From: Acidimicrobiales bacterium
GTDB lineage: Bacteria; Actinomycetota; Acidimicrobiia; Acidimicrobiales; SZUA-35
Direction of reading: 5' to 3'
NCBI GenBank assembly: GCA_020630065.1
Contig: JAHDCC010000006.1
Location: forward strand, 125,695 to 189,694
Length of the DNA: 64,000 nucleotides
The position numbers and the translations under genes are program-made. Position 1 is the stretch's first letter. Each line of letters starts with the position of its first letter. Shown here piece by piece: positions 1 to 64,000 of the stretch. The notes under the pieces were generated by a model that was not told the origin of the DNA, ran no database searches, and saw nothing but the letters and a program-made list of their open reading frames with translations.

Positions 1-237
1 ACAGCGATGAGAGTTCTTCAGGAAGCGACCCTTGCTCGAAACGTCGCCGAGAGTCTGGCTGACCAGCTTCATCTCGAACGATTGATCGTCCTTACCAACG
101 CCGAAATTCGATGGCTCGACATCGCCGAAGATCGCCTGGCCGAGGCAGCCAAGGCACGCCTATCTGACAACTCGTCAACGCAGGAAGTCGTTGACAACAA
201 CAATACGTCCATCACAAACCTGGGGAGCAATTCATGA
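1..237 (+). CDS. C-terminal fragment of an unidentified protein
   Basis: The reading frame is open from the first base of the window, so the visible 79 codons are probably the tail of a longer gene; the first in-frame ATG is at 7. The peptide is rich in Ala, Glu, Leu and Arg (residues near 'LARNVAESLADQL' look helical) and ends in a polar Asn/Ser-rich tail. I do not recognise a family. Its stop codon overlaps the ATG of the ABC ATPase at 234 (ATGA), so it is likely translated with the transporter and may be an accessory component or regulator. Function cannot be stated from this fragment. Confidence 0.6.
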   Translation, partial: TAMRVLQEATLARNVAESLADQLHLERLIVLTNAEIRWLDIAEDRLAEAAKARLSDNSSTQEVVDNNNTSITNLGSNS

Positions 238-989
238 GTGGGAACCCTACAGACGGAGGAGATCCAATACACGAACCCGTCGTGCGAATCGATAGCGCAG
301 TTAAAGAACACAGAGACGGCCGGTCGATTATCCGAGCGCTAAACGCCGTATCTCTTGATGTGCCCGCCGGCGAAATGGTAGCCGTTACCGGCAAGAGTGG
401 CTCAGGAAAGTCCACTCTGCTCAACGTCGTCGGCGGGCTAGAGCCGCTCACCGCAGGCTCTATCTCGGTTCTAGGTGAGCCGCTCGTAGCGCTAAACCGA
501 ACCGAGCTATCCCGTCTGCGTCGGCGCACAATCGGGTTCGTCTTCCAGAACCTTAATCTGGTTCCGTCGCTGACGGCTGAAGAAAACGTAGCGCTACCAC
601 TCGAATTTGACGGCGCTAAACCGGTTGAGGCTTCCAGGGCGGCCAAAGTCGCCCTCGACAAAATACGAATAGGCGAACTGGCGACAAGGTTCCCAAGCGA
701 ACTTTCGGGTGGAGAAAAACAGCGAGTAGCCATCGCCCGGGCAATAGTTGGTGAACGCAAAGTCATCTTGGCCGACGAACCAACCGCAGCACTAGACGAC
801 CTGACCAGCCGCATCGTTATGAACTTGCTAGCGGAACTATCCGACGACGGGCTAACAGTTCTTGTCGCCACACATGATTCAGAATTCGCCGCCTACGCTG
901 ACCGGGTAGTGCGGCTGAAAGATGGCTCGATCGAACACGTGTCATCTCGCCCAGTCACACCGTCGTCTCCGGCGGAACTGTTGACGTGA
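234..989 (+). CDS. ABC transporter ATP-binding protein, MacB/LolD type
   Basis: This 251-residue protein is the ATPase of an ABC exporter. It has a Walker A motif (GKSGSGKST, about residues 53-61), a Q-loop (FVFQNLN), the signature LSGGEKQR and a Walker B followed by the catalytic Glu (VILADEPTAALD), plus a switch His (VATHDSE). The short length and the 'NVVGG..PLTAG' spacing resemble the LolD/MacB family, which pairs with FtsX-type permeases and drives lipoprotein or peptide export by mechanotransmission rather than uptake. The next gene is exactly such a permease and overlaps by four bases (GTGA), so the two form one complex. Substrate is not evident from sequence. Confidence 0.93.
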   Translation: MSGNPTDGGDPIHEPVVRIDSAVKEHRDGRSIIRALNAVSLDVPAGEMVAVTGKSGSGKSTLLNVVGGLEPLTAGSISVLGEPLVALNRTELSRLRRRTIGFVFQNLNLVPSLTAEENVALPLEFDGAKPVEASRAAKVALDKIRIGELATRFPSELSGGEKQRVAIARAIVGERKVILADEPTAALDDLTSRIVMNLLAELSDDGLTVLVATHDSEFAAYADRVVRLKDGSIEHVSSRPVTPSSPAELLT

Positions 990-3556
990 GAGCCGCCATC
1001 AGGCTAATTCGACGGAACTTGCGACGAGCGATACGCACCAACCTTCTGGTCGTAGGGTTGATAGCACTGTCGGTTGCGCTAGGGGTCTACGCCTCCGTCG
1101 CCGTCCGATCTCAGACCGGGTCGGCGATCGACTACTACCGTGACGAGGTAGGCAACTCGGAATTAAGGGTCGCTATCACCAACGCTGAAGATCCAGATCG
1201 AGTTGTAGAGGCCCTTGAACAGCGAGGGCTATCTGTACTCCAAGTCGAGGACCTATACATTCCTGCTGTTCTACCAGATATCAAACACACATATGCCCAC
1301 ACGGTTGACACCAGCGTTGAACAGTTACGTAGTAACGAGGTCATCTTAGATCTCGAGGGTCGTCAACCACAGGTAGCTGGCGAAGTGGCGTTGACTAGGC
1401 GACTCGCAGCCGCCGGAGGCCTCAAGGTCGGCGATACGACAAAAACGATATCTGGAAGCACGGTCACAGTCGTTGGGCTCATTCAAGTCCGTGGCACCTC
1501 TAACCAACAGGTTGTCTATCTTCCGCCAGGTCTCCTTGACGAAGAACGTGCCCGTCAACCAACCGGTGGTGAGCGGACCTTTGTAGTAGGGATCAGCGGA
1601 GTCAGTCGAACAGAACTCTCCGAAATTCTAAGGGATGAGGTTGGCGGCGAAGAGTTTGTAGATGTCGGGAGCGAACCGCAAATCGGAGAACCCTTCTACC
1701 GGATCGATACTCGTCAATCCGCCATCGCATACGGCTTTGACGAAGGCGGGGCCTCCACTATCGGAGCCATCGTCTCTTCAGTCATGTTGTTCCAAACCGG
1801 TTTGATCTCGGCGGTAGCCTTTATCGTTAGTTTGCGTCGCCGAACCCTCGACATGGGACGTCTACGCGCCATCGGGGCTGAACCAGCGCAGCTCCGTCGG
1901 ATGCTCACGATCGAAGCCGCAATGCTCGGGTTCGTGGCTGCGATCGTGGGAACCGCAGGAGGACTTGCGGCCCTTTACCTCCAGGCGAAACTCGTCGAAC
2001 CATGGATAGTCGGCGATCTTCAATATCGGCCGTTCGATGTTCGCTGGACAATCGGAGATTTATTCTGGCCGGCAGCGTTAGCGATTATCGCTGCGATGGC
2101 GGCTATGTGGTTTCCCGCCCGCTGGGCAGCCAACCTTTCGCCTGAACAGGCTCGGAACGGAGGCTATAAGCAACGACAGGTCCCGCGGCTGCTTATCCCC
2201 GGAAGCGTAGCTGTGTTACTACTGGGCTTGTTCCTACTTCTGGTCGCCAGCTATCTCGCGTCAAGCTCGGGCTTTCCTGAGGTGGGTCTTTTGTACGACC
2301 TTCTCATCCCGCTGTCCGGGGTACCGATTATTTTGGGTGCAGGAGGTCTCGTCTATGCCGTGATGGGATTGCTCTATAACGGATCGTTCCGGTTGTTCTT
2401 GCCGTTGCGGCTCGGAGCCCGAGACGCATTGCGAAACCCTATTCGCTCGGTGGGCGCGGTCGCCGCCTATATGGTTCTGCTGACTTTTACCGTCGCGGCA
2501 TTCTCCGTCGAGACTAGCGGCTATCAGCAGGCGAATAGCGACGTGGAAAGAAGCCTTCGTAGCGCCGCTGAAGGCAGGACCTCGTCCTTAGCGTTGTTTG
2601 ATGTTGGATCAACAGAACAATCAGACCTCGGGTGGATAGATCTGGCTAACCCCGTCAAGCGGGTGACGTGGACTGAACCCTCCACACTGAGAGACAGCGA
2701 TGTCGTCGCTAACGTTCTTCGCACAACCGAGCTTGGTTTAACAATACCGCCGAGCGGTACGGCAGCTGTCGAGTACCTCAACGTCTACTCTCTCGAAATT
2801 ATGGTTCTCGGTACACCCCAATTATTGCAAAAGTTAGAAGTTTCGGAGCAAACAAAAGAGGCGATGGAATCTGGCTCTCAACTAGTCTTGCTGTCACCAA
2901 TGGTCGACGACAAAGTGCGATACGACATACAAGTCGAAAGTTATAGCGGTCCGGCACTCGGCGGAAACGACTCCGTATTTGCCGTCGAAATCGAACCGTC
3001 GGATCCGTTCAACGGAATGCCGGTACTGCTCATTCCTCCCACGTTGGCAGAACGCAACGGTTGGGAGATGTCAGCTTCGACGATCATTTACCGTGAACGT
3101 GGTTTTACCAACAGCGAGCTGCGATCGCTTCAACAAGCCGGCTACACGACACCAGGATGGCTAGGAGGGGAGGCGCCGGTCAGCCCAGAACTCATATACA
3201 TCGTCGTAGTGTCGATCCTCATATTGATTCTCAGCCGGATCTTGGCGGGTCTTGCCAGCGTTGACACAGCAGACGAGCTTGCTTCAGTAATGGCGGTAGG
3301 CGCTCCAGCTAGGTTCCGGCGCACCCAGCTGGCGTGGCAAACCGGATACGGCGTCGCATTAGCGGTAGCCGCAGCGATCCCCCTCGGATTGGTAGTGCCA
3401 ATGGTTTATGCCGCAGGTTCCAACAACGAAACCTCTCTAACAGGTCCTTCATGGACGGTGCTAGGCGGGCTTTTTCTGCTGCCGCTACTCTCCGCTGGGT
3501 TTATTTTCTTAACTACTCGAAGCGCTCAGCCCAGCGTTTCGCACCGGCTGGTCTAA
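986..3556 (+). CDS. FtsX/MacB-like ABC transporter permease
   Basis: This 856-residue membrane protein is the permease partner of the ATPase at 234-989. A GTG start overlaps the ATPase stop. A first membrane segment near residues 21-43 (LLVVGLIALSVALGVYASVA) is followed by a large extracytoplasmic domain to about residue 260. Three membrane segments then surround the motif 'RRRTLDMGRLRAIGAEPAQLRR', typical of FtsX domains. A second membrane/soluble/membrane half follows (about residues 400-856), so the protein has the duplicated FtsX architecture seen in long Gram-positive MacB-type exporters. No substrate can be assigned. There is no terminator-like hairpin before the TadE gene that starts 90 bases downstream. 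Confidence 0.88.
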   Translation: MRAAIRLIRRNLRRAIRTNLLVVGLIALSVALGVYASVAVRSQTGSAIDYYRDEVGNSELRVAITNAEDPDRVVEALEQRGLSVLQVEDLYIPAVLPDIKHTYAHTVDTSVEQLRSNEVILDLEGRQPQVAGEVALTRRLAAAGGLKVGDTTKTISGSTVTVVGLIQVRGTSNQQVVYLPPGLLDEERARQPTGGERTFVVGISGVSRTELSEILRDEVGGEEFVDVGSEPQIGEPFYRIDTRQSAIAYGFDEGGASTIGAIVSSVMLFQTGLISAVAFIVSLRRRTLDMGRLRAIGAEPAQLRRMLTIEAAMLGFVAAIVGTAGGLAALYLQAKLVEPWIVGDLQYRPFDVRWTIGDLFWPAALAIIAAMAAMWFPARWAANLSPEQARNGGYKQRQVPRLLIPGSVAVLLLGLFLLLVASYLASSSGFPEVGLLYDLLIPLSGVPIILGAGGLVYAVMGLLYNGSFRLFLPLRLGARDALRNPIRSVGAVAAYMVLLTFTVAAFSVETSGYQQANSDVERSLRSAAEGRTSSLALFDVGSTEQSDLGWIDLANPVKRVTWTEPSTLRDSDVVANVLRTTELGLTIPPSGTAAVEYLNVYSLEIMVLGTPQLLQKLEVSEQTKEAMESGSQLVLLSPMVDDKVRYDIQVESYSGPALGGNDSVFAVEIEPSDPFNGMPVLLIPPTLAERNGWEMSASTIIYRERGFTNSELRSLQQAGYTTPGWLGGEAPVSPELIYIVVVSILILILSRILAGLASVDTADELASVMAVGAPARFRRTQLAWQTGYGVALAVAAAIPLGLVVPMVYAAGSNNETSLTGPSWTVLGGLFLLPLLSAGFIFLTTRSAQPSVSHRLV

Positions 3557-3645
3557 ACACGCCGCTTGCTGGCTGGCCGCAACCTAAAGGATTCACCAGG
3601 TTGAGTCGATATACCCAATGGTCGGAGTGGGCCTAAGGAGCGAAC

Positions 3646-4059
3646 GTGAAGTCGGGGGAAGAGTCGTATAGCGAAAGAGAACGAGGCGCCGCCATCGTCG
3701 AATTCGCGCTCGTAGCACCTCTTCTACTCTTGTTTATTTTTGGTATCGTCGAGTCGGGAATACTTCTTAACCAAAAACAAGGACTTCACGCCGCAGCACG
3801 AGAAGGTGGGCGGGCAGCATCGCTTCCAACAGCGACCAGCGACTCTATACAAACCAATGTGAGCCAAGCACTTCAAGGCGTAGCGCTAGACTCGCCGCAC
3901 ACGGTTACGATCACACCATCGAACGACAACCCTTGCCTAGGGCGGGCAGGTCAATCGGTAACCGTCGTAGTTGAATCCACATCGTCGTTAGAAATGCCGT
4001 TTTTCGCAGGTCAGCAAATAGACGTCTCCGGCTCGGCTGTATTCCGATGCGAACAATAA
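3646..4059 (+). CDS. tadE: TadE-like pseudopilin / pilus assembly protein
   Basis: The 137-residue product begins with a short charged stretch and the block 'ERGAAIVEFALVAPLLLLF', the hallmark of TadE/TadG minor pseudopilins, in which a prepilin-type Glu at +5 follows the cleavage region and a single hydrophobic helix anchors the protein. The rest is a small extracytoplasmic domain with two Cys (C in 'NPCLG' and in 'FRCEQ'). A GTG start at 3646 is supported by AAGGAG six bases upstream. It overlaps the TadG-like gene by 13 bases. The Tad ATPase and membrane platform genes lie just beyond on the opposite strand, so it likely belongs to the same pilus machine. Confidence 0.88.
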   Translation: MKSGEESYSERERGAAIVEFALVAPLLLLFIFGIVESGILLNQKQGLHAAAREGGRAASLPTATSDSIQTNVSQALQGVALDSPHTVTITPSNDNPCLGRAGQSVTVVVESTSSLEMPFFAGQQIDVSGSAVFRCEQ

Positions 4060-5051
4060 CGTCAGCAGTAAGATCTTGGTGCCTTCCAAAGAACAGCGCT
4101 GTCGAACATGGGGCGTCGATGGTATTAGTAGCTCTAACCATGGCTACATTGTGTGCAGTTACCGGACTGTCGGTTGATCTCGGAATGGCGTGGACAGAAC
4201 GGCGTTCGTTAATAACAGCCTCTGATGCTGGGGCGCTAGCTGCAGCAAACGAACTCAACGTAGGCGGTGACGGCTGCGCCGAGGCCGATATCTATATCGC
4301 CGCCAACAGTAAGTCAACGGCGTCGGCCAGCTGCCAAGTTTCATACGAGACATCGAGTAGCGGCACCGTGACCGTTACCACCAATAGCGAGGTCGACTAT
4401 TTCTTTGCCCCAATTGTCGGATTCGAAACCCAACAGGTCCAATCAATCACGACCGCACGTTGGGGCGTGGAAGGTACGACAGGTTTGCGGCCGACCGGGA
4501 TCTGTGAACAAGCCAACGATGCGATGATCGACTGGCTTGGCGATCCGTCCGACACAGCTACGATACGCATCGACTTCAACCCCGATGGAAACGCTGCCGC
4601 CTGCGCGGCTAACGGATCGCTTCCAGGAAACTGGGGATTCATCGACTTTAACGGAGGCGCCAACTCCAATAGTGACATCACCAACTGGTTGGCCAACGGC
4701 TACAGCGGAGAAGTGTACACGACGTCGACTTCCGGCTTCTGCTCGGTAGATCCTGCTGGATGCTATGAAGCAAATCCGGGAGCGCTGTCGGGAAGCCACA
4801 AGTCTCAATTGGAGACATTGGTTTCGACGAACGAAGTTTTCCCCGTAGCCCTTTTCGCTACTGCAGAAGGAAATGGTGCTGGTGCTCAAGTAAAGATCAC
4901 GAAAATCGCCGCGGTTCGACTTGTAGACTTTCGTGTCACAGGTAAGGTAAGTAAACGATACTTAGAGTTCGAATTCCAGTCGGGTTTGCTGCAAGACGGA
5001 AACCCTGTGCGGGTCGCCGCAATCTGTTCGGTCACTGACGGAAATTGCTGA
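4047..5051 (+). CDS. TadG-like protein (Flp pilus assembly, Tad domain)
   Basis: The 334-residue protein has an N-terminal block 'HGASMVLVALTMATLCAVTGL' followed by 'DLGMAWTERRSLITASDAGALAAANEL', which is the putative Flp pilus-assembly TadG N-terminal (Tad) domain: one membrane helix and then an Asp/Ala-rich segment. Its remaining 270 residues are predicted extracytoplasmic, with scattered Cys pairs and no von Willebrand A motif, unlike many TadG proteins. The VWA function may instead reside in the VWA-TadB fusion at 5964-7772. The gene ends four bases before the convergent tadC stop, with no hairpin between, so read-through antisense transcription is possible. Confidence 0.82.
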   Translation: MRTITSAVRSWCLPKNSAVEHGASMVLVALTMATLCAVTGLSVDLGMAWTERRSLITASDAGALAAANELNVGGDGCAEADIYIAANSKSTASASCQVSYETSSSGTVTVTTNSEVDYFFAPIVGFETQQVQSITTARWGVEGTTGLRPTGICEQANDAMIDWLGDPSDTATIRIDFNPDGNAAACAANGSLPGNWGFIDFNGGANSNSDITNWLANGYSGEVYTTSTSGFCSVDPAGCYEANPGALSGSHKSQLETLVSTNEVFPVALFATAEGNGAGAQVKITKIAAVRLVDFRVTGKVSKRYLEFEFQSGLLQDGNPVRVAAICSVTDGNC

Positions 5052-5055
5052 GAAA

Positions 5056-5967
5056 CTACAACCCCGAGTTGATCACCCTCACAGCGACCGGACCAAGAAG
5101 AGTCACAAAAAGAGCTGGCAACATGCACAGAACCATCGGGAAGACTAGTTTCACGGGAAGTCGCATCGCTTTTTCCTCGGCCTGTAAACCCGTCAGCTCG
5201 CGCAAATGTGAACTTTGAGTTCGCAGAATATGGGCAAGGGGAACACCTAGCTGGTCAGCCTGTTTGACCGCCGACACAAACTGTTGAACTTCTCGAACAC
5301 CGGTTCGTTCACTTAGGCTAGTAAGAGCTTCGGCCCTCGTTTGGCCGAGCCTGATACTACGCAACGCTCGAGCGAACTCATCAATCAACGGTCCCCTCGT
5401 ACTTTGAACCACACGACCCAACGCACTATCAAAGCCTAAACCAGCTTCGACTATCACCATTAGCTGGTCCAACACTTCCGGTAGCTCCGAACGGATCCTC
5501 GCTTGACGTCGTTCTGCTATTCGTCCGATCTGTATGTCGGGTAGTTGGAACCCAATGCCCAAACTAAGCACAGCGAGACCGATCCTTAGTCCCCATGAGT
5601 CGACGGGAATGAACGTTATGGTCAGCAAGAATCCAGCGAGACCCATCACGAACTTGACGCCGACCACCAACTCGAGTGGAAACTTTGCGACAAGATCGGC
5701 TACCACGAGTCGTCGAGCTGTCGAATCGATAAGGCCCGTCGGAGTCACTTTACGAACCAACTCTGTAAGCATCCGTTCAAGTAGAGGCTGTACGAGACGT
5801 TCAAGAGATGACGAACTCAGCTCAGACCGCCGGTACTCCGACAGCTCGCCTTTTGGTCGACTGATCGTCGACCGCTGATTGAAAGGCAAAACAGCCATCA
5901 AGAAAAGTGGAATCGCTGACACCGTCGCAACGCTTGCGACTACGACGACCACCAACCCCACATTCAT
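5056..5967 (-). CDS. tadC: TadC-like type II/IV secretion membrane platform protein
   Basis: This 303-residue protein carries a T2SS protein F domain: paired membrane helices near the N terminus (VGLVVVVVASVATVSAIPLFL) and middle, the conserved cytoplasmic helix 'LPEVLDQLMVIVEAGLGFDSAL', and C-terminal helices (LPALFVTLLGPVAVRV). TadC and TadB together form the inner-membrane platform that couples the TadA ATPase to pilin polymerisation. I place the start at ATG 5967 because it overlaps the upstream stop as ATGA and is preceded by GGTGG; an in-frame start 11 codons earlier (6000) is possible but would deepen the overlap. It is the last gene of the minus-strand tad operon. Confidence 0.87.
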   Translation of the reverse strand: MNVGLVVVVVASVATVSAIPLFLMAVLPFNQRSTISRPKGELSEYRRSELSSSSLERLVQPLLERMLTELVRKVTPTGLIDSTARRLVVADLVAKFPLELVVGVKFVMGLAGFLLTITFIPVDSWGLRIGLAVLSLGIGFQLPDIQIGRIAERRQARIRSELPEVLDQLMVIVEAGLGFDSALGRVVQSTRGPLIDEFARALRSIRLGQTRAEALTSLSERTGVREVQQFVSAVKQADQLGVPLAHILRTQSSHLRELTGLQAEEKAMRLPVKLVFPMVLCMLPALFVTLLGPVAVRVINSGL

Positions 5968-7772
5968 GGTGCCACCGACTTGATCATCCGTTGAATCCAC
6001 ACGGTTCCACCGACCAACAAGCCCACCGCCAGACCAGACAAGATGTACCCGATGAAGCTCGTGAAGAAGCCTTCGAAGAATTCGGGATTAGAAAGAAAGA
6101 TAAAGGCGGCGAGACCCGGAGGTAACGCTGCCAACACGTAGGCCGACATTCTGGCCTCAGCGGTCAAGGCTCCGACTTGCGCTTTTAACTGGACTCGAGA
6201 TCGGATAGTCGTACCTACTCGGTCCAGCACATCCGCTAGGTTTCCGCCGACGGTCGAGTTGATCTCAACGGCGTCGACGACCCAGTTCAGATCGGTTGAG
6301 CCGGTACGAAGCGAAGCAGCCCGCAATGAGTCGACCATGGTCCGGCCCAGCCGGACTTCAAGTAAGGCCCGTTCTAGTTCTGTTCGAGCCGGTTCTTCGG
6401 ATTCGGCTGCGGTTGAGGAGATCGCCTGAGGAAGCGAGTAGCCGACTTTCAACGCGTTAGATAGTGATGCCAAAAGGTCGGGTAACTGACTAGCGAACGC
6501 TCTGCTCCGTTTCCGTGAGCGGTAACTCACCGCAAGATACGGCAACCCTAACCCTGCGAGGCCCATAACGAACGCCGGAATCAGTCCAAAAAAGAGCGAG
6601 CCGATACTGAACCCTCCGATCATTGAAAATACGATGATGATGAGAAACTCCCCGGTTCGAATCTTCAACCCAGAACGTTCGAGCCTGGTCGACAACCCGG
6701 CCTTGTCCGACTCGACCAGCGCATCCTCTATCGCCAGCGATGCGTTCGAACGCAATTCGTTAAATACACTGATGTGGTCACCGGTCTGGGGAGTTCGTGG
6801 TCGCAGTCCGTGGGTGGCTGACCGGCCAGATCGTAACACGAGCCCTACAAGCCCAACAATACAAAGGCATATCATCACGAGACCAAACCAGAAAAGATGA
6901 GGGCTGCTGACGAGAGACGTTTGTTCTGCCTGAATCAGGTTCGGGACTGGTTGCTCGCTTGTTTCGTCGATACGGCTTAGACCAGCCGTGACAGTCTGAG
7001 ACCAACCATATTGATCACCAGAATCTGGGTCGGTGAACAACAGGGCGACCTGTGTTGGTCCGGCATCGTTGAACGGGACCTCGATCTCGTATTCTTTAGC
7101 AAGGCTCTGGGCCAAATCTTCGTATATTTTGGCCAGCCCATCCGAGTTATCTACCGTAATGTCGCGATGTTCAGGTCCGCTCGTTAGCTGTCCTAACGCG
7201 GCTGAGTCTGACTCTGCGCTCTCCAAGGCAATAGAGACTGTTCGGATCTGAGAATCTTCGATTGCCGTTCGGGCCTGCTCGGCCGACGCGACACTAGCCG
7301 TATCTCCACCGTCGCTCAAGATCACCAATAATTGTCGATCCGAGTTTGGCTGGGAGGCCACCGCAGTGAGCACCCCATCATAGAGAGCAGTCTCACCTTG
7401 GGGCTGAAGTTGTTGAATAGCCTCGATCGCTGCGGTTCTGTCTGTCGTAGCTGTCTGATCGATTCGGGCGGCGCTGTCAAAACTTGAAACCACAACTTGT
7501 GACCCGTCGGGAAGTGAGTTGATGAAGTCTGTGGCCGCAGATTTTGCTGACTGGATAGGGTCTCCAGTCATCGACTGGGATGTATCGATTAGCAACGTAA
7601 CGCTTAGCGATTCGACCTCGACCGGCTTTACGACGAAAGGTGTGGTAGCTCCATCGAGTGTGACTCGAAGGTGCTGATCGGTTATAGATGAGGTGGTCTG
7701 AGTGGGTGCAGCTGCCCGAATGACCACGACCTGGTCTTGGGCATCGATAGAGAGAACTTCTAGCGGGTTCAT
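5964..7772 (-). CDS. tadB: von Willebrand A domain - TadB fusion protein
   Basis: The 602-residue protein joins two modules. Residues about 50-220 form a von Willebrand factor A domain with a MIDAS motif (DTSQSMTGD) and a second metal-loop motif (LSDGGDTAS). A beta-rich linker and a membrane helix near residues 290-312 (FGLVMICLCIVGLVGLVL) follow. From about residue 340 comes a TadB-type T2SS F domain: 'LERSGLKIRTGEFL', two membrane helices, 'QLPDLLASLSNALKVGYSLPQA', and final helices. The VWA part is predicted outside the membrane and the F domain inside. ATG overlaps the tadA stop (ATGA). Known TadB proteins are about 320 residues; here the platform protein itself carries a potential metal-dependent adhesion domain. 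Confidence 0.85.
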   Translation of the reverse strand: MNPLEVLSIDAQDQVVVIRAAAPTQTTSSITDQHLRVTLDGATTPFVVKPVEVESLSVTLLIDTSQSMTGDPIQSAKSAATDFINSLPDGSQVVVSSFDSAARIDQTATTDRTAAIEAIQQLQPQGETALYDGVLTAVASQPNSDRQLLVILSDGGDTASVASAEQARTAIEDSQIRTVSIALESAESDSAALGQLTSGPEHRDITVDNSDGLAKIYEDLAQSLAKEYEIEVPFNDAGPTQVALLFTDPDSGDQYGWSQTVTAGLSRIDETSEQPVPNLIQAEQTSLVSSPHLFWFGLVMICLCIVGLVGLVLRSGRSATHGLRPRTPQTGDHISVFNELRSNASLAIEDALVESDKAGLSTRLERSGLKIRTGEFLIIIVFSMIGGFSIGSLFFGLIPAFVMGLAGLGLPYLAVSYRSRKRSRAFASQLPDLLASLSNALKVGYSLPQAISSTAAESEEPARTELERALLEVRLGRTMVDSLRAASLRTGSTDLNWVVDAVEINSTVGGNLADVLDRVGTTIRSRVQLKAQVGALTAEARMSAYVLAALPPGLAAFIFLSNPEFFEGFFTSFIGYILSGLAVGLLVGGTVWIQRMIKSVAP

Positions 7773-9160
7773 ATTCGCCGTCGATTCGACGGCCGATCGA
7801 TTCGGTCATCCTGATTGACGAACATTGAAGGGTTTAACGTGACGCCGTTCTTTGCGAGTTTGTCGGCGTTTTGAGGAGTTACGCCGGTAGCGAGTAGGAG
7901 CGGGGTGGAACTCATATCGGTGCCGAAATCTAATTTGTAGATTTCGTTTAACGTGATCTGGCTACCTTCGAGCCCGACCACCTCGGCGATGCTGGTGACG
8001 ACCCGGGCGCCGGTCCGTAGCCGTTCCAACTGTACGAGAAGATCTACGGCCGAACCGATCTGTTCCCTAATCGCTTTGGTAGGAAGATCGAAGCCGGCCA
8101 TAAGGACCATCGTTTCGATTCGGGATAATGCGTCTCGCGGGCTGTTGGCGTGAAGGGTGGTTAACGAACCATCATGTCCGGTATTCATCGCCTGGAGCAT
8201 GTCTAGAGCTTCGCCGCCTCGGCACTCGCCTACGATTATTCTGTCAGGTCTCATCCTGAGACTATTTCGCAGTAGCTCTCGACTGCCGATGCTGCCTTTG
8301 CCTTCGATGTTCGGTGGTCGGCATTCGAGGCGAATCACATGTCGCTGCCGGAGACGTAATTCGACAGCGTCTTCAATGGTGACGATTCGGTCGGTTGAGG
8401 GAATATAGCTTGAGAGAACATTTAGGAACGTAGTTTTGCCGGTGCCGGTTCCGCCAGAAACAATGATGTTTAATTGGCCTTCGATCGCAGCTTGGAGAAA
8501 TTCCAACGACTGTACTGTGAGGGACTTATTGGCAATGAGGTCTGAAGCTTGTAAACCATCTTTGGCGAACTTACGGATCGTCAGCGAAGGCCCATCCACG
8601 GCTAGAGGCGAAATGATTGCGTTAACTCGTGACCCGTCAGCTAGTCGAGCGTCGACCATCGGTGACGTTTCGTCGATACGGCGGCCGATCGAAGACACGA
8701 TTTTCTCGATGACTCGCCTTAGATGTGCTTCGCTGCGAAAGTTGCTGGATGTTAAAACCAGCTGTCCCGCTCGTTCGACATAGATCGAGTCGGTTCCGTT
8801 GACCATGACTTCGGTGATCGAGGGATCTTGAAGCAGTGTTTCGATCGGGCCATATCCTAAAACGTCGTTCGTGACATCTTGAACGACTTGCTGCCGCTCA
8901 TCTTCCGACAACGGCAAATTCTCGACGTCGATTAGACGCTGCAGTTCTTCAACGACTCGGTTCCGTAGTTCGTTTTGATCGATGGCGGATTCACCAAACG
9001 ATGCCCCGATACTCTCAACTAAACTGATGCGAGCCCTCTCCCCAAATGACTGAATCGGATCGATGCGTTGAGGTGGCGGCGGCTCATGTCGCTCTGTTGA
9101 GGGCTGGCTTGCACGAACATTTGTGTGAGAGCCAGCCAAATATTTACCAAGACCGGCCAT
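7769..9160 (-). CDS. tadA: TadA/CpaF-type secretion ATPase
   Basis: This is the hexameric ATPase that powers Tad/Flp pilus assembly. Visible motifs are a Walker A (SGGTGTGKTTFLN), an Asp box region (RIVTIEDAVELRL), a Walker B-like 'RIIVGECRGGEALDML' and a His box 'TGHDGSLTTLHANSPRDAL', in the order typical of TadA/CpaF. The N-terminal 120 residues contain the helical domain 'VQDVTNDVLGYGPIETLLQDPSITEVMVNG', also diagnostic. I favour ATG 9160 (463 residues), which follows the tadZ stop by one base; the longer frame from 9226 would overlap tadZ by 65 bases. It is co-transcribed with tadZ upstream and the VWA-TadB gene downstream. Confidence 0.92.
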   Translation of the reverse strand: MAGLGKYLAGSHTNVRASQPSTERHEPPPPQRIDPIQSFGERARISLVESIGASFGESAIDQNELRNRVVEELQRLIDVENLPLSEDERQQVVQDVTNDVLGYGPIETLLQDPSITEVMVNGTDSIYVERAGQLVLTSSNFRSEAHLRRVIEKIVSSIGRRIDETSPMVDARLADGSRVNAIISPLAVDGPSLTIRKFAKDGLQASDLIANKSLTVQSLEFLQAAIEGQLNIIVSGGTGTGKTTFLNVLSSYIPSTDRIVTIEDAVELRLRQRHVIRLECRPPNIEGKGSIGSRELLRNSLRMRPDRIIVGECRGGEALDMLQAMNTGHDGSLTTLHANSPRDALSRIETMVLMAGFDLPTKAIREQIGSAVDLLVQLERLRTGARVVTSIAEVVGLEGSQITLNEIYKLDFGTDMSSTPLLLATGVTPQNADKLAKNGVTLNPSMFVNQDDRIDRPSNRRRI

Positions 9161-9161
9161 G

Positions 9162-10331
9162 TCAGCGGAACCATTTCTTTGATGTATTTGGGGCGGGTTC
9201 CCCGGTGAGTTGTCGAGTGATCGCATCTAAGACTGACGTAACCGGACCTTTTCGGTATGCGTCTATAAAGGCGACGCCTTGATTGGCAGCAAGTTGAACC
9301 TGTCGGTCTGTAGGAATGAAAAAATCGACTGGGCGTGATAAGAGTTCTCCCACCTGTGTCCCGGTTACCCCGGACTTATCGTCCGTCTTGTTTAGGATCA
9401 GGTTTTGAGCGACATCTTCCAAACCCAACTCGTTGAATGCGGCCATATAGCGTTGTAGAACGCGTAAGCCGCTGATCTCGGGGGTGGTGACGATCAGGAA
9501 TTCACTTGCAGTCTGTAATGTCGTGACCAGGGACTCGGTTGAGCCAGGTCCGGTGTCGATAACCACATATTTGAACAGGTTTGACAGCAATTTAAGAAGT
9601 TTCATCAATGACGGCTGCTCGATGCCTTCTGCCGCTACGAGCGAAGCTGGTGCTGGTAGAACAAGCAGGCCGCTCGGGTGGGTCTCCAACCGTAATTTCA
9701 CGGCGGTTGGGTCGAGTTCGCTCATGCTGGCGATTTGGGCTACGTCGGTTGTGGGTTCGATTTGTAGCAGGTTCGCTACCTCACCAGCTGCGGTATCGAG
9801 ATCGACCAGAACGACATCGTTAGGGCACCGCCGGGCTAGTCCAACAGCGGTGTTGACTGCGACGGTGCTTTTGCCCACGCCACCTTTAGGGCCAAGGACA
9901 GCAATAGTTCGCTGGTTAGCTCGTTGGGGCACTACGTGTTGTGGGCCTGACTTTCGCAGTTCGGCTTCTCGGTGTAGAGACTGGATGATGTCGACCATGT
10001 CGTCGAAGTCATCTGAGTGATGGTCCATAACGTCTCGCAGGCCACTCCGAATAGCCTTGGTGAAGAATGAAGGTCCTCTTCTTCCGAGTGCAACACACTC
10101 GGTGCCCGGACAGGTCGACCTCATGATTTTTGCGAGTTCTAAAACAGCATCGATTTCTAAGTCAGGTGCAAGGATGGCGACATCTGATTCAAAGGCCGCA
10201 ACTTCTCGGGCCATTTCAAGAGGTGAAATCTGGGTGTCAACAACACACATCTCGGCGGCGAACACCTCAGCCAATTCTTGTAGACGGCCCGTTGGTTGAT
10301 CGGTGTGGGTGACGATCACAGTCTTAGCCAT
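9162..10331 (-). CDS. tadZ: TadZ/CpaE-like pilus localisation ATPase
   Basis: The 389-residue protein has an N-terminal atypical receiver-like region (about residues 1-125) and then a MinD/ParA-type ATPase with the deviant Walker A 'GPKGGVGKST' and 'VVLVDLDTAAGEVANLL'. This arrangement defines TadZ/CpaE proteins, which place the Tad secretion machine in the cell, usually at a pole. No phosphoacceptor Asp in the usual receiver context is obvious. ATG 10331 lies just upstream of the cpaB stop, with GTG 10337 as an alternative start. Tight spacing on both sides puts it in the minus-strand tad operon. Confidence 0.87.
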   Translation of the reverse strand: MAKTVIVTHTDQPTGRLQELAEVFAAEMCVVDTQISPLEMAREVAAFESDVAILAPDLEIDAVLELAKIMRSTCPGTECVALGRRGPSFFTKAIRSGLRDVMDHHSDDFDDMVDIIQSLHREAELRKSGPQHVVPQRANQRTIAVLGPKGGVGKSTVAVNTAVGLARRCPNDVVLVDLDTAAGEVANLLQIEPTTDVAQIASMSELDPTAVKLRLETHPSGLLVLPAPASLVAAEGIEQPSLMKLLKLLSNLFKYVVIDTGPGSTESLVTTLQTASEFLIVTTPEISGLRVLQRYMAAFNELGLEDVAQNLILNKTDDKSGVTGTQVGELLSRPVDFFIPTDRQVQLAANQGVAFIDAYRKGPVTSVLDAITRQLTGEPAPNTSKKWFR

Positions 10332-11172
10332 CGTCACTCGCGTCTGGCTCGTCGATTACTAGCGGAGGATCGTTGTTTGTTCGCTGCGAGAAAATGCTAC
10401 CTGCCGATGAACCTGCGGTTGAGTCTTCGGGGGTTAGTTCCGTTTCTTTAGCTAGCCAAACCGAGCCTTGTTCGCTGACATACACCAATCGTTCAACATC
10501 GCTTGCTTCGATGGCGACGGTAACTAGCAGGTCGAACGACGGGGCCGACTGATTCTCATCAGCATCGGGGTCAGGTTCGAACTGGATCGGGGTACTGGCC
10601 TGAATGTTGGTGACGAGCGCCTTGCGGACTAGGAATTTGCTAACCAAGTCCTCGGACAGCGGCGCAATGTCGGTGGTTTCGTTATTGACGGATTGTGTCG
10701 TCGTTGAGGTGTCGACGGTTGCGATGACGCTTACTAAATCACCGGGTCGCACCTGTCCGCCGACCGATCGTTCGGCGGTGGTTTGTATGGTCACCTCCAG
10801 CAGATTGTCGGGCACCCCAATTTCGCTTCCTGCTACCGTCCGTGTTTCGGCGGACGCAAACCGGGTCCGAAGTAGTTGTTCTCCAGGGAGAATGTCCACT
10901 GTCGTTACCGAATCGCCGAGAGCTTCAATGCTGGTGACAGCTTCTGAGGATCGCAAATTTGCTGGGATCTTCGTTAGCTTGACCGATTCGTTTATCTGGG
11001 ACGCGGGTGAACCAGTGGTGACCTTTTCCTGAACTATGAAGACTTCCACGAGTTCTTGGCCAGCCAACGCGCGTTGTTCACTGGTACGAACGTATTGCAC
11101 GAGCGTGAGAACTCCGCCGATACCTAAAAGAAGTGAAAAGAGGCCGAGGGTCAACTTTCGGCGTCCACTCAT
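10324..11172 (-). CDS. cpaB: CpaB/RcpC-like Flp pilus assembly protein with SAF domain
   Basis: One membrane helix (LTLGLFSLLLGIGGVLTLVQ) is followed by a SAF domain whose beta-clip core reads 'VEVFIVQEKVTTGSPA' and 'VTTVDILPGEQLLRTRF', as in CpaB/RcpC proteins that sit in the envelope and help pilus passage. The C-terminal half is predicted extracytoplasmic, with an acidic Ser-rich tail. I prefer ATG 11172 (282 residues), which has GGTGG just upstream and leaves only a few residues before the helix; a TTG at 11247 would give 307 residues. It appears to be the first gene of the minus-strand tad operon. The gap 11173-11401 is then the divergent promoter region shared with the amidase gene. Confidence 0.83.
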   Translation of the reverse strand: MSGRRKLTLGLFSLLLGIGGVLTLVQYVRTSEQRALAGQELVEVFIVQEKVTTGSPASQINESVKLTKIPANLRSSEAVTSIEALGDSVTTVDILPGEQLLRTRFASAETRTVAGSEIGVPDNLLEVTIQTTAERSVGGQVRPGDLVSVIATVDTSTTTQSVNNETTDIAPLSEDLVSKFLVRKALVTNIQASTPIQFEPDPDADENQSAPSFDLLVTVAIEASDVERLVYVSEQGSVWLAKETELTPEDSTAGSSAGSIFSQRTNNDPPLVIDEPDASDDG

Positions 11173-11401
11173 GAACGCCACCCACTCGTATATAGTTCGT
11201 TCCACCGCTGAATTGACATTCTCTTCCGGTCGGCGAACCGGCGCCAAAAATGAGAGTGTGGGCCGGTTATCTGAGTGTATTTTAGTTAGCTGGTTGGTCG
11301 AGGGCGGGTTGACGGGTGCTGCGACTATGTTGTGGTAGGCTCTGAGCCATACGTGGTACAGCAGTAGGGCAGCGGATTGCCTTGTGTTAGGAGGTCCAGT
11401 T

Positions 11402-12313
11402 ATGGCGATAGTTCGGAGTGGAATTTATTTGGAGGACAACCCTCCTAGAAGAAGTCAATTCCGTACAGGTAGGCGCCGCGCGGTGAAGCCGGTAATCGTC
11501 GTCCATACCGCTGAAAGTGGCACTGATCGTCAAGGCGCTGACCCTAAAGCCGAAAACGTAGCAAGCTTCATTCGAGGGCGTAGCACTGCCGGTTCATATC
11601 ATTTGGTTGGCGACGCCGATTCAATCGTTCAACTAGTCGACTTCAAAAACGAAGCGTTTCAGGACGGCACCGGCAGTAACCAATGGGCGATCGGCATTTC
11701 GCTCGCCATGAATGCTGGTGACTGGCCGAGCCTGACCTCGCAACGCCGCACCGAGCTGGCAACAACGGCCGCCCAGATGGCGGCGATGGCGGCAACTTGG
11801 CTAAAAGAACGCGGTTTGTCTGCTCCCGCAGCACGGTTGTTAACTAAAGCCCAGAGTGACCGGTCTGATGCGTCGGGGTTTATATCCCACGCTCGGCGAG
11901 ACCCGGCTAGACGTTCAGATCCAGGAGCCGCATTTCCATGGACCGAGTTTTTCCAGATCTATCAAGGTTTCCTAGCTGACGGCAATATCCCAGTAGCGCG
12001 CGAAAGCGCTGTAAGTCAGCTGCAGCGGGTCGTTGGCGCCACCGCAGATGGCATTGTCGGGCCACAGACTATGGCGGCGCTTAACCGTAACTGGCTTGGT
12101 CGTGATGAGTCCTACGACGCGTCGGTGGTCGACACATTTACGAACAACCCTCGGGTGGTCGAATGGGCACAGGCTCGACTCAATTTGAAGAACGGCATCT
12201 CGGTCGCCGTTGACGGTGATTTCGGCCCGGCGACTGAAGCCGCCGTGGTCACTATCTTGAACAAGGGCGGCATTGTGGCGGCTGAGTCTTTTCTAGCTTT
12301 GGCGGAAGGTTAG
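11402..12313 (+). CDS. N-acetylmuramoyl-L-alanine amidase-like protein with peptidoglycan-binding module
   Basis: The 303-residue product has an N-terminal region resembling Amidase_2/PGRP folds: 'VIVVHTAESGTD' supplies the first metal His, and 'AGSYHLVGDADSIVQLVD' a second His with the typical following strand. The C-terminal 110 residues contain two half-modules of a peptidoglycan-binding type ('TADGIVGPQTMAALNRNW' and 'VDGDFGPATEAAVV'). No signal peptide or membrane helix is visible, which is unusual for a host amidase and resembles endolysins, although no phage genes are nearby. ATG 11402 is chosen because AGGAGG stands eight bases upstream. It pairs with the next gene, which shares its C-terminal module. 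Confidence 0.75.
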   Translation: MAIVRSGIYLEDNPPRRSQFRTGRRRAVKPVIVVHTAESGTDRQGADPKAENVASFIRGRSTAGSYHLVGDADSIVQLVDFKNEAFQDGTGSNQWAIGISLAMNAGDWPSLTSQRRTELATTAAQMAAMAATWLKERGLSAPAARLLTKAQSDRSDASGFISHARRDPARRSDPGAAFPWTEFFQIYQGFLADGNIPVARESAVSQLQRVVGATADGIVGPQTMAALNRNWLGRDESYDASVVDTFTNNPRVVEWAQARLNLKNGISVAVDGDFGPATEAAVVTILNKGGIVAAESFLALAEG

Positions 12314-12315
12314 GC

Positions 12316-13224
12316 GTGGAAATAACAAAACCGGTATCGGGTTCGACTCTCCGTGGACAAATAGAAGTATTCGAATGGGACTTAGATGAGCTGCCCGTTT
12401 CGAGCACCATAGTTTACGTCGGTTCGTCGCCTGGCGGGTCGCAGTATTCGGCCACTTCCGTCGGCGCTGACTCGACCACCTCGGTCGACAATCTTCCAAC
12501 CGACGGGTCAGAGGTGTATGTCAGGGTTTGGTACCGTTTCAACAATGCGTGGTCTTCTATAGACAGCACATTTACTGCGGCATCGGCCACGAATACGCCA
12601 GCTATCGTCAGTCCCGAAGCCGGGTCGGTCCTCGATGGCGAAACCCAAGAGTTCACGTGGGATCCTAAGGGGTTGCCGATCGAGAACTCATGGATCTATG
12701 CCGGTACTACAACAGGCGGGTCCGAACTTTCAGCCACGTTGACGGGAACCACTACAACGGTTTCGGTGGGCGGTTTCCCAACCGATAGCAGCGAAATTCA
12801 AACCCGACTCTATTTCAAGACGGCGGGTTCCTGGTATTTCACCGACCAAACTTTCGAAGCCGCAGTTCCCGCTCCACCACCATCACCGGTCGTTCCTGTC
12901 CCCAGCAAGGACCAGTTGGTCCGTGAGCTGCAAGGTTTAGTTGGGACCACGGTCGATGGAGACGTGGGGCCAAAAACGAAGGCGGCGTTCAACAAAAATT
13001 GGTTGGGTCGAACAGCTAGTTTCGACCCGTCATTCGCAGCTCGGTTTAAGAATGATGAGAAACTGGTTTCGTGGGTTCAACGCCGCCTCAACACCCGTAG
13101 TAATCTTGGGTTAACTATCGACGGCGACTACGGTCCGGCAACCGAAGCGGCAGTTGTGTCACAGCTCGGCAAGGGCGGGGTAGTGGCGTCGGAGTCATAT
13201 CAGCTGCTTCTCAACGCTAACTAG
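12316..13224 (+). CDS. Protein with two beta-sandwich repeats and a peptidoglycan-binding module
   Basis: The 302-residue protein starts at GTG 12316, two bases after the amidase stop, with GGAAGG upstream. Residues 1-90 and 95-185 are two copies of one beta-rich unit ('FEWDLDELPVSSTIVYVGSSPGG' compares with 'FTWDPKGLPIENSWIYAGTTTGG'). A Pro-rich linker (APPPSPVVPVP) leads to a C-terminal domain closely similar to that of the preceding gene (DGDVGPKTKAAFNKNWLGR, DGDYGPATEAAVVSQLGKGG). No catalytic motif or signal peptide is seen. It is probably a cell-wall binding partner of the amidase, duplicated from the same module; the role is inference. Confidence 0.72.
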   Translation: MEITKPVSGSTLRGQIEVFEWDLDELPVSSTIVYVGSSPGGSQYSATSVGADSTTSVDNLPTDGSEVYVRVWYRFNNAWSSIDSTFTAASATNTPAIVSPEAGSVLDGETQEFTWDPKGLPIENSWIYAGTTTGGSELSATLTGTTTTVSVGGFPTDSSEIQTRLYFKTAGSWYFTDQTFEAAVPAPPPSPVVPVPSKDQLVRELQGLVGTTVDGDVGPKTKAAFNKNWLGRTASFDPSFAARFKNDEKLVSWVQRRLNTRSNLGLTIDGDYGPATEAAVVSQLGKGGVVASESYQLLLNAN

Positions 13225-13323
13225 GCGAAACCCTCGAATACTGGGTTGGCTGGCTCTTAGCCAAATATCACGTCGACCTTCACATGGCAGCGAACATCTG
13301 TTCGATTGGCTACACTTACGGGT

Positions 13324-16272
13324 GTGACGTTACTTGAGGCGCCGTCGTTGCCTACCGCCAGTTTTACAGATCTGCTTCGACCTGGCCTTGAAGCTACCTT
13401 TGTCGCGGTTGAACCGGCACGAGAATCCTGGTTTGCGTTATGGGACCCTGACGAACTTGGCGGTCTATTCGAAGACGAACAACCGCAGTCCGATATAGAA
13501 ACAGTCACTGTCCAACTGCAACGTCCTCGAACCCACGGCACCTCATCGGTCCCGGTAACCGCCACTAAGTTATCGATAGAGCATGCTGTTGCGTTGTTGG
13601 CCCGGCTGCCCGCAAACGCGACGGTCGCGACGTCGGTCAAAGCCTGGTCTCGGGTGATCCGGTTCGGGTTGGATGCTGTTGCTCGGGCCCGAATTCTTCC
13701 GTGGGTGAGCCCACAAGGGTGGGACACCTGGCGGCTTGACCCGCTTGACGCCGAAGATATCGCCATGGTCGACGCTCTGGCTGCCTCGTTACCGGCCACC
13801 GGGTTTTGTGTGCCTTCGGCGGCCGGTTCAGGCAGGATTAGCGACCCCAAACATGCGGTACGCAGTTGTTTGGACTCGGTGGCCGACCATACGGTTCGGG
13901 TCGCAGCTGAACAGGCCGGAATCTCTGTGCCGGTCTTCGGTGAACATGACCGACTTCGAGTTCGGCATCTTAGCCCGTGGGTTACAGACCTAGCTGCGGT
14001 GCATTGTGCGGCATCGTCGTTGCTGCTGCGTATCCACCCTCCCGTCGAGAAACCATCTGCGGCGAAAAAGTCGTCGGTCGAAAGCGTTTTTGGTGACGCA
14101 CCTGTCGACGAGGCCGACGAACTATACGACGGGCGGTGGACCGTTGTAGTTGAACTGCGCAGTCAAGAAGACCCATCCCTAGTGGTTCCTGTCGGTGATC
14201 TCAGAGATTTGGCCCCCGAAGTTCGAAATCGGCTAGGCGACCGAGTCGACATCGATGTGTTGGTTGGTTTGCGTGCAGCGGTGGAGGCGTGCCCAGTTTT
14301 GTTGCCCCTGCTCGAACAGGTCAGACCGTCTGTTCTGAAGCTTGAAGAGGATGAACTTGATGACCTTCTCAGCTGCCTAGATGCGCTAACTGCGGCAGGG
14401 GTTGATCTGCATTGGCCGTCGACGTTGCTAACGCCGACGTTGAAACGAAGACTGGTTGTTCATTCAGAATTTGGACCTCAGTCTGCCATGAAGTCAACGA
14501 TGGGGATAGACAATCTCATCGATGTCGACTGGGAATTTCTGTTAGACGGCGTTGCCCTCAATGAATCCGAACTTCAACTTCTATCCGACGCCAAACGCTC
14601 CGTTGTTTCTTTGCGGGGCCGTTGGGTTCGCGTCGACTCGACAACATCAACGTGGCTGCGAGCTAAACCTCCAAAGATGACGGTGATCGACGGCCTAGCC
14701 GCCGCGTTGGGGTCTCCGCTTGGTGATGCCGACGGCGACAACCCGGCTCCCGAGGTCGTGGTCGACGGTCCGCTGGCAGAAATGGTTACCCGTCTTCAAA
14801 CGTTTGATCGTTCAACAGAACAAACCGAACCGGCCAAGTTGCAGGCCACTCTGCGTGGATATCAACGCCAGGGTCTGGCGTGGCTGGCTGAGCTGACCGA
14901 GCTGGGACTCGGCGCATGTTTGGCCGACGACATGGGGCTCGGTAAAACCATTCAGGTTTTAGCTTTACATGAACACATGTCCCAAATCGATTCTGATGTA
15001 GATGCAGCTTTCGGGCCGACCTTGATTGTGTGCCCAACGTCGTTAATGAACAATTGGGAACGTGAAGCCGCCAAGTTCCTTCCCGACCTGACCGTTCATC
15101 GATTCCACGGCCCTAAACGATGCCTCGATGATGTAGGTCGCTCCGATTTGGTGATAACAACATACGGGGTGGTCCGGACCGATCATGAAACGTTGTCGAC
15201 AGTCGACTGGGGTCTTGCTGTCGCCGACGAAGCACAACACGCTAAGAATCCGCAATCGAGCACTGCTAAGTCGTTGCGTAAGGTTCCAGCCAGAACCCGT
15301 ATCGCGATGACGGGTACCCCAGTAGAGAACCACTTGACTGAACTGTGGTCAATTATCGATTGGATACTGCCGGGTCTGCTGGGCAACGTCGAACGGTTCC
15401 GGCGGGTCTTAGCGGTACCCATCGAACGTGACGGCGACACAAAAGCCACCGAAAAACTACACCAGCTAGTCGAACCGTTCCTGCTGCGTCGACGCAAAAC
15501 CGATCCTGGTATCGCCCCTGACCTTCCACCTAAAACCGAACGCGACGTCGTCGTTCCGTTAACGCCGGAACAGATAACCCTGTATCGAGCCGCCGTTGAA
15601 GAAGCGTTGGACGAGCTAGCAAAAGCTAAAGGCATCAAGCGGCACGGGCGGATACTGTCGCTGTTGACGTCTCTGAAACAGATTACGAATCACCCGGCCC
15701 AGTACTTGGGTGAGTCGGGTCCTCTCGGTAAACGTTCCGGTAAACTCGACGCGGTTGAACGGCTGGTCGACTCGGCGGTCGACAACGCTGAATCTACCCT
15801 CGTGTTCTCGCAGTATGTAACCATGGGCAACATGTTGGTTGAGCATTTCACGAGACGCGGCATTCGAGCGTCATTGTTGCATGGCGGCCTATCAGTCAAC
15901 CAGCGGCAAACCCTGGTAGACGACTTCCAAGCAAACAAACTCGACGTACTGGTACTTTCCTTGAAAGCCGGCGGCACCGGCCTGAACCTTACCCAAGCGT
16001 CCAATGTGATCCACTACGACCGATGGTGGAACCCAGCCGTCGAAGATCAAGCCACCGATCGGGCATACCGAATCGGGCAAGGTAAACCAGTCACCGTACA
16101 TCGACTGATTACTGAGGGGACGGTGGAGGACAGGGTGGCTGAACTGTTGCGCAACAAACGAGAGCTATCAGACCGTGTTCTCAATAGCGGTGCGTCTTGG
16201 ATAGGTAATTTAGACGACAACGACTTGGCTGCATTAGTCACGCTCGATAGTAACTGTGACGGGGATGCCTGA
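13324..16272 (+). CDS. SNF2/Rad54-family helicase
   Basis: This large Swi2/Snf2 ATPase (about 982 residues) has a divergent N-terminal 470 residues and then a complete helicase core: 'LADDMGLGKTIQVLAL' (motif I), 'VADEAQHAKN' (motif II, DEAQ), 'MTGTPVENHLTELWSI' (motif III), and the C-terminal lobe with 'LSLKAGGTGLNLTQAS' and 'DQATDRAYRIGQGKPVTVHRLI' (motifs V and VI). Such proteins translocate on duplex DNA and remodel protein-DNA complexes. The start is uncertain: GTG 13324 or TTG 13306, neither with a clear ribosome site. It overlaps the SWIM-domain gene by one base, an arrangement seen repeatedly in bacteria, suggesting a functional pair. Confidence 0.92.
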   Translation: MTLLEAPSLPTASFTDLLRPGLEATFVAVEPARESWFALWDPDELGGLFEDEQPQSDIETVTVQLQRPRTHGTSSVPVTATKLSIEHAVALLARLPANATVATSVKAWSRVIRFGLDAVARARILPWVSPQGWDTWRLDPLDAEDIAMVDALAASLPATGFCVPSAAGSGRISDPKHAVRSCLDSVADHTVRVAAEQAGISVPVFGEHDRLRVRHLSPWVTDLAAVHCAASSLLLRIHPPVEKPSAAKKSSVESVFGDAPVDEADELYDGRWTVVVELRSQEDPSLVVPVGDLRDLAPEVRNRLGDRVDIDVLVGLRAAVEACPVLLPLLEQVRPSVLKLEEDELDDLLSCLDALTAAGVDLHWPSTLLTPTLKRRLVVHSEFGPQSAMKSTMGIDNLIDVDWEFLLDGVALNESELQLLSDAKRSVVSLRGRWVRVDSTTSTWLRAKPPKMTVIDGLAAALGSPLGDADGDNPAPEVVVDGPLAEMVTRLQTFDRSTEQTEPAKLQATLRGYQRQGLAWLAELTELGLGACLADDMGLGKTIQVLALHEHMSQIDSDVDAAFGPTLIVCPTSLMNNWEREAAKFLPDLTVHRFHGPKRCLDDVGRSDLVITTYGVVRTDHETLSTVDWGLAVADEAQHAKNPQSSTAKSLRKVPARTRIAMTGTPVENHLTELWSIIDWILPGLLGNVERFRRVLAVPIERDGDTKATEKLHQLVEPFLLRRRKTDPGIAPDLPPKTERDVVVPLTPEQITLYRAAVEEALDELAKAKGIKRHGRILSLLTSLKQITNHPAQYLGESGPLGKRSGKLDAVERLVDSAVDNAESTLVFSQYVTMGNMLVEHFTRRGIRASLLHGGLSVNQRQTLVDDFQANKLDVLVLSLKAGGTGLNLTQASNVIHYDRWWNPAVEDQATDRAYRIGQGKPVTVHRLITEGTVEDRVAELLRNKRELSDRVLNSGASWIGNLDDNDLAALVTLDSNCDGDA

Positions 16273-17030
16273 TGGGGGCAGCAAACGGCGTCGTGTGGGC
16301 CAACGAATGGATCGAAGCTATCGAAGATTCTGGCTCGTTTGGTGAAGACGTTCTGAAGGCGGGTGCCAGGCTCGCTAGAAACCAGTCGTTTGTCGACGTT
16401 GAAGTTGCACCTGGTTTATTGTCGGGTCGTATCACACATCGGGGCTCCACCTACACGGCCCAGCTGGGAGTTCAGGTACTAGCTGATGATCAATGGTCAG
16501 CGTTTTGTGAACAACTACTCGAACAGCCTGCCAAAGCGGTCGCACTGATACTGGGTGAATTGCCGGACGGCTGTGTGGATGTGCCCCTGGTCCCGTCGGC
16601 AGGCGAGCTTTACCCCGACTGTAACTGTGGTGACTGGAACGGGGTTTGTGTACACGCCACGGCGTTGTTGTATGAGGCGGCGCGTCTAATTGAGTCCGAC
16701 CCGTTTGTGTTGACAACCTTACGGGGTCGCGGTCGGTATGAACTCAAATCGGCTATCGAAAGCGCTCGGACTGAAAGCGACGGGCAGCGGGCCGGTGGCA
16801 GGGTTTCTGGCCATCCTCGCGGTGAAGATCCTGGTATGCCAGCGGCGGCAGCGTATCGACGGCAGCCAGAAGAACTGCCGACGGCGAGACGGCTTCCGCT
16901 CGATATTGGTGAACCGGTAGCTCTAAGTGTTCCACCGCCCGTCGACTCGGGTGTCAGCGTCGATGATGTGCATGCGTTAGTTGTCGCGGCGTCTAAACAC
17001 GCTAAGAACTTGTTGTATCTCGAGAGCTAG
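16272..17030 (+). CDS. SWIM zinc-finger protein, partner of the SNF2 helicase
   Basis: The 252-residue product contains a SWIM zinc finger (CNCGDWNGVCVHATALLYEAA, near residues 115-135) in the pattern CxCx(n)CxH. Family knowledge: SWIM proteins next to bacterial SNF2 helicases are thought to bind DNA or protein partners of the helicase. The N-terminal 100 residues ('ARLARNQSFVDVEVAPGLLSGRI') match the usual region before the finger. The C-terminal 100 residues are polar and Pro-rich. The ATG shares a base with the helicase stop (TGATG), implying translational coupling. A perfect 21-base inverted repeat follows 29 bases after the stop. Confidence 0.85.
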   Translation: MGAANGVVWANEWIEAIEDSGSFGEDVLKAGARLARNQSFVDVEVAPGLLSGRITHRGSTYTAQLGVQVLADDQWSAFCEQLLEQPAKAVALILGELPDGCVDVPLVPSAGELYPDCNCGDWNGVCVHATALLYEAARLIESDPFVLTTLRGRGRYELKSAIESARTESDGQRAGGRVSGHPRGEDPGMPAAAAYRRQPEELPTARRLPLDIGEPVALSVPPPVDSGVSVDDVHALVVAASKHAKNLLYLES

Positions 17031-17058
17031 ATATACGACGGATCGTCCGGGTAGCGTC

Positions 17059-17106
17059 AAACCCAACCAACGATGTTAGCATATACTAACATCGTTGGTT
17101 GGGTTT
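17059..17106. terminator. Perfect 21-bp inverted repeat between SWIM and DUF2071 genes
   Basis: The left arm 17059-17079 and the right arm 17086-17106 are exact reverse complements around a six-base spacer (CATATA). It would make a very stable hairpin just after the SWIM stop, so a terminator is the simplest reading. No proper T run follows on the plus strand (GGGTTTGGTTCC), and an A-rich/T-rich end (AAA...TTT) closes the stem on both strands, so a bidirectional element or a protein-binding palindrome is also possible. Confidence 0.55.
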
Positions 17107-17167
17107 GGTTCCTTGCTTGGGCGCTCGATCCGACGCCGATGTTCGAATCTCGACAGAACGGATCGAA

Positions 17168-17878
17168 ATGCGACTGCCAACCCTTGCCGGAACAATCGAA
17201 CGTCGACTTCTAATCAACTACCGTGCCGACCCAGACGTAGTCGCCACCCATCTGCCAACCGGCTTTTCGCCCCATGTCGTCGACGGCCAAGCGGTCGTCG
17301 GAATCTGCTTGATTCAACTTCGGTCCCGCCTTCGAGGCTTCCCTAGTCGCTTCAGTGTCCGGTCGATAAACGGCGCCCACCGTTACGCCACCATCGATCG
17401 AAACCAGAACCCAACGGTCTACATTCCGCGTCGAGACACCAACTCGGCTCTGGTATCGCTCGCCGGTAAAACTATGTTTCCTGACCAGCATCGGGCCGAA
17501 ATTCATGCATCAGAAAACGATGCAGCGCTCACCATGACACTCGACAGCCGCGACAACGACGAACATGTTTCGGTCATTGCCCGTCCCGCCGAAAATCTGC
17601 CGGACGGCAGCGTCTTTGCGACTGTCAATGCAGCGTCGACGTTTTTCGAGAACGCCCAAACCGGTTACTCGGCCACGGGACAACCCAACCAGCTTGACGT
17701 CGTCACCCTCAACACCGAGAACTGGTCGGTTACCCCGGTCGCAGTCGACCACGTCAAATCAAGCTACTTCGATAACCCTGATCGCTTCCCGCCTGGCTCG
17801 ATCGAGTTCGATCACGGACTACTGATGCGCAACATCGACCATACCTGGAGGTTCAGTCCGCAACTGCGCCTTGCGTAG
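17168..17878 (+). CDS. DUF2071/YqjF-like family protein
   Basis: The 236-residue protein starts 'MRLPTLAGTIERRLLINYRADPD' and has the DUF2071 arrangement: a conserved N-terminal 'LLINYRADPDVVATHLPTGF', a central 'GICLIQLRSRLRGFP', and a C-terminal 'VDHVKSSYFDN' region. The fold is related to acetoacetate decarboxylase-like proteins, but no reaction has been firmly assigned to this family. ATG 17168 gives the usual family start; longer frames would run through the inverted repeat at 17059-17106. It stands alone on the plus strand and converges on the extensin-like gene. Confidence 0.7.
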   Translation: MRLPTLAGTIERRLLINYRADPDVVATHLPTGFSPHVVDGQAVVGICLIQLRSRLRGFPSRFSVRSINGAHRYATIDRNQNPTVYIPRRDTNSALVSLAGKTMFPDQHRAEIHASENDAALTMTLDSRDNDEHVSVIARPAENLPDGSVFATVNAASTFFENAQTGYSATGQPNQLDVVTLNTENWSVTPVAVDHVKSSYFDNPDRFPPGSIEFDHGLLMRNIDHTWRFSPQLRLA

Positions 17879-17915
17879 AGCGTCCCAACGGCTATGTCAT
17901 AGACGGCTACGCTGA

Positions 17916-18683
17916 CTAGCACTCAACGGATCGATAGCGGCCCGCGTTGGTGTTGTCGACACAGGTCCTAATAATGAAATACAGCAAGTCGATCATGTCG
18001 CGGTGAACACGAAGCGGGTCACGGCACTGCATGTTGAGGGCTTTCAACAGTTCGGCGTACGCGGCGCTTGTTTGCGGACCCCAATCGCCGTCAACGGCAA
18101 CCGATCGGGGAAGTAGTAGATCACATGCTCGTTGAATCAACGCAGTGTCGGATCGCTTCGATTTAGAAATAACGGTCACGGGAAGACGATTGTCGAAGTG
18201 AATATGATCCCGGTGCGCAGCGTTGTAGTCGGCGGTTAACACGGTTCCGAAGAAGCGTCTTAAACTGGCCCACAACGCCAGATAGAGCCGCCGGTCTTTA
18301 ATACCAGCGGTTGGTGAATAGTTGCAGTCGATCACGAACCCGTTGGTGAACGTCACCGCGCAAAGGTCAAACCCGCGGGCCCGGTTGTGGGCCCACGTGT
18401 AGCGGTGGCATGCTTTGGTGCCGACATCGACCCAGTCTTTGACCACCATCTTTTCCGAACCGATATTGAACAGGTAAGACGCAGAATTTCCCCACCGATC
18501 ACAGGTGGCGTAGAAATCTTTGTCGAACGTTAAGGCTCGATAGTTCGAACTGAACTGGGTTTTAGAACCTCTACCTGGTCGCGCTGTGCGTCCCCGGAAC
18601 CGGCGGACGGTGGTAGTCCCGTTGCCCATCGTGTCTCGAACAACTGGTGAAGGTATTCGGCCTGAACAGTAATTAGATGCCAT
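17916..18683 (-). CDS. Extensin-like / D-Ala-D-Ala peptidase-like protein with peptidoglycan-binding module
   Basis: The 255-residue protein has a central domain with 'CHRYTWAHNRARGFDLCAVTF' and 'YNAAHRDHIHFDNRL', the pattern of bacterial extensin-like/M15-related proteins in which His and Asp of 'HRDHIHFD' line a metal site. From about residue 185 the segment 'RACDLLLPRSVAVDGDWGPQTSAAYAELL' is a peptidoglycan-binding-type repeat resembling those in the genes at 11402-13224. Several Cys could form disulfides. No signal peptide is visible, as in the other two wall-directed proteins of this window. It follows the Tat-exported protein gene by five bases, so they are co-transcribed. Confidence 0.68.
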   Translation of the reverse strand: MASNYCSGRIPSPVVRDTMGNGTTTVRRFRGRTARPGRGSKTQFSSNYRALTFDKDFYATCDRWGNSASYLFNIGSEKMVVKDWVDVGTKACHRYTWAHNRARGFDLCAVTFTNGFVIDCNYSPTAGIKDRRLYLALWASLRRFFGTVLTADYNAAHRDHIHFDNRLPVTVISKSKRSDTALIQRACDLLLPRSVAVDGDWGPQTSAAYAELLKALNMQCRDPLRVHRDMIDLLYFIIRTCVDNTNAGRYRSVEC

Positions 18684-18688
18684 GATTC

Positions 18689-19702
18689 TTATCCTGGTTC
18701 AACTTCGATAGCTTTGACGGCGCCGTTTGAATTGGTAGTTAACCAGCCAGTCCCATTTCGGACCGGAATGGCACCAGCAGTAGCGTCTTGACGTTGGTCT
18801 TTGCTGCCAGCTATCCATTTCTGGTCTCGTAAAACTACCGGTTCGAGGATCGAGCCGTTGTTGCGCCACGCAACTAGCTCGCCGTCTTTGCTTAATCGTG
18901 CACTGTTTGGTTCAGCATCGGTAAGGGTTTCGACCGAGGTCCAACCGTCGTTACCGGCCTGCCAAATGAGCAGTTCTTGGTCTTCGGTGTCGGCCACAAC
19001 AAAGGGTCGTTCGTTCCCTCGGGCATAGACCGATGCTGTCCCGAGTAGGCGAGCTGACGTTTCCAATGTCCACACATAGTTGTCGACTACGACATCGATT
19101 TGGCTTAGATGGTCGGCTTCTTCGCTGAATGGGCGAAGGACGACTTCTAGTGTTATCGTTCCGAGTTTTGCCCGTCCAGCGAGAATCCCGAACCCTTCGC
19201 TCGTTTCGATCTCGGCGGTCGTTAACCCCTTGGTTGACGCAGGCAGATCGGTTTCCACTTCGTTAACCGTCGGTATGCCGTACGGGTGGAACGGTTCATC
19301 CTCGATCTGTTTTTGTTGCTCAGCGGTGAGGGTTTCGAAATCGTTCGTGTTCTCTGCCTCGACCGTCTTAGTGACGGTGCCGATTATCGCTGATGCTTGC
19401 GTCTGGTTAGAGCTTAAATCGAGGGCCGTAAACTCGGTGTCTAATTCGGCGTCTACTCGCCGACCTACTTCGGTCGAACCGTCACTCGATATGTCAGCGG
19501 TGCGAAGATGGGAGTTTCCGTTCTCGGTCTGGGTTAAGACCACGATTTCGTTAGTACGTCCAGTTGTTTCAGCGGCATAGATAGTTTGGCCTTCGAGACC
19601 AACGTCGCCGTACCCGATCTTTGGGCGAATCAAAAGAAGGCCAGCGCCAATGCCAGCGACAGTGATTACCTTACGACGAGAAACAGTTGCAGGAACTTCC
19701 AT
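18689..19702 (-). CDS. Tat-exported protein of unknown function
   Basis: The 337-residue protein begins with a twin-arginine signal: 'SRRKVITVAGIGAGLLLI' with an n-region, Arg-Arg and a hydrophobic core. ATG 19702 is preferred over TTG 19723 because GGGAGA stands about eight bases upstream. The mature part is rich in beta-strand-like and polar sequence with repeated elements such as 'NEIVVLTQTENG', 'DQELLIWQAGNDGW' and 'GELVAWRNNGS', suggestive of a beta-propeller-like fold, but no catalytic motif or family is recognised. It is the first gene of a two-gene minus-strand unit with the extensin-like protein. Confidence 0.72.
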   Translation of the reverse strand: MEVPATVSRRKVITVAGIGAGLLLIRPKIGYGDVGLEGQTIYAAETTGRTNEIVVLTQTENGNSHLRTADISSDGSTEVGRRVDAELDTEFTALDLSSNQTQASAIIGTVTKTVEAENTNDFETLTAEQQKQIEDEPFHPYGIPTVNEVETDLPASTKGLTTAEIETSEGFGILAGRAKLGTITLEVVLRPFSEEADHLSQIDVVVDNYVWTLETSARLLGTASVYARGNERPFVVADTEDQELLIWQAGNDGWTSVETLTDAEPNSARLSKDGELVAWRNNGSILEPVVLRDQKWIAGSKDQRQDATAGAIPVRNGTGWLTTNSNGAVKAIEVEPG

Positions 19703-19783
19703 AGGTTTTCTCCCGGCCTGCAAGACCTAAATAGAACCAAGTACTTGATAGGGGCGACCATCGCCTACAATCAGGCTAACATC

Positions 19784-19793
19784 TGTAATTACA
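19784..19793. promoter_or_regulatory. TGTAATTACA palindrome upstream of prephenate dehydratase
   Basis: A perfect 10-base palindrome (TGTAATTACA) lies in the A/T-rich gap between the divergent Tat-protein and pheA genes, followed at once by a partial copy (ATAATGTAAC). It may be an operator for either gene, but short A/T palindromes also arise by chance. No regulator is identified. Confidence 0.25.
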
Positions 19794-19860
19794 ATAATGT
19801 AACTTTAAGAAATGAGCATGAATCAAGAAGCCATCTTAGTCATGGTGACGTTGTCGGTTG

Positions 19861-20835
19861 GTGGACTCTAGGCTAAGCAATGTGACTCCTCTAGAAGAAT
19901 CAGTTCCAGTGACCGGCCGCATAGGATACTTAGGGCCTTCGGGGACGTTTACCGAACAAGCTTTGCTTAGTCAGTCCGATCTGAAATCATGTGAACTTGT
20001 CCCATCATCTCGTTTCGTGGACGTGCTGCAAGCGACATCGGACGGCGACGTCGACTTCGGGTTTGTGGCTATCGAGAACGCAATAGAAGGCACCGTTAAC
20101 GTCACACTCGATGCGTTGGCGTTTGACCATTCACTTCTCATTCAACGCGAAGTCGAACTGGATATCCATCTTCAACTGATGGCTCAAGCCGGGACCGACA
20201 TGGCAGACATCGAGACCGTCATGTCGCATCCAGTGGCGAACGCACAATGTCGAAAGTTTGTAGAAGAACACCTTCCAAACGTCGTTATCAAACCAGCGAA
20301 CTCGACTTCAGACGCCGCCGGCTACGCAGCCGCCGACCCGTCTATCGCCGCGATCGGTCCCGAACTGGCCGCCGAGTTAAACAACCTCGAAATCTTGGCG
20401 AAGAACGTGGCCGACCACCAAGGGAACCGCACCCGATTTGTCCTAGTTTCTGGTTCGGGCGTTCCGGCACCGACAGGACACGACAAAACAACGGTTGTGT
20501 TGACTGAGCATCAAGACAAACCGGGAACACTCGTTGCCATGTTGCACGAGTTCGCCGCCCGCAACATCAACCTGACCAGGTTGTCTTCGCGTCCAGTCAA
20601 AAGCCAGTTGGGCAAATATTGTTTCATCGTCGACTTCGAAGGTCACATCGCAGATGATGTGGTCGCTGATTGTCTGCGGTCGGTTATGGCTAAACATGCA
20701 GAGGTCAAATTCTTAGGCAGCTACGCAACGAGCGGTATCGGGTCGGAGAAAAACCATCGGGAGGCCTCGTCAAGCTGGCTGAAGGCCACCGAATGGGTCG
20801 ACGGAATACGGTCCCAAATCGACGGCTTAGGTTGA
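19861..20835 (+). CDS. pheA: Prephenate dehydratase
   Basis: This enzyme converts prephenate to phenylpyruvate in phenylalanine synthesis. The dehydratase domain begins 'RIGYLGPSGTFTEQAL' and contains 'FGFVAIENAIEGTVN' and the 'GNRTRFVLVS' (TRF) motif with the catalytic Thr. A C-terminal ACT domain (about residues 205-290) carries 'LTRLSSRP', the ESRP-type motif that binds phenylalanine for feedback inhibition. At about 324 residues it is the usual length for a monofunctional actinobacterial enzyme without chorismate mutase. The start is either TTG 19858 or GTG 19861. Neighbouring genes are not aromatic-pathway genes. Confidence 0.93.
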   Translation: MDSRLSNVTPLEESVPVTGRIGYLGPSGTFTEQALLSQSDLKSCELVPSSRFVDVLQATSDGDVDFGFVAIENAIEGTVNVTLDALAFDHSLLIQREVELDIHLQLMAQAGTDMADIETVMSHPVANAQCRKFVEEHLPNVVIKPANSTSDAAGYAAADPSIAAIGPELAAELNNLEILAKNVADHQGNRTRFVLVSGSGVPAPTGHDKTTVVLTEHQDKPGTLVAMLHEFAARNINLTRLSSRPVKSQLGKYCFIVDFEGHIADDVVADCLRSVMAKHAEVKFLGSYATSGIGSEKNHREASSSWLKATEWVDGIRSQIDGLG

Positions 20836-20862
20836 TTGTCACTCTGAAGTAAAAATTTCGGC

Positions 20863-20923
20863 GCTACTCCTAAACGTCGCCCTGCGAACGCCGATGGTGC
20901 GTGCAACACTATCGAGGAGTAGC
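20863..20923 (+). promoter_or_regulatory. Inverted repeat that could mask a ribosome binding site
   Basis: GCTACTCC at 20863-20870 is the exact complement of GGAGTAGC at 20916-20923. The second arm includes the GAGGAG ribosome site of the GTG start at 20927. Pairing would close a 45-base loop and hide the site. An 8-bp match is suggestive only; it may be a leader structure that controls the small coiled-coil protein. Confidence 0.3.
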
Positions 20924-20926
20924 ATC

Positions 20927-21256
20927 GTGGGCCAAACTAAGAGCTCTGAAATCCGGGATCTTGACAACGAAATTCTGTCGTTGTCAAATGTGCGAGACGC
21001 GTTAGAGTCCGAAATTTCGGTGTTAGAAGAACGCATCGAACAGCAGCGGCAAACGCTAAACAAAAAGCCCTCTAATAAGAGGGACGACAAGGACGGCGGA
21101 ATCTACGTTTTTGATGATGGCGATCAAACCGCAGAGGCCTTTGACGATTTCTTTTCCAAAACTGACCCCGAGGTTGACAGAATTCGAGACGATCTGTTGA
21201 ATGATTCACCTCCCAGACGCCGCTTTTCTGTGTTGTCTGCAAGACTAGGTGGGTGA
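20927..21256 (+). CDS. Small coiled-coil protein of unknown function
   Basis: The 109-residue protein has a strong heptad pattern from residues 8 to 45 ('LDNEILSLSNVRDALESEIS' and following), a basic break (KKPSNKRDD), then an acidic segment and a basic C terminus (PPRRRFSVLSARLGG). I choose GTG 20927, with GAGGAG eight bases upstream, over ATG 20894. No family is recognised. Its stop overlaps the GTG of the next gene (GTGA), so it is probably a partner of that membrane protein, for instance a cytoplasmic coiled-coil adaptor. Confidence 0.65.
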   Translation: MGQTKSSEIRDLDNEILSLSNVRDALESEISVLEERIEQQRQTLNKKPSNKRDDKDGGIYVFDDGDQTAEAFDDFFSKTDPEVDRIRDDLLNDSPPRRRFSVLSARLGG

Positions 21257-21927
21257 GTTCTACAAGGACACTTCCAACAACACTTCCAACAACACTTCCA
21301 ACAACACAATCTGATCGGTTTACCGCCTCTATTTTGGCGGTGACGAAATTCGTCAGCGTGGCGTTGCTGGCCTTGACTCTTCTGGCTGCGCCGGTTTCAG
21401 CTCAGGAGGAAGCCGACGATTCACAGGAACCGCTTCTTTCAGATGAAACGCCGACACTGCTCGCAGAGAAACTCGAAGATGGCGGCGTCTACATCGGTCC
21501 TGGCCGTTCTGATCTTGACGCTGCGACGTTACAGGAAGCTGTTTCCAGTGCCCGGCAAGAAGGATTAGAGATAGTTATCTTGGTTCCCGATCAGCCTGAA
21601 CCGAATGCTTCAGCGTTCGCTCGACGGATTCAAGAAAAAACCGAGACTGACGCTGCGATCGTTTACCCACCAGATGGCGCTGAGCTTCAGGCTTATGCCT
21701 CTGAAGAGTTTGTGTCAAACCGTACCAGAGCGTTAAATCGTGCTCAGGAAGAGGCGGATCCGTCGGCTGCTATTGGCGTATATGTTGAAGAACTGCAAAG
21801 CGACGGTTCTCGCAACGTTCCAGTGTTTGTTCTGATTTTGGTTGTTGTCGTGTTGGTGCTGCTATATACGGCCTACGGTGCGTCGTCGTTGTTAGAACGC
21901 GAACGCAAAAAGCTAATTTCTCAGTAG
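21253..21927 (+). CDS. Membrane-anchored exported protein, weakly TPM-like
   Basis: This 224-residue protein has an N-terminal signal/membrane segment (VSVALLALTLLAAPVSAQEE), an extracytoplasmic domain with 'GVYIGPGRSDLDAATLQEAV' and 'LEIVILVPDQPEP', and a C-terminal helix (VFVLILVVVVLVLLYTAYG) with a basic tail. The domain order and 'VYIGPG..' segment are reminiscent of TPM-domain proteins, but this is a weak resemblance. The first codons contain an exact 12-base tandem repeat encoding Thr-Thr-Leu-Pro units before the signal. It overlaps the coiled-coil gene (GTGA), suggesting coupled translation. Confidence 0.65.
   Translation: MSSTRTLPTTLPTTLPTTQSDRFTASILAVTKFVSVALLALTLLAAPVSAQEEADDSQEPLLSDETPTLLAEKLEDGGVYIGPGRSDLDAATLQEAVSSARQEGLEIVILVPDQPEPNASAFARRIQEKTETDAAIVYPPDGAELQAYASEEFVSNRTRALNRAQEEADPSAAIGVYVEELQSDGSRNVPVFVLILVVVVLVLLYTAYGASSLLERERKKLISQ
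21268..21304 (+). repeat. Three tandem copies of a 12-base repeat at the start of a gene
   Basis: The unit ACACTTCCAACA recurs with period 12 and encodes Thr-Thr-Leu-Pro three times ahead of the signal sequence of the 21253-21927 protein. Copy number could change by slippage without shifting the frame. It may instead mean that the true start lies after the repeat. Confidence 0.75.
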
Positions 21928-21928
21928 C

Positions 21929-22579
21929 TCAGCTGGCTACGTGTTGAGTGATCCACGTATGCATGGCGATTCCGGCGGCGACTCCAGCGTTGATTGAACG
22001 GGTTGAACCGAACTGGGGGATTGATCGGCATTGGGTGACGACGTCACGCATGCCGTCTGAGAGGCCGGGTCCTTCTTGGCCAAAGACGAGGACACACGAT
22101 TCAGGTAAAGGCGAGTCGTGAAGATCGGTTGAACCTGGCAGGTTGTCGATGCCGACGATGGTGATGGTATTCTCGGCTGCCCATTCTGCGAGCGCTTCCG
22201 GTGTTGGATGGTGTCGAACATGTTGATAGCGGTCAGTTACCATTGCGCCGCGCCGATTCCAGCGACGTTTGCCAACGATATGTACCTCGGCGGCCAGGAA
22301 CGCGTTAGCGGTGCGGACGATGGTGCCGATGTTTAAGTCATGCTGCCAGTTTTCGATCGCCACATGGAACTTATGTCGTTTGCGGTCGAGGTCGGTTTTG
22401 ATGGCGTCGACCGTCCAGTACCGGTATTGGTCGACGACGTTTCGCCGGTCGCCGTCAGCTAAAAGTTCTGGGTCGTAGATTTCGTCGGTGGGCCACGGCT
22501 TTGGGTGTGGTCCGACGCCAACTTTGGGTTTGTCGGATTCGGGTGGCTGGTAACCGTTTTCTGGTTCTGGGTTTGTCAT
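21929..22579 (-). CDS. SpoU/TrmH-family RNA 2'-O-methyltransferase
   Basis: The 216-residue enzyme belongs to the SPOUT class that methylates ribose 2'-hydroxyls of tRNA or rRNA with S-adenosylmethionine. Motif 1 is seen in 'NWQHDLNIGTIVRTANAF', with the conserved Asn and Arg; motif 2 is 'VLVFGQEGPGLSDGM' and motif 3 is 'SIPQFGSTRSINAGVAAGIAMH', forming the trefoil knot. The 60-residue N-terminal extension is Pro-rich. The exact RNA target cannot be told from sequence. It converges on the preceding membrane protein gene with one base between stops. Confidence 0.9.
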   Translation of the reverse strand: MTNPEPENGYQPPESDKPKVGVGPHPKPWPTDEIYDPELLADGDRRNVVDQYRYWTVDAIKTDLDRKRHKFHVAIENWQHDLNIGTIVRTANAFLAAEVHIVGKRRWNRRGAMVTDRYQHVRHHPTPEALAEWAAENTITIVGIDNLPGSTDLHDSPLPESCVLVFGQEGPGLSDGMRDVVTQCRSIPQFGSTRSINAGVAAGIAMHTWITQHVAS

Positions 22580-22681
22580 CGCTGGATACAGCCTATCCGC
22601 TGGGTGTGCCGGCGTTTCTTAGTTGCACTATTTACTAGGCGTAGTACTTAAACCTCGGCGTGTAGGTCCGATAGATCATAT

Positions 22682-23422
22682 GTGATTCGTATTTTCGGGG
22701 TAGTTAGTATCTTTGCGCTTAGCATCTTTTCGTTTGTTCTTTTTGACCGCACCGTCCAACCTCCAGAGTCTGATAGCGTCGATGAGGCGCAGGCTGAAGA
22801 TGGGGGCGAGGCCGAGTCTGATCAGGTTGTTCCCGAATTCTTGTCCTTTGCGCCTGAATGGGATTCCGTCGAGTATCGCGTTGGTGAAGTTGTGGAGCCT
22901 GGCGAACGCCCGGTTGATCGGGATGTTAAACAGCGCCGGAGCGACATTAAGAAATCGAACCGGACTCCTCTTGCGGATCTTCCAGAGATCCCGCCTGGTG
23001 TGTACACAACAGCATTCGGTATCGAGGACTGTAGCTACGAGTTGTCGGCGGTTCACAAAGATCGAGTTGAGCGAAGTATCGGCACTGACGTTTTGCCCGA
23101 AGGCCGTCTGATTGTCACCATCGACGAGATTGAGCCGGACCGGTTTGCGGCCGATCCGAATTGTGGGGCGTGGTCTGAGTGGTCTCCCCTCGAGGAGCAG
23201 CTAACGTCGGTTTCGAACGGCGACTATTGGCGTGGCGATTTGTCTCCCGGAATGTGGCAGGTTCCTAAGGGGTGTTTCTGGGAAAAGGTTGCGGCTTTTA
23301 GGGGTAGCCGCCTGTCGGATGTTGAAGAGAGTGGGATCGGGCCGACTCCGCTTGAAATTGATAGCTCGACGGCTGGTGTTCGGATTCGTGGTTGTAGTAA
23401 GCCGGTAACGTTTTCCAGCAGC

Positions 23423-23428
<6 letters not shown>
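22682..23428 (+). CDS. Exported protein of unknown function
   Basis: The 248-residue protein starts with a signal or anchor segment (IFGVVSIFALSIFSFVLFD), then an acidic low-complexity stretch. The remaining 150 residues hold a probable beta-rich domain: 'IPPGVYTTAFGIEDCSYEL' and 'LSPGMWQVPKGCFWEKVAAFRG', two related segments each with a Cys, and a final 'GVRIRGCSKPV'. The repeated 'PG.Y/W' and Cys pattern suggests two copies of a small secreted fold, but no family is recognised. The start is GTG 22682. Its stop overlaps the stop of the convergent excalibur gene by six bases. Confidence 0.65.
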
Positions 23429-24424
<996 letters not shown>

Positions 24425-24595
24425 CCCGCTAGCCTAGGGTTGAATATAGTTAATTACTATAAAATACCTTAAAAGTTATTTAACAATATTCTATTCACGG
24501 GTTGTGGATTGTCGGGCCTGCCTGTTCTTATTCGTGTTGGCGCAGTTAGGGGCTCACAAATCTGAAAGACTAATTAACTGACACCGGCACGCTTC

Positions 24596-24765
24596 TGGGG
24601 TGTCCCCAAACTGTGGTTAAGTGAATGAGTCGACAAAACCCGAATTTGAGCTAGCGAGACTGGATTGCAGCAACTGGGTTGCGCTAGCAGGGAACTATGT
24701 AGCCGTTGCGGATCGGCGACATAGTGGAGGTAGGGGCTACTGCGGCCCCTGCCTCCGTCTTTTGT
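24596..24765 (+). ncRNA. Candidate structured small RNA ending in an intrinsic terminator
   Basis: The gap 24425-24767 has no convincing gene but packs a series of hairpins on the plus strand. A small one is 24596-24608 (TGGGG/CCCCA). A branched one is closed by 24650-24656 with 24682-24688, with an inner stem 24671-24674/24678-24681. Another is 24694-24700 with 24719-24725, with an inner stem 24702-24705/24714-24717. The last is a 12-bp terminator stem followed by GTCTTTTGTTT. No plus-strand gene precedes or follows, so this looks like a free-standing transcript rather than a riboswitch. It does not match tmRNA, RNase P, SRP or 6S RNA as I know them. 24425-24595 is A/T-rich and may hold the promoter, but I see no clear boxes. 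Confidence 0.45.
24726..24764 (+). terminator. Strong intrinsic terminator, plus strand
   Basis: Arms 24726-24737 and 24745-24756 pair over 12 bp with a single G-U, around a 7-base loop, and are followed by GTCTTTTGTTT. The T-rich side is on the plus strand only, so it ends a plus-strand transcript and not the MOSC operon. Confidence 0.8.
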
Positions 24766-24767
24766 TT

Positions 24768-25214
24768 CTAGGCGAAGATGTCTCGGCCAACCACAACGTC
24801 ACCGATTCTTATCGGTCCACCCTCCAGGACTTCGCAGATTATGCCTGCTCGTTTGCGAAGCGCCCGGTTGGCGCCGGGTCCGAAGCTATCTTCGAGAAGT
24901 TTGCATGGTGCGGCGTCGCGCACTACGCGTAGTGTGGTTGTCCCAACCGTTAGGACGGAGTTTGGCTTTCGAGTAAATCGACCGGTCGACAAGGTGATGT
25001 TTCGTCGAGTCTGAACCGGGTCGAGGGGGCGTCCCAGTTCGGCTTCAGCTTCGGCGATCTCTTCCAGCGACTGGATCGATATGTGGCGTCGGCGACTGTT
25101 TTCGTAACGGTCGCCGACGATTCCGTGTCCTGTTGTGGTTTCGACCCGTTCGACAACTTGCATCGAAAGACGGCTGGCTGGCGCGATCTGCAAAGCAACG
25201 ACGGAGACGGTCAT
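24768..25214 (-). CDS. MOSC-domain protein
   Basis: The 148-residue protein is a stand-alone MOSC domain, the fold related to the molybdenum cofactor sulfurase C terminus and to YiiM. Visible features are 'GHGIVGDRYENSRRRHISIQS', 'PVQTRRNITLSTGRF', the conserved Cys in 'RDAAPCKLLEDSFGPGANRAL', and 'RAGIICEVLEGGPIRIGD' near the end. Family members are thought to carry or transfer sulfur using that Cys; the substrate here is unknown. It is the third gene of the tetR/membrane/MOSC unit. A degraded copy of this gene lies at 28411-28771, and the candidate small RNA ends just beyond its stop. Confidence 0.87.
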   Translation of the reverse strand: MTVSVVALQIAPASRLSMQVVERVETTTGHGIVGDRYENSRRRHISIQSLEEIAEAEAELGRPLDPVQTRRNITLSTGRFTRKPNSVLTVGTTTLRVVRDAAPCKLLEDSFGPGANRALRKRAGIICEVLEGGPIRIGDVVVGRDIFA

Positions 25215-25262
25215 GGCTGTAATCCTAGTGGTTGTAGATCTACCCGGACTGTGGTGCCGGCT

Positions 25263-25946
25263 TCAAGGTTGGGTGCCAGATAGAACCGGAACGTTGTTGT
25301 CGCCTCGGAGCAGCAAGGCTAGGGAAGCGGCATGGGTTAAGAAGAAGATGGGCACTGCATAAAGCGGGATCAGGTTGAAACCAAGATCCAGTGAGACATC
25401 GGGGACAACAAAGGCCATGCCGGACGACAATACAAGAGCGAAGTCTGCTAAACCGACCGTGTTGCCCATGATTATCCCTCGGGTTTCGTTCTGAGGGTTT
25501 CTCTGGAGGTATCTCAGGGCCGCTGCAGCCCCTAGACCGGCTGCGATATCGCCGATTCCGCCGAGCAGTTGGAACCAGAGTGGCAGGTCAGCGGTGAAGA
25601 AAAAGAACACGCCAAATGGGCTTCGCCAGAGTTGGATTTGCAGGAAGTCGACCGTGGTCATTGTCGAGATTGCTGAGCGAAGCTGGTCGGACCGGCTGTA
25701 GGCGACTAGACCGGCGATAAAGGGCCCGACCACGACTATGCCGAACAGCGGGATTGTGTAGTTTCCGGCGTTTAGCAGACCTTGAGATAGAAGTAGTATT
25801 GTCGCGACCATCCAGCTGGCAAAGGCGACTCCGATGGTGGCGACGACCCTTGTCGCTCCGCTGGCCCGGTGGATTGTTCGCAGGACTACCAGTGAGAATA
25901 CGGTCATTGTTCCGAGTAGGAGGGTGGTGAAGAGTTGAGCGTTCAT
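25263..25946 (-). CDS. Polytopic membrane protein of unknown function
   Basis: The 227-residue protein has about six hydrophobic segments, for example 'LLLGTMTVFSLVVL', 'FASWMVATILLLS', 'LFGIVVVGPFIAGLVAYS' and 'AVPIFFLTHAASLALLL'. Between the third and fourth lies 'FLQIQLWRSPFGVFFFF'. I do not recognise the family. Its ATG overlaps the tetR stop (ATGA), so it is a likely target of that regulator and may be a transporter or stress-related membrane protein acting with the MOSC enzyme. A fragment of a second copy (the 'PFGVFFF' segment) survives in the pseudogene block near 28760-28795. Confidence 0.75.
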   Translation of the reverse strand: MNAQLFTTLLLGTMTVFSLVVLRTIHRASGATRVVATIGVAFASWMVATILLLSQGLLNAGNYTIPLFGIVVVGPFIAGLVAYSRSDQLRSAISTMTTVDFLQIQLWRSPFGVFFFFTADLPLWFQLLGGIGDIAAGLGAAAALRYLQRNPQNETRGIIMGNTVGLADFALVLSSGMAFVVPDVSLDLGFNLIPLYAVPIFFLTHAASLALLLRGDNNVPVLSGTQP

Positions 25947-26545
25947 GTTTGGTTACCGCCGTTGTGTAGATGGTCTTGGATGAGGTTTTTGGTTGCGTTG
26001 ATAGTTGATTCACGTCGATCGGGGTCATCGAATAGTCGGGCCAGTACAACAGCACCGACCATGGAGCTAAGCATCGCCAGGGCGGCGTCTTCGTCGGTGT
26101 GATTCGTGGTTGTTGGTTGGTTTAGACTCGAGGTGATTTGCTCTAGGAGTCGGTCTATTCCGTTGGTCATTTGTTGTTGGTGGGTCTGTGAAGGGCGGCT
26201 TGTTTCCTGTCCGACCGACGTTAAAGGGCAACCTTTCTCTGGCTGTTCGATGTGGGTGTCGGATAAGTAGCTGTTGATAAATTCGTCGAGGGCGAAGTTG
26301 TCGGGTTGGTTTGGGTCGTCACCTATATAAGGGCTCAACAGTTGGCTAAACGCTCGTTCGAGGGCGGTGTCAACTAACTCCTCTTTTGATTCGAAGTGTC
26401 GGTAGAAACCTCCGTGGGTTAGGTTCGCCGCCTTCATGACTGATCCGACGCTCGTTTGGTCGATGCCGTTAGCTCGTATCTGTTCGGCTGTTTGGTCGAT
26501 GATGAGTTGGTGTCGTTGTTCTTTGACTTGCTTGGATACTCGCAT
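25943..26545 (-). CDS. TetR-family transcriptional regulator
   Basis: The 200-residue protein has a TetR N-terminal helix-turn-helix: 'IIDQTAEQIRANGIDQTSVGSVMKAANLTHGGFYRHFESKEELV', residues about 14-58. The recognition helix is 'LTHGGFYRHF'. The C-terminal ligand domain is all-helical and resembles regulators of the AcrR/NemR type, including a Cys in 'EKGCPLTSVGQE' that could sense electrophiles or redox state. GGAGG precedes the ATG. A palindrome at 26563-26588 directly upstream is the likely operator for autoregulation and for control of the downstream membrane and MOSC genes. Confidence 0.92.
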   Translation of the reverse strand: MRVSKQVKEQRHQLIIDQTAEQIRANGIDQTSVGSVMKAANLTHGGFYRHFESKEELVDTALERAFSQLLSPYIGDDPNQPDNFALDEFINSYLSDTHIEQPEKGCPLTSVGQETSRPSQTHQQQMTNGIDRLLEQITSSLNQPTTTNHTDEDAALAMLSSMVGAVVLARLFDDPDRRESTINATKNLIQDHLHNGGNQT

Positions 26546-26562
26546 TGAACCTCCGCGTTAGC

Positions 26563-26588
26563 GTTTAGATGATAACCATCATCTAAAC
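26563..26588. promoter_or_regulatory. Likely TetR operator
   Basis: A perfect inverted repeat (arms 26563-26573 and 26578-26588, GTTTAGATGAT and its complement, spacer AACC) sits 18 bases upstream of the tetR ATG. Length and placement fit a TetR dimer site. The decayed copy of the operon keeps the right arm at 29107-29117 but has lost the left. Confidence 0.75.
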
Positions 26589-26793
26589 GAGCTTATTCCC
26601 AGAATTTAAGAAACAGCGGGAACTTTTGTCGAGGGCTTGGGATCAGAGCTAGGTGAATAGAAATAGATCAGATAGACCCCACTCCCAAATTTCGGGCGTC
26701 GGGGCTTGAACACGGAAAGCGACATGAATAGATCACAGAAGGAAATTTGGGCTACTAGGGTCAGACGCCGGTGGCGTGCCTGGGAGGACAAGA

Positions 26794-27312
26794 ATGAGAA
26801 GATCTGGTGGAGTTCTACGTTTAGTCACAGCCGTGACTCTTTTGGCTGGGTTGTTGCTGTCGGCACAGCCTGCGCCCGCAAATCAGATTGAAGAACCGGC
26901 AGTAGCGGTACCCCCGGTTGTAGATATTGACGACCCAGCTGTGCAGCACCTGATCGAAGAGTACGGCATCTCAGCTGAGCAGGCAGTCAGACAAGCCACG
27001 AATCAGATTCTGGCCGAAAAAGCCAACGCCGAGATGCCAGCCACTCTCAGGCGGCGTTATTCAGGAGTGAAGATCGAGCACGCCGATGGCGGCAAGGTCG
27101 AAGTCGGTGTTTCTGGCAAAGCAGACGACGTTGAGGCGTATTTCGCTAATCTGGGCGTGGCCAATATCGAAATCACCTCGCACGAATTCAACGAGTCAGA
27201 ACCTGCTGAAGGTCAGGAAGTTGGACGTGGCCAAACCTTCTCCGTTGCTACAACCAATTCGCAGCTTGGGGTGAACGTAATACAGTCCATTCTCAACTCC
27301 CTGCTCGTATGA
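26794..27312 (+). CDS. Secreted protein resembling a serine-protease propeptide
   Basis: ATG 26794 has GGGAGG six bases upstream and opens a typical signal peptide (LRLVTAVTLLAGLLLSAQPAPA). The 172-residue product then reads 'DPAVQHLIEEYGISAEQAVRQA' and 'MPATLRRRYSGVKIEHADGGKVEVGVSG', which resembles the prodomain of streptogrisin/alpha-lytic S1 proteases. No protease domain with a His-Asp-Ser triad follows. It may be a protease gene cut short near the IS remnants that begin 230 bases downstream, or an independent inhibitor-like prodomain protein. The similarity is by eye. The end 'GVNVIQSILNSLLV' looks like a natural terminus rather than a break. Confidence 0.6.
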   Translation: MRRSGGVLRLVTAVTLLAGLLLSAQPAPANQIEEPAVAVPPVVDIDDPAVQHLIEEYGISAEQAVRQATNQILAEKANAEMPATLRRRYSGVKIEHADGGKVEVGVSGKADDVEAYFANLGVANIEITSHEFNESEPAEGQEVGRGQTFSVATTNSQLGVNVIQSILNSLLV

Positions 27313-27435
27313 ACACAAATGAAGATCCCGTATCCTCCGGGGTAGTAGCGTTGCTGACTATTCTCCGCCGGAATATGTGGGTGACGCAGAATGTATCGAG
27401 TGGATATAAGCTGACGGGGGTGTGTTTGTTGTGGG

Positions 27436-27465
27436 CCAGTTAGTTTGGGAGTAACTGGTTTGTCT
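27436..27465 (+). terminator. Possible terminator after the secreted prodomain-like gene
   Basis: CCAGTTA at 27436-27442 pairs with TAACTGG at 27452-27458 and is followed by a T/G-rich tract (TTTGTCTGGTGTTT). It is a modest 7-bp stem. Bases 27313-27435 and 27466-27539 show no gene. Confidence 0.4.
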
Positions 27466-27539
27466 GGTGTTTAAGAACCGGTCGGGCGCTACGCAAACCA
27501 CGAGTACGCACCCGCCGCAAAGCGTGGCATCACGTCACA

Positions 27540-28042
27540 TCAGAAACACTGCTCACTCGATGACCTACCGAAGCCGAAGACCGGGTCGTGGCGGGGCGCT
27601 GGGAAGGCGATCTGATCATCGGGTTAGAACGCTCAGCGATTGGTACGCTAGTCGAGCGAACAACCAGGTTCACCTGCCACGCGGGCCCGGCTACCGGTAC
27701 AAACACAGAACCAAGAACAGCCCTGCCCTCGGCGGCTATGAGCCACAACGATGAAAAAGCTTGGTGAAATCCATGACTGATCTGCTAGTCAGCACGCCTG
27801 TATTCTTCGTAGGCGCTCAGAGTCCTCGGCAGCGAAGAACAAATGAGAACATCAGCGGCCTGCTCCACTGCTACTTCCCCAAGGGCACCGACCTATCACG
27901 CTGGACCGCCGACGAACTCTTGGTCGTTGCGGACACTATCAACAACCGGCCCAGAAAGGTCCTCAATTGGAGAGCACCATCAGAGGTCTTCAACGAGCAG
28001 ATAGACTCACTTCAACAAGCCAATGATGCGTCGACTATTTGA
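27540..28042 (+). pseudogene. IS30-family transposase remnant
   Basis: Two parts of an IS30 transposase are recognisable in different frames. The first, about 27563-27720, reads '[18 protein letters not shown]' and '[15 protein letters not shown]', the catalytic-core start with the first DDE Asp. The second, about 27800-28042, reads 'AQSPRQRRTNENISGLLH' and 'YFPKGTDLS', holding the final Glu, followed by 'NNRPRKVLNWRAPSEVF'. The middle of the core, with the second Asp, is missing and the 5' third is not found, so the element is dead. Inverted repeats could not be defined. Confidence 0.85.
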
Positions 28043-28338
28043 ATCTAGAACAATACATGTCCGACCGGTTTGCTAAACAAATCCAGAAATACCGGATGAA
28101 ACAATCCGTCGGACGGACCGGGGTGTGTTGGGACAACTCGGTAGCCGAATCGTTCTTCTTATCGTTGAAACGAGAACTCGTTCACCGTTACCGGTTCGCC
28201 GACCGGGCCGGAGCCAAACAAAAAATATTTGCTTGGACTAACCGGTACGACAACCAACGGCTCCACTCTACTCTTGGCTAACGGACACCGGTAGCGTACG
28301 AACAAAATCAACAACACGCAGCGATAAAAGCTGCTTAA
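28039..28338 (+). pseudogene. IS3-family transposase C-terminal fragment with in-frame stop
   Basis: The fragment 'QSVGRTGVCWDNSVAESFF', 'LKRELVHRYRF' and 'WTNRYDNQRLHSTLG' is the C-terminal part of an IS3-group OrfB integrase, including the terminal catalytic Glu. A TAA at 28279-28281 interrupts the usual LG-Y-RTPVAYE sequence exactly where a Tyr codon is expected; the same frame then continues 'RTPVAYEQNQ' to a second stop at 28336. It abuts the IS30 remnant, so one element may have inserted into or recombined with the other. The upstream two-thirds of the transposase is absent. Confidence 0.85.
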
Positions 28339-28410
28339 CCGAGTAACCGGAAAACGGGGAACTTCAGGCTGCATAGCGAAGAGGCAATTGTCGCCTCTAT
28401 CCATTGTTTA

Positions 28411-28771
28411 CGAACTTCCGTAATGCTGAACCCGCCAAAAGCGACGTAGCTATCTGGATGTGTCCGCCTCTACTACCTCTCGGATTATCCCGGCTTGTTT
28501 ATGGAGTGCCCGGTTCGCTCCCGGGCTTAAACTGTCTTCGAGTAGTTTGCGCGGCGGCGTCCCGAATGGCCTTCGATCTCACCTCTGCAATGGTGAGGGT
28601 GGTGCCATTTTTTCTTGTGAATCGGCCGGACGAAAGGATAATGTTTCGTCGGGTCTCGATTGGGTCGAGGAGCCGTCCTAACTCGTCTTGAGCGTGGTCG
28701 ATCTCTTCCAGCGACTGCACAAATATGACGTCGGCGAGTGTTCTAATGCCGGTCGCCGGTGACGAAAAAGA
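28411..28771 (-). pseudogene. Degraded copy of the MOSC-domain gene
   Basis: Translated on the minus strand this block reads 'QSLEEIDHAQDELGRLLDPI' and 'ETRRNIILSSGRFTRKNGTT', clearly homologous to the intact MOSC gene at 24768-25214. A frameshift follows, after which 'KLLEDSLSPGANRALHKQAG' continues in another frame. The 5' end is fused to a scrap of the membrane protein gene ('PFGVFFF', about 28760-28795). It encodes no full protein. Together with the tetR remnant it is a decayed second copy of the whole operon, shortened by a deletion. Confidence 0.85.
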
Positions 28772-28802
28772 AGACACCAAACGGGCATTGGAGTGGTAGC
28801 CG

Positions 28803-29074
28803 GTGATGAATTGGTCTGGGCGTAGTTATCAGGTTGGGTGGGATCGGCGCTAATATGGGGATCTAGTAGCTGGCTGAAGGCACTCTCGAAAGCGATGTCG
28901 ATTCAGTTCTTCTTTCGAATCGAAGTGTCACTATAACCCCCTCCATGGGTCAGGTTCGCTGCGTTCATTACCGAGGCAACACTCGTTTGGCCGATGTCGT
29001 TCGCTCGTATTTGTTGAGCTGCCTGGTCGATGATGAGTTGATGCCGTTGTTCTTGACCTGGTTGGATACTCGCA
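28803..29074 (-). pseudogene. Degraded copy of the tetR gene
   Basis: From an ATG at 29074 the copy matches the intact regulator (MRVSNQVK), loses one base, and resumes in a new frame as 'RHQLIIDQAAQQIRANDIGQ' and 'TSVASVMNAANLTHGGG'. It shifts again within the recognition helix and ends as 'FSQLLDPHISADPTQPDN'. GGAGG and the right half of the operator palindrome are kept upstream. The ligand domain is deleted, with the block running straight into membrane-protein and MOSC remnants. It cannot make a working repressor. Confidence 0.87.
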
Positions 29075-29137
29075 TGAAACCTCCGAGTCCGTTTTGGTGA
29101 CAACCATCATCTAAACGGTTCTTTTCCAGAGAACCTA

Positions 29138-29177
29138 AAACCCTCTGATAAACCAGTTTGATGTCATCAGAGGGTTT
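29138..29177 (-). terminator. Hairpin downstream of the glucosidase-ATPase genes
   Basis: A perfect 12-bp stem (29138-29149 and 29166-29177) encloses a 16-base loop. On the minus strand it is followed by TTTTAGG, so it probably ends the bgl/msmK transcript. 29178-29292 contains no gene. Confidence 0.55.
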
Positions 29178-29292
29178 GATTGGTGTATCCGAAGTGCCCC
29201 TTGTTGGTCAACACGGGTGTTCGGCTGTGTGTTCTAGGCCACCCATTCGTTCGGATGAGTGGAAACCCGAGTATTTCGATCTATTCGGTTAT

Positions 29293-30426
29293 CTATAGCC
29301 TGCGGCCGGTCGTTGAACTAAACATATGGATGTGGCCTGGGTCCACAGTAAAGCTGACGGCTTCGCCTTCCGATGGGATTGGCGTATCACCGTAGGACTT
29401 GACGAGAACTCGGTCTTGGTCAGATCTATCTGGTCGGTGTTCAACTTTGTGTAGATGGATTCCGTCGACCTCAAGATGAACGAGGCTTTCCGAACCGAGC
29501 ATTTCGACCAAACGCACCATAGCTGGAGTGCCGTCACCTGGCTTCGCTATCTTAAGGTGCTCAGGGCGGACCCCGATGATCACCTCTCCGGGTTTGGCTT
29601 TGCCGCCGCTGATCATCGTTCCATGATGATCTAGTATCTCATGCATGCCAGAGTCGGAAACGATTTCGAGGGCACCAGAATGGCCGATCAATCCGCTAAA
29701 CAAGTTCATAGGTGGAGAGCCGATGAATCCCGCAACAAACACATTTGATGGCGTTGAATACAATTCACCTGGGGTTGAGATTTGTTGCAGTTCACCTTCG
29801 TTCATCACCGCAACTCGATGTCCCATGGTCATCGCTTCGACCTGATCGTGGGTGACGTAGAACATCGTGGTGCCGAGGTTCTGTTGCAGCTCCTTTATCT
29901 CGCTACGCATCGCTACTCGTAGTTTCGCGTCAAGATTCGAGAGTGGCTCGTCCATAAGAAAGACCTTAGGTTGACGCACCATCGCCCGACCCATGGCCAC
30001 CCGTTGTCGCTGGCCACCTGAGAGTTGCCGAGGTTTTCGGTCGATTAATTCGCCTAGTTGGAGTTGGGAAGCAACGGTAAGCACACGTTCGCGGATTTTA
30101 GCTTTAGGCATCTTTGCAAGTCTTAAGGGGTAGCTCAGGTTTTGCCCAACAGACATGTGGGGGTAGAGCGCATAGTTCTGGAAAACCATCGCAATCCCTC
30201 GGTCCTTGGCACTCAGCTCATTGATTACCTGATCTCCGACTCGAAGTTCACCTTCGGTGATATCTTCCAAACCAGCAAGCATCCGAAGTGTAGTTGACTT
30301 GCCACAACCAGACGGCCCGACAACAACAAGGAGTTCGCCGTGGGCCACCTCCAAGTTGAGTTCCTTTACGGCGGTAGTCTCCGCCGAGAAACGTTTTGTG
30401 ACGTCCTTAAACGTGATGGTATTCAT
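29293..30426 (-). CDS. MsmK/UgpC-type sugar ABC transporter ATPase
   Basis: The 377-residue protein has the ABC core (Walker A GPSGCGKST, Q-loop VFQNYALYPHMSV, signature LSGGQRQRVAMGRA, Walker B VFLMDEPLSNLDAK) and a C-terminal MOP/TOBE regulatory domain ('VIIGVRPEHLKIAK') typical of the CUT1 sugar importers. It lies one base after the glucosidase and on the opposite strand from the binding protein and permeases at 33237-36863, which lack their own ATPase, so it most likely powers that importer. In actinobacteria one MsmK-type ATPase can serve several sugar transporters. Confidence 0.92.
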   Translation of the reverse strand: MNTITFKDVTKRFSAETTAVKELNLEVAHGELLVVVGPSGCGKSTTLRMLAGLEDITEGELRVGDQVINELSAKDRGIAMVFQNYALYPHMSVGQNLSYPLRLAKMPKAKIRERVLTVASQLQLGELIDRKPRQLSGGQRQRVAMGRAMVRQPKVFLMDEPLSNLDAKLRVAMRSEIKELQQNLGTTMFYVTHDQVEAMTMGHRVAVMNEGELQQISTPGELYSTPSNVFVAGFIGSPPMNLFSGLIGHSGALEIVSDSGMHEILDHHGTMISGGKAKPGEVIIGVRPEHLKIAKPGDGTPAMVRLVEMLGSESLVHLEVDGIHLHKVEHRPDRSDQDRVLVKSYGDTPIPSEGEAVSFTVDPGHIHMFSSTTGRRL

Positions 30427-30427
30427 G

Positions 30428-31897
30428 TCATGCGCTTTCTGGGTTGGGAAGAAAGATAGGTTCTACGGGCCAAGTGTTTAGTGGGCCTCCAGTCATGTCA
30501 GCAGCGGGAATAGAGATCTCGTTCGAGGAGATAACGGAGGAGAACCAATCGGCGCTGAGTTTCGGTATTCTCTCCAAGGTTTCAAAGTTGACTTCGACCA
30601 ACCCGAAGCGACCGGTATAGCCCCAGGCCCATTCGAAGTTGTCGAATAGCGACCAGGCAAGGTAACCAACGATAGGCACTCCGTTGTCGATGGCTGAATG
30701 GACCTGGGCGATATGACGACGGAGGTAGTCGATTCGGTCTTGGTCGTTGATCTGGTTTCCGATTCGCTTCTGGTCGGGCATTGCTGCACCGTTTTCGGTG
30801 ATCATGAGGGCGGGGAAGTTGTAGTCGTCATTGAGTCTCCGTAGGAGTTTTCCGAATGATGGAGGGTGAATTTCCCAATCCATATCTGTAGTGCCAAATT
30901 CTTTTGTTTGTGGGGAATCGTCGGCTGATACGACATTCCGAGTGTAAAAGTTAATTCCCAACAAGTCCACTGGGTCGGAGATGATTTGGAGATCACCTTC
31001 GAGCACTTCGGATTGGTCCCATCCTAGCTGTTGTGCCGTCTCGGCTGGGTAGCCCATTCCACTAATGGGCTCTACATACCAGCGGTTTTCGAGGTCGTCT
31101 TGTGTCTGGGCTTGTGCTTGGTCTTGGGGAGAGTTGGTTGCTGGTTCAATCGAGGTGAAGTTGAGGACGATCGCGACTTTGGCCTTTGGGGCTAGGCTAC
31201 GAATGCGCTGGCTCGCTAGTCCGTGGGCAAGGAGCAGATAGTGGGAAGCCGTCAAGTAATCGTCCATCGATTGTTTACCAGGAGCGTGTTCCCCGGAAAG
31301 GTAGCCGTGGTTGGCTGAGACGAACGGTTCGTTCAGGGTCGTCCAAGTTTCTACACGGTCCCCTAACCGTTCAACAGTGGCTTCGGCATAGTCTGCAAAA
31401 GCGTAGGCTGTTTGTCGATTTGTCCACCCCCCTTGGTCTTCGAGCGCTTGTGGGAGGTCCCAATGGTAAAGTGTCGGGAACGGAGTAATTCCTGCTTCGA
31501 GGAGTTCGTCGACTAAGCGATCGTAGAAACCGATCCCCGCTTCGTTTACTTCGCCGCCGATAGTTGGCAGGACCCGGGTCCAGGCAATCGAGAAACGATA
31601 TGCGGAAAGGCCTAAGTCTTTCATCAGGGCGACGTCGTTGCGGTAGAGTTCGTAATGGCCGCATGCTTTGTCGCCGTTGGATCCGTCGACGATATTTCCT
31701 GGTACCGAGCAAAACCGGTCCCAGATGCTTTCGGATTTTCCGTCAGCGTCGTGTGCGCCTTCGATTTGGAACGACGATGTTGCTGAGCCCCAGATGAAGT
31801 GTTCGGGGAATTTTCGAACTTCAATGTCGTCATCCAGCTCGACATTGGTGCCAGTAGCAAAACTGGATACGTTTCCATAAATAGGTTTTGGGGTCAA
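30428..31897 (-). CDS. bglA: Beta-glucosidase, glycoside hydrolase family 1
   Basis: This 489-residue cytoplasmic enzyme hydrolyses beta-linked glucosides. The acid/base Glu is E190 in 'TTLNEPFVSANHGYLSG' and the nucleophile is E368 in 'LMITENGAAM', both in canonical GH1 context. 'FPEHFIWGSATSSFQIEGA' is the N-terminal GH1 signature. No signal peptide, so substrates such as cellobiose or other beta-glucosides must first be imported, fitting the adjacent transporter. The start is TTG 31897, with a GGAAAG upstream and no in-frame ATG before the conserved domain; the first 27 residues are extra compared with the family. Confidence 0.93.
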   Translation of the reverse strand: MTPKPIYGNVSSFATGTNVELDDDIEVRKFPEHFIWGSATSSFQIEGAHDADGKSESIWDRFCSVPGNIVDGSNGDKACGHYELYRNDVALMKDLGLSAYRFSIAWTRVLPTIGGEVNEAGIGFYDRLVDELLEAGITPFPTLYHWDLPQALEDQGGWTNRQTAYAFADYAEATVERLGDRVETWTTLNEPFVSANHGYLSGEHAPGKQSMDDYLTASHYLLLAHGLASQRIRSLAPKAKVAIVLNFTSIEPATNSPQDQAQAQTQDDLENRWYVEPISGMGYPAETAQQLGWDQSEVLEGDLQIISDPVDLLGINFYTRNVVSADDSPQTKEFGTTDMDWEIHPPSFGKLLRRLNDDYNFPALMITENGAAMPDQKRIGNQINDQDRIDYLRRHIAQVHSAIDNGVPIVGYLAWSLFDNFEWAWGYTGRFGLVEVNFETLERIPKLSADWFSSVISSNEISIPAADMTGGPLNTWPVEPIFLPNPESA

Positions 31898-32021
31898 TTT
31901 TTATCGCTTTCCGCTACGAATTAATCTAAATGGTTTCGCCAGGTCGCTGGAAATATTGCCTGTTTTTAACGCATTTTATGTAATTTTACTACAATACTTG
32001 TGGTTGTGGCAAATATTTCCC

Positions 32022-32050
32022 TTGACCATGTGACGCCCTTCATGTAATCA
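32022..32050 (+). promoter_or_regulatory. Sigma70-like promoter for the LacI regulator
   Basis: TTGACC (32022-32027) and TAATCA (32045-32050) are separated by 17 bases. The expected start point falls inside the adjoining operator-like palindrome. The rest of the divergent gap 31898-32124 is A/T-rich; a second promoter for bglA is expected there but no clear boxes were found. Confidence 0.5.
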
Positions 32051-32064
32051 TGGAAACGGTTCCA
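32051..32064. promoter_or_regulatory. LacI-type operator
   Basis: TGGAAACGGTTCCA is an even-centred palindrome with central CG, matching 12 of 14 positions, the form recognised by LacI/GalR proteins. A half-site (TTGGAACCGT) follows at 32079-32088. Its place over the likely transcription start of the regulator and in front of bglA fits negative control by the LacI protein encoded next to it. Confidence 0.65.
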
Positions 32065-32124
32065 ATGCAAGGGGGTATTGGAACCGTCGAGCTTTGTGAA
32101 GCTCGAAGGATGAAATGTTCAATC

Positions 32125-33144
32125 ATGAATCAACCTGAAAGAAACACGTTAAACACACCGGTGACACTCGGAGAAGTTGCGCAGCTAAGTGGCGTCTCTA
32201 GAGCGACAGCCTCTCGGGCTCTCAACGGTCGAGAAGGTGTGAAACAAGATGTCAGAGAGCGAGTGCAGCTCGTCGCTAAATCACTTGGATACAGGCCTAA
32301 CAAAGCAGCTAAGAACCTGTCGAGCGGACGTTCATCAATTATCGGCCTCGTCATGCCATCCGAAGAGCTGATCGTCGACCCCTACGCCATTTCGCTTCTA
32401 CAGGCCGTTGCCAAGAAAGCGGAGGAGCGAGACGAAGGTCTGATGTTGATGTTGAGTCACGACGAGCCGACCCTTGCAGTCCGCAATACGTTAATGGACG
32501 GTCTTATCGATGGCGTGATCTTGAGTTCGGTCGCTGTCGGATCAGAGTGGGTAGAAGACATGCTAGATGCTCAGATACCCAAGGTCCTCATCGGGGCGCA
32601 CCCGTTTCGTGACGACATTCATTGTGTAAACGTTGAGAACTTTGAGGCCACCGTCTCGATTGTGGATCACCTTTTCGACCAAGGCCTACGACGGATAGCG
32701 AACATCACGGGTTGTCCGTCTCGAGTCGACGCTATCGAACGAGCGAAAGGCTTCCGGGTAGCGCACGAACGACGTGGCGTCCCCATCGACGAATCACTCA
32801 TTCGTGAGGGAGACTTTACCCAGGCTGTAGCATGTCGCCTGACCGAGGAACTGCTAAAACTTGAACCGGAAGCGATCGTCGCCGCCAACGACGAGAGCGC
32901 TATCGGGGCAATACGAGCCGTGGAACGCATCGGGCAACGGGTCCCCGATGACATTGCCGTTGTTGGGTTTGATGGAATCACATTTGATCAAGGGTTTGAC
33001 CAGGACCTCACTACGGTGTGTCAACCCTTTGAAGAGTTAGCCGGACTAGCAGTCTCGACCCTTGTCTCGATTCTGTCCGGAGAGAGCCCCCCTTTGGAGC
33101 AGATGATAGCTCCGCAATTGCGGATAGGTGGAACATCAATTTGA
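32125..33144 (+). CDS. LacI-family transcriptional regulator
   Basis: The protein (339 residues from ATG 32125) has a LacI helix-turn-helix with hinge: 'TLGEVAQLSGVSRATASRALNG' and 'VAKSLGYRPNKAAKNLSSG', followed by a periplasmic-binding-protein-like sugar domain ('IIGLVMPSEELIVDPYA', 'AIVAANDESAIGAIRAVERI', 'VVGFDGI'). Earlier in-frame ATGs at 32050 and 32110 exist, but 32050 overlaps the promoter -10 box. It divides the bgl genes from the transporter genes and probably represses both until a beta-glucoside breakdown product binds. Confidence 0.9.
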   Translation: MNQPERNTLNTPVTLGEVAQLSGVSRATASRALNGREGVKQDVRERVQLVAKSLGYRPNKAAKNLSSGRSSIIGLVMPSEELIVDPYAISLLQAVAKKAEERDEGLMLMLSHDEPTLAVRNTLMDGLIDGVILSSVAVGSEWVEDMLDAQIPKVLIGAHPFRDDIHCVNVENFEATVSIVDHLFDQGLRRIANITGCPSRVDAIERAKGFRVAHERRGVPIDESLIREGDFTQAVACRLTEELLKLEPEAIVAANDESAIGAIRAVERIGQRVPDDIAVVGFDGITFDQGFDQDLTTVCQPFEELAGLAVSTLVSILSGESPPLEQMIAPQLRIGGTSI

Positions 33145-33236
33145 GGACCTGTCCCCCAATAAGTTTATCGGTTAGCCATCTGAACGAAGGTTGCCGATTG
33201 TTCGAATTTACTGTCAATAGATAATGAGGAGAGAAC

Positions 33237-34703
33237 ATGAAATTATTAAAACGAAGACGGCTTGGTCGTCTTAAGACTAGTTTGGCGTTGCTGCTAACGC
33301 TTGGGCTGCTGGCAGCCGCCTGCGGCGGTAGTAGTGAAAACGCTGATTCTTCCGAGAGTAGTTCCGATCGGAGCGATTCTAATGAGGGTGAAAGCTCTTC
33401 GGGGGATCGAGTAGAGATTCGCTGGTTCGTAGGTTTAGGCACAGGCTCACAAGAAGAGCAGATCGATGGACAAGAAAAGATTATCGAGGAATTTAACGAC
33501 AGTCAGGACCAAATTGAGCTGGTAGTCGAATTCGTCGACAACGGCACAGCCAGCAGTGTTCTGGCTACACAAATCGCTGCAGGGAATGCCCCGGACATCA
33601 TAGGCCCTGTTGGCCTCGGAGGTTCGAACGCCTTCGCCGGTCAGTACCTCGACCTATCCGGGCTGATTGAGTCGACGGGATACGACATCGAACGCTTTGA
33701 CGAGACCAGTGAGATCTACCGGGATGACGATGGATTGACCGGCATACCGTTCGCGGTTTTTCCATCCGCCATGTACTACAACAAAGATCTCTTTGACGAA
33801 GCCGGACTTCCGTACCCTCCTGCGGCATATGGTGACGGAGGAATTACGACCTACGGCGAAGGTACAGAATGGGAAGGCGAGTGGAACTACGATAAGGTCG
33901 AAGAAATTTCAAAAATCCTCTCCGTCGATGTTAATGGCAACGATGCCAACAGTCCAGAATACGACAAGACCGCAATCGAACAGTTCGGCTACGTGAACCA
34001 GTTTACGGAAGACCCAGCTGCAATGGGTAGCCACTTTGGGGCAGGTTCTGTTGTGTCTCCCGACGACACCGCAAAGATTCCAGATCAGTGGGTTGCTCAA
34101 TGGAAGTGGTATCAGAACATGATCCACAATCTTGGTGCGGCGCCTAGCTTTGAGTACCAGGAAAGCGAAGTCATGGCCGGCAATGCATTTAATAGCGGTC
34201 GTGTAGCGATGGCCAATACACACCTCTGGTACACTTGCTGTCTTGCCGACGAAGACGGGAACTTTCGAGACAACTGGGATCTCGCTGCGTTACCAAACTA
34301 CGAAGGTACTGTCGTGTCCAAGTTTCACGGAGACACCTTCCGTATCCATGAAGAGAGCGAACACCCGGAAGAAGCTTTCGAGGTGCTGGTTTATCTACAG
34401 GACACAGCGGGGCTTGAACTTCTGTCCATCTACGGAGCTATGCCTGCAGACTCCGGTGGCGCAGGCAACTTCTTCGTTGAGCTTGATCAACAGTTTACCC
34501 AAGATGTGAACTGGGACGTGATCATCGATGGTCTGGACTACCCCGATGTGCCAAACCACGAAGCCAATATGCCTAACTTCCTTGAGGCAGACGCTCGAAT
34601 CAAGGAGCTGAAAGACCCGATCCTGTCAGATCCCGATTTTGATATCGATGCGGCTGTTAAAGAGCTCGAATCCGACTTGGACGAAATCTGGTCTGAGGGA
34701 TAA
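33237..34703 (+). CDS. Sugar-binding lipoprotein of a CUT1 ABC importer
   Basis: The 488-residue protein begins with a lipoprotein signal (LALLLTLGLLAAACGG; Cys of LAAAC would be lipidated) and a Ser/Asp/Glu-rich linker. The mature part is a type 1 solute-binding protein: 'IRWFVGLGTGSQEEQIDGQ', 'ELVVEFVDNGTASSVLATQIAAGNAPDII', 'GIPFAVFPSAMYYNKDLFDEAG' and 'SGRVAMANTHLW'. AGGAGA lies a few bases before the ATG. It captures a sugar outside the membrane for the permeases encoded downstream. The neighbouring GH1 enzyme suggests a beta-glucoside ligand. Confidence 0.9.
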   Translation: MKLLKRRRLGRLKTSLALLLTLGLLAAACGGSSENADSSESSSDRSDSNEGESSSGDRVEIRWFVGLGTGSQEEQIDGQEKIIEEFNDSQDQIELVVEFVDNGTASSVLATQIAAGNAPDIIGPVGLGGSNAFAGQYLDLSGLIESTGYDIERFDETSEIYRDDDGLTGIPFAVFPSAMYYNKDLFDEAGLPYPPAAYGDGGITTYGEGTEWEGEWNYDKVEEISKILSVDVNGNDANSPEYDKTAIEQFGYVNQFTEDPAAMGSHFGAGSVVSPDDTAKIPDQWVAQWKWYQNMIHNLGAAPSFEYQESEVMAGNAFNSGRVAMANTHLWYTCCLADEDGNFRDNWDLAALPNYEGTVVSKFHGDTFRIHEESEHPEEAFEVLVYLQDTAGLELLSIYGAMPADSGGAGNFFVELDQQFTQDVNWDVIIDGLDYPDVPNHEANMPNFLEADARIKELKDPILSDPDFDIDAAVKELESDLDEIWSEG

Positions 34704-34711
34704 GACATTAT

Positions 34712-34747
34712 GGTAGTCCCAGAAGGCTAAGTTCTTCTGGGACTACC
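34712..34747 (+). promoter_or_regulatory. Intercistronic hairpin between binding protein and permease genes
   Basis: A perfect 14-bp stem (34712-34725 with 34734-34747, 8-base loop) lies in the 75-base gap. No T run follows. Hairpins at this spot in sugar-transport operons commonly stabilise the upstream message or reduce downstream expression, giving excess binding protein over permease; that role is inferred here. Confidence 0.65.
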
Positions 34748-34778
34748 GCCAACGACGTTTGCTAAGTAAGGAAGCCCA

Positions 34779-35765
34779 ATGGATATTTCGATTTTCTCCG
34801 GACAAGCGGATGACAACACACCGACAGCCAAATTGAATAGCGGTTCTGAAGTCTTTGAAGGAGCACAAGCTAGGCGTGAACGAATTCGGGGAATGCTATT
34901 TGTGTCCCCTTGGCTAGTAGGTCTAGGCCTCTTCTACGTTTTCCCGATACTCGCCTCTTTATTAATGAGTTTCACCAACTACCAACTGGTCAGCGACAGC
35001 GGCGTTTCAACTGAATGGGTCGGAGTCGACAATTGGCGTCGAATGTTCCAAGACGCCCGAGTTTGGAACGGACTTTGGGTAACAATCAAGTTCGCTGTCA
35101 TGTTCATCCCTATGTCAACGCTTTTTCCGCTTGGCCTGGCTTATCTCCTAACTTCAGAGCGGCTGTGGGGACGCAGGTTTTTTCGTGTCATGTTCTATCT
35201 GCCCTCGATGATTCCGTTTGTAGCGAGCGTGATGGTTTGGCGGTTCTACCTAAACGACCAGACAGGATGGATCTCAAAGATCTTGGGATCAGTTGGGTTC
35301 GAGGCACCGAACTTACTAAGTAGCAAAGAGCTGATACTCCCAACGCTCGTATTTATAGCCATGTGGGGAGTGGGTAACAGCATTATTATTTTCATTGCCG
35401 CTCTTAATGGAGTGCCGACGCAACTCTACGAGGCTGCTCGAATAGATGGTGCAAACAAATGGCGCTTGTTCCGCGACGTGACATGGCCGATGATCAGCCC
35501 AATCACGCTATACAACATCACGATGAGCTTGGTTGCCTTAGGGCAGTACTTCTTGGTCCCATTCGTGTTGCAAGGTCCTAGCGGCAAGCCTGAGGGGGCG
35601 AGTCAATTTTTCACGATGGTGTTTTTCCAAGAGACATTCTCGTTCTTTAACGGAGGATACGGGGCGACGCTGGCGTGGGGAATGTTCATTGTGGTTTTTT
35701 CCTTAAGTGTCGTGATCTTTAAGACAGCAAAGTACTGGGTACACTATGAATACGAAGAGCGGTAA
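34779..35765 (+). CDS. Sugar ABC transporter permease, MalF/UgpA type
   Basis: The 328-residue membrane protein has six hydrophobic segments, starting 'GMLFVSPWLVGLGLFYVFPILASLLMSF', and the EAA loop 'LYEAARIDGANKWRLFRDVTWPMI' that docks on the ATPase. The segment 'FSVISFFNGGYG'-like end and the C-terminal 'YEYEER' are typical. AAGGAA precedes the ATG. It forms the pore with the next gene product. The N-terminal 40 residues are hydrophilic and cytoplasmic. Confidence 0.9.
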   Translation: MDISIFSGQADDNTPTAKLNSGSEVFEGAQARRERIRGMLFVSPWLVGLGLFYVFPILASLLMSFTNYQLVSDSGVSTEWVGVDNWRRMFQDARVWNGLWVTIKFAVMFIPMSTLFPLGLAYLLTSERLWGRRFFRVMFYLPSMIPFVASVMVWRFYLNDQTGWISKILGSVGFEAPNLLSSKELILPTLVFIAMWGVGNSIIIFIAALNGVPTQLYEAARIDGANKWRLFRDVTWPMISPITLYNITMSLVALGQYFLVPFVLQGPSGKPEGASQFFTMVFFQETFSFFNGGYGATLAWGMFIVVFSLSVVIFKTAKYWVHYEYEER

Positions 35766-36863
35766 ATGACAACTAATACATCAAAACCGCCGGTCGCTAA
35801 CTATGTCTTAGCACCGGAGCCTAAAACAAGTTTTAGCGGCCTGAGTCGCTCTAGTAAGAAATTTCTTGGTAAGGCAGGGCTCACTTTATTTGCTGTCACG
35901 ATGCTAACGACTTTCTTATTGCCGATGTTGTTCATGACCCTTTCTTCGCTAAAGACCGAAGATCAAATGTCGAACGGGGCGATTCTTCCGAAGAGTCATG
36001 TCGTGACGACTGTCGACGGTGAAGAGCTAGACCTCTACGTCGTGCCTTTGCCGGATGGGTCGATGGAGCCACTTGGGCTCGTAACACCCGGCAGGCAATC
36101 GAGTGTATTTTTCGACCCTGCTACTGGCAAAGAAATCGTTTGGGAAGGGCGATGGCGAACACTTCAACCTCTTCTTGAAACAGACCCGTCCGTGGGAAAT
36201 TTCGAAGAGGCATGGTCACGCCTCGACTTCTTGCGGTTGCTTCGGAATACCGGCGTAATTGCTGGGTTGGGTATGGCTGGAACGATCATTTCTTCGACAC
36301 TTGTTGCCTACGGGTTGTCACGATTTCGAATGCCTTTTAAGGGTCTGATTCTGGCATCGCTGGTGGCCACCATAATCTTGCCGAGATTTGTTACGCTGGT
36401 GCCAACATATGCCATCTTTTCTGAGATCGGGTGGGTTGGGACTTGGCTACCTCTCATAGTTCCACACTTTTTTGCCAACGCTTACAACGTATTTCTCCTC
36501 CGTCAATTCTTTCTAACGATTCCGAGAGACATCGATGAAGCGGCCGAAATCGACGGCGCTGGCCCTTTCAGGATACTGGTCACTATAATTCTGCCCCAAG
36601 CGAAGGGGGCGATCCTCGCCGTTTCGCTATTCCACCTCTTGTACGCGTGGAACGACTTTCTCGAACCGCTTGTATACCTCTCGGGAAATCGGGGGCTGCA
36701 ACCAATTTCAGTGGGATTATACGAGTTTCTGGGTTTGTACGATACCGCCATTCCTTTGGTTCAAGCGGGAGCGATTCTGTCAATGCTTGTTCCCGTTGGG
36801 ATCTTTCTAGCATTACAGAAGGTGTTTCTTGGAGGAATCGACCTTTCTGGGTCGGTCAAGTAA
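35766..36863 (+). CDS. Sugar ABC transporter permease, MalG/UgpE type, with extra extracytoplasmic insert
   Basis: The second permease (365 residues) starts on the base after the MalF-like stop. Its EAA loop is 'DEAAEIDGAGPFRILVTIILPQAKG'. It is longer than the usual 270-300 residues because about 95 residues lie between the first membrane helix (FAVTMLTTFLLPMLFMTL) and the second, including 'PKSHVVTTVDGEELDLYVVPLPDG' and 'FFDPATGKEIVWEG'. This insert is predicted outside and may contact the binding protein. The remaining helices are ordinary. Confidence 0.9.
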   Translation: MTTNTSKPPVANYVLAPEPKTSFSGLSRSSKKFLGKAGLTLFAVTMLTTFLLPMLFMTLSSLKTEDQMSNGAILPKSHVVTTVDGEELDLYVVPLPDGSMEPLGLVTPGRQSSVFFDPATGKEIVWEGRWRTLQPLLETDPSVGNFEEAWSRLDFLRLLRNTGVIAGLGMAGTIISSTLVAYGLSRFRMPFKGLILASLVATIILPRFVTLVPTYAIFSEIGWVGTWLPLIVPHFFANAYNVFLLRQFFLTIPRDIDEAAEIDGAGPFRILVTIILPQAKGAILAVSLFHLLYAWNDFLEPLVYLSGNRGLQPISVGLYEFLGLYDTAIPLVQAGAILSMLVPVGIFLALQKVFLGGIDLSGSVK

Positions 36864-36892
36864 AAGCATCTGAGTAAACAGATCCCCTTCAG

Positions 36893-36935
36893 ACGTAGTA
36901 ACCTGCCTCCTGGCGAGGTGGGTTTCTACGTTTTG
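36893..36935 (+). terminator. Intrinsic terminator of the sugar transport operon
   Basis: ACGTAG-T-AACCTGCCTC (36893-36909) pairs with GAGGTGGGTT-T-CTACGT (36915-36931) with two G-U pairs and one T-T mismatch, followed by TTTG. It lies 30 bases after the last permease gene. Confidence 0.65.
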
Positions 36936-37173
36936 TCCACGGTATGAGGCGGTTAGATTGCGGTTTAGGTGTGCTTCCGTCATAGACCAGCTAATAGAGC
37001 GGGCAGCGGCGTTATCTTTGAATACCGGCGAAGAGTTAACTTCTTCAAGTCCCGCTGGCAAAACCCAGCACTGTCTGCACAGATGTGTACTCCACTGCCG
37101 ATCCGACACGAAACGCTTGCAAAGGTGTTCGTCCTAGCTGGCTGATACGCCAGATGCTTTGGAGTAAAACAAC
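36936..37173 (+). other. Long leader of the DEAD-box helicase gene
   Basis: About 240 bases separate the preceding terminator from the helicase ATG, with no gene. Short stems are visible (CTGGC/GCCAG near 37139-37154; GCTGG/CCAGC near 37054-37069). DEAD-box and cold-shock genes often carry long structured leaders, so this may be regulatory; no known motif is recognised. GGAGT precedes the ATG. Confidence 0.4.
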
Positions 37174-38655
37174 ATGAATAGTTCTTTTTCTGAATTAGGC
37201 CTGCGCGCCGATCTGGTGCAAGCGGTCGAAAAACTTGGATTCACCGAACCGACCCCAATCCAAGCAGGCGTTATCCCCCTTCTCTGCGAAGGCCACGACG
37301 TTATCGGTCAAGCCCAAACCGGCACCGGCAAGACGGCAGCGTTCGCCCTGCCGATCCTCAACAAGATCGTTAACCACACCGGCAACGTTCAAGCACTTGT
37401 TGTCACCCCGACCCGCGAACTCGCCAATCAGGTCACCCGCTCCTTCCGAGAGTTCGCGGCCTTCAGCGACATTAAAGTTCTCTCGGTATACGGCGGTCAG
37501 CCATACCCACCTCAGCGTCGAGCGTTACGTCAAGGTGTTGATGTCGTTGTCGGCACGCCAGGTCGCCTACTCGATCTGATTCGTCGCAACGATCTAGATC
37601 TTTCGCACGCCGAAACGATTGCGTTGGATGAAGCCGACGAAATGCTCAGCATGGGGTTCATCGAAGACATCGAGATTATTCTCAAGTCATTCCCGAACGA
37701 ACACCAAACTCTTCTGTTCTCGGCCACAATGCCAAGCCAGATCCGACGGCTCGCCGACAACTACATGACCAACGCCGAAGCGGTCACGATCAAACGCAAA
37801 GAATTAACTGCTGAAAACATTGATCAACGCCATTACCTGGTCAACGAACGAGACCGAACCGCAGCCACTATCCGACTACTCGAATCCGAAGATATCACTC
37901 GGGTAATCATCTTTGGGCAAACCAGAATCCGCACCGCTGAACTTGCGGCCAAACTAAGTAATCATGGTTTCTCGGCCGAGGTTCTAAATGGCGACTTGTC
38001 GCAAGAAGCCCGTGAACGAGTCATGGGTCGGTTCCGTAGCGAACGAACTCAGATTCTTGTGGCGACTGACGTCGCTGCTCGTGGTCTCGACGTCGACGGC
38101 GTTTCTCACGTCATTAACTTTGACATTCCACGAGAAATTGAAAGTTATGTTCACCGGATTGGTCGAACGGCTCGGGCTGGTGAGAGCGGTGTCGCTATAG
38201 CGTTACTCACTCCGGGTGAGCGTGGCCGATTGCGACGTATCGAGCAGCACATCAAACTAAAGATTCCGCGTGCGGCGCTTCCAACAGTTGAAGAGATTCA
38301 GGCACGTCGCGATGAACGTCTCGAAGAGAAGATGGCGGTTAAACTTCGCCGCGGTCGATTCAGTGCTGAAAAGAAAATTGTTGAACAGCTCGTAGAAGAG
38401 GGCCACGATCCGCTCGATATTGCGTCGGCGGCGTTGCGTCTTAACCGGGCCTTGGATCAAGAGCGAGAAATTCCACACGTCTCAGAGGTTGATGATCGAC
38501 CACGTAAATCCGGCGGCAAACGCGGCGGCGGTTACAAAGGTAAGCGTGGTGGCGGTTACAAAGGTAAGCGTGGTGGCGGTTACAAAGGTAAGCGTGGCGG
38601 CGGTTACAAGGGCAAATCTAGTGGCGGCTATCAAGGTAAACGCTCAGCTAGCTGA
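37174..38655 (+). CDS. DEAD-box RNA helicase with Gly/Lys repeat tail
   Basis: The 493-residue protein unwinds RNA duplexes. Motifs are in order: Q motif 'LGFTEPTPIQAGVIP', motif I 'AQTGTGKTAAF', Ia 'PTRELANQV', II 'LDEADEML', III 'SATMP', V 'ATDVAARGLDVDGVSHVINFDIP' and VI 'YVHRIGRTARAG'. This is the DeaD/CsdA-RhlE group, linked with cold shock and ribosome or mRNA metabolism. Residues about 345-440 form the linker region. The tail consists of five near-identical 8-residue repeats (RGGGYKGK type), which would bind RNA non-specifically. A long leader may control expression. Confidence 0.93.
   Translation: MNSSFSELGLRADLVQAVEKLGFTEPTPIQAGVIPLLCEGHDVIGQAQTGTGKTAAFALPILNKIVNHTGNVQALVVTPTRELANQVTRSFREFAAFSDIKVLSVYGGQPYPPQRRALRQGVDVVVGTPGRLLDLIRRNDLDLSHAETIALDEADEMLSMGFIEDIEIILKSFPNEHQTLLFSATMPSQIRRLADNYMTNAEAVTIKRKELTAENIDQRHYLVNERDRTAATIRLLESEDITRVIIFGQTRIRTAELAAKLSNHGFSAEVLNGDLSQEARERVMGRFRSERTQILVATDVAARGLDVDGVSHVINFDIPREIESYVHRIGRTARAGESGVAIALLTPGERGRLRRIEQHIKLKIPRAALPTVEEIQARRDERLEEKMAVKLRRGRFSAEKKIVEQLVEEGHDPLDIASAALRLNRALDQEREIPHVSEVDDRPRKSGGKRGGGYKGKRGGGYKGKRGGGYKGKRGGGYKGKSSGGYQGKRSAS
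38521..38640 (+). repeat. Five tandem 24-base repeats in the helicase tail
   Basis: Units at 38521, 38545, 38569, 38593 and 38617 each code for an 8-residue Gly/Lys/Tyr element. Units 2 and 3 are identical, indicating recent expansion; the last two have drifted (Ser and Gln substitutions). Confidence 0.9.
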
Positions 38656-38700
38656 CCCAGAGCGGTTCGGTTAGTAAACATCGAGGCTTGTGGTGGTCGG

Positions 38701-39189
38701 CTATGTCGTAGTTGGTCGACGCCAGAGCACGATTTTTCGGGCGAACGTCGATAGCCCAACTTCGACGAAAAGAATAAATAGCCCTACACCGAGTCCGGCG
38801 AATAGCCCTAGTCCGTTTGCGATCAGGTCACTGATTTCCATGCTGCGCCCGTTGGTCCATCGTTGCTGCGCTACTTCAATAAATGCCGATAGGCCAACGA
38901 GTAGGAACCATAAAACCGGTATGTGGTAGAAGCGGCGGACAAGCCCTGCAGCCAATACGCCGACCCCAAACCAGAGCGTGAAGTGGGTCAGAGTATCCCA
39001 GCCAAACGGTAGGTCGGGTACCGAGAATGGTAGGTCGATGCGGTCAGACGCCGAGGTCGAAGCATCTGATGTCGCGGTCGAAAACGTTCGGCTTGCTTTA
39101 GGGACGTAGTAGTCAGACAAGCTGATAGAGCCGACGATGAACAGCGCTCCGAGGGTTAATACGACGTGTATTCGGCGGAGAAAACGCAT
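38701..39189 (-). CDS. VanZ-like family membrane protein
   Basis: The 162-residue protein has four or so membrane helices. After the first (VVLTLGALFIVGSISLSDYY), the VanZ-like core reads 'WDTLTHFTLWFGVGVLAAGL', 'VLWFLLVGLSAFIEVAQQ' and 'GRSMEISDLIANGLGLFAGLGVG', with the conserved E-x-x-Q and D-x-x-x-N residues. VanZ gives low-level teicoplanin resistance in enterococci, but most VanZ-like proteins have no proven role. ATG 39189 fits the family better than the frame start at 39282, which would overlap the divergent oxidoreductase gene. Confidence 0.82.
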   Translation of the reverse strand: MRFLRRIHVVLTLGALFIVGSISLSDYYVPKASRTFSTATSDASTSASDRIDLPFSVPDLPFGWDTLTHFTLWFGVGVLAAGLVRRFYHIPVLWFLLVGLSAFIEVAQQRWTNGRSMEISDLIANGLGLFAGLGVGLFILFVEVGLSTFARKIVLWRRPTTT

Positions 39190-39241
39190 GTGGCTACTGT
39201 AGATGACTCGCCCTGATAGTGGTAGTCGGTAAGGTGGTGCT

Positions 39242-40417
39242 ATGGAGCAACCGCTCGAAGCGCTGACCGCCACACCGAACAAAAATATTGTGTTGGTTGG
39301 CGGCGGTCACGCACATGCATTAGTCCTGCGTTCATGGAGGACAGAACCCGCCGCCGGAGCCCACCTAACCGTAATAAATCCGTCGACGACGGCCCCATAT
39401 ACGGGCATGCTTCCGGGATACATCGCCGGTCATTATCGTCGCGACGAGCTGGATTATGACCTTCAAAAACTGGCACAGTTCGCTGAGGGCAATCTCATCG
39501 TCGACAAAGCAATAGGCATCGACCGCCAAACCCAAACGATCACGTTGGAGAAAGGGCCTCCAGTCCCATACGACATCTGTTCGATTAACATCGGTGTCAC
39601 TTCAGTCAGTAATCAACTGCCGGGATTCTCCGACCATGCGGTTCCCGCCAAACCTTTAGGGCCTCTGGCGACCCGCTGGACAGAGTTCGTGCACAAGTGG
39701 GCGACCCGGTCAGATCAACCAAGTGTTGCAATAATCGGAGGCGGTGTAGCGGGATGCGAACTGGCGATGGCGATGAGCTACCGCCTACGTCGAGACGGCC
39801 ACAACCCAAAGGTGTCAGTCTTCGACACATCCAGCATTTTAAACGAAGTAGGGCAGGCGGCTCGACGGAAACTCCGCATCGAACTGACCAATCTCGATAT
39901 CGACATCCGAGAGCACACAAACGTAGACGCTATCACTCACGACCACCTGAGTTTCAGCCACAACGGAAGCAACGGCCAGCTACAAACCGACTTTATAGTC
40001 GGCGCTGCGGGCGCTCACCCATTCCAATGGATTTCCGAACTCGGACTCGCGACGACCAACGGGTTTATCGACGTCGGAGAAACACTTCAAACAACGACGG
40101 ACCCCAACATATTCGCAGTAGGCGACTGCGCCCACCTGACCCACGCTCCTCGGCCCAAGGCCGGCGTGTTCGCCGTTCGTCAAGCCCCGTACCTGCTCAA
40201 AAATATCAAAGCGACCCTTCAAGGAGCCAAACTTGAAACGTTCGACCCGCAGACCGACTATCTTAAGTTGGTTTCGCTAGGCAAGAAATCGGCTGGCGCT
40301 GACAAGTTCGGACGATTCACCAAAGGCGGGATCGTCTGGCAGCTAAAAGACCGGATCGACCGAAAGTTCATGTCCAGACTTGAAGATCTACCAACGATAG
40401 AGCCGTCCGGCCCCTGA
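39242..40417 (+). CDS. FAD-dependent pyridine nucleotide-disulfide type oxidoreductase
   Basis: The 391-residue flavoprotein has an N-terminal FAD motif (NIVLVGGGHAHALVL), a second dinucleotide motif for NAD(P) (VAIIGGGVAGCELAMAMS), and the FAD-contact region 'TTDPNIFAVGDCAHL'. The 'GGGHAHALVL' start and 'YTGMLPGYIAGHY' resemble the oxidoreductase often fused or adjacent to SelD, and type II NADH dehydrogenases. No selenium genes are near. It likely transfers electrons from NAD(P)H to an unknown acceptor. ATG 39242 has GGTGG upstream and is divergent from the VanZ-like gene. Confidence 0.85.
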   Translation: MEQPLEALTATPNKNIVLVGGGHAHALVLRSWRTEPAAGAHLTVINPSTTAPYTGMLPGYIAGHYRRDELDYDLQKLAQFAEGNLIVDKAIGIDRQTQTITLEKGPPVPYDICSINIGVTSVSNQLPGFSDHAVPAKPLGPLATRWTEFVHKWATRSDQPSVAIIGGGVAGCELAMAMSYRLRRDGHNPKVSVFDTSSILNEVGQAARRKLRIELTNLDIDIREHTNVDAITHDHLSFSHNGSNGQLQTDFIVGAAGAHPFQWISELGLATTNGFIDVGETLQTTTDPNIFAVGDCAHLTHAPRPKAGVFAVRQAPYLLKNIKATLQGAKLETFDPQTDYLKLVSLGKKSAGADKFGRFTKGGIVWQLKDRIDRKFMSRLEDLPTIEPSGP

Positions 40418-40462
40418 CGTTTCACCGTCACCAAAGTTGGGTTGCCAACACTAATTTTGTCG

Positions 40463-41338
40463 TTACGAAGCGATCGGGATCGCATAGTGAATAACAGAAT
40501 CGTCCGAACCGGGAATGTACCCTTCGCCGTAAATCTCCAGATCGGCGCCGTTGGAATGCGAGTAGCCAGACTGAGCTAGCCACGTCGAATACACATAGTT
40601 AACTGTCCGATCAAGGCCAAGCGGATCACCTCGGTGAACAAACCGGGCATAACGAGCCTCCGGCAAAACAACCTTGCACATGTCAATCGGCAACGGCGCC
40701 TCGTCAGAGACTTCCACTCCGGCATGGTAGAGAAGCAACTCGGCGTCATCGTCGGAGACTTGGCTAACAACGCCATAGAAATCACCGTCAACCGCGTTCA
40801 TGACTTCATCTGCCCTATCTACAAAGTCATCCCACAATCCCGGGAGTTTGTCTCCAATGTTGTTCTTGTCAGACTCAGACCCGTAAAACGGTGTTTGCAG
40901 TCCGACGATCGTCATCTCGGGTTGTATAACGAGTTCAGCCTCCAGCGACACGTTCTTGTTGATGTGTTGAAGGTACTCAGCGTCGAACTTAACTTTCTTA
41001 AGAAATAGACTTCGACTCCCAAGCTTGCGATATTCGTTCGGCGTCATCTGGTACGCCTTCTTAAACGCACGGGTAAAACTCTCTTGCGTTTCGAACCCGG
41101 CACAGATCGCAATGTCAAGTATGCGTTCGTCGGTTCGGAGCAGCTTGTCTAACGAATTCGCCAGTCGACGAGATCGAATATACGTCTTCACAGTTTCGTT
41201 GGTTAATGCCTTAAAAACTCGCTGAAAGTGCCACTGACTAAAACCCGCCTCCCAGGCCACATCGCCGATTTCGATGTCGTAATCAAGACGGGTTTCTATA
41301 TAGTCGATACCTTTTTGGACCTGGTCAAGATAGTTCAT
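40463..41338 (-). CDS. AraC-family regulator with GyrI-like effector domain
   Basis: Residues about 8-105 carry a double helix-turn-helix of AraC type ('IEIGDVAWEAGFSQWHFQRVFKA' and 'ILDIAICAGFETQESFTRAFKKAY', ending 'MTPNEYRK'). The C-terminal 160 residues form a GyrI-like small-molecule binding domain ('ELVIQPEMTIVGLQTPFYG', 'YARFVHRGDPLGLDRTVNYVYSTWL'). This is the SoxS/Rob-like plan with the DNA-binding domain first, found in sensors of drugs and small hydrophobic compounds. The ATG follows the SnoaL-like gene stop within five bases, so they share a transcript. Confidence 0.92.
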   Translation of the reverse strand: MNYLDQVQKGIDYIETRLDYDIEIGDVAWEAGFSQWHFQRVFKALTNETVKTYIRSRRLANSLDKLLRTDERILDIAICAGFETQESFTRAFKKAYQMTPNEYRKLGSRSLFLKKVKFDAEYLQHINKNVSLEAELVIQPEMTIVGLQTPFYGSESDKNNIGDKLPGLWDDFVDRADEVMNAVDGDFYGVVSQVSDDDAELLLYHAGVEVSDEAPLPIDMCKVVLPEARYARFVHRGDPLGLDRTVNYVYSTWLAQSGYSHSNGADLEIYGEGYIPGSDDSVIHYAIPIAS

Positions 41339-41342
41339 TTGG

Positions 41343-41717
41343 TTAGCTAGCCGGAACCTCGAAGAAACCGGCCATCAACGTAAGATGGCCGTCGTCGTCA
41401 AAAGTACAGTAGCTCATACCGTCGCCGACCACGGTCTCATCGCCGTCTCGCATCTCCCACTTCGCTATCCCAGTTGCCTGATTGGTCAGGAACTGGGTGG
41501 TTACGAAATGGCCACCAGGGAGCTGTTCTTGAAACCCTTCCATGTGTTCGGCTAGTTCGTCCCAGCCCTGTGTGTCACCGGCGGGAGATTTATAGTGGCA
41601 GCTCTCGGCTAGCGAGCTAGCAAAAAGCTTGCGTCGGTCACTATCTGGCATAGGTTTCCAGGACGATGCATACCGGTCCCATGTTGCCTCATATTCTTCG
41701 TGCTGTGATTCTGTCAT
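41343..41717 (-). CDS. SnoaL-like domain protein
   Basis: The 124-residue protein has the length and pattern of a SnoaL/NTF2-like cone fold: 'WDRYASSWKPMPDSDRRKLFA', 'YKSPAGDTQGWDELAEHMEGFQEQ', 'GHFVTTQFLTNQATGIAKWEM' and 'GMSYCTFDDDGHLTLMAGFFE'. Such folds act as cyclases, isomerases or simple binding domains; no catalytic set is clear here. It is upstream of and co-directional with the AraC gene, and may help to process or bind the compound that the regulator senses. Confidence 0.75.
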   Translation of the reverse strand: MTESQHEEYEATWDRYASSWKPMPDSDRRKLFASSLAESCHYKSPAGDTQGWDELAEHMEGFQEQLPGGHFVTTQFLTNQATGIAKWEMRDGDETVVGDGMSYCTFDDDGHLTLMAGFFEVPAS

Positions 41718-41803
41718 CGTCGACTCCTTGTTCAGACTGTGGTTACTAGTTCCACATAGTAAGGAGAATCGAACACACGGTTTTGATATTTTGTGCGATC
41801 ACG

Positions 41804-41839
41804 ATGGGGAAGAGCTGAGGTATCCCGGCTCTTCCCCAT
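41804..41839 (-). terminator. 12-bp hairpin downstream of the sigma-kinase-lipoprotein genes
   Basis: ATGGGGAAGAGC (41804-41815) and its perfect complement (41828-41839) enclose 12 bases, nine bases beyond the lipoprotein stop. No T run follows on the minus strand, so termination is likely but not certain. Confidence 0.55.
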
Positions 41840-41847
41840 AAACGAAG

Positions 41848-42801
41848 CTATAGCTCTTCGATAACGAACGAGTAGGTCCCCGTAGACTTGTATTGAATGT
41901 CTCGCACAGTCAGAATGGCTTGCCCGGTTTCTTTAGCGGTGAAACTTTCCGAATCGAGACAGTTCGTTCCGAACGCTTTGAAACTTCCTGAACCCGTCGC
42001 CGCTTCGCTTATCCGGTATTGAAAAGAGACTCCGTCGGAAACGGTACAACCTCCGAGGCCGCGCACTGCATACGTTTTGCCAGCCTCTACGGGAAACGAA
42101 TACGTGTCCTGTTCGGCAGGGCTGTCGAGCCTGCCAGCCCCCTCGCTAGGGGAATCAACCCGAACCTCGGTTCCGATATTTAGCGGGATAGTCGCAGGCT
42201 GTTCGATGAATAACACCCGGAACGAGTAGGTGCCTGTCGTCCCGGTACTGTCGCCAGAGACAGTCATGGTTACCGTCGAGTCAACTGGGATACTGACTTC
42301 GCGACCGTCGAAACAATCTCCCGACTCCTTGTCAATTTCGAATTCCCTATCAACCTCTGAACTGCCGAACGCCAACGTGTACGGAAGTTCGCCTGGTGCG
42401 GCGAAGTCGCATCCGCCAGTATGTTGCACGACCAGTTTCTGACCTTTTCGCCCTTGAAATGTGTACTGGTCTTTCTGGGACGGAGATGTTATCTCACCTT
42501 CGACGATTCCCTCGTCACCGCTGACAACTTGCCCGTTAGATGAAACATCGAGATAAAAAAATGATGCCTCACTCGAGCCCTCTGGCTGAGGAGGAGTTTC
42601 GACCACCGTTGTCTCCGGCGGCTGCGTCTCGGTTGGGGCGGATTCTTCGACGAGACCCGGTGCGGGTTGATCGGCAGCTTCTGCGTTCGCGTTGACAACT
42701 TTGCCTTCATCGTTGTTAGCTCCCAGCGGCACCGAACACGCCGTTGTTAAAACCGTGAGGCTGATAGCGAGTACCGCAGCTTTGGCGATAGTGATTGACA
42801 T
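41848..42801 (-). CDS. Lipoprotein with two PPC-like domains
   Basis: Start ATG 42801 gives a lipoprotein signal (AAVLAISLTVLTTACSVP; LTTAC lipobox) and 317 residues. An acidic, Pro/Thr-rich linker (residues about 25-75) precedes two related domains: 'ITSPSQKDQYTFQGRKGQKLVVQHTGGCDF' and 'LDSPAEQDTYSFPVEAGKTYAVRGLGGCTV', each beta-rich with a paired Cys, resembling bacterial pre-peptidase C-terminal (PPC) folds. It lies downstream of the Ser/Thr kinase and could present its domains at the membrane surface as a sensor or substrate; this is inference. Confidence 0.78.
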   Translation of the reverse strand: MSITIAKAAVLAISLTVLTTACSVPLGANNDEGKVVNANAEAADQPAPGLVEESAPTETQPPETTVVETPPQPEGSSEASFFYLDVSSNGQVVSGDEGIVEGEITSPSQKDQYTFQGRKGQKLVVQHTGGCDFAAPGELPYTLAFGSSEVDREFEIDKESGDCFDGREVSIPVDSTVTMTVSGDSTGTTGTYSFRVLFIEQPATIPLNIGTEVRVDSPSEGAGRLDSPAEQDTYSFPVEAGKTYAVRGLGGCTVSDGVSFQYRISEAATGSGSFKAFGTNCLDSESFTAKETGQAILTVRDIQYKSTGTYSFVIEEL

Positions 42802-42823
42802 GATTTCTCCCAATTTTGGTTGC

Positions 42824-42851
42824 TTACTAACTGCTTAGGTGCAGCTAGTAA
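42824..42851 (-). promoter_or_regulatory. Imperfect hairpin between kinase and lipoprotein genes
   Basis: TTACTAACTGC (42824-42834) pairs with GCAGCTAGTAA (42841-42851) with one mismatch. It sits in the 83-base gap between kinase stop and lipoprotein start. It may separate or modulate expression of the lipoprotein. Confidence 0.4.
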
Positions 42852-42884
42852 ACGAAAAGTTTGCGGGATTCGAAAAAAGTTTCC

Positions 42885-44231
42885 TTATTCCCCATTTTCT
42901 TGGGCTATCACCTCGAATGGGTAAACGACCACTACCTGTTCTTCCGATGGGAAGGTCACCTCGACCTCAACCCGAAGGCGACCCGGTTCAGCGCCGCGAA
43001 GTTCAGCAACACCGGTTCGTGACATCACTACGCCGTCGGATGTGCGCCACACAAACTCAGAACCTTCCGGGGCAGCCGCCACAAACCGGCCGGTGCGGTC
43101 GACGGGTATACGTTCTGGTCCGGTAACCGTGACCTGGGAGCCGTTCTCGACCTGAACGATTCTTCCCAGATTCTCTCCAACAGATTCCGGTTGAGTATCC
43201 TGTTCTCGCAGCGTCACAAACCCAACCACAATCGCCACCACGACAACAGCAGACAACAACATCGGCAGCCACCGCTTGATGGCCGAAGAGTCCGATGGTT
43301 GCTTGACCAGCTGTGTTTCAGTTGGAGGCGGTGGGGTAGAGGAAGACCACTTAACCTGCGGTGGTTGTGGCGGGGGATGAACACCAGTCGACGGTTGGGG
43401 TGATTGAGATGACGACATGGCAAGCAGGTCATTGATCGACACCTGAACCACGTTGAGCGAATCTGGTCGTTGATTTGGGTCGGTTGCAAGCGCCGGTTGA
43501 AGACCGGCCAAAATGCGAGACTTCCAGGGGCTCTGATCGCTGGCAAACCCGAGCAGCCATTCGACGATCTTAGCGCCAGCGTACACGTCGACCTTTTTTG
43601 TGACCTTGCCGTGTCGTAGCTGCTCGGGGGCAGAAAATCCGGGAGTGCCAGCCAAAATAGACAACTCAGTTCCGGCGCCGACGTTCTTTGCTAACCCCAG
43701 ATCGGCGACTAGTAGTCGTTCGTTTGGTTCGACAAGCCGCCGCTGTTCAGAGTTCACCTCGACGGTCGACAGTTCATCCGACGACTTGATCAACAAGTTG
43801 CCGGGAGTCAGGTCGCGATGAACGACCTTTTTTCGGTGTAGCGCACCGACAGCATCGCTCAATGTTGCCAATACGTTCAGTACGTCGTCGACAGAAGGTT
43901 CCCAGCCGGTTTGCGATAATGAATGTACTCGGCTGTGAAGGTCACCTTTGTTTGCCAGCTCCAGAACCAGATACGGCTGGCCCGTATCGGTCGTCCCGAC
44001 GTCATGAACTTGAATCACATTTCGGCTATCAACCTGTCGAAGCACACGACCTTCGCTAAGAAATCGGCTACGCACTTCAGCGTCAAACGCATGATTGTCA
44101 GCTAGCAACTTGACCGCCACGTTCGCGTCTAACCGGTCGTCAACACATTCGAAGACACTCGCGAATCCGCCCTGTCCAATCCGCCGCACTACTCGGTAAC
44201 TGCCAATTGTTGTCGGAAGAGTTCCGGTCAT
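42885..44231 (-). CDS. Membrane-bound Ser/Thr protein kinase
   Basis: The 448-residue protein has an N-terminal eukaryotic-like kinase domain: Gly loop 'IGQGGFASVFE', the ATP lysine K41 (VAVK), catalytic loop 'VVHRDLTPGN' with D140 and N145, and 'LLVADLGLAK' (DLG in place of DFG). The activation segment ends 'GTPGFSAPEQL', the APE motif. A Pro-rich linker leads to a membrane helix (WLPMLLSAVVVVAIVVGFVTL, about residues 318-338) and a 110-residue outside domain without PASTA repeats. It is coupled to the ECF sigma gene (four-base overlap), suggesting that it phosphorylates this sigma or a partner. Confidence 0.92.
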   Translation of the reverse strand: MTGTLPTTIGSYRVVRRIGQGGFASVFECVDDRLDANVAVKLLADNHAFDAEVRSRFLSEGRVLRQVDSRNVIQVHDVGTTDTGQPYLVLELANKGDLHSRVHSLSQTGWEPSVDDVLNVLATLSDAVGALHRKKVVHRDLTPGNLLIKSSDELSTVEVNSEQRRLVEPNERLLVADLGLAKNVGAGTELSILAGTPGFSAPEQLRHGKVTKKVDVYAGAKIVEWLLGFASDQSPWKSRILAGLQPALATDPNQRPDSLNVVQVSINDLLAMSSSQSPQPSTGVHPPPQPPQVKWSSSTPPPPTETQLVKQPSDSSAIKRWLPMLLSAVVVVAIVVGFVTLREQDTQPESVGENLGRIVQVENGSQVTVTGPERIPVDRTGRFVAAAPEGSEFVWRTSDGVVMSRTGVAELRGAEPGRLRVEVEVTFPSEEQVVVVYPFEVIAQENGE

Positions 44232-44896
44232 AGTAGGTCGGTTGACGGTGACTGCTGTTCAAGATAGTCAGCCAACAGGGCGCGACCTTTCGCAATACGT
44301 CCGCGGGTGGTGTTGATGTTGGTGTCGGTCGCGTCGGCGACTTCTTGGTACGACAGGCCTTTGATTTCCCGGAGCTCCACCACCTGACGGTATGGTTCGG
44401 GAAGAGCCTCAATAGCGTCACGGACCGTTGATTGATTAGCCGTGATCGACGTAAACCGAACATGTGGCGCAGCTAAATCGGCCTTATTCGACTGGCTTAA
44501 TTCCTTACGGCGGCGAAGAAGCATCAGTGATGAGTTAGTCGCAAGCCGATGCAGCCAGGTCAAAATATTTGACTCGGCTCGGAACTGTTGTATCGACCGT
44601 GCAACCTGCATCATCGCGTCTTGTTCCGCATCTTGCTGATCGGTTGGTTCGAATAACTGTCGACGAATAGCGGGCTTAAGGATTTCAAGCCGATCGATGT
44701 TCTCTAGCAGAGTTTCTAACGCTTCAGAGTCGCCGGCGGCCGCTAACTTTGCGCAGATCTGTAGAGGAACCCGAGCCTCGGCGTGGGTAGTTGCCTGTGT
44801 CAGCTGACGTTGAACAAGTTTGAGATCGCCCGCTTTCATACAGTTCATAGGATAGTTCAGTCGTCGGCGAGCGCAACGACATGTCACCGGCAACAT
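44228..44896 (-). CDS. ECF-type RNA polymerase sigma factor
   Basis: The protein has a C-terminal sigma-70 region 4 ('DAIEALPEPYRQVVELREIKGLSYQEVADATDTNINTTRGRIAKGR', residues about 155-205) and a region 2-like part in the middle ('DAMMQVARSIQQFRAESNILTWLHRLATNSSLMLLRRR'). The N-terminal 80 residues form an unrecognised helical extension. The first ATG is 44896; ATGs at 44848 and 44839 are alternatives. Overlap with the kinase gene (ATGA) makes this an ECF-kinase pair, a known way to control extracytoplasmic responses by phosphorylation instead of an anti-sigma factor. Confidence 0.9.
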   Translation of the reverse strand: MLPVTCRCARRRLNYPMNCMKAGDLKLVQRQLTQATTHAEARVPLQICAKLAAAGDSEALETLLENIDRLEILKPAIRRQLFEPTDQQDAEQDAMMQVARSIQQFRAESNILTWLHRLATNSSLMLLRRRKELSQSNKADLAAPHVRFTSITANQSTVRDAIEALPEPYRQVVELREIKGLSYQEVADATDTNINTTRGRIAKGRALLADYLEQQSPSTDLL

Positions 44897-44914
44897 CCAA
44901 TCTCTCTATTATCA

Positions 44915-44951
44915 GTTGATCCCGTTTGGACATAATCCAAACGGGATCAAC
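44915..44951. terminator. Perfect 16-bp hairpin after the giant DUF11 protein gene
   Basis: GTTGATCCCGTTTGGA (44915-44930) and its exact complement (44936-44951) flank a 5-base loop. It lies between the stop of the giant gene and the start of the sigma gene, both on the minus strand. It is likely a terminator, though the T run on that strand is weak (TGATAATAG). Confidence 0.6.
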
Positions 44952-44977
44952 GACAACCTATAGGGTTGGTCAAGGCT

Positions 44978-47900
44978 CTATGCCGCCTCGGACTCTCTTC
45001 TGCGGGCAGCGAACAGAAGTACACCACCTGCGGTGATGGCAGCTAACGCCAACGACCCGAGTAGCGCTGAGCTGGCTCCAGTGAACGGCAACGACTTGGC
45101 AACGTTTGCTTTCTTAGCTTGGAGACGATCAGGGATTCCGTCCCCGTTAGCGTCGCCTCTCAACTCGTTGGCGTCAAGAATGCCGTCTCCATCAGAGTCC
45201 AGGTCCAAGTAGTCCGGGATGCCGTCGCCGTCGGTGTCAATATCGGATTCCTCCGAGTCGGGTAGGCCATCTCCGTCCGAATCGTTGTCAACAACTGCGA
45301 CTTCGTCATCGGTTGGCGGCTCAACACCTAGCTTTGGGTTACCTTCTGGGTCAGAAGGAGTACCCGTCGTCTTAGCGTTATTTTCGTATATGCCGGAAAG
45401 GGTGCTGACCGAAATTTCGACCGTGCAGGTTACGGTGTCGCCTGGTGAAACTGGTCCAGCCAAATCTGAACACGTCCCGCTGTCGGCGGTTACGTCATCG
45501 GAAGCGTCAGCTGGGGTTCCATTGTCATCGTCGACGACAATGTCGGTCAGGTGGGTTCCGCCCGTGTTAGTGATGGTGTACGTGAACGGAATGAGCCCCT
45601 CTACACCCACATAGGTCTCGCCGTCAGCGGCGTCACCAGCCGTCTTGACAATCTCAATGCCTGGGTAGAGACTTACGGCGTCGTCCCCATCCGTTGGGTT
45701 TTCGAACAGCGGTTCGCCTTCTTCGAACATTGGGTTGCCGTTTTCATCGAGTACGGGGTGGCCGTCTTCGTCGAGGATCGGGTCGCCGTCGGTGTATGGC
45801 GTACCACTCGAGTTCGTTGGTGTTCCCGTCGTTGAAGCATTGTTCACGTGGGTGGCATCGTCGACTTGAATCTCGACGGTACAGGTGACGCTGTCTCCGG
45901 GAGCGATCGGTCCTGCTAAGGCCGCACACTCTGCCGAGGTCAACGCTACATCGTCAGATGGGTCCGCTGTGGCGGCGTCATCGGTGATCGTCACATCGGT
46001 GAGATATGTTCCGCCCGTATTGGTGACGGTGTAGTTGAACGGTACGAGACCAGGACCGTCGATGACATAGTCTTCGCCGTCGGCTGCGTCGCCAGCTGTC
46101 TTGATGATCTCGATTCCCGGTGGCAGTATCACGGTTGCAGGGTCTTCGTCGGTCGGGTCTTCCAGATCTAACGGTTCACCAGGTTCATACGTCGGATTGC
46201 CTTCGTCATCTAGAACCGGGTTGCCTTCATCATCCAAAATCGGTTCGCCCTGGGCCAGATATTCGTCACCGTTTTCGTCGGTTGGTGAAGCTGTTGTGCC
46301 CGCGTTGTTGGTGTACGGGCTAGTCGCCAGCTCGACTGGAAGTTCGAGGGTGCAGGTCACGCTGTCGCCGGGGGCGATCGGTCCTGCTAGGTCGGCGCAT
46401 TCGGTCGACGTTAGGGTTACGTCGTCGGATGGGTCAGCTGGTGTGCCCGCGTCATCGGCGATCGTGGCTTCGGTTAGGTACGTGCCGCCCGTGTTGGTCA
46501 CTGCGTAGGTGAAGGTCACCATGCCAGGTGTTTCACTAACGAAGAGTTCGTTGTTCTCGGCGTCACCTGCAGACTTGACGATCTCTATGCCCGGAATCAA
46601 CGTAACCGCGTCGTCGTCGTCGGTTGGGTCCTCGAACAGTGGGTCGCCTTCCTCGAAGGTTGGGTTGCCGTTCTCGTCGAGGATCGGGTCACCGTTGGAG
46701 TCCAGGATCGGGTCGCCGTCGGTGTACGGTGTCCCGCTCGAATCGGTCGGTGTTCCCGTTGTTGTAGCAGTATTTGTGTGGTTGGTTTCGTCGACTTGGA
46801 TCTCGACGGTACATGTGACGCTGTCGCCGGGGGCGATCGGTCCGGCTAGGTCGGCGCATTCGGTCGACGTTAGGGTTACGTCGTCGGATGGGTCGGCTGG
46901 TGTGGCGGCGTCATCGGTGATCGTGGCTTCGGTTAGGTAGGTGCCGCCCGTGTTGGTGACGGTGTAGGTGAACGGTACAAGCCCGGCCTCGTTGATCACG
47001 TAGTCGTCGCCGTCGGCTGCGGTGCCCGCAGTTTTGATGATCCCGATCGCCGGTGGAAGAATGACCGTCGATGGATCTTCATCGGTCGGATTCTCAATAC
47101 CGGGATACGGTTCACCAGCTGGGTCCGACGGGGTACCCGTGGTCCCAGCGTTGTTGGTGTACGGGCTGGTGGCCAGCTCGACTGGAAGTTCGACGCTACA
47201 CACGACGGAGGTTCCGGGAGCGATCGGTCCGGCTAGGTCGGCGCATTCGGTCGACGTTAGGGTTACGTCGTCGGATGGGTCGGCTGGTGTGCCCGCGTCG
47301 TCAGTGATCGTCGCATCGATCAGGTGCGTTCCGCCCGTGTTGGTCACCGTGTAGTGGAAGGTCACCATACCGGGGGTTGGGCTCACATAAAGTTCGTCAT
47401 CGTCGGCGTCGCCCGCCGTCTTGGTGATCCCAATGCCGGGGTAGAGCGTCGTTGCGTCGTCGTCATCGGTTGGGTCCTCAAATAGCGGTTCGCCGTCTTC
47501 GTCGGTGTATTCATTTCCATCTGCGTCGGTTGGTGTTCCGCTTGCGCTTGCAGTGTTTACATACGTCGGAGAGTCAACCTCAACGTCTAACGTGCAGCTA
47601 ATAGCGTCGCCTGGGGCCAACGGTCCTTCGAGGTCAGCACAGTCAGCTGACGTCAACGTTACATCGTCGGACGGGTCGGCAGGTGTGCCTGCATTGTCGA
47701 CGATTTCAATGTCGCTCAAGTACGTACCGCCATCGTTAATGATCGCAAAGGTGAAGGTGACGGTTCCGTCAGAGTTCATCACAAACGTTTCACCGTCGGC
47801 GGCAGTAGCCGCCGTTTTCACAATGTCGATTGAAGGTGGGACGAGAACTTCAGCGTCGTCGTCATCGGTTGGGTTCTCTATACCCTCTATCGGGTCGCCG

Positions 47901-50900
47901 CCGTCGTTGGTTGGTACACCTTCGGTGCTCGCCGAGTTTAGATACGGACTGTTGTCGGTCGTCACCGGTAAGTCAAGGGTGCAGGTGAGGTCGTCGTCTG
48001 GAGCTAACGGTCCAGCGAGAGCGGGACAGTCGGTGGCCGTCAACGTCACATCATCGGTTGGGTCGCCGGGAGTTCCGGCGTCGTCGGTGATGGTGATGTC
48101 GCTTAAGTCGGTACCGCCATCGTTTTCGACGAGGAACGTAAAGGTGACGGTTCCTTCAGGGTCGTTGACATATATTTCGCCGTCGGCTGCCGTGCCCGCA
48201 GTTTTGGTGAGCTTGATTGACGGAGATGGTGAAAGCGATAGTGGTACGCCTGCTTCGTCGTCGTGGGTGTCGGTTCCAGAGTCCAAAGATGGGTCAGCCT
48301 CTTCATCATCCGGTCCGTCACCTTCGGTGTTGTCGTCTGGGTGCGAGTCAATATCTGAACCGGAATCACCAGCACCGTCGTCGGTCACCTCAGCGAAGTT
48401 AAACACCGGGTCAGTCAGCGAGTCAGCCGAAATTGTGTAGGTGAGCTGGATGGTTTCGGTTTGTGCAGGCAAAAGTTGGCCGACGTCCCAAACCGGGTCG
48501 GTGTAGGTTCCGGCGCTAGGGTTCGCCGATGCGGCCACGTAGGTCAAACCGGCTGGGGTGTCGGTGACTTCCACGTCTGGGGCATCGTCGGGTCCGTTGT
48601 TTACCACCGTGATCTCAAACGTGACTTCTTGACCGAGTACATACGGTCCGGGTGTTACGAGTTGTTTGTCTAGTTCGACATCGAATACTCGTAAGCGATA
48701 CCCAAAGTCGACGTCTAGTTGGTCTTCTACACCCGTGATGTTGCCGGTCACCGGATCGGTTTCAGAATCTAATGTGAAGGTCGCTGAATTGTCTAGTGCC
48801 CCCAGACCGTCATCCAGGTCATAGGTTTGAATACCAGGAGGGTCAGCAACCTCAATGGTGTATTCGCCAGGAGGGAGGTTCTCGAAAAGGTACGTTCCGT
48901 CCGGCTCGGTCTGGATAGTGTATTCCTCTAACGTCACGCCAGTTGCTGCTTCGTACGCTGCCTTGTCGGCGGCCGTGATGACCGCGCCGGTAGCAGGGTC
49001 AACATAGAGTGGGTCGCCGTTTGCGTCGAAAATTTGAAGCGTAATGTCCTCGATTGGGATGTCGGTGCCAGCTACGTTTCCATCATCGTCGTAGTCCCAC
49101 CAGACAAGTCCTCCAGCAGAACCGGATACGGGAGTAACGGACACGTCGTTCGAGATAACGTTCAACGAGATTTCTGGTATCCGGCCACCAAAGCTATTGG
49201 TGTAGACATCACCAATATTAGGAGAGTTGGCCCAGTCGACAACTTGAACGCCATTAGCGTCGGTCGTGTAGACAGGGTCACCGCCGAGGTTGCCGGTCGG
49301 GTCGAGTGTGAGAGAAACCGTTTTGCCGCCGGTGTTCGGCACGGCGGGTGCCTCGAAGCGGATAGCCGTGATGTCTTCAGGAGCGATCGGACAATCAGAG
49401 GCGACCGTCAGCGGTGAACCAACAACCGCGCACGCCTGCCAGCTCGCGCTATAGGTGCCAGCGGCAACACCGTCAGGTAGAAGGTTGCCATTATTGATGT
49501 AGTCCTGATGGCAGAGATCACCAGCGACAGGTGTATACCCGAGAGGCTTATTCGAGCTGGCGCACGGGTCGAGGTTAAGCGTTGACGGGTTCACGTTCGT
49601 GACCCAAAAAGTTTCGTTATTAGCAAACTCGATATCGGTGACAGCGTAGTATCCGTTGAAGTCCGAAGCCGGGTCACGTTCTGATTGCTGCCCACCGATA
49701 TTGGTGGCGGCGTCACCGTTGAACGGCAGAATATCGATGAACTCGCCACCAGTGTAGGCTTCGCCGCCAAGGTTCTTGTATGTCAGGTCGAACTGGAATG
49801 GTTCGTCGACGTTATACACCTCTTGGGAAACCTGCTTCAATAGGTCAAACCCGAATTTCGGCAGAATCGTGAGTTTGTAGGCGGCTGACACGTCGTCGCC
49901 GACGCCGTCACCGGCATCATCAATGCCGTCACCGTCAGTATCCTCACTGAACACATCCGCAGCGATATTCGGCGACGAGAACGTAGCCGTGTTAGTGAAA
50001 CTACCCGAAGTCAATGATGGGTCGACCTGAACTTTGTAGCGGATCAGCGGCATCTGGTCGCCGGAGTCGATCGATGAGAACGACCAGACTATCGGGTCTT
50101 GGGCGTTTGGGGTCGATGAACTGTCTAACACGACATCGGGTGAAGACGCTACATAATCTGCGTGGGATAGCCAGGTTGTTCCGCCGTCGGGGCTAAACTC
50201 TTCGGTGCCAGCAATGTAGGTAGTGCCGGGAGGTAGGTTGTCGTTAATGGTGCCGGTCTCAGATCCGGTCCATAGGCCAAAGACGGTTGGCTCAATTTCG
50301 AACTGAACGATGTCGCCACCGCGGACCACTTTGATACCTTCAGGCACGGTTGCTTTAGCCACCGAAATACCGGATGGAACGAGGATATTCCGGTCGGCGG
50401 AGTAGATGTTGTAGCTGAACGATACGTTGTTCGGGTCTTGGACAGCGTCGGTGGCGTTATCCTGCCACGCCAGCCACGTATCGTTGTCGCTAGAGTCGCT
50501 GCGGCGAGCATCGGCGTAGTTCGGAAGATAGTTTTTAGGGCCGTAGCCGGTAGCGTCAGCGCGAACCTTTAACTCATAGAGTTGGCCGACTTGAACGTTC
50601 TGATAGTCGGGGGCTCCGGACAATGCGGCTAGACCTGGATCGTCGTGGATGTATTGTAGGCGAACTTTGGTTACGCCACCCGACCCGTCGGCAGCCGCGG
50701 GAACGGCGGCGAAGTCTTCATACCAGTCAACGGGACCAGCCGTCGGGTTGCCGTCACCGTCGACAAGCGTGCCGTCGGCTAGCTGAATTACTGCAGCTCC
50801 GTCGCCATTGGCATCGTCTTCGCAAACCGTGGTGTCGAGGTCGGCTAACGAACCAGTTCCGTTAGGCACCCCGGAATACAACGACTGTGTGTACGGCTCG

Positions 50901-52786
50901 GAGTCGAAGAAGTACCGCTCACCGGCCCCACCACCCCAAATCATGCCCGAAGGGTTGTTCTTGGTTCCGCCGTTAACGTAGGTGGCGTCTACGGCTCGGT
51001 CCCAGAAAAGGATGTCGATCACACCAGCGGGGTCCGAATAGGTTGGGTACTTATCCCAGGCGGGGACGCCAACAAACTCGTATTGCGTGGTATCGATCTT
51101 GTCGCATATCTGTGACTGGCCTCCGTCGATCCGTCGGTAGTCGTAGAGTTTCAACGAGACCGGTAAGAGTTCGCCTTTGGCTCTGAGCTGTTCAGCGATC
51201 TTTGGGTAGTACGACGTGCCGTCCGATGTTCGTTGGAACGTTTTGCGATACGTCCAGACACCAGGGCTCGAAACTTGCAGCAGTCCGTTGGTGACGTTGT
51301 CGCTATTGGCGGTGTGAACGTCAGGGCTGTTAACGCCACCAGGCTCTGATCCGGCGCCATAGTTATCAAGGTTGTTGCCAGCCGCGTCTTCGGTCGACTG
51401 TGGAGCGAAATCACCTGGCTCGTTAGTAGTAGTGTCGAGGGCCTGTGCTTCGTTGATATGGAAATACTGGCACGTGCCGCCAGAACAAGTCGGGTGATTA
51501 TCGACATCGGCCTTGGGAATCCAAATGCCGATGCGGACATTAAACAAGGTGCCATTGCCATCGGGGTCGCGGGTGTCGATATTGTCGAGGTCGATATGGA
51601 AGTTCGGGTCGTTCACGCCGTCGGGAGTAAACGATGGGCCAGACCAGTCGAACGGATGGTTGGGCTGGGTACAGGTGGCGGACGCCCCGGCGCCGTTGTC
51701 GCCGTTAAACGAACAGGCCGAATAGGTGGGGTCCCAATCGTAGAGTAACGCGCCGGCCGACAATGCGCCATCATTGTTGGTGTTATCGTCGGTGAAGATG
51801 TCGACCAAATCAAAGTCGGCGTCGAAGAAGAACCCGTCGCCGTCGTTGTCAACCAGTTCGTCCGGTGAGTCGGCGATCATCGAACCTTTTTGATACGTCG
51901 CCAAAATATCGTACTCGGCTAAATACCCCTCTTCACCCGACGGGCCGGGTTTGGCATCAAGCTTCGGCCAAATAGGGTTACCGTCGCCATCAATGGCAAA
52001 GCCAACCATTTCCTTGGTCAAATTGACCGCAAAGTCAGCGGTCACAAGCGCTTCGGCCGGGCCATCGGTGGCGGTAGCCGACGTTCCGTTGTTGCCCGTC
52101 GCCGCCGAGTTAGAAATACCCTCAGCAGTAACACTGGCGCTGACGATCGAGTCGTTAATCGTGGCGGTCGAGCCGTCGGTAGCGGAGCCAAGAACTTTGG
52201 CTGCGGGGAAGAAAACTTTGTTGGTACCTTCGCGCGCAAACCCAAGATTACAGAAGAGGGTTTCGTTGTATCCGTCGCCATCAAGATCCTGTAAAGCCGA
52301 TGGGGGAATAGCGAACAGCGGATCTGTTTCACAACCTGAAGGCAGCTCGATCCATTCTTGATGAACGGTGCCCGCCGGGTCGGGTAACTGGGTGATCTGA
52401 TTGACCGGGTCGAACGTGACAGTGGCGGTCAAGTAGTCAACGTCGGAGTCGTTGTTCGAGACTTCGACCTTATAGGTGACTGAGTCTCCCAGACGAACCA
52501 CGTCATTGTCAGAACAGGTGTCGTTGCCGTCATGTCCCGCTCCGTCGTTACCGTCGTCGATTACGACTCCATCGCTGAAGGTGCGGTTCGTGTCGTAGGT
52601 ATTGCCGTCGAGACAGTCGTCGTCGCCGTCAGAGGTGTCAAACGGTTCCGAACCGGTCTTTTCCAGCTCGATAGTTACATCGGTTACCGGAACTGCCGCC
52701 GCGGTAGGGCTTTGGACCACTAGCAGTGACGCAATCAAAACTAGAGGGTAGAACAGAACAAGTTTTCGCCGAGGAGATACACGCAC
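44978..52786 (-). CDS. Giant sortase-anchored surface protein with DUF11-type repeats
   Basis: About 2600 residues. I place the start at GTG 52786 (AAGGA seven bases upstream), giving a signal peptide 'LVLFYPLVLIASLLVVQSPTAAA'. Residues 40-1220 are long beta-rich Asp-rich regions with several DUF11-like domains. An SdrD B-like unit follows ('GLVWWDYDDDGNVAGTDIP', near residue 1222), then a classic DUF11 ('VTFEITVVNNGPDDAPDVEVTD'), then seven 130-160-residue repeats, then a TSP3-type calcium-binding run (DSDGDGLPDSEESDIDTDGD). The end is 'SLPFTGASS', a membrane helix and 'RRRESEAA', a sortase signal. It is an adhesin or stalk-like wall protein. No sortase gene is in the window. Confidence 0.9.
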   Translation of the reverse strand: MRVSPRRKLVLFYPLVLIASLLVVQSPTAAAVPVTDVTIELEKTGSEPFDTSDGDDDCLDGNTYDTNRTFSDGVVIDDGNDGAGHDGNDTCSDNDVVRLGDSVTYKVEVSNNDSDVDYLTATVTFDPVNQITQLPDPAGTVHQEWIELPSGCETDPLFAIPPSALQDLDGDGYNETLFCNLGFAREGTNKVFFPAAKVLGSATDGSTATINDSIVSASVTAEGISNSAATGNNGTSATATDGPAEALVTADFAVNLTKEMVGFAIDGDGNPIWPKLDAKPGPSGEEGYLAEYDILATYQKGSMIADSPDELVDNDGDGFFFDADFDLVDIFTDDNTNNDGALSAGALLYDWDPTYSACSFNGDNGAGASATCTQPNHPFDWSGPSFTPDGVNDPNFHIDLDNIDTRDPDGNGTLFNVRIGIWIPKADVDNHPTCSGGTCQYFHINEAQALDTTTNEPGDFAPQSTEDAAGNNLDNYGAGSEPGGVNSPDVHTANSDNVTNGLLQVSSPGVWTYRKTFQRTSDGTSYYPKIAEQLRAKGELLPVSLKLYDYRRIDGGQSQICDKIDTTQYEFVGVPAWDKYPTYSDPAGVIDILFWDRAVDATYVNGGTKNNPSGMIWGGGAGERYFFDSEPYTQSLYSGVPNGTGSLADLDTTVCEDDANGDGAAVIQLADGTLVDGDGNPTAGPVDWYEDFAAVPAAADGSGGVTKVRLQYIHDDPGLAALSGAPDYQNVQVGQLYELKVRADATGYGPKNYLPNYADARRSDSSDNDTWLAWQDNATDAVQDPNNVSFSYNIYSADRNILVPSGISVAKATVPEGIKVVRGGDIVQFEIEPTVFGLWTGSETGTINDNLPPGTTYIAGTEEFSPDGGTTWLSHADYVASSPDVVLDSSSTPNAQDPIVWSFSSIDSGDQMPLIRYKVQVDPSLTSGSFTNTATFSSPNIAADVFSEDTDGDGIDDAGDGVGDDVSAAYKLTILPKFGFDLLKQVSQEVYNVDEPFQFDLTYKNLGGEAYTGGEFIDILPFNGDAATNIGGQQSERDPASDFNGYYAVTDIEFANNETFWVTNVNPSTLNLDPCASSNKPLGYTPVAGDLCHQDYINNGNLLPDGVAAGTYSASWQACAVVGSPLTVASDCPIAPEDITAIRFEAPAVPNTGGKTVSLTLDPTGNLGGDPVYTTDANGVQVVDWANSPNIGDVYTNSFGGRIPEISLNVISNDVSVTPVSGSAGGLVWWDYDDDGNVAGTDIPIEDITLQIFDANGDPLYVDPATGAVITAADKAAYEAATGVTLEEYTIQTEPDGTYLFENLPPGEYTIEVADPPGIQTYDLDDGLGALDNSATFTLDSETDPVTGNITGVEDQLDVDFGYRLRVFDVELDKQLVTPGPYVLGQEVTFEITVVNNGPDDAPDVEVTDTPAGLTYVAASANPSAGTYTDPVWDVGQLLPAQTETIQLTYTISADSLTDPVFNFAEVTDDGAGDSGSDIDSHPDDNTEGDGPDDEEADPSLDSGTDTHDDEAGVPLSLSPSPSIKLTKTAGTAADGEIYVNDPEGTVTFTFLVENDGGTDLSDITITDDAGTPGDPTDDVTLTATDCPALAGPLAPDDDLTCTLDLPVTTDNSPYLNSASTEGVPTNDGGDPIEGIENPTDDDDAEVLVPPSIDIVKTAATAADGETFVMNSDGTVTFTFAIINDGGTYLSDIEIVDNAGTPADPSDDVTLTSADCADLEGPLAPGDAISCTLDVEVDSPTYVNTASASGTPTDADGNEYTDEDGEPLFEDPTDDDDATTLYPGIGITKTAGDADDDELYVSPTPGMVTFHYTVTNTGGTHLIDATITDDAGTPADPSDDVTLTSTECADLAGPIAPGTSVVCSVELPVELATSPYTNNAGTTGTPSDPAGEPYPGIENPTDEDPSTVILPPAIGIIKTAGTAADGDDYVINEAGLVPFTYTVTNTGGTYLTEATITDDAATPADPSDDVTLTSTECADLAGPIAPGDSVTCTVEIQVDETNHTNTATTTGTPTDSSGTPYTDGDPILDSNGDPILDENGNPTFEEGDPLFEDPTDDDDAVTLIPGIEIVKSAGDAENNELFVSETPGMVTFTYAVTNTGGTYLTEATIADDAGTPADPSDDVTLTSTECADLAGPIAPGDSVTCTLELPVELATSPYTNNAGTTASPTDENGDEYLAQGEPILDDEGNPVLDDEGNPTYEPGEPLDLEDPTDEDPATVILPPGIEIIKTAGDAADGEDYVIDGPGLVPFNYTVTNTGGTYLTDVTITDDAATADPSDDVALTSAECAALAGPIAPGDSVTCTVEIQVDDATHVNNASTTGTPTNSSGTPYTDGDPILDEDGHPVLDENGNPMFEEGEPLFENPTDGDDAVSLYPGIEIVKTAGDAADGETYVGVEGLIPFTYTITNTGGTHLTDIVVDDDNGTPADASDDVTADSGTCSDLAGPVSPGDTVTCTVEISVSTLSGIYENNAKTTGTPSDPEGNPKLGVEPPTDDEVAVVDNDSDGDGLPDSEESDIDTDGDGIPDYLDLDSDGDGILDANELRGDANGDGIPDRLQAKKANVAKSLPFTGASSALLGSLALAAITAGGVLLFAARRRESEAA
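45350..48220 (-). repeat. Seven tandem DUF11-type repeats
   Basis: Repeat starts, read on the minus strand, lie near 48220, 47834, 47440, 47055, 46595, 46120 and 45665. Each begins 'I.I.K.AG.A..' and contains 'TVTNTGGT.L....I.DDAGTPADPSDDVTLTS..CA.LAGP.APGD'. Units 4 to 7 are longer owing to inserted Asp/Glu/Pro stretches ('LDENGNP.FEEG.PLFE'). High similarity of neighbouring units indicates recent duplication, and long antisense open frames here are a side effect. Confidence 0.88.
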
Positions 52787-53103
52787 GCCGTAATCCTTAA
52801 GATATGGGATACCTACCTGTTCGTCTCTAAGGGCGAGTTTGTTTAGCAATACCCACGTAGAAGACTCATAATTGGTCCATTTGGGGGTCGGAAGGGGGTG
52901 GTTCGGCCCACTGGGCGCCTAATAAGCAGCATGACTAACGGCTCAGTGGTCATAGCGGAGACCTAAGATTGATTCAGTCTGTCGATGATAAGAATGGCGC
53001 ATCGCCGGATAGCGTGGTTTGCTCAGAGCGCGCCGATGTGTGCATGCTGAGTTCCCTGTTGCTACCTATGCTTCAGGTCCGTCGTCGAAGCCAAGGTGGA
53101 CAA

Positions 53104-53808
53104 ATGTCTGGTGACCATATTCGTGTTGTCTCATGGAACATCAAGTTTGGGATTGAAATCGACACTGCGATTCGAGAGTTACGTCAGATCGACGAGGTAA
53201 CCGCCCCGGACATCCTCTTACTGCAAGAAATGGATGAGAAAGGCACCGCCCGTATCGCCGAAGCCCTCGACGCCGACTATGTTTTTACAACTCTCGGGCC
53301 GCACCAACAAAGTGGCCGAGACTTCGGCAACGCTATTGTCTCTTCTTGGCCGATCGGAGGCTTAGCGGAGGTCCATCTTCCACACCAGGCACGTTTCAGC
53401 GGCCATCCACGTATGGCGACCCGGGCAAGCGTTTCGGTACGCTCTAACGAAATATTGACCTACAGCGCCCACACAGAGATACCATTTCTGCCGTTACGTC
53501 TTCGACGCGAGCAGTTCAATCGGCTGGCCGAAGACGTTTCTCAGGTTGGGGGCAGCCATTCGATAATTGGCGGAGACTTCAACACTCTGACCCGCAGAAT
53601 CGGGCTGTCTGCAGTTCGGTCTTCTTTAGGTGAGGCTGGACTGTCGCACGTTTCAGCGGAATCTGGCCCGACGTTGCCGTTCTGGCGGCTCAAACTGCCT
53701 TTGGACCACATCTTTGCGTCGGGGTTTTCTGTGGTCGAGACCGGTGTTGCGTGGACGGCTTCAGCGAGCGACCATAAACCAATTTGGGTGGATCTAGTAG
53801 CGAACTAG
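53104..53808 (+). CDS. Endonuclease/exonuclease/phosphatase family protein
   Basis: From ATG 53104 (AAGGTGG five bases upstream) the 234-residue product shows the EEP fold: 'IRVVSWNIKFG' (Asn), 'DILLLQEMDEKG' (metal Glu), 'SIIGGDFNTLTRR' (Asp-x-Asn), 'LDHIFASG' and 'SASDHKPIWVDL' (final Asp-His). This hydrolyses phosphodiester bonds in nucleic acids, phospholipids or similar; the substrate is not specified. No signal peptide is seen in this form. A longer in-frame start at 52969 exists but lacks support. It lies between two giant wall-protein genes with no evident link. Confidence 0.85.
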   Translation: MSGDHIRVVSWNIKFGIEIDTAIRELRQIDEVTAPDILLLQEMDEKGTARIAEALDADYVFTTLGPHQQSGRDFGNAIVSSWPIGGLAEVHLPHQARFSGHPRMATRASVSVRSNEILTYSAHTEIPFLPLRLRREQFNRLAEDVSQVGGSHSIIGGDFNTLTRRIGLSAVRSSLGEAGLSHVSAESGPTLPFWRLKLPLDHIFASGFSVVETGVAWTASASDHKPIWVDLVAN

Positions 53809-54060
53809 AAAGTTGTTAGGTCCCAAATCTGATGGTCTCGCTTGAACTGTTAGGTTGACTGATGGCTGGTGATAGCTCGATTTTGGTCCCCTATCTGTCT
53901 GCAGGCTGTCTGTGCTGCTTCTGGGTCGGTAGGCCCAGGTCGTTCTGACCACTTGATATAGATTGATCGATTGTTTCTAAATAGTCTTTCCAACCATGCC
54001 GTACTAGGACTGAGCGCAATCGCGCGGGTAATTGTGCCCAAGATTTTTTTAGGAGCTGAG

Positions 54061-57000
54061 ATGGGTTCGTGGCTAAACGTTCGATCTGGAAAGATCAAGT
54101 GGACGTCAGAAATGATGACTAGGACGCTGGTGTCAAGTCTAGTTCTAGCTATGATCGCTAGTTTCTTGACGATCGTTGATACGACGCCTGCATTTGCTGC
54201 TGGAGGTGACAACATTTCTGGTGTTGTTTTCCGCGATGAAGGATGGGATGGGTCAAAGTCTGGTGATGTCGGTGAGGGCGGAGTTGAGGTCACCGTGGTG
54301 GATGACAACGGTGAAACCGCTGGTCCATTTCTTTCAGGTAGCGACGGCTCGTGGTCGACATCGGTTGGTGCACTCGACTCGTTGACCGGACCATACTCAG
54401 TCCAGTTCACGATCCCTGCAGGTAAAGCTCCGCTTCAACCCGGACCGCTAGGCGACGACAATCAGTCGGACGTCAGAATTGTTGCGTCGGGGGTAGTTAC
54501 CAACGCAGACTTTGGGGTGGTCTATCCGTACCACTACTGCCAAGACAACCCGAACGTTGCCACGAACTGCTACATCGAAGGCGACCAGACCGGTGGCGGT
54601 GACGTAATGGTCATGACCGAATATCTCGCAACAGGCGACGGTACACCGGGTGGAGGCGGGACCGCCGAATTCCCGATAGCCGACTCGACCGACATCGGGT
54701 CAACTTGGGGTCTCGCCACTCAGACCTTTAACGACTATGACACCTCGAACGACCGAATTTGGGCCGCCGCTTTTGAAAAGCGCTTCGCCGGATACGGGCC
54801 TTCCGGCCCAGACGCAATCTACTTGGTCAACCCGGCAACCGGAAATGTAGAACAAACCATTACTTCTGTCGATGCAGGTACCGATCAGCACGACTTCACC
54901 CTCGTAGCTCCAGGCAACGAGATCGTTGATGCCGCCAGCTATGGCCTTGTCGGCAAACAAAGCTGGGGCGACCTTGACATCAACGATACACAAGACCGTC
55001 TCTACGCCGTAAACCTCCTGGACCGCAAGCTCTACGAATTCGACATTGACCCTACAAGCGGCGGGTACCTTAGTACCACCGGTAATTGGGATCTGACTGG
55101 GCTTCCTGGTCAGACCTGTTCAGGCGTCATTCGCCCATGGGCTGCCGGGTTTAACGAAGGTCTGATCTATGTTGGGACCACATGCGACGACGGCACCGTA
55201 GCCTACGTTCACACGCTCGATCCATCCGGATCTAGTTTTACGAACGTTCTTACTATTCCGCTGACATATGGTCGTGAACCAATCGGTAACCACACCGGAC
55301 TCACCGCGGAATGGAACGCGTGGGCCGGCGATTCCGAATGGCAAGCTGAAGCCACAGGTTGGGGGCCATCTGAACAGGCTTACCCTCAGCCAGTTCTCTC
55401 CGATATCGAGTTCGACCGAGACGCTTTGGTGCTCGGTGTTCGTGATCGCTATGGTGATCAGTCAGGCTACGACAGTCCAAGTATTAATTACCCAACCGAC
55501 CCAAACCTATACCGCGCCGATTCGGCAGGTGATGTCTTGCGAGCTTGTGCCGGAGTTGGGACCGGATTCATTCTTGAGGGCGATACTGGTTGTGAGTTCT
55601 CTGCTCGAGGTGAAAACCCGGCAGGCCCTGGGGGGGAAGAGTTCTACATTGGTGACGAGTACATCACTACCTTTGGTGGTGTTCACACCGGACACGACGA
55701 AATTAGCTTGGGTGGTCTAGCGACCGCTCGTCCTCGTGGTGACGTCATGATGACCGCCTACGACGCGCTCGACGACAACTACGGCGGAGGCAACAACGAC
55801 TACTCATTCTCCAACGGTCTAGCTCGTCTAGACAACGAAACTGGAGAGAAGATTGGCCAGTACCGGGTAGTTGCTGGAAACTTTGGTAAGGCCGCCGGTC
55901 TCGGTGACATCGAAGCTTTCTGTGAAGGTGCCCCGATTGAAGTAGGGGACCGAGTCTGGTTCGACCGTAATGGCAACGGTCGTCAAGATCCATCCGAGCC
56001 CGCCTTGCCCAATGTCGCAGTAAGTCTTTTCGACGAGAACGATGTTGAGATTGCTGCGACGGTTACGAACGGGTCCGGCATCTACTCGTTCAGTTCTCTA
56101 AACATTCCTGAATTGATTCCTAACGCTGACTACTCGATTGTCTTTGACGAAAGCTCAGCAGACGTTTCTGGAATCGATGGGATAGCTGACGTCACGATTC
56201 TGACCGCAACCACACAGAACGCAGCGGGAGTAAACGCAGACACAGACAGCAATATTGATGTTGATGGTTTGCTTGAATTCACTACCGGTAACGCTGGCGC
56301 CAACGACCATTCTCTAGATGCCGGGTTCCGTGGCGGCCTTCAGATCGGCAACCTCGTTTGGTTCGACCTAAACAACAACGGTGATGCCGACGACGGTGAG
56401 TCAGTTATTTCTGGCCTCACCCTCAACTTGTTCCGTGAAGATGGTGCTGCAGGATTCGACGGAACGGAAGCTCTTGTCGAATCTCAGACCACCGACTCCG
56501 AAGGTTTCTACTCGTTCCGAAACCTCGTCGACGGCGAAACCTACTACGTAGCCGTACCGGAAGATCAGGGTGGCGGCATCATCCAAATTGACGGGCAGAC
56601 ACTAGACGCAATTACACTGCTGTCGTCTACTGGCACCGCCACGAATCCGATTGACAACAACGATGACGGTACCCCGTTTACCGGCTTCCTAGCTGTGACC
56701 GAAGCGATTGTCGTATCCGACGATCCTGCCAGCGAACCGACCAATGAGACAGACACTCCTCCAGATCCAGATACCGATTCTGAAGAAGCGATCTTCATCA
56801 AAACCGACCATCAGGTCGACGACGATGACTCGAACCTTACCTTCGATCTTGGTTTCATTCAGAAAAGCAGAATCGGTAACTTGGTTTGGCTTGACGGAAA
56901 ATCGGGGGAGGCTGGCTTTAATAACGGCATCGCTGACCCCGCCGAGTCAGACTACGGTCTGGGTGGCGTCACGGTAGAGCTGTATTCCAGCAATGAAGGT

Positions 57001-60000
57001 GTCAACACCTTTGTTGCCGATACTACAACCGATGATGACGGCCGATATTGGTTCTTTGGTTTAGCTCCAGGCACCTATGTCGTAGCGATTCCTAATGGGC
57101 AAACGGGTCAGACGCTCGAAGGTGAAACAATCGACATTGACGATCTGTTCGTATCTTCTCCTGCGGCTAGTGACGCCGATGAAGGTTTCGATGACCTCAA
57201 CGACGGTACCGTCGATACCGGTAACGGTTTCGCATCGGTATCTAGTCCGTTTGAGATCGACGTCGCCGACAGCCCATCAGATGAACAAGGCGACTTTGAA
57301 GACACCACCGAAGACGCCGCAGAAGTCTCAGCCAACACAGCAACCAGCTTTGTGGTCGACGAGTTCTCCGACCTTACGGTCGACTTCTCGTTCGTAGAAC
57401 AGCCAACATTTAGCATCGGTAACCTTGTCTGGATAGACGACGATGACGGCATCGCCGAAGATGGTGAACCGGGCATCGAAAACGTTGCCGTCGAGCTTTG
57501 GGCTGATGGAGGCAGTGAAGCATACGATACGACCACCACTGACGACGAAGGACATTTCCTCTTCGACGGCCTTCCTGCAGGCGACTTCTTTGTAGTCGTT
57601 CCAGGTGGACAGACCGGTCAACTCGTTGACGGCAACCCTATCGACCTCACCGACCTGCCGGTCGGATCGGATACAGACCTCAACCCGAACAACGATGAGG
57701 ACAACGACAACAATGGTGCGGTCGGGGTAGCGGCTTCACATCTCGAAGATGTCGCTACAGAGTTGATCTCGGTCGGAGAGCCCGACCCGTTCGAACCTAG
57801 CGAACCAACGGATGAGACACTGCGGTCGGACGACCCAACCGACGACGACAACTCATCTGTTGACGACACATCGAACTTGTCGGTTGACATCGCATTCGTG
57901 ATGCCGCTCCGAGTCGGCAACATAGTTTGGTTGGATAACGGTGGCGGAGCGCCAGGCGATGCGACCTACAATCCGGCTGACGAAAACGACGGTGAAGCTG
58001 ACGCCACCGAACGAGGCATTCCAGGTGTGCTCGTTCAGTTGATGGACGATGACGATGTTGTTGTCGCCGAAGCTGTAACCGACGAAGGTGGCCGCTACGT
58101 ATTCGACGAACTGCTGACCGGAACGTTCCGAGTCGGTATACCGACGAATCAAACTCCAATCATCGACCTCGACTTAACTCCCGACCCTGCTGCTTTGTTC
58201 GAACTGCTTAGTTCTCAAGGTCAGTCGGCGACGCCGGAAGCCAGCGACGATGACGACGATGGCGAACCATATCCGGGCTTTGCCTCGCTATCAGCGCAGT
58301 TTGAGTTGGACTTCGGTGCTGAAGCCGAAGACGAGCAAGGAAACTTCAACTCAACAATCGACGACGAAGCAGAAGCAGACGTCAACGATGATTTCCCATG
58401 GCTGCCAGACGGCAACTCTAACCTTGAGATCGACTTTGGGTTTGCGCCGACACCGATGTTCGTGATCGGCAACCTTCTATGGGAAGATTTTGACAACGAC
58501 GGAATAGCCGACAACGGCGAACCGGGAATTTCCGGAGCGCTCGTTCAACTACTCGATAGTGACGGTGTTGTCATTGCTGAAACCACCACCGACGAAGACG
58601 GTCACTACCGGTTCGTGAATATCGAAGAAGGAACATACTCGGTTAGTGTTCCAGCCGATCAGCAGCCAACGCTTGGACCGGTTGTTGGTCTTGACCCGGA
58701 TGCACTTGACGGGCTCGAAATTTCAGACACGGTAGTCGCCGACCCGGACGATCCGGCGTCAATCGACAACGACCATAATGGTGTCGATTCGAACGGCGAC
58801 GCTACGTCCGGTCCGATCAGTGTGGGTGAAGGTGATAGCCATTCTGAACCAACTGGTGAGTCTCTGCGATCTGACGACCCTGCCTCAGATGAACTCAACA
58901 CCGACCGGGCGGACCGCACCGACTTGACCGTTGACTTCGGGTTCTGGCGGGGCTTGCGTCTCGGTAACCAAGTATGGCTCGATGGCGTTCAAGGCGAAGA
59001 CGGCTACGACAACGGAATTATGGAGTCGACCGAAGCCGGAATCGGTGGAGTCACCGTAGAACTTTGGATTGACAACGACGACGACGGTGACGCTGAACCT
59101 GATGGCGACGACGGCGTCAACCCAGAGATGGAAACCATCACTGATGACGAAGGCAACTACTGGTTCGAGCATCTCGACGAAGATGTCGCCTACTTTGTTG
59201 TTATCCCATCTGTGCCTGACGGTTTCTCGTCGACCGGACAATCCGGCGACCCGGTTACCTCCGACAATGACGACGACGGCGCACCTAACGGTGGGAACGC
59301 TGCAGTGTCAGATGTTGTTACGCTGACGGCGGGTGGAACCTCAACCGACGAAGCTGACAGCAATCCGGCTGAAGACGCCGAAGCTGAAGCGAACACGGTT
59401 CTGGTCGAAACGGTGCCAGACGCCAACTCAGAACTGCTAGTCGACTTCGGATTTATCGAAGTTCCCGTCTTTCGTCTAGGCAACCAAGTTTGGAATGACC
59501 TCGACGCTGACGGGCTGGCCGATAGTGACGAATCAGGAATTGCTGGTGTGTTGGTTCAACTCACCGCCAACGACGGAACCGTTATCGCTGAAACTGCCAC
59601 TGACGAAAATGGAATGTACAGCTTCGATAATCTCGCAGCAGGCCAATACATGGTCGTCATCCCAGCTTCGCAGACCCCGGCTCTAGGAGCCGTAGAGGGA
59701 CTTGTCGCCGCTGCGCTGGACGGATTCGTTTCTTCAGTTACTGAGGAAGCCGACCCGAACGACGATGTCGACAACAACGACAACGGCGTCCTGGTTGACG
59801 ACGTCTGGAAGACGGCCAATATTTTGCTTGGCCCAGATCCGGTTGCTCCTCCGTTTGGGGTGGAGCCTACCAACGAAGTCAACCCGTTTACCGCAGTTGA
59901 CGACGACCCTGACCAAGGTGAAGAAGGGTCGTATCCAGATGACTTCTCGAACTTCACGGTCGACTTTGGTTTCACCAAGCTAACCCTTGGTAACCAGATT

Positions 60001-62811
60001 TGGTCTGACGTAGATGCCGATGGCGTAGTCGATCCCGACGAGCCAGGTATCAACGGTGTCGTGGTTCAACTGTTCAAGGTTGATCCCGGTACAGGTGAAC
60101 TCAGCTTTGTCGAGTCGACAGTGACTGTGCCTACCGCTGACGGTGACGGGTTCTATGTCTTTGATGGACTAGAAGAGGGAGCTGAATATGTTGTACAAGT
60201 TCCCGCATCCGAGTTTGCCGAGGGCGGACCGCTAGACGGACTGTTCTCAAGCCCGGACCCTGATCCAGTAGTCGATCCTAACACTGGAGGCGACGACGAT
60301 AACGGTATCGATAATGATGACAACGGAATCGATCCCGAGAATTTCGGTGACTCGGTCCAAACCGCTGGAGTTGTGGTTAGCGCCAGCGACGAACCAATCA
60401 ACGAAAACCCTGACGGCGACCTGACCGTTCACGATCCGAACACAAACTTGACGGTAGATCTTGGATTTGCTGGCTTGGCGGTTGGTGACACGGTTTGGGC
60501 CGACGATGACGGTGACGGCACCATCAATGGTGACGAATCCGGCATAGCGGATGTTGTTGTCGAGTTGTGGTTAGTGGATGAAGACGGAGAACCGGTCGGG
60601 GAATCCCCGTTTGCGACGACCACCACCGCACCAGACGGAACGTTCCTATTCGGTTCGCTAGTTCCTGGAACGTTCAAGATTGTGTTGCCTCAAGAGAACT
60701 TTGTTGAAGGCGGGCCGCTTGAAGGTATGACGTCGACTATCGGTAATGGTGTAGTGGCACCGGCCGTCGATGATGACGCTACTGACAGCGACGACAACGG
60801 CAACGTCGATCCCGACGGTCTGACGATTTCTACTGCTCCGTTTACGCTGGCGTTCGGCGACGAACCAACCGGTGAGGCCGGAGAGCCTGGAAGCGTACAT
60901 TCAACGAACACTAACTTGACGGTCGATCTCGGCTTGGTTGAAGTGCCGCCGATGAGTATCGGTAACCAAGTATGGATGGATGTCGATAACTCTGGCGTCC
61001 TCGACGGGGACGAAGTTGGTGTCGCCGATGTGGTGGTTGAACTTTGGGCCGTCGACGCTGACGGAAACCCCGTAGGCGACGACCCAGCCCAGACCGTGAC
61101 CACCGACGAAGAAGGTAACTACCTGTTCGTCGATGTTGCTCCCGGACAGTTCATTGTTGTGATTCCTTCGGTCAACTTCGATGCCGACGAGCCGCTAGAG
61201 GGAATGTTCTCTTCAGCAGCCGTCGTAGCTTCAGACCCCGATGATGATGTCGACGGGGACGATCAAGGTTTCGACCCTGCCGAGGTTGGAGCTGACGTCG
61301 TGAGCGAACCTGTGACGTTGATACCTTCGTTGGAGCCGCTAGACGAGTCGACCGGCGCTGAGGGTCATGGCCAGGTTGATGGCGTTGAAATCGCAGATGC
61401 GAACTCGAACCTGACACTAGACTTCGGGTTCTTCCCGTTGGGTGTCGGCAACCGGGTATTCTTCGATGCCGATAACTCGGGCACCTTCGATGAAGGGGAA
61501 ACCGGCTTTGCTGGCGTTGAAGTAACTCTACAAACCGAGGATGGCGAACTTGTTGCGACCACGGTTACCGACGAAGACGGATACTACCTGTTTGGTGGGT
61601 TCAATGAAGGTGACTATGTGGTTGTGCTCGGATCTTCGAACTTTGAAGATGGTGGGCCATTAGACGGCTATCACTCTTCGACTGGAAACGGTGTCGCCCC
61701 TGACCCTGACGAGTTGGTGCTTGACAACGACGACAATGGAGATCCCGTTGACGGTGCTGGAAGCGCCATCGTTACTCCTCCGATCACGCTCAATGTTCAA
61801 ACCGAGCCAACAGCCGAGGTTGAACTTGACGTGAACGAGGACCACGATATTCCGGTTGACGCCAACAGCGATTCAACGGTTGACTTTGGTCTATACACCG
61901 CTGATATTGTGACGACTCTGTGGACTGACACCAACAATAATGGTGAGGTCGACGAAGGCGAAACACCTCTTGCCGGTGTCATTGTTGAACTTCTCAACGA
62001 GGCCGGAGAGGTTATTGCGACAACTGTTTCAGACGAGAACGGGCTAGTCACGTTCACTGGGCTGGAAGAAGGAACCTATCGTTTGAAGATCCCAGCCGAG
62101 AACTTCGAACCGGGCGGTGCGTTGGAAGGCTTGACATCGACAACCGGTTTGAACGGCGTCGATGCCGGTATTGATCCTAATGGTGATGACCGGTCTGTGA
62201 TCAGTGGCCTGTTTGAAGTGACAGCTGGCGACAACCCAGAACTAAACGTGTTCGGCGCTGACAGCGACGCTGCGTTTGGTTTCACTCCGACCGGTTCTGT
62301 TGGCGACTTTGTCTGGGATGACCTCGACGGTGATGGCTTGCAAGATCCGAACGAACCAGGTCTTCCAGATGTCGAGATCAACGTCTTCCGAGTCGACCCT
62401 GAGACAGGCGAACCGTCGCAGGAACCCGTACACACGGTTACCACGGATTCTGACGGGGCGTTCGAGGTGGACGATTTGCCGCCTGGTGAATTTATTGTTG
62501 ATGTGGAAACTCCGGCCGGTACCGATCCTTCACCGAAGGATCAAGGCGGAGATGACACGTTGGATTCTGACATCAAACCTGATGGACGAACCGACGTTAT
62601 CCAGATATTGGCTGGCGAGAAACGCGCCGACATCGACGCCGGGTTTGTTACCCCAAGTTCTGGATCGGACGCCGCGAGCGACTCGGGCACCCCACCTAAT
62701 GAACTTGCATTCACCGGTTCAAACCTGAAGACCCTGATGGGTGTGTCGACGATGTTGATACTTGCTGGTGTGGTTCTCGGGCTGCTCACGTACCGTCGTC
62801 GTACTGCGTAG
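54061..62811 (+). CDS. Giant sortase-anchored surface protein with SdrD B-like repeats
   Basis: About 2916 residues from ATG 54061, supported by AGGAG seven bases upstream. The signal peptide is long (LVSSLVLAMIASFLTIVDTTPAFAA). A first B-like unit ('DNISGVVFRDEGWDG') is followed by a unique domain to residue about 620, with 'QDRLYAVNLLDRKLYEFDID' that suggests a beta-propeller. Then come fourteen SdrD B-like repeats, each opening '.IGN.VW.D.(D)N(D/G)G..D..E.GI..V.V.L'. The DxNxDG parts are calcium-binding. The end is 'ELAFTGSNLKTL', a membrane helix and 'YRRRTA': an LAxTG-type signal, as for class E sortases. It is probably a rigid rod holding the N-terminal domain away from the cell. Confidence 0.9.
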   Translation: MGSWLNVRSGKIKWTSEMMTRTLVSSLVLAMIASFLTIVDTTPAFAAGGDNISGVVFRDEGWDGSKSGDVGEGGVEVTVVDDNGETAGPFLSGSDGSWSTSVGALDSLTGPYSVQFTIPAGKAPLQPGPLGDDNQSDVRIVASGVVTNADFGVVYPYHYCQDNPNVATNCYIEGDQTGGGDVMVMTEYLATGDGTPGGGGTAEFPIADSTDIGSTWGLATQTFNDYDTSNDRIWAAAFEKRFAGYGPSGPDAIYLVNPATGNVEQTITSVDAGTDQHDFTLVAPGNEIVDAASYGLVGKQSWGDLDINDTQDRLYAVNLLDRKLYEFDIDPTSGGYLSTTGNWDLTGLPGQTCSGVIRPWAAGFNEGLIYVGTTCDDGTVAYVHTLDPSGSSFTNVLTIPLTYGREPIGNHTGLTAEWNAWAGDSEWQAEATGWGPSEQAYPQPVLSDIEFDRDALVLGVRDRYGDQSGYDSPSINYPTDPNLYRADSAGDVLRACAGVGTGFILEGDTGCEFSARGENPAGPGGEEFYIGDEYITTFGGVHTGHDEISLGGLATARPRGDVMMTAYDALDDNYGGGNNDYSFSNGLARLDNETGEKIGQYRVVAGNFGKAAGLGDIEAFCEGAPIEVGDRVWFDRNGNGRQDPSEPALPNVAVSLFDENDVEIAATVTNGSGIYSFSSLNIPELIPNADYSIVFDESSADVSGIDGIADVTILTATTQNAAGVNADTDSNIDVDGLLEFTTGNAGANDHSLDAGFRGGLQIGNLVWFDLNNNGDADDGESVISGLTLNLFREDGAAGFDGTEALVESQTTDSEGFYSFRNLVDGETYYVAVPEDQGGGIIQIDGQTLDAITLLSSTGTATNPIDNNDDGTPFTGFLAVTEAIVVSDDPASEPTNETDTPPDPDTDSEEAIFIKTDHQVDDDDSNLTFDLGFIQKSRIGNLVWLDGKSGEAGFNNGIADPAESDYGLGGVTVELYSSNEGVNTFVADTTTDDDGRYWFFGLAPGTYVVAIPNGQTGQTLEGETIDIDDLFVSSPAASDADEGFDDLNDGTVDTGNGFASVSSPFEIDVADSPSDEQGDFEDTTEDAAEVSANTATSFVVDEFSDLTVDFSFVEQPTFSIGNLVWIDDDDGIAEDGEPGIENVAVELWADGGSEAYDTTTTDDEGHFLFDGLPAGDFFVVVPGGQTGQLVDGNPIDLTDLPVGSDTDLNPNNDEDNDNNGAVGVAASHLEDVATELISVGEPDPFEPSEPTDETLRSDDPTDDDNSSVDDTSNLSVDIAFVMPLRVGNIVWLDNGGGAPGDATYNPADENDGEADATERGIPGVLVQLMDDDDVVVAEAVTDEGGRYVFDELLTGTFRVGIPTNQTPIIDLDLTPDPAALFELLSSQGQSATPEASDDDDDGEPYPGFASLSAQFELDFGAEAEDEQGNFNSTIDDEAEADVNDDFPWLPDGNSNLEIDFGFAPTPMFVIGNLLWEDFDNDGIADNGEPGISGALVQLLDSDGVVIAETTTDEDGHYRFVNIEEGTYSVSVPADQQPTLGPVVGLDPDALDGLEISDTVVADPDDPASIDNDHNGVDSNGDATSGPISVGEGDSHSEPTGESLRSDDPASDELNTDRADRTDLTVDFGFWRGLRLGNQVWLDGVQGEDGYDNGIMESTEAGIGGVTVELWIDNDDDGDAEPDGDDGVNPEMETITDDEGNYWFEHLDEDVAYFVVIPSVPDGFSSTGQSGDPVTSDNDDDGAPNGGNAAVSDVVTLTAGGTSTDEADSNPAEDAEAEANTVLVETVPDANSELLVDFGFIEVPVFRLGNQVWNDLDADGLADSDESGIAGVLVQLTANDGTVIAETATDENGMYSFDNLAAGQYMVVIPASQTPALGAVEGLVAAALDGFVSSVTEEADPNDDVDNNDNGVLVDDVWKTANILLGPDPVAPPFGVEPTNEVNPFTAVDDDPDQGEEGSYPDDFSNFTVDFGFTKLTLGNQIWSDVDADGVVDPDEPGINGVVVQLFKVDPGTGELSFVESTVTVPTADGDGFYVFDGLEEGAEYVVQVPASEFAEGGPLDGLFSSPDPDPVVDPNTGGDDDNGIDNDDNGIDPENFGDSVQTAGVVVSASDEPINENPDGDLTVHDPNTNLTVDLGFAGLAVGDTVWADDDGDGTINGDESGIADVVVELWLVDEDGEPVGESPFATTTTAPDGTFLFGSLVPGTFKIVLPQENFVEGGPLEGMTSTIGNGVVAPAVDDDATDSDDNGNVDPDGLTISTAPFTLAFGDEPTGEAGEPGSVHSTNTNLTVDLGLVEVPPMSIGNQVWMDVDNSGVLDGDEVGVADVVVELWAVDADGNPVGDDPAQTVTTDEEGNYLFVDVAPGQFIVVIPSVNFDADEPLEGMFSSAAVVASDPDDDVDGDDQGFDPAEVGADVVSEPVTLIPSLEPLDESTGAEGHGQVDGVEIADANSNLTLDFGFFPLGVGNRVFFDADNSGTFDEGETGFAGVEVTLQTEDGELVATTVTDEDGYYLFGGFNEGDYVVVLGSSNFEDGGPLDGYHSSTGNGVAPDPDELVLDNDDNGDPVDGAGSAIVTPPITLNVQTEPTAEVELDVNEDHDIPVDANSDSTVDFGLYTADIVTTLWTDTNNNGEVDEGETPLAGVIVELLNEAGEVIATTVSDENGLVTFTGLEEGTYRLKIPAENFEPGGALEGLTSTTGLNGVDAGIDPNGDDRSVISGLFEVTAGDNPELNVFGADSDAAFGFTPTGSVGDFVWDDLDGDGLQDPNEPGLPDVEINVFRVDPETGEPSQEPVHTVTTDSDGAFEVDDLPPGEFIVDVETPAGTDPSPKDQGGDDTLDSDIKPDGRTDVIQILAGEKRADIDAGFVTPSSGSDAASDSGTPPNELAFTGSNLKTLMGVSTMLILAGVVLGLLTYRRRTA
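55937..62640 (+). repeat. Fourteen SdrD B-like tandem repeats
   Basis: Units begin near 55937, 56338, 56866, 57409, 57907, 58459, 58957, 59470, 59983, 60475, 60952, 61438, 61903 and 62296, a spacing of 390-550 bases. The core of each is about 100 residues of beta sandwich, and the added length is an acidic loop of varying size. Units are diverged, unlike the recent repeats in the 44978-52786 protein. Confidence 0.85.
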
Positions 62812-62833
62812 CTTGTAGCCAGTTTGATGCTGT

Positions 62834-62885
62834 AGCCCAGCCCCGGTCGGAAAACTTTGTTCCGACTGGGGCTGGGTTCGTTTTG
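62834..62885 (+). terminator. Strong intrinsic terminator after the giant B-repeat gene
   Basis: A 19-bp stem (62834-62852 with 62860-62878, two G-U pairs) around a 7-base loop is followed by CGTTTTGTCTT. It lies 22 bases after the stop and should isolate the next gene. Confidence 0.85.
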
Positions 62886-62936
62886 TCTTACCTTCCGTTG
62901 GCTAACAGATAGTGTCTGGTCTGCCGAAGGTTTGGT

Positions 62937-64000
62937 GTGTCGTTACTATCAAAGACGGGGCGGTGTGTAGGTCGGTGGCTGTTGCCGTTGGCCTTGATCG
63001 CTGTGGCGCCGTTTTGGTTGGTTGACGCGTCGGCTGAGGCGGCTTCAACTCCGACCGTCTTTGTTTCCGACGAAGTGTTTGCCCCGAACAGCTCGTCGTC
63101 GTGTAGCGGTCAATCGGCTTCGAGTGCTACCGGTATAGCGCTGCGGACGGCGGTCGAAGCTCAAGACGATTCATGGCGGGCGGCGGCGTTGAGCGATGGG
63201 ATAACCGGGTTTTCTACGCTCGAATTTCCTGTACCGGTGAATCCGAATGAGGTTGATTCGCAGCCAACCGTGATGGTGGTTCCGGGTGCGAATCTGTCGG
63301 TGGGTGCCTCAAAGCGAGATGTTTCGCCTGCGGTGCGTGACTCCCTTGTTCCAAATAGTTTCGGAATCGCCGACGTTACCAATTATCGAGATCCGTACAC
63401 CCCGGCGCGGGGTACCTCGGCGTCGGCTTCGACGTTGCAGGAATGTGCGCCCCGCCCCCAGTGGCTCTACGACGGTGTGGGGTTGCCGCAACCTCGAATG
63501 TGGAATACTTTAGGCGGCGACGGCGGAACCCTTGACGCCAGCTTGTTCGAATTTTCGCGGCCGGTTGATTCGTTTGGGGCCTGGTTTGGTGATGTGGAGA
63601 CCCGCACCGATGGTGAGGGTGTTCCTGCCGTGTTGAAGTTGTTCGATGTTGACGGCAACGTTTTGTATGTTGGTCCGATTGATACCTCGACGGCTAACCA
63701 GGCTGCCACATGTGGAGGTACCGGAACGTTAGGCTGCGGCAACAAAGCTACCCGGTGGATTGGTTTCCACGGACTCGACTCGGAAGTTTCGTCGATGCTG
63801 GTAGTTGTTGGCGACGACGATTCTTGCCTGTCGGTTTCGGCTTGTGAGGGTTTGACTGAACATTTGAGTTGGATAGGGGCAACCGTTGGTCTCAAGCTGG
63901 CTGAATTGGTGGTCGACAAATCTGCTCCGGAAGGTCCCCACGTTGTCGGCTCCCAGTACTCGTATACGATCGCGGTCGAAAATATTGGGGACGAGGCTGC
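62937..64000 (+). CDS. N-terminal part of a secreted protein with a DUF11-like domain, cut by the window end
   Basis: The frame from GTG 62937 is open to the last base (354 codons). GAAGG stands six bases upstream. A signal peptide is clear (WLLPLALIAVAPFWLVDASA, cleaved before EA). The mature part is a beta-rich domain with several Cys and the pattern 'PVDSFGAWFGDVETRTDGEG' and 'TRWIGFHGLDSE', reminiscent of PEP-CTERM-associated or other surface beta-sandwich domains. The last residues, 'GSQYSYTIAVENIGDEA', match the start of a DUF11 domain. It is therefore likely a third large surface protein in this cluster. Confidence 0.75.
   Translation, partial: MSLLSKTGRCVGRWLLPLALIAVAPFWLVDASAEAASTPTVFVSDEVFAPNSSSSCSGQSASSATGIALRTAVEAQDDSWRAAALSDGITGFSTLEFPVPVNPNEVDSQPTVMVVPGANLSVGASKRDVSPAVRDSLVPNSFGIADVTNYRDPYTPARGTSASASTLQECAPRPQWLYDGVGLPQPRMWNTLGGDGGTLDASLFEFSRPVDSFGAWFGDVETRTDGEGVPAVLKLFDVDGNVLYVGPIDTSTANQAATCGGTGTLGCGNKATRWIGFHGLDSEVSSMLVVVGDDDSCLSVSACEGLTEHLSWIGATVGLKLAELVVDKSAPEGPHVVGSQYSYTIAVENIGDEA

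Follow-up and report, generated by a model that had tools for sequence, protein, structure and literature searches.

More than 90% of the predicted stalk-domain members of the fibrillar adhesins in a large survey carried no known adhesive domain (PMC9210967). SdrD B domains bind three calcium ions and unfold only at forces above 2 nN; domains locked by isopeptide bonds, against which the authors set them, do not unfold (PMC6232131). A survey of 2025 predicts for DUF7507 an isopeptide triad of Lys72, Asp112 and Asn152, with a Lys-Asp spacing of 40 residues, and reports that disulphides often accompany isopeptide bonds (PMC12617251). Class E sortases of Streptomyces use the motif LAXTG (PMC5148588).

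Here we analysed two giant genes of an uncultured member of the Acidimicrobiales. Their products have the features of fibrillar-adhesin-like proteins, namely repeated stalk domains (seven DUF7507 plus DUF11 in giant 1; 14 SdrD_B in giant 2) and a C-terminal sortase motif. Pfam found no known adhesive domain in the N-terminal part of either giant, and they are therefore filed only as "adhesin-like". We consider it fairly probable that they are two independent proteins of this kind, each anchored in the wall and carrying its N-terminal head at the end of a long stiff stalk, with a swappable head in giant 2.

Layout of the locus and relatives of the giants

The draft genome of the host comprises 3.70 Mb in 81 contigs, and the window, which is the whole stretch of 64,000 nucleotides that was analysed, lies at G000:C16:125695-189694. 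The following features define the locus.

44918-44948, minus strand: hairpin 3' of giant 1, GATCCCGTTTGGA...TCCAAACGGGATC, without a T run
44978-52849, minus strand: frame of giant 1, 2,623 codons, read in the preliminary description from TTG 52849
44978-52786, minus strand: giant 1 gene from its likely start, GTG 52786 (AAGGA seven bases 5' of the GTG; orthologues in G018, G014, G009 and G021)
52969-53808, plus strand: gene of the endonuclease/exonuclease/phosphatase family between the giants (PF03372, E = 8e-19)
53971-62811, plus strand: frame of giant 2, 2,946 codons, read in the preliminary description from TTG 53971
54061-62811, plus strand: giant 2 gene from its likely start, ATG 54061 (ATG after AGGAG; 2,902-aa orthologue in G014)
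62834-62878, plus strand: strong intrinsic terminator 3' of giant 2, 19-bp stem
62937-64000, plus strand: gene 3, a secreted sortase substrate with DUF11 and, further on, LALTG; continues beyond the window

The two giant genes of the preliminary description are real, both frames running without interruption, and their repeat families differ far beyond chance, as it had claimed (DUF7507, E = 1.6e-68, and DUF11, E = 7e-38, versus SdrD_B, E = 2.7e-206). The genes diverge but do not stand back to back, since the endonuclease/exonuclease/phosphatase-family gene sits between them. The starts GTG 52786 and ATG 54061 are likely ones, suggested by the Shine-Dalgarno-like stretches. A third secreted gene with DUF11 domains does follow, from 62937. 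Outside the window a tandem duplication of the 13-nt GGTGTCGGCGTCT breaks its frame (L005:2741-2766, corresponding to about window positions 64046-64071, some 46 bases beyond the window edge), and the contig ends 92 bases 3' of the gene. The gene could be inactivated, or the break could be slippage-type variation or an artefact of assembly.

Directly behind giant 1, an ECF-type sigma factor gene (44228-44896) overlaps the start of a Ser/Thr kinase gene (42885-44231), both on the minus strand. A regulatory link between this pair and giant 1 is possible; no homologue of the pair lies beside the giant 1 orthologues, so that such regulation is not claimed. Elsewhere in the window, genes for a type II/IV secretion ATPase and type II secretion F-like, VWA-containing proteins occupy 5964-9226 on the minus strand, as in Tad-type pilus loci; short frames at 27467-28281 resemble, by eye, fragments of IS30- and IS3-type transposases, that is, degraded insertion sequences; and a cluster of the sugar-uptake type at 29293-35765 comprises an ABC ATPase, a family 1 glycoside hydrolase, a solute-binding protein and a permease.

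The genes had been taken together as a surface-protein island that may encode a fibrous coat or attachment apparatus. On this reading, taken as one co-regulated apparatus of both giants and the third gene, the genes are indeed adjacent and gene 3 carries a sorting signal as well, but the orthologues do not keep this arrangement. Giant 1 has orthologues in G018 (2,624 aa), G014 (2,673 aa) and G009, all with unrelated neighbours and with no flanking genes shared across the three genomes, and in G014, which belongs to a different genus, the orthologues of giants 1 and 2 lie on one contig 214 kb apart. An unrelated gene and the strong terminator moreover separate the units, the frame of gene 3 is broken, and at least five further large proteins of the giants' kind are encoded on other contigs of the host.

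Contig C75 (L072, G000:C75:26000-43000): 3,395 aa, 23 DUF11, LAFTG; exceeds both giants of the window
Contig C68 (L175, G000:C68:14000-27000): 2,956 aa, 22 DUF5979, N-terminal DUF6923 domain, sorting signal
Contig C41: 2,776 aa
Contig C26: 1,869 aa
Contig C54: at least 1,465 aa, the frame being cut by the contig end

A joint apparatus is thus very improbable and the island reading largely refuted; a single fibrous coat made of both giants finds no support in these results. In the literature we found no paper on giant proteins of this type in Acidimicrobiales or Acidimicrobiia, but giant SdrD_B/DUF11 proteins are common in the genomes of the order, and frames of more than 3,000 codons with SdrD_B/DUF11-type repeats are common in the genomes of the family.

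Anchoring and the stalk of giant 1

Both giants begin with a signal peptide and end in a sorting signal.

44981-45091, minus strand: giant 1 sorting signal, LPFTG, hydrophobic stretch and RRR tail (Gram_pos_anchor)
52694-52786, minus strand: giant 1 signal peptide, ending ...PTAAA/VPVTD (from the sequence)
54061-54201, plus strand: giant 2 signal peptide, ending ...TPAFAA/GGD (from the sequence)
62704-62808, plus strand: giant 2 sorting signal, LAFTG, hydrophobic stretch and RRR tail (from the sequence)

The signal-peptide junction of giant 1 recurs behind differing leaders in the orthologues of G018, G014 and G009. Four sortase genes were found in the host draft, one of class E (NF033747, 178.8 bits against a cut-off of 160) and three nearest to class F. 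None of the four scored above the cut-off for the class C pilin sortase, and a sortase-assembled pilus was rejected for want of this class in the draft. Class E sortases were present in 58 of 61 related genomes. The LAXTG motif is matched by LAFTG of giant 2 and LALTG of gene 3, whereas giant 1 deviates with LPFTG. The simplest reading is that both giants would be exported and their C-termini fixed covalently to the peptidoglycan by the single class E sortase of the genome. The LPFTG of giant 1 is the weak point of this reading, softened by its orthologue in G018, which ends in LAFTG. Surface anchoring and a stalk-like build are supported by the signal peptides, the sortase signals, the class E sortase and the fibrillar-adhesin repeat families.

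Giant 1 is divided as follows.

49130-52693, minus strand: N-terminal region of about 1,190 aa, of no known family apart from a weak likeness to DUF11 in its last third
48701-49114, minus strand: SdrD_B-like domain (23.8 bits, below the Pfam cut-off of 29.7)
48326-48682, minus strand: DUF11 (CLIPPER) domain
45290-48232, minus strand: seven DUF7507 (CLIPPER_2) repeats, each with the Lys-Asp-Asn triad and a Cys pair

For the N-terminal region Pfam gave only a DUF11 match in the last third (E = 7e-6), and a sequence search of the N-terminus and the stalk against the PDB returned no match. The repeat array, described earlier as of the DUF11 type, actually consists of the seven DUF7507 repeats and one DUF11 domain. 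The DUF7507 match reaches 227.8 bits against a cut-off of 27, with Pfam delimiting eight stretches and the sequence containing seven Lys/Cys units. Within each unit the Lys and the Asp are spaced by 40 residues and the two Cys lie 15 residues apart, and none of the 26 aligned DUF7507 repeats from the host, G018, G014 and G009 departs from the Lys, the Asp, the Asn or either Cys. The 981-residue DUF7507 stretch contains only 10 Lys and no Arg, besides 14 Cys and 202 acidic residues. Even so, every repeat has one of these few lysines at its triad position, for which the chance under random placement is about 7e-16, and this is strong evidence that the triad lysines are under selection for the triad role. 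The stalk of giant 1 would then be locked in each DUF7507 repeat by an intramolecular Lys-Asn isopeptide bond together with a disulphide, both predicted. The structural model of DUF7507 is modest (pLDDT 78.6), and its Ig-like structural matches are weak (best E 2.8e-3).

The repeats of giant 1 had been called recent, which holds in one case and fails for the others. Repeats 3-4 and 5-6 are 77-82% alike in protein with 78-81% nucleotide identity, and seem to have arisen when a two-repeat unit was duplicated within this lineage, whereas repeats 1, 2 and 7 find their best matches in the positional orthologues of other genera. The change in repeat number across genomes is slight in giant 1, its orthologues containing eight (G018), six (G014) and at least five (G009, at a contig end) Cys-pair units, and giant 2 is steady. 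A reading of the arrays as products of recent expansion or of faulty assembly finds support in the likeness of repeats 3-4 and 5-6, but Tandem Repeats Finder reported no large array, orthologues of similar length exist in other genera, and the repeats of giant 2 match in order across genera, which refutes this explanation for giant 2; it is scarcely credible overall. Assembly error in particular is unlikely because independent genomes carry orthologues that are close to full length and similar in size (2,624 and 2,673 aa for giant 1; 2,902 aa for giant 2). Recent tandem expansion was accordingly rejected, the one exception being the two-repeat duplication of giant 1.

The stalk and the probably exchanged head of giant 2

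The domains of giant 2 are arranged as follows.

54208-54525, plus strand: SdrD_B-like domain N-terminal of the head (from the alignment; 68 of the 80 loci with homologues have SdrD_B before the head)
54523-55923, plus strand: head, beta-propeller-like domain of 467 aa, frame residues 185-651 (AlphaFold, Foldseek)
55900-55950, plus strand: head-stalk switch point, about codon 650, with G019 nearest on the head side and G014 nearest on the stalk side (identities cross, in 50-residue steps)
55924-62655, plus strand: stalk of 14 SdrD_B repeats with DxDxDG-type loops (14 stretches by Pfam)

The repeats of the stalk are nearly devoid of Lys, lack Cys pairs and align with S. aureus SdrD in the PDB, and by analogy with the latter they may bind calcium; the stalk would be stiffened by calcium in each SdrD_B repeat. 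Membership of giant 2 in the MSCRAMM Sdr proteins was rejected. The N2-N3 head and the Ser-Asp region are missing, as neither a Pfam match to N2-N3 nor a Ser-Asp run was found in the translation, and the score against NCBIfam SdrD (385 bits) is far below the cut-off of 2500. The 14 repeats match, in order, those of the 2,902-residue orthologue of G014; nearly all have their best match at the identical position, the exceptions being repeat 11, which matches equally well one place along, and repeat 14, whose divergence prevents positional assignment. No DNA repeat of at least 60 nt occurs within giant 2. These repeats, correctly recognised as diverged SdrD B-like ones in the preliminary description, are to judge from their sequences old.

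The head matches no Pfam or NCBIfam family, and no relevant family was matched by its 80 aligned homologues either; a search of the PDB by sequence with the head profile gave nothing significant. AlphaFold, run with an alignment of 81 sequences, modelled it with a pLDDT of 92.7 and a pTM of 0.94, and the top Foldseek matches in the PDB are beta-propellers, with E values of about 1e-6 and TM scores of only about 0.4. The head is thus a confidently predicted beta-propeller. A single scan covered 84,980 species genomes and confirmed homologues at 236 loci. The best 80 of the 236 come, by title, from Acidimicrobiales, Streptomyces, Bacteroidota, Chloroflexi, Acidobacteria, Proteobacteria and Limisphaerales, a list which contamination of metagenome-assembled genomes (MAGs) could inflate and which includes isolates of Streptomyces and of several Bacteroidota; the closest named relatives among these 80 are MAGs titled uncultured Acidimicrobiales bacterium. 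In every one of the 80 loci SdrD_B comes directly after the head in the domain order, and in 68 it stands on the N-terminal side too, as counted with a profile built from giant 2's own repeats.

In Streptomyces, short head proteins of 741-817 aa (L119, L131, L142 and L156) have no recognisable sorting signal. They are possibly free secreted forms and would suit laboratory work, and such versions without a sorting signal would mean that the head can act unanchored.

The propellers matched by Foldseek include binding ones (LRP6, nidogen, TolB) and enzymatic ones (6-phosphogluconolactonase type, paraoxonase). The head might accordingly be an enzyme displayed on a stalk, a propeller of the lactonase, phosphogluconolactonase or glycosidase type, with which the enzymatic propellers among the best matches and the 11 columns invariant in 81 head sequences, including D308, K456 and W267, are compatible. 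Yet the binding propellers match equally well at TM scores of about 0.4, and the head matched no catalytic family, and we regard an enzyme as rather improbable.

Comparison of the window with two relatives separates the head from the stalk. Against G014 the head is 34% and the stalk 49-59% identical, whereas for G019 the values are 69% in the head and about 40-48% in the stalk. In a head tree of 15 sequences the window and G019 were joined with 99/98 support and the grouping with G014 was rejected (AU p 2.7e-10), while the stalk tree of 15 sequences joined the window and G014 (100/99) and rejected the grouping with G019 (AU p 1e-7), p values which are somewhat optimistic as both groupings had been suggested by the identities ahead of tree building. 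It follows from the conflicting trees that the head, together with the domain in front of it, was probably exchanged at least once on a retained stalk, in a direction that cannot be read from the trees. The G014 head forms a long branch, and for the G014 row alone a swap for a distant head looks no different from rapid change. Faster evolution of the G014 head alone was rejected, as it does not account for the fall in identity to G019 at the codon of the switch.

These features bear on the possibility that both giants serve as structural fibres of the wall or form a coat layer, in which length or bulk is decisive and the heads bind no ligand. The giants are very acidic and long, their repeat number is nearly conserved across genera, and several such proteins occur within one genome. 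A bulk spacer, however, does not predict that the N-terminal region of giant 1 is more conserved than the stalk (69-80% against 64-67% identity to G018 and G014), nor that the head of giant 2 was apparently exchanged as a unit, and a mere wall fibre is in our judgement unlikely. We favour instead adhesin-like proteins whose long stiff stalks would hold the N-termini away from the cell, where the N-terminal parts would meet a ligand, in giant 1 through the region conserved above its stalk and in giant 2 through the exchanged propeller, and so could mediate adhesion. More specifically, we give an even chance to the proposal that this unnamed beta-propeller family, framed by SdrD_B and spread over several phyla, is an exchangeable ligand-binding cartridge, replaced by recombination exactly at the head-stalk boundary on a calcium stalk whose fixed length is kept. 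A fixed stalk with an exchanged head amounts to a natural experiment on how bacteria alter what they hold. The head family is uncatalogued, yet its 236 loci include cultivable Streptomyces, Spirosoma, Runella and Fibrisoma, so that its function could be tested in ordinary laboratory strains. The locus further places a stalk with predicted covalent locks beside one with predicted calcium locks, allowing two answers to mechanical load to be compared.

Comparison with known systems

The closest described proteins are those fibrillar-adhesin-like proteins of Actinobacteria that have a known stalk and lack a known adhesive domain (PMC9210967), with which the giants share a signal peptide, a stalk of SdrD_B/DUF11 kin, a sortase signal and an unannotated N-terminus. 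They differ in that the N-terminal gap is filled in giant 2 by a predicted propeller that occurs across phyla and was apparently exchanged between stalks; the text of the survey does not mention a propeller. With the isopeptide stalks of CLIPPER and CLIPPER_2 (PMC12617251), giant 1 shares the Lys-Asp-Asn triad, the 40-residue Lys-Asp spacing and the Cys pair, but its stalk is almost without basic residues beyond the triad Lys, and its bonds are predicted ones.

Giant 2 shares SdrD_B repeats, calcium-type loops and the link from head to sorting signal with the staphylococcal MSCRAMMs SdrD and SdrG (PMC6232131), from which it differs by its 14 repeats and by a propeller-like head in place of N2-N3. 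CshA-type adhesins with shuffled ligand domains (PMC10952558) likewise show exchange of the tip domain; in giant 2 two conflicting trees place the switch at the head-stalk boundary, and the tip is propeller-like. The giants are ordinary in kind, and what is real and testable is an uncatalogued propeller head, found in several phyla and probably exchanged at the boundary of its stalk.
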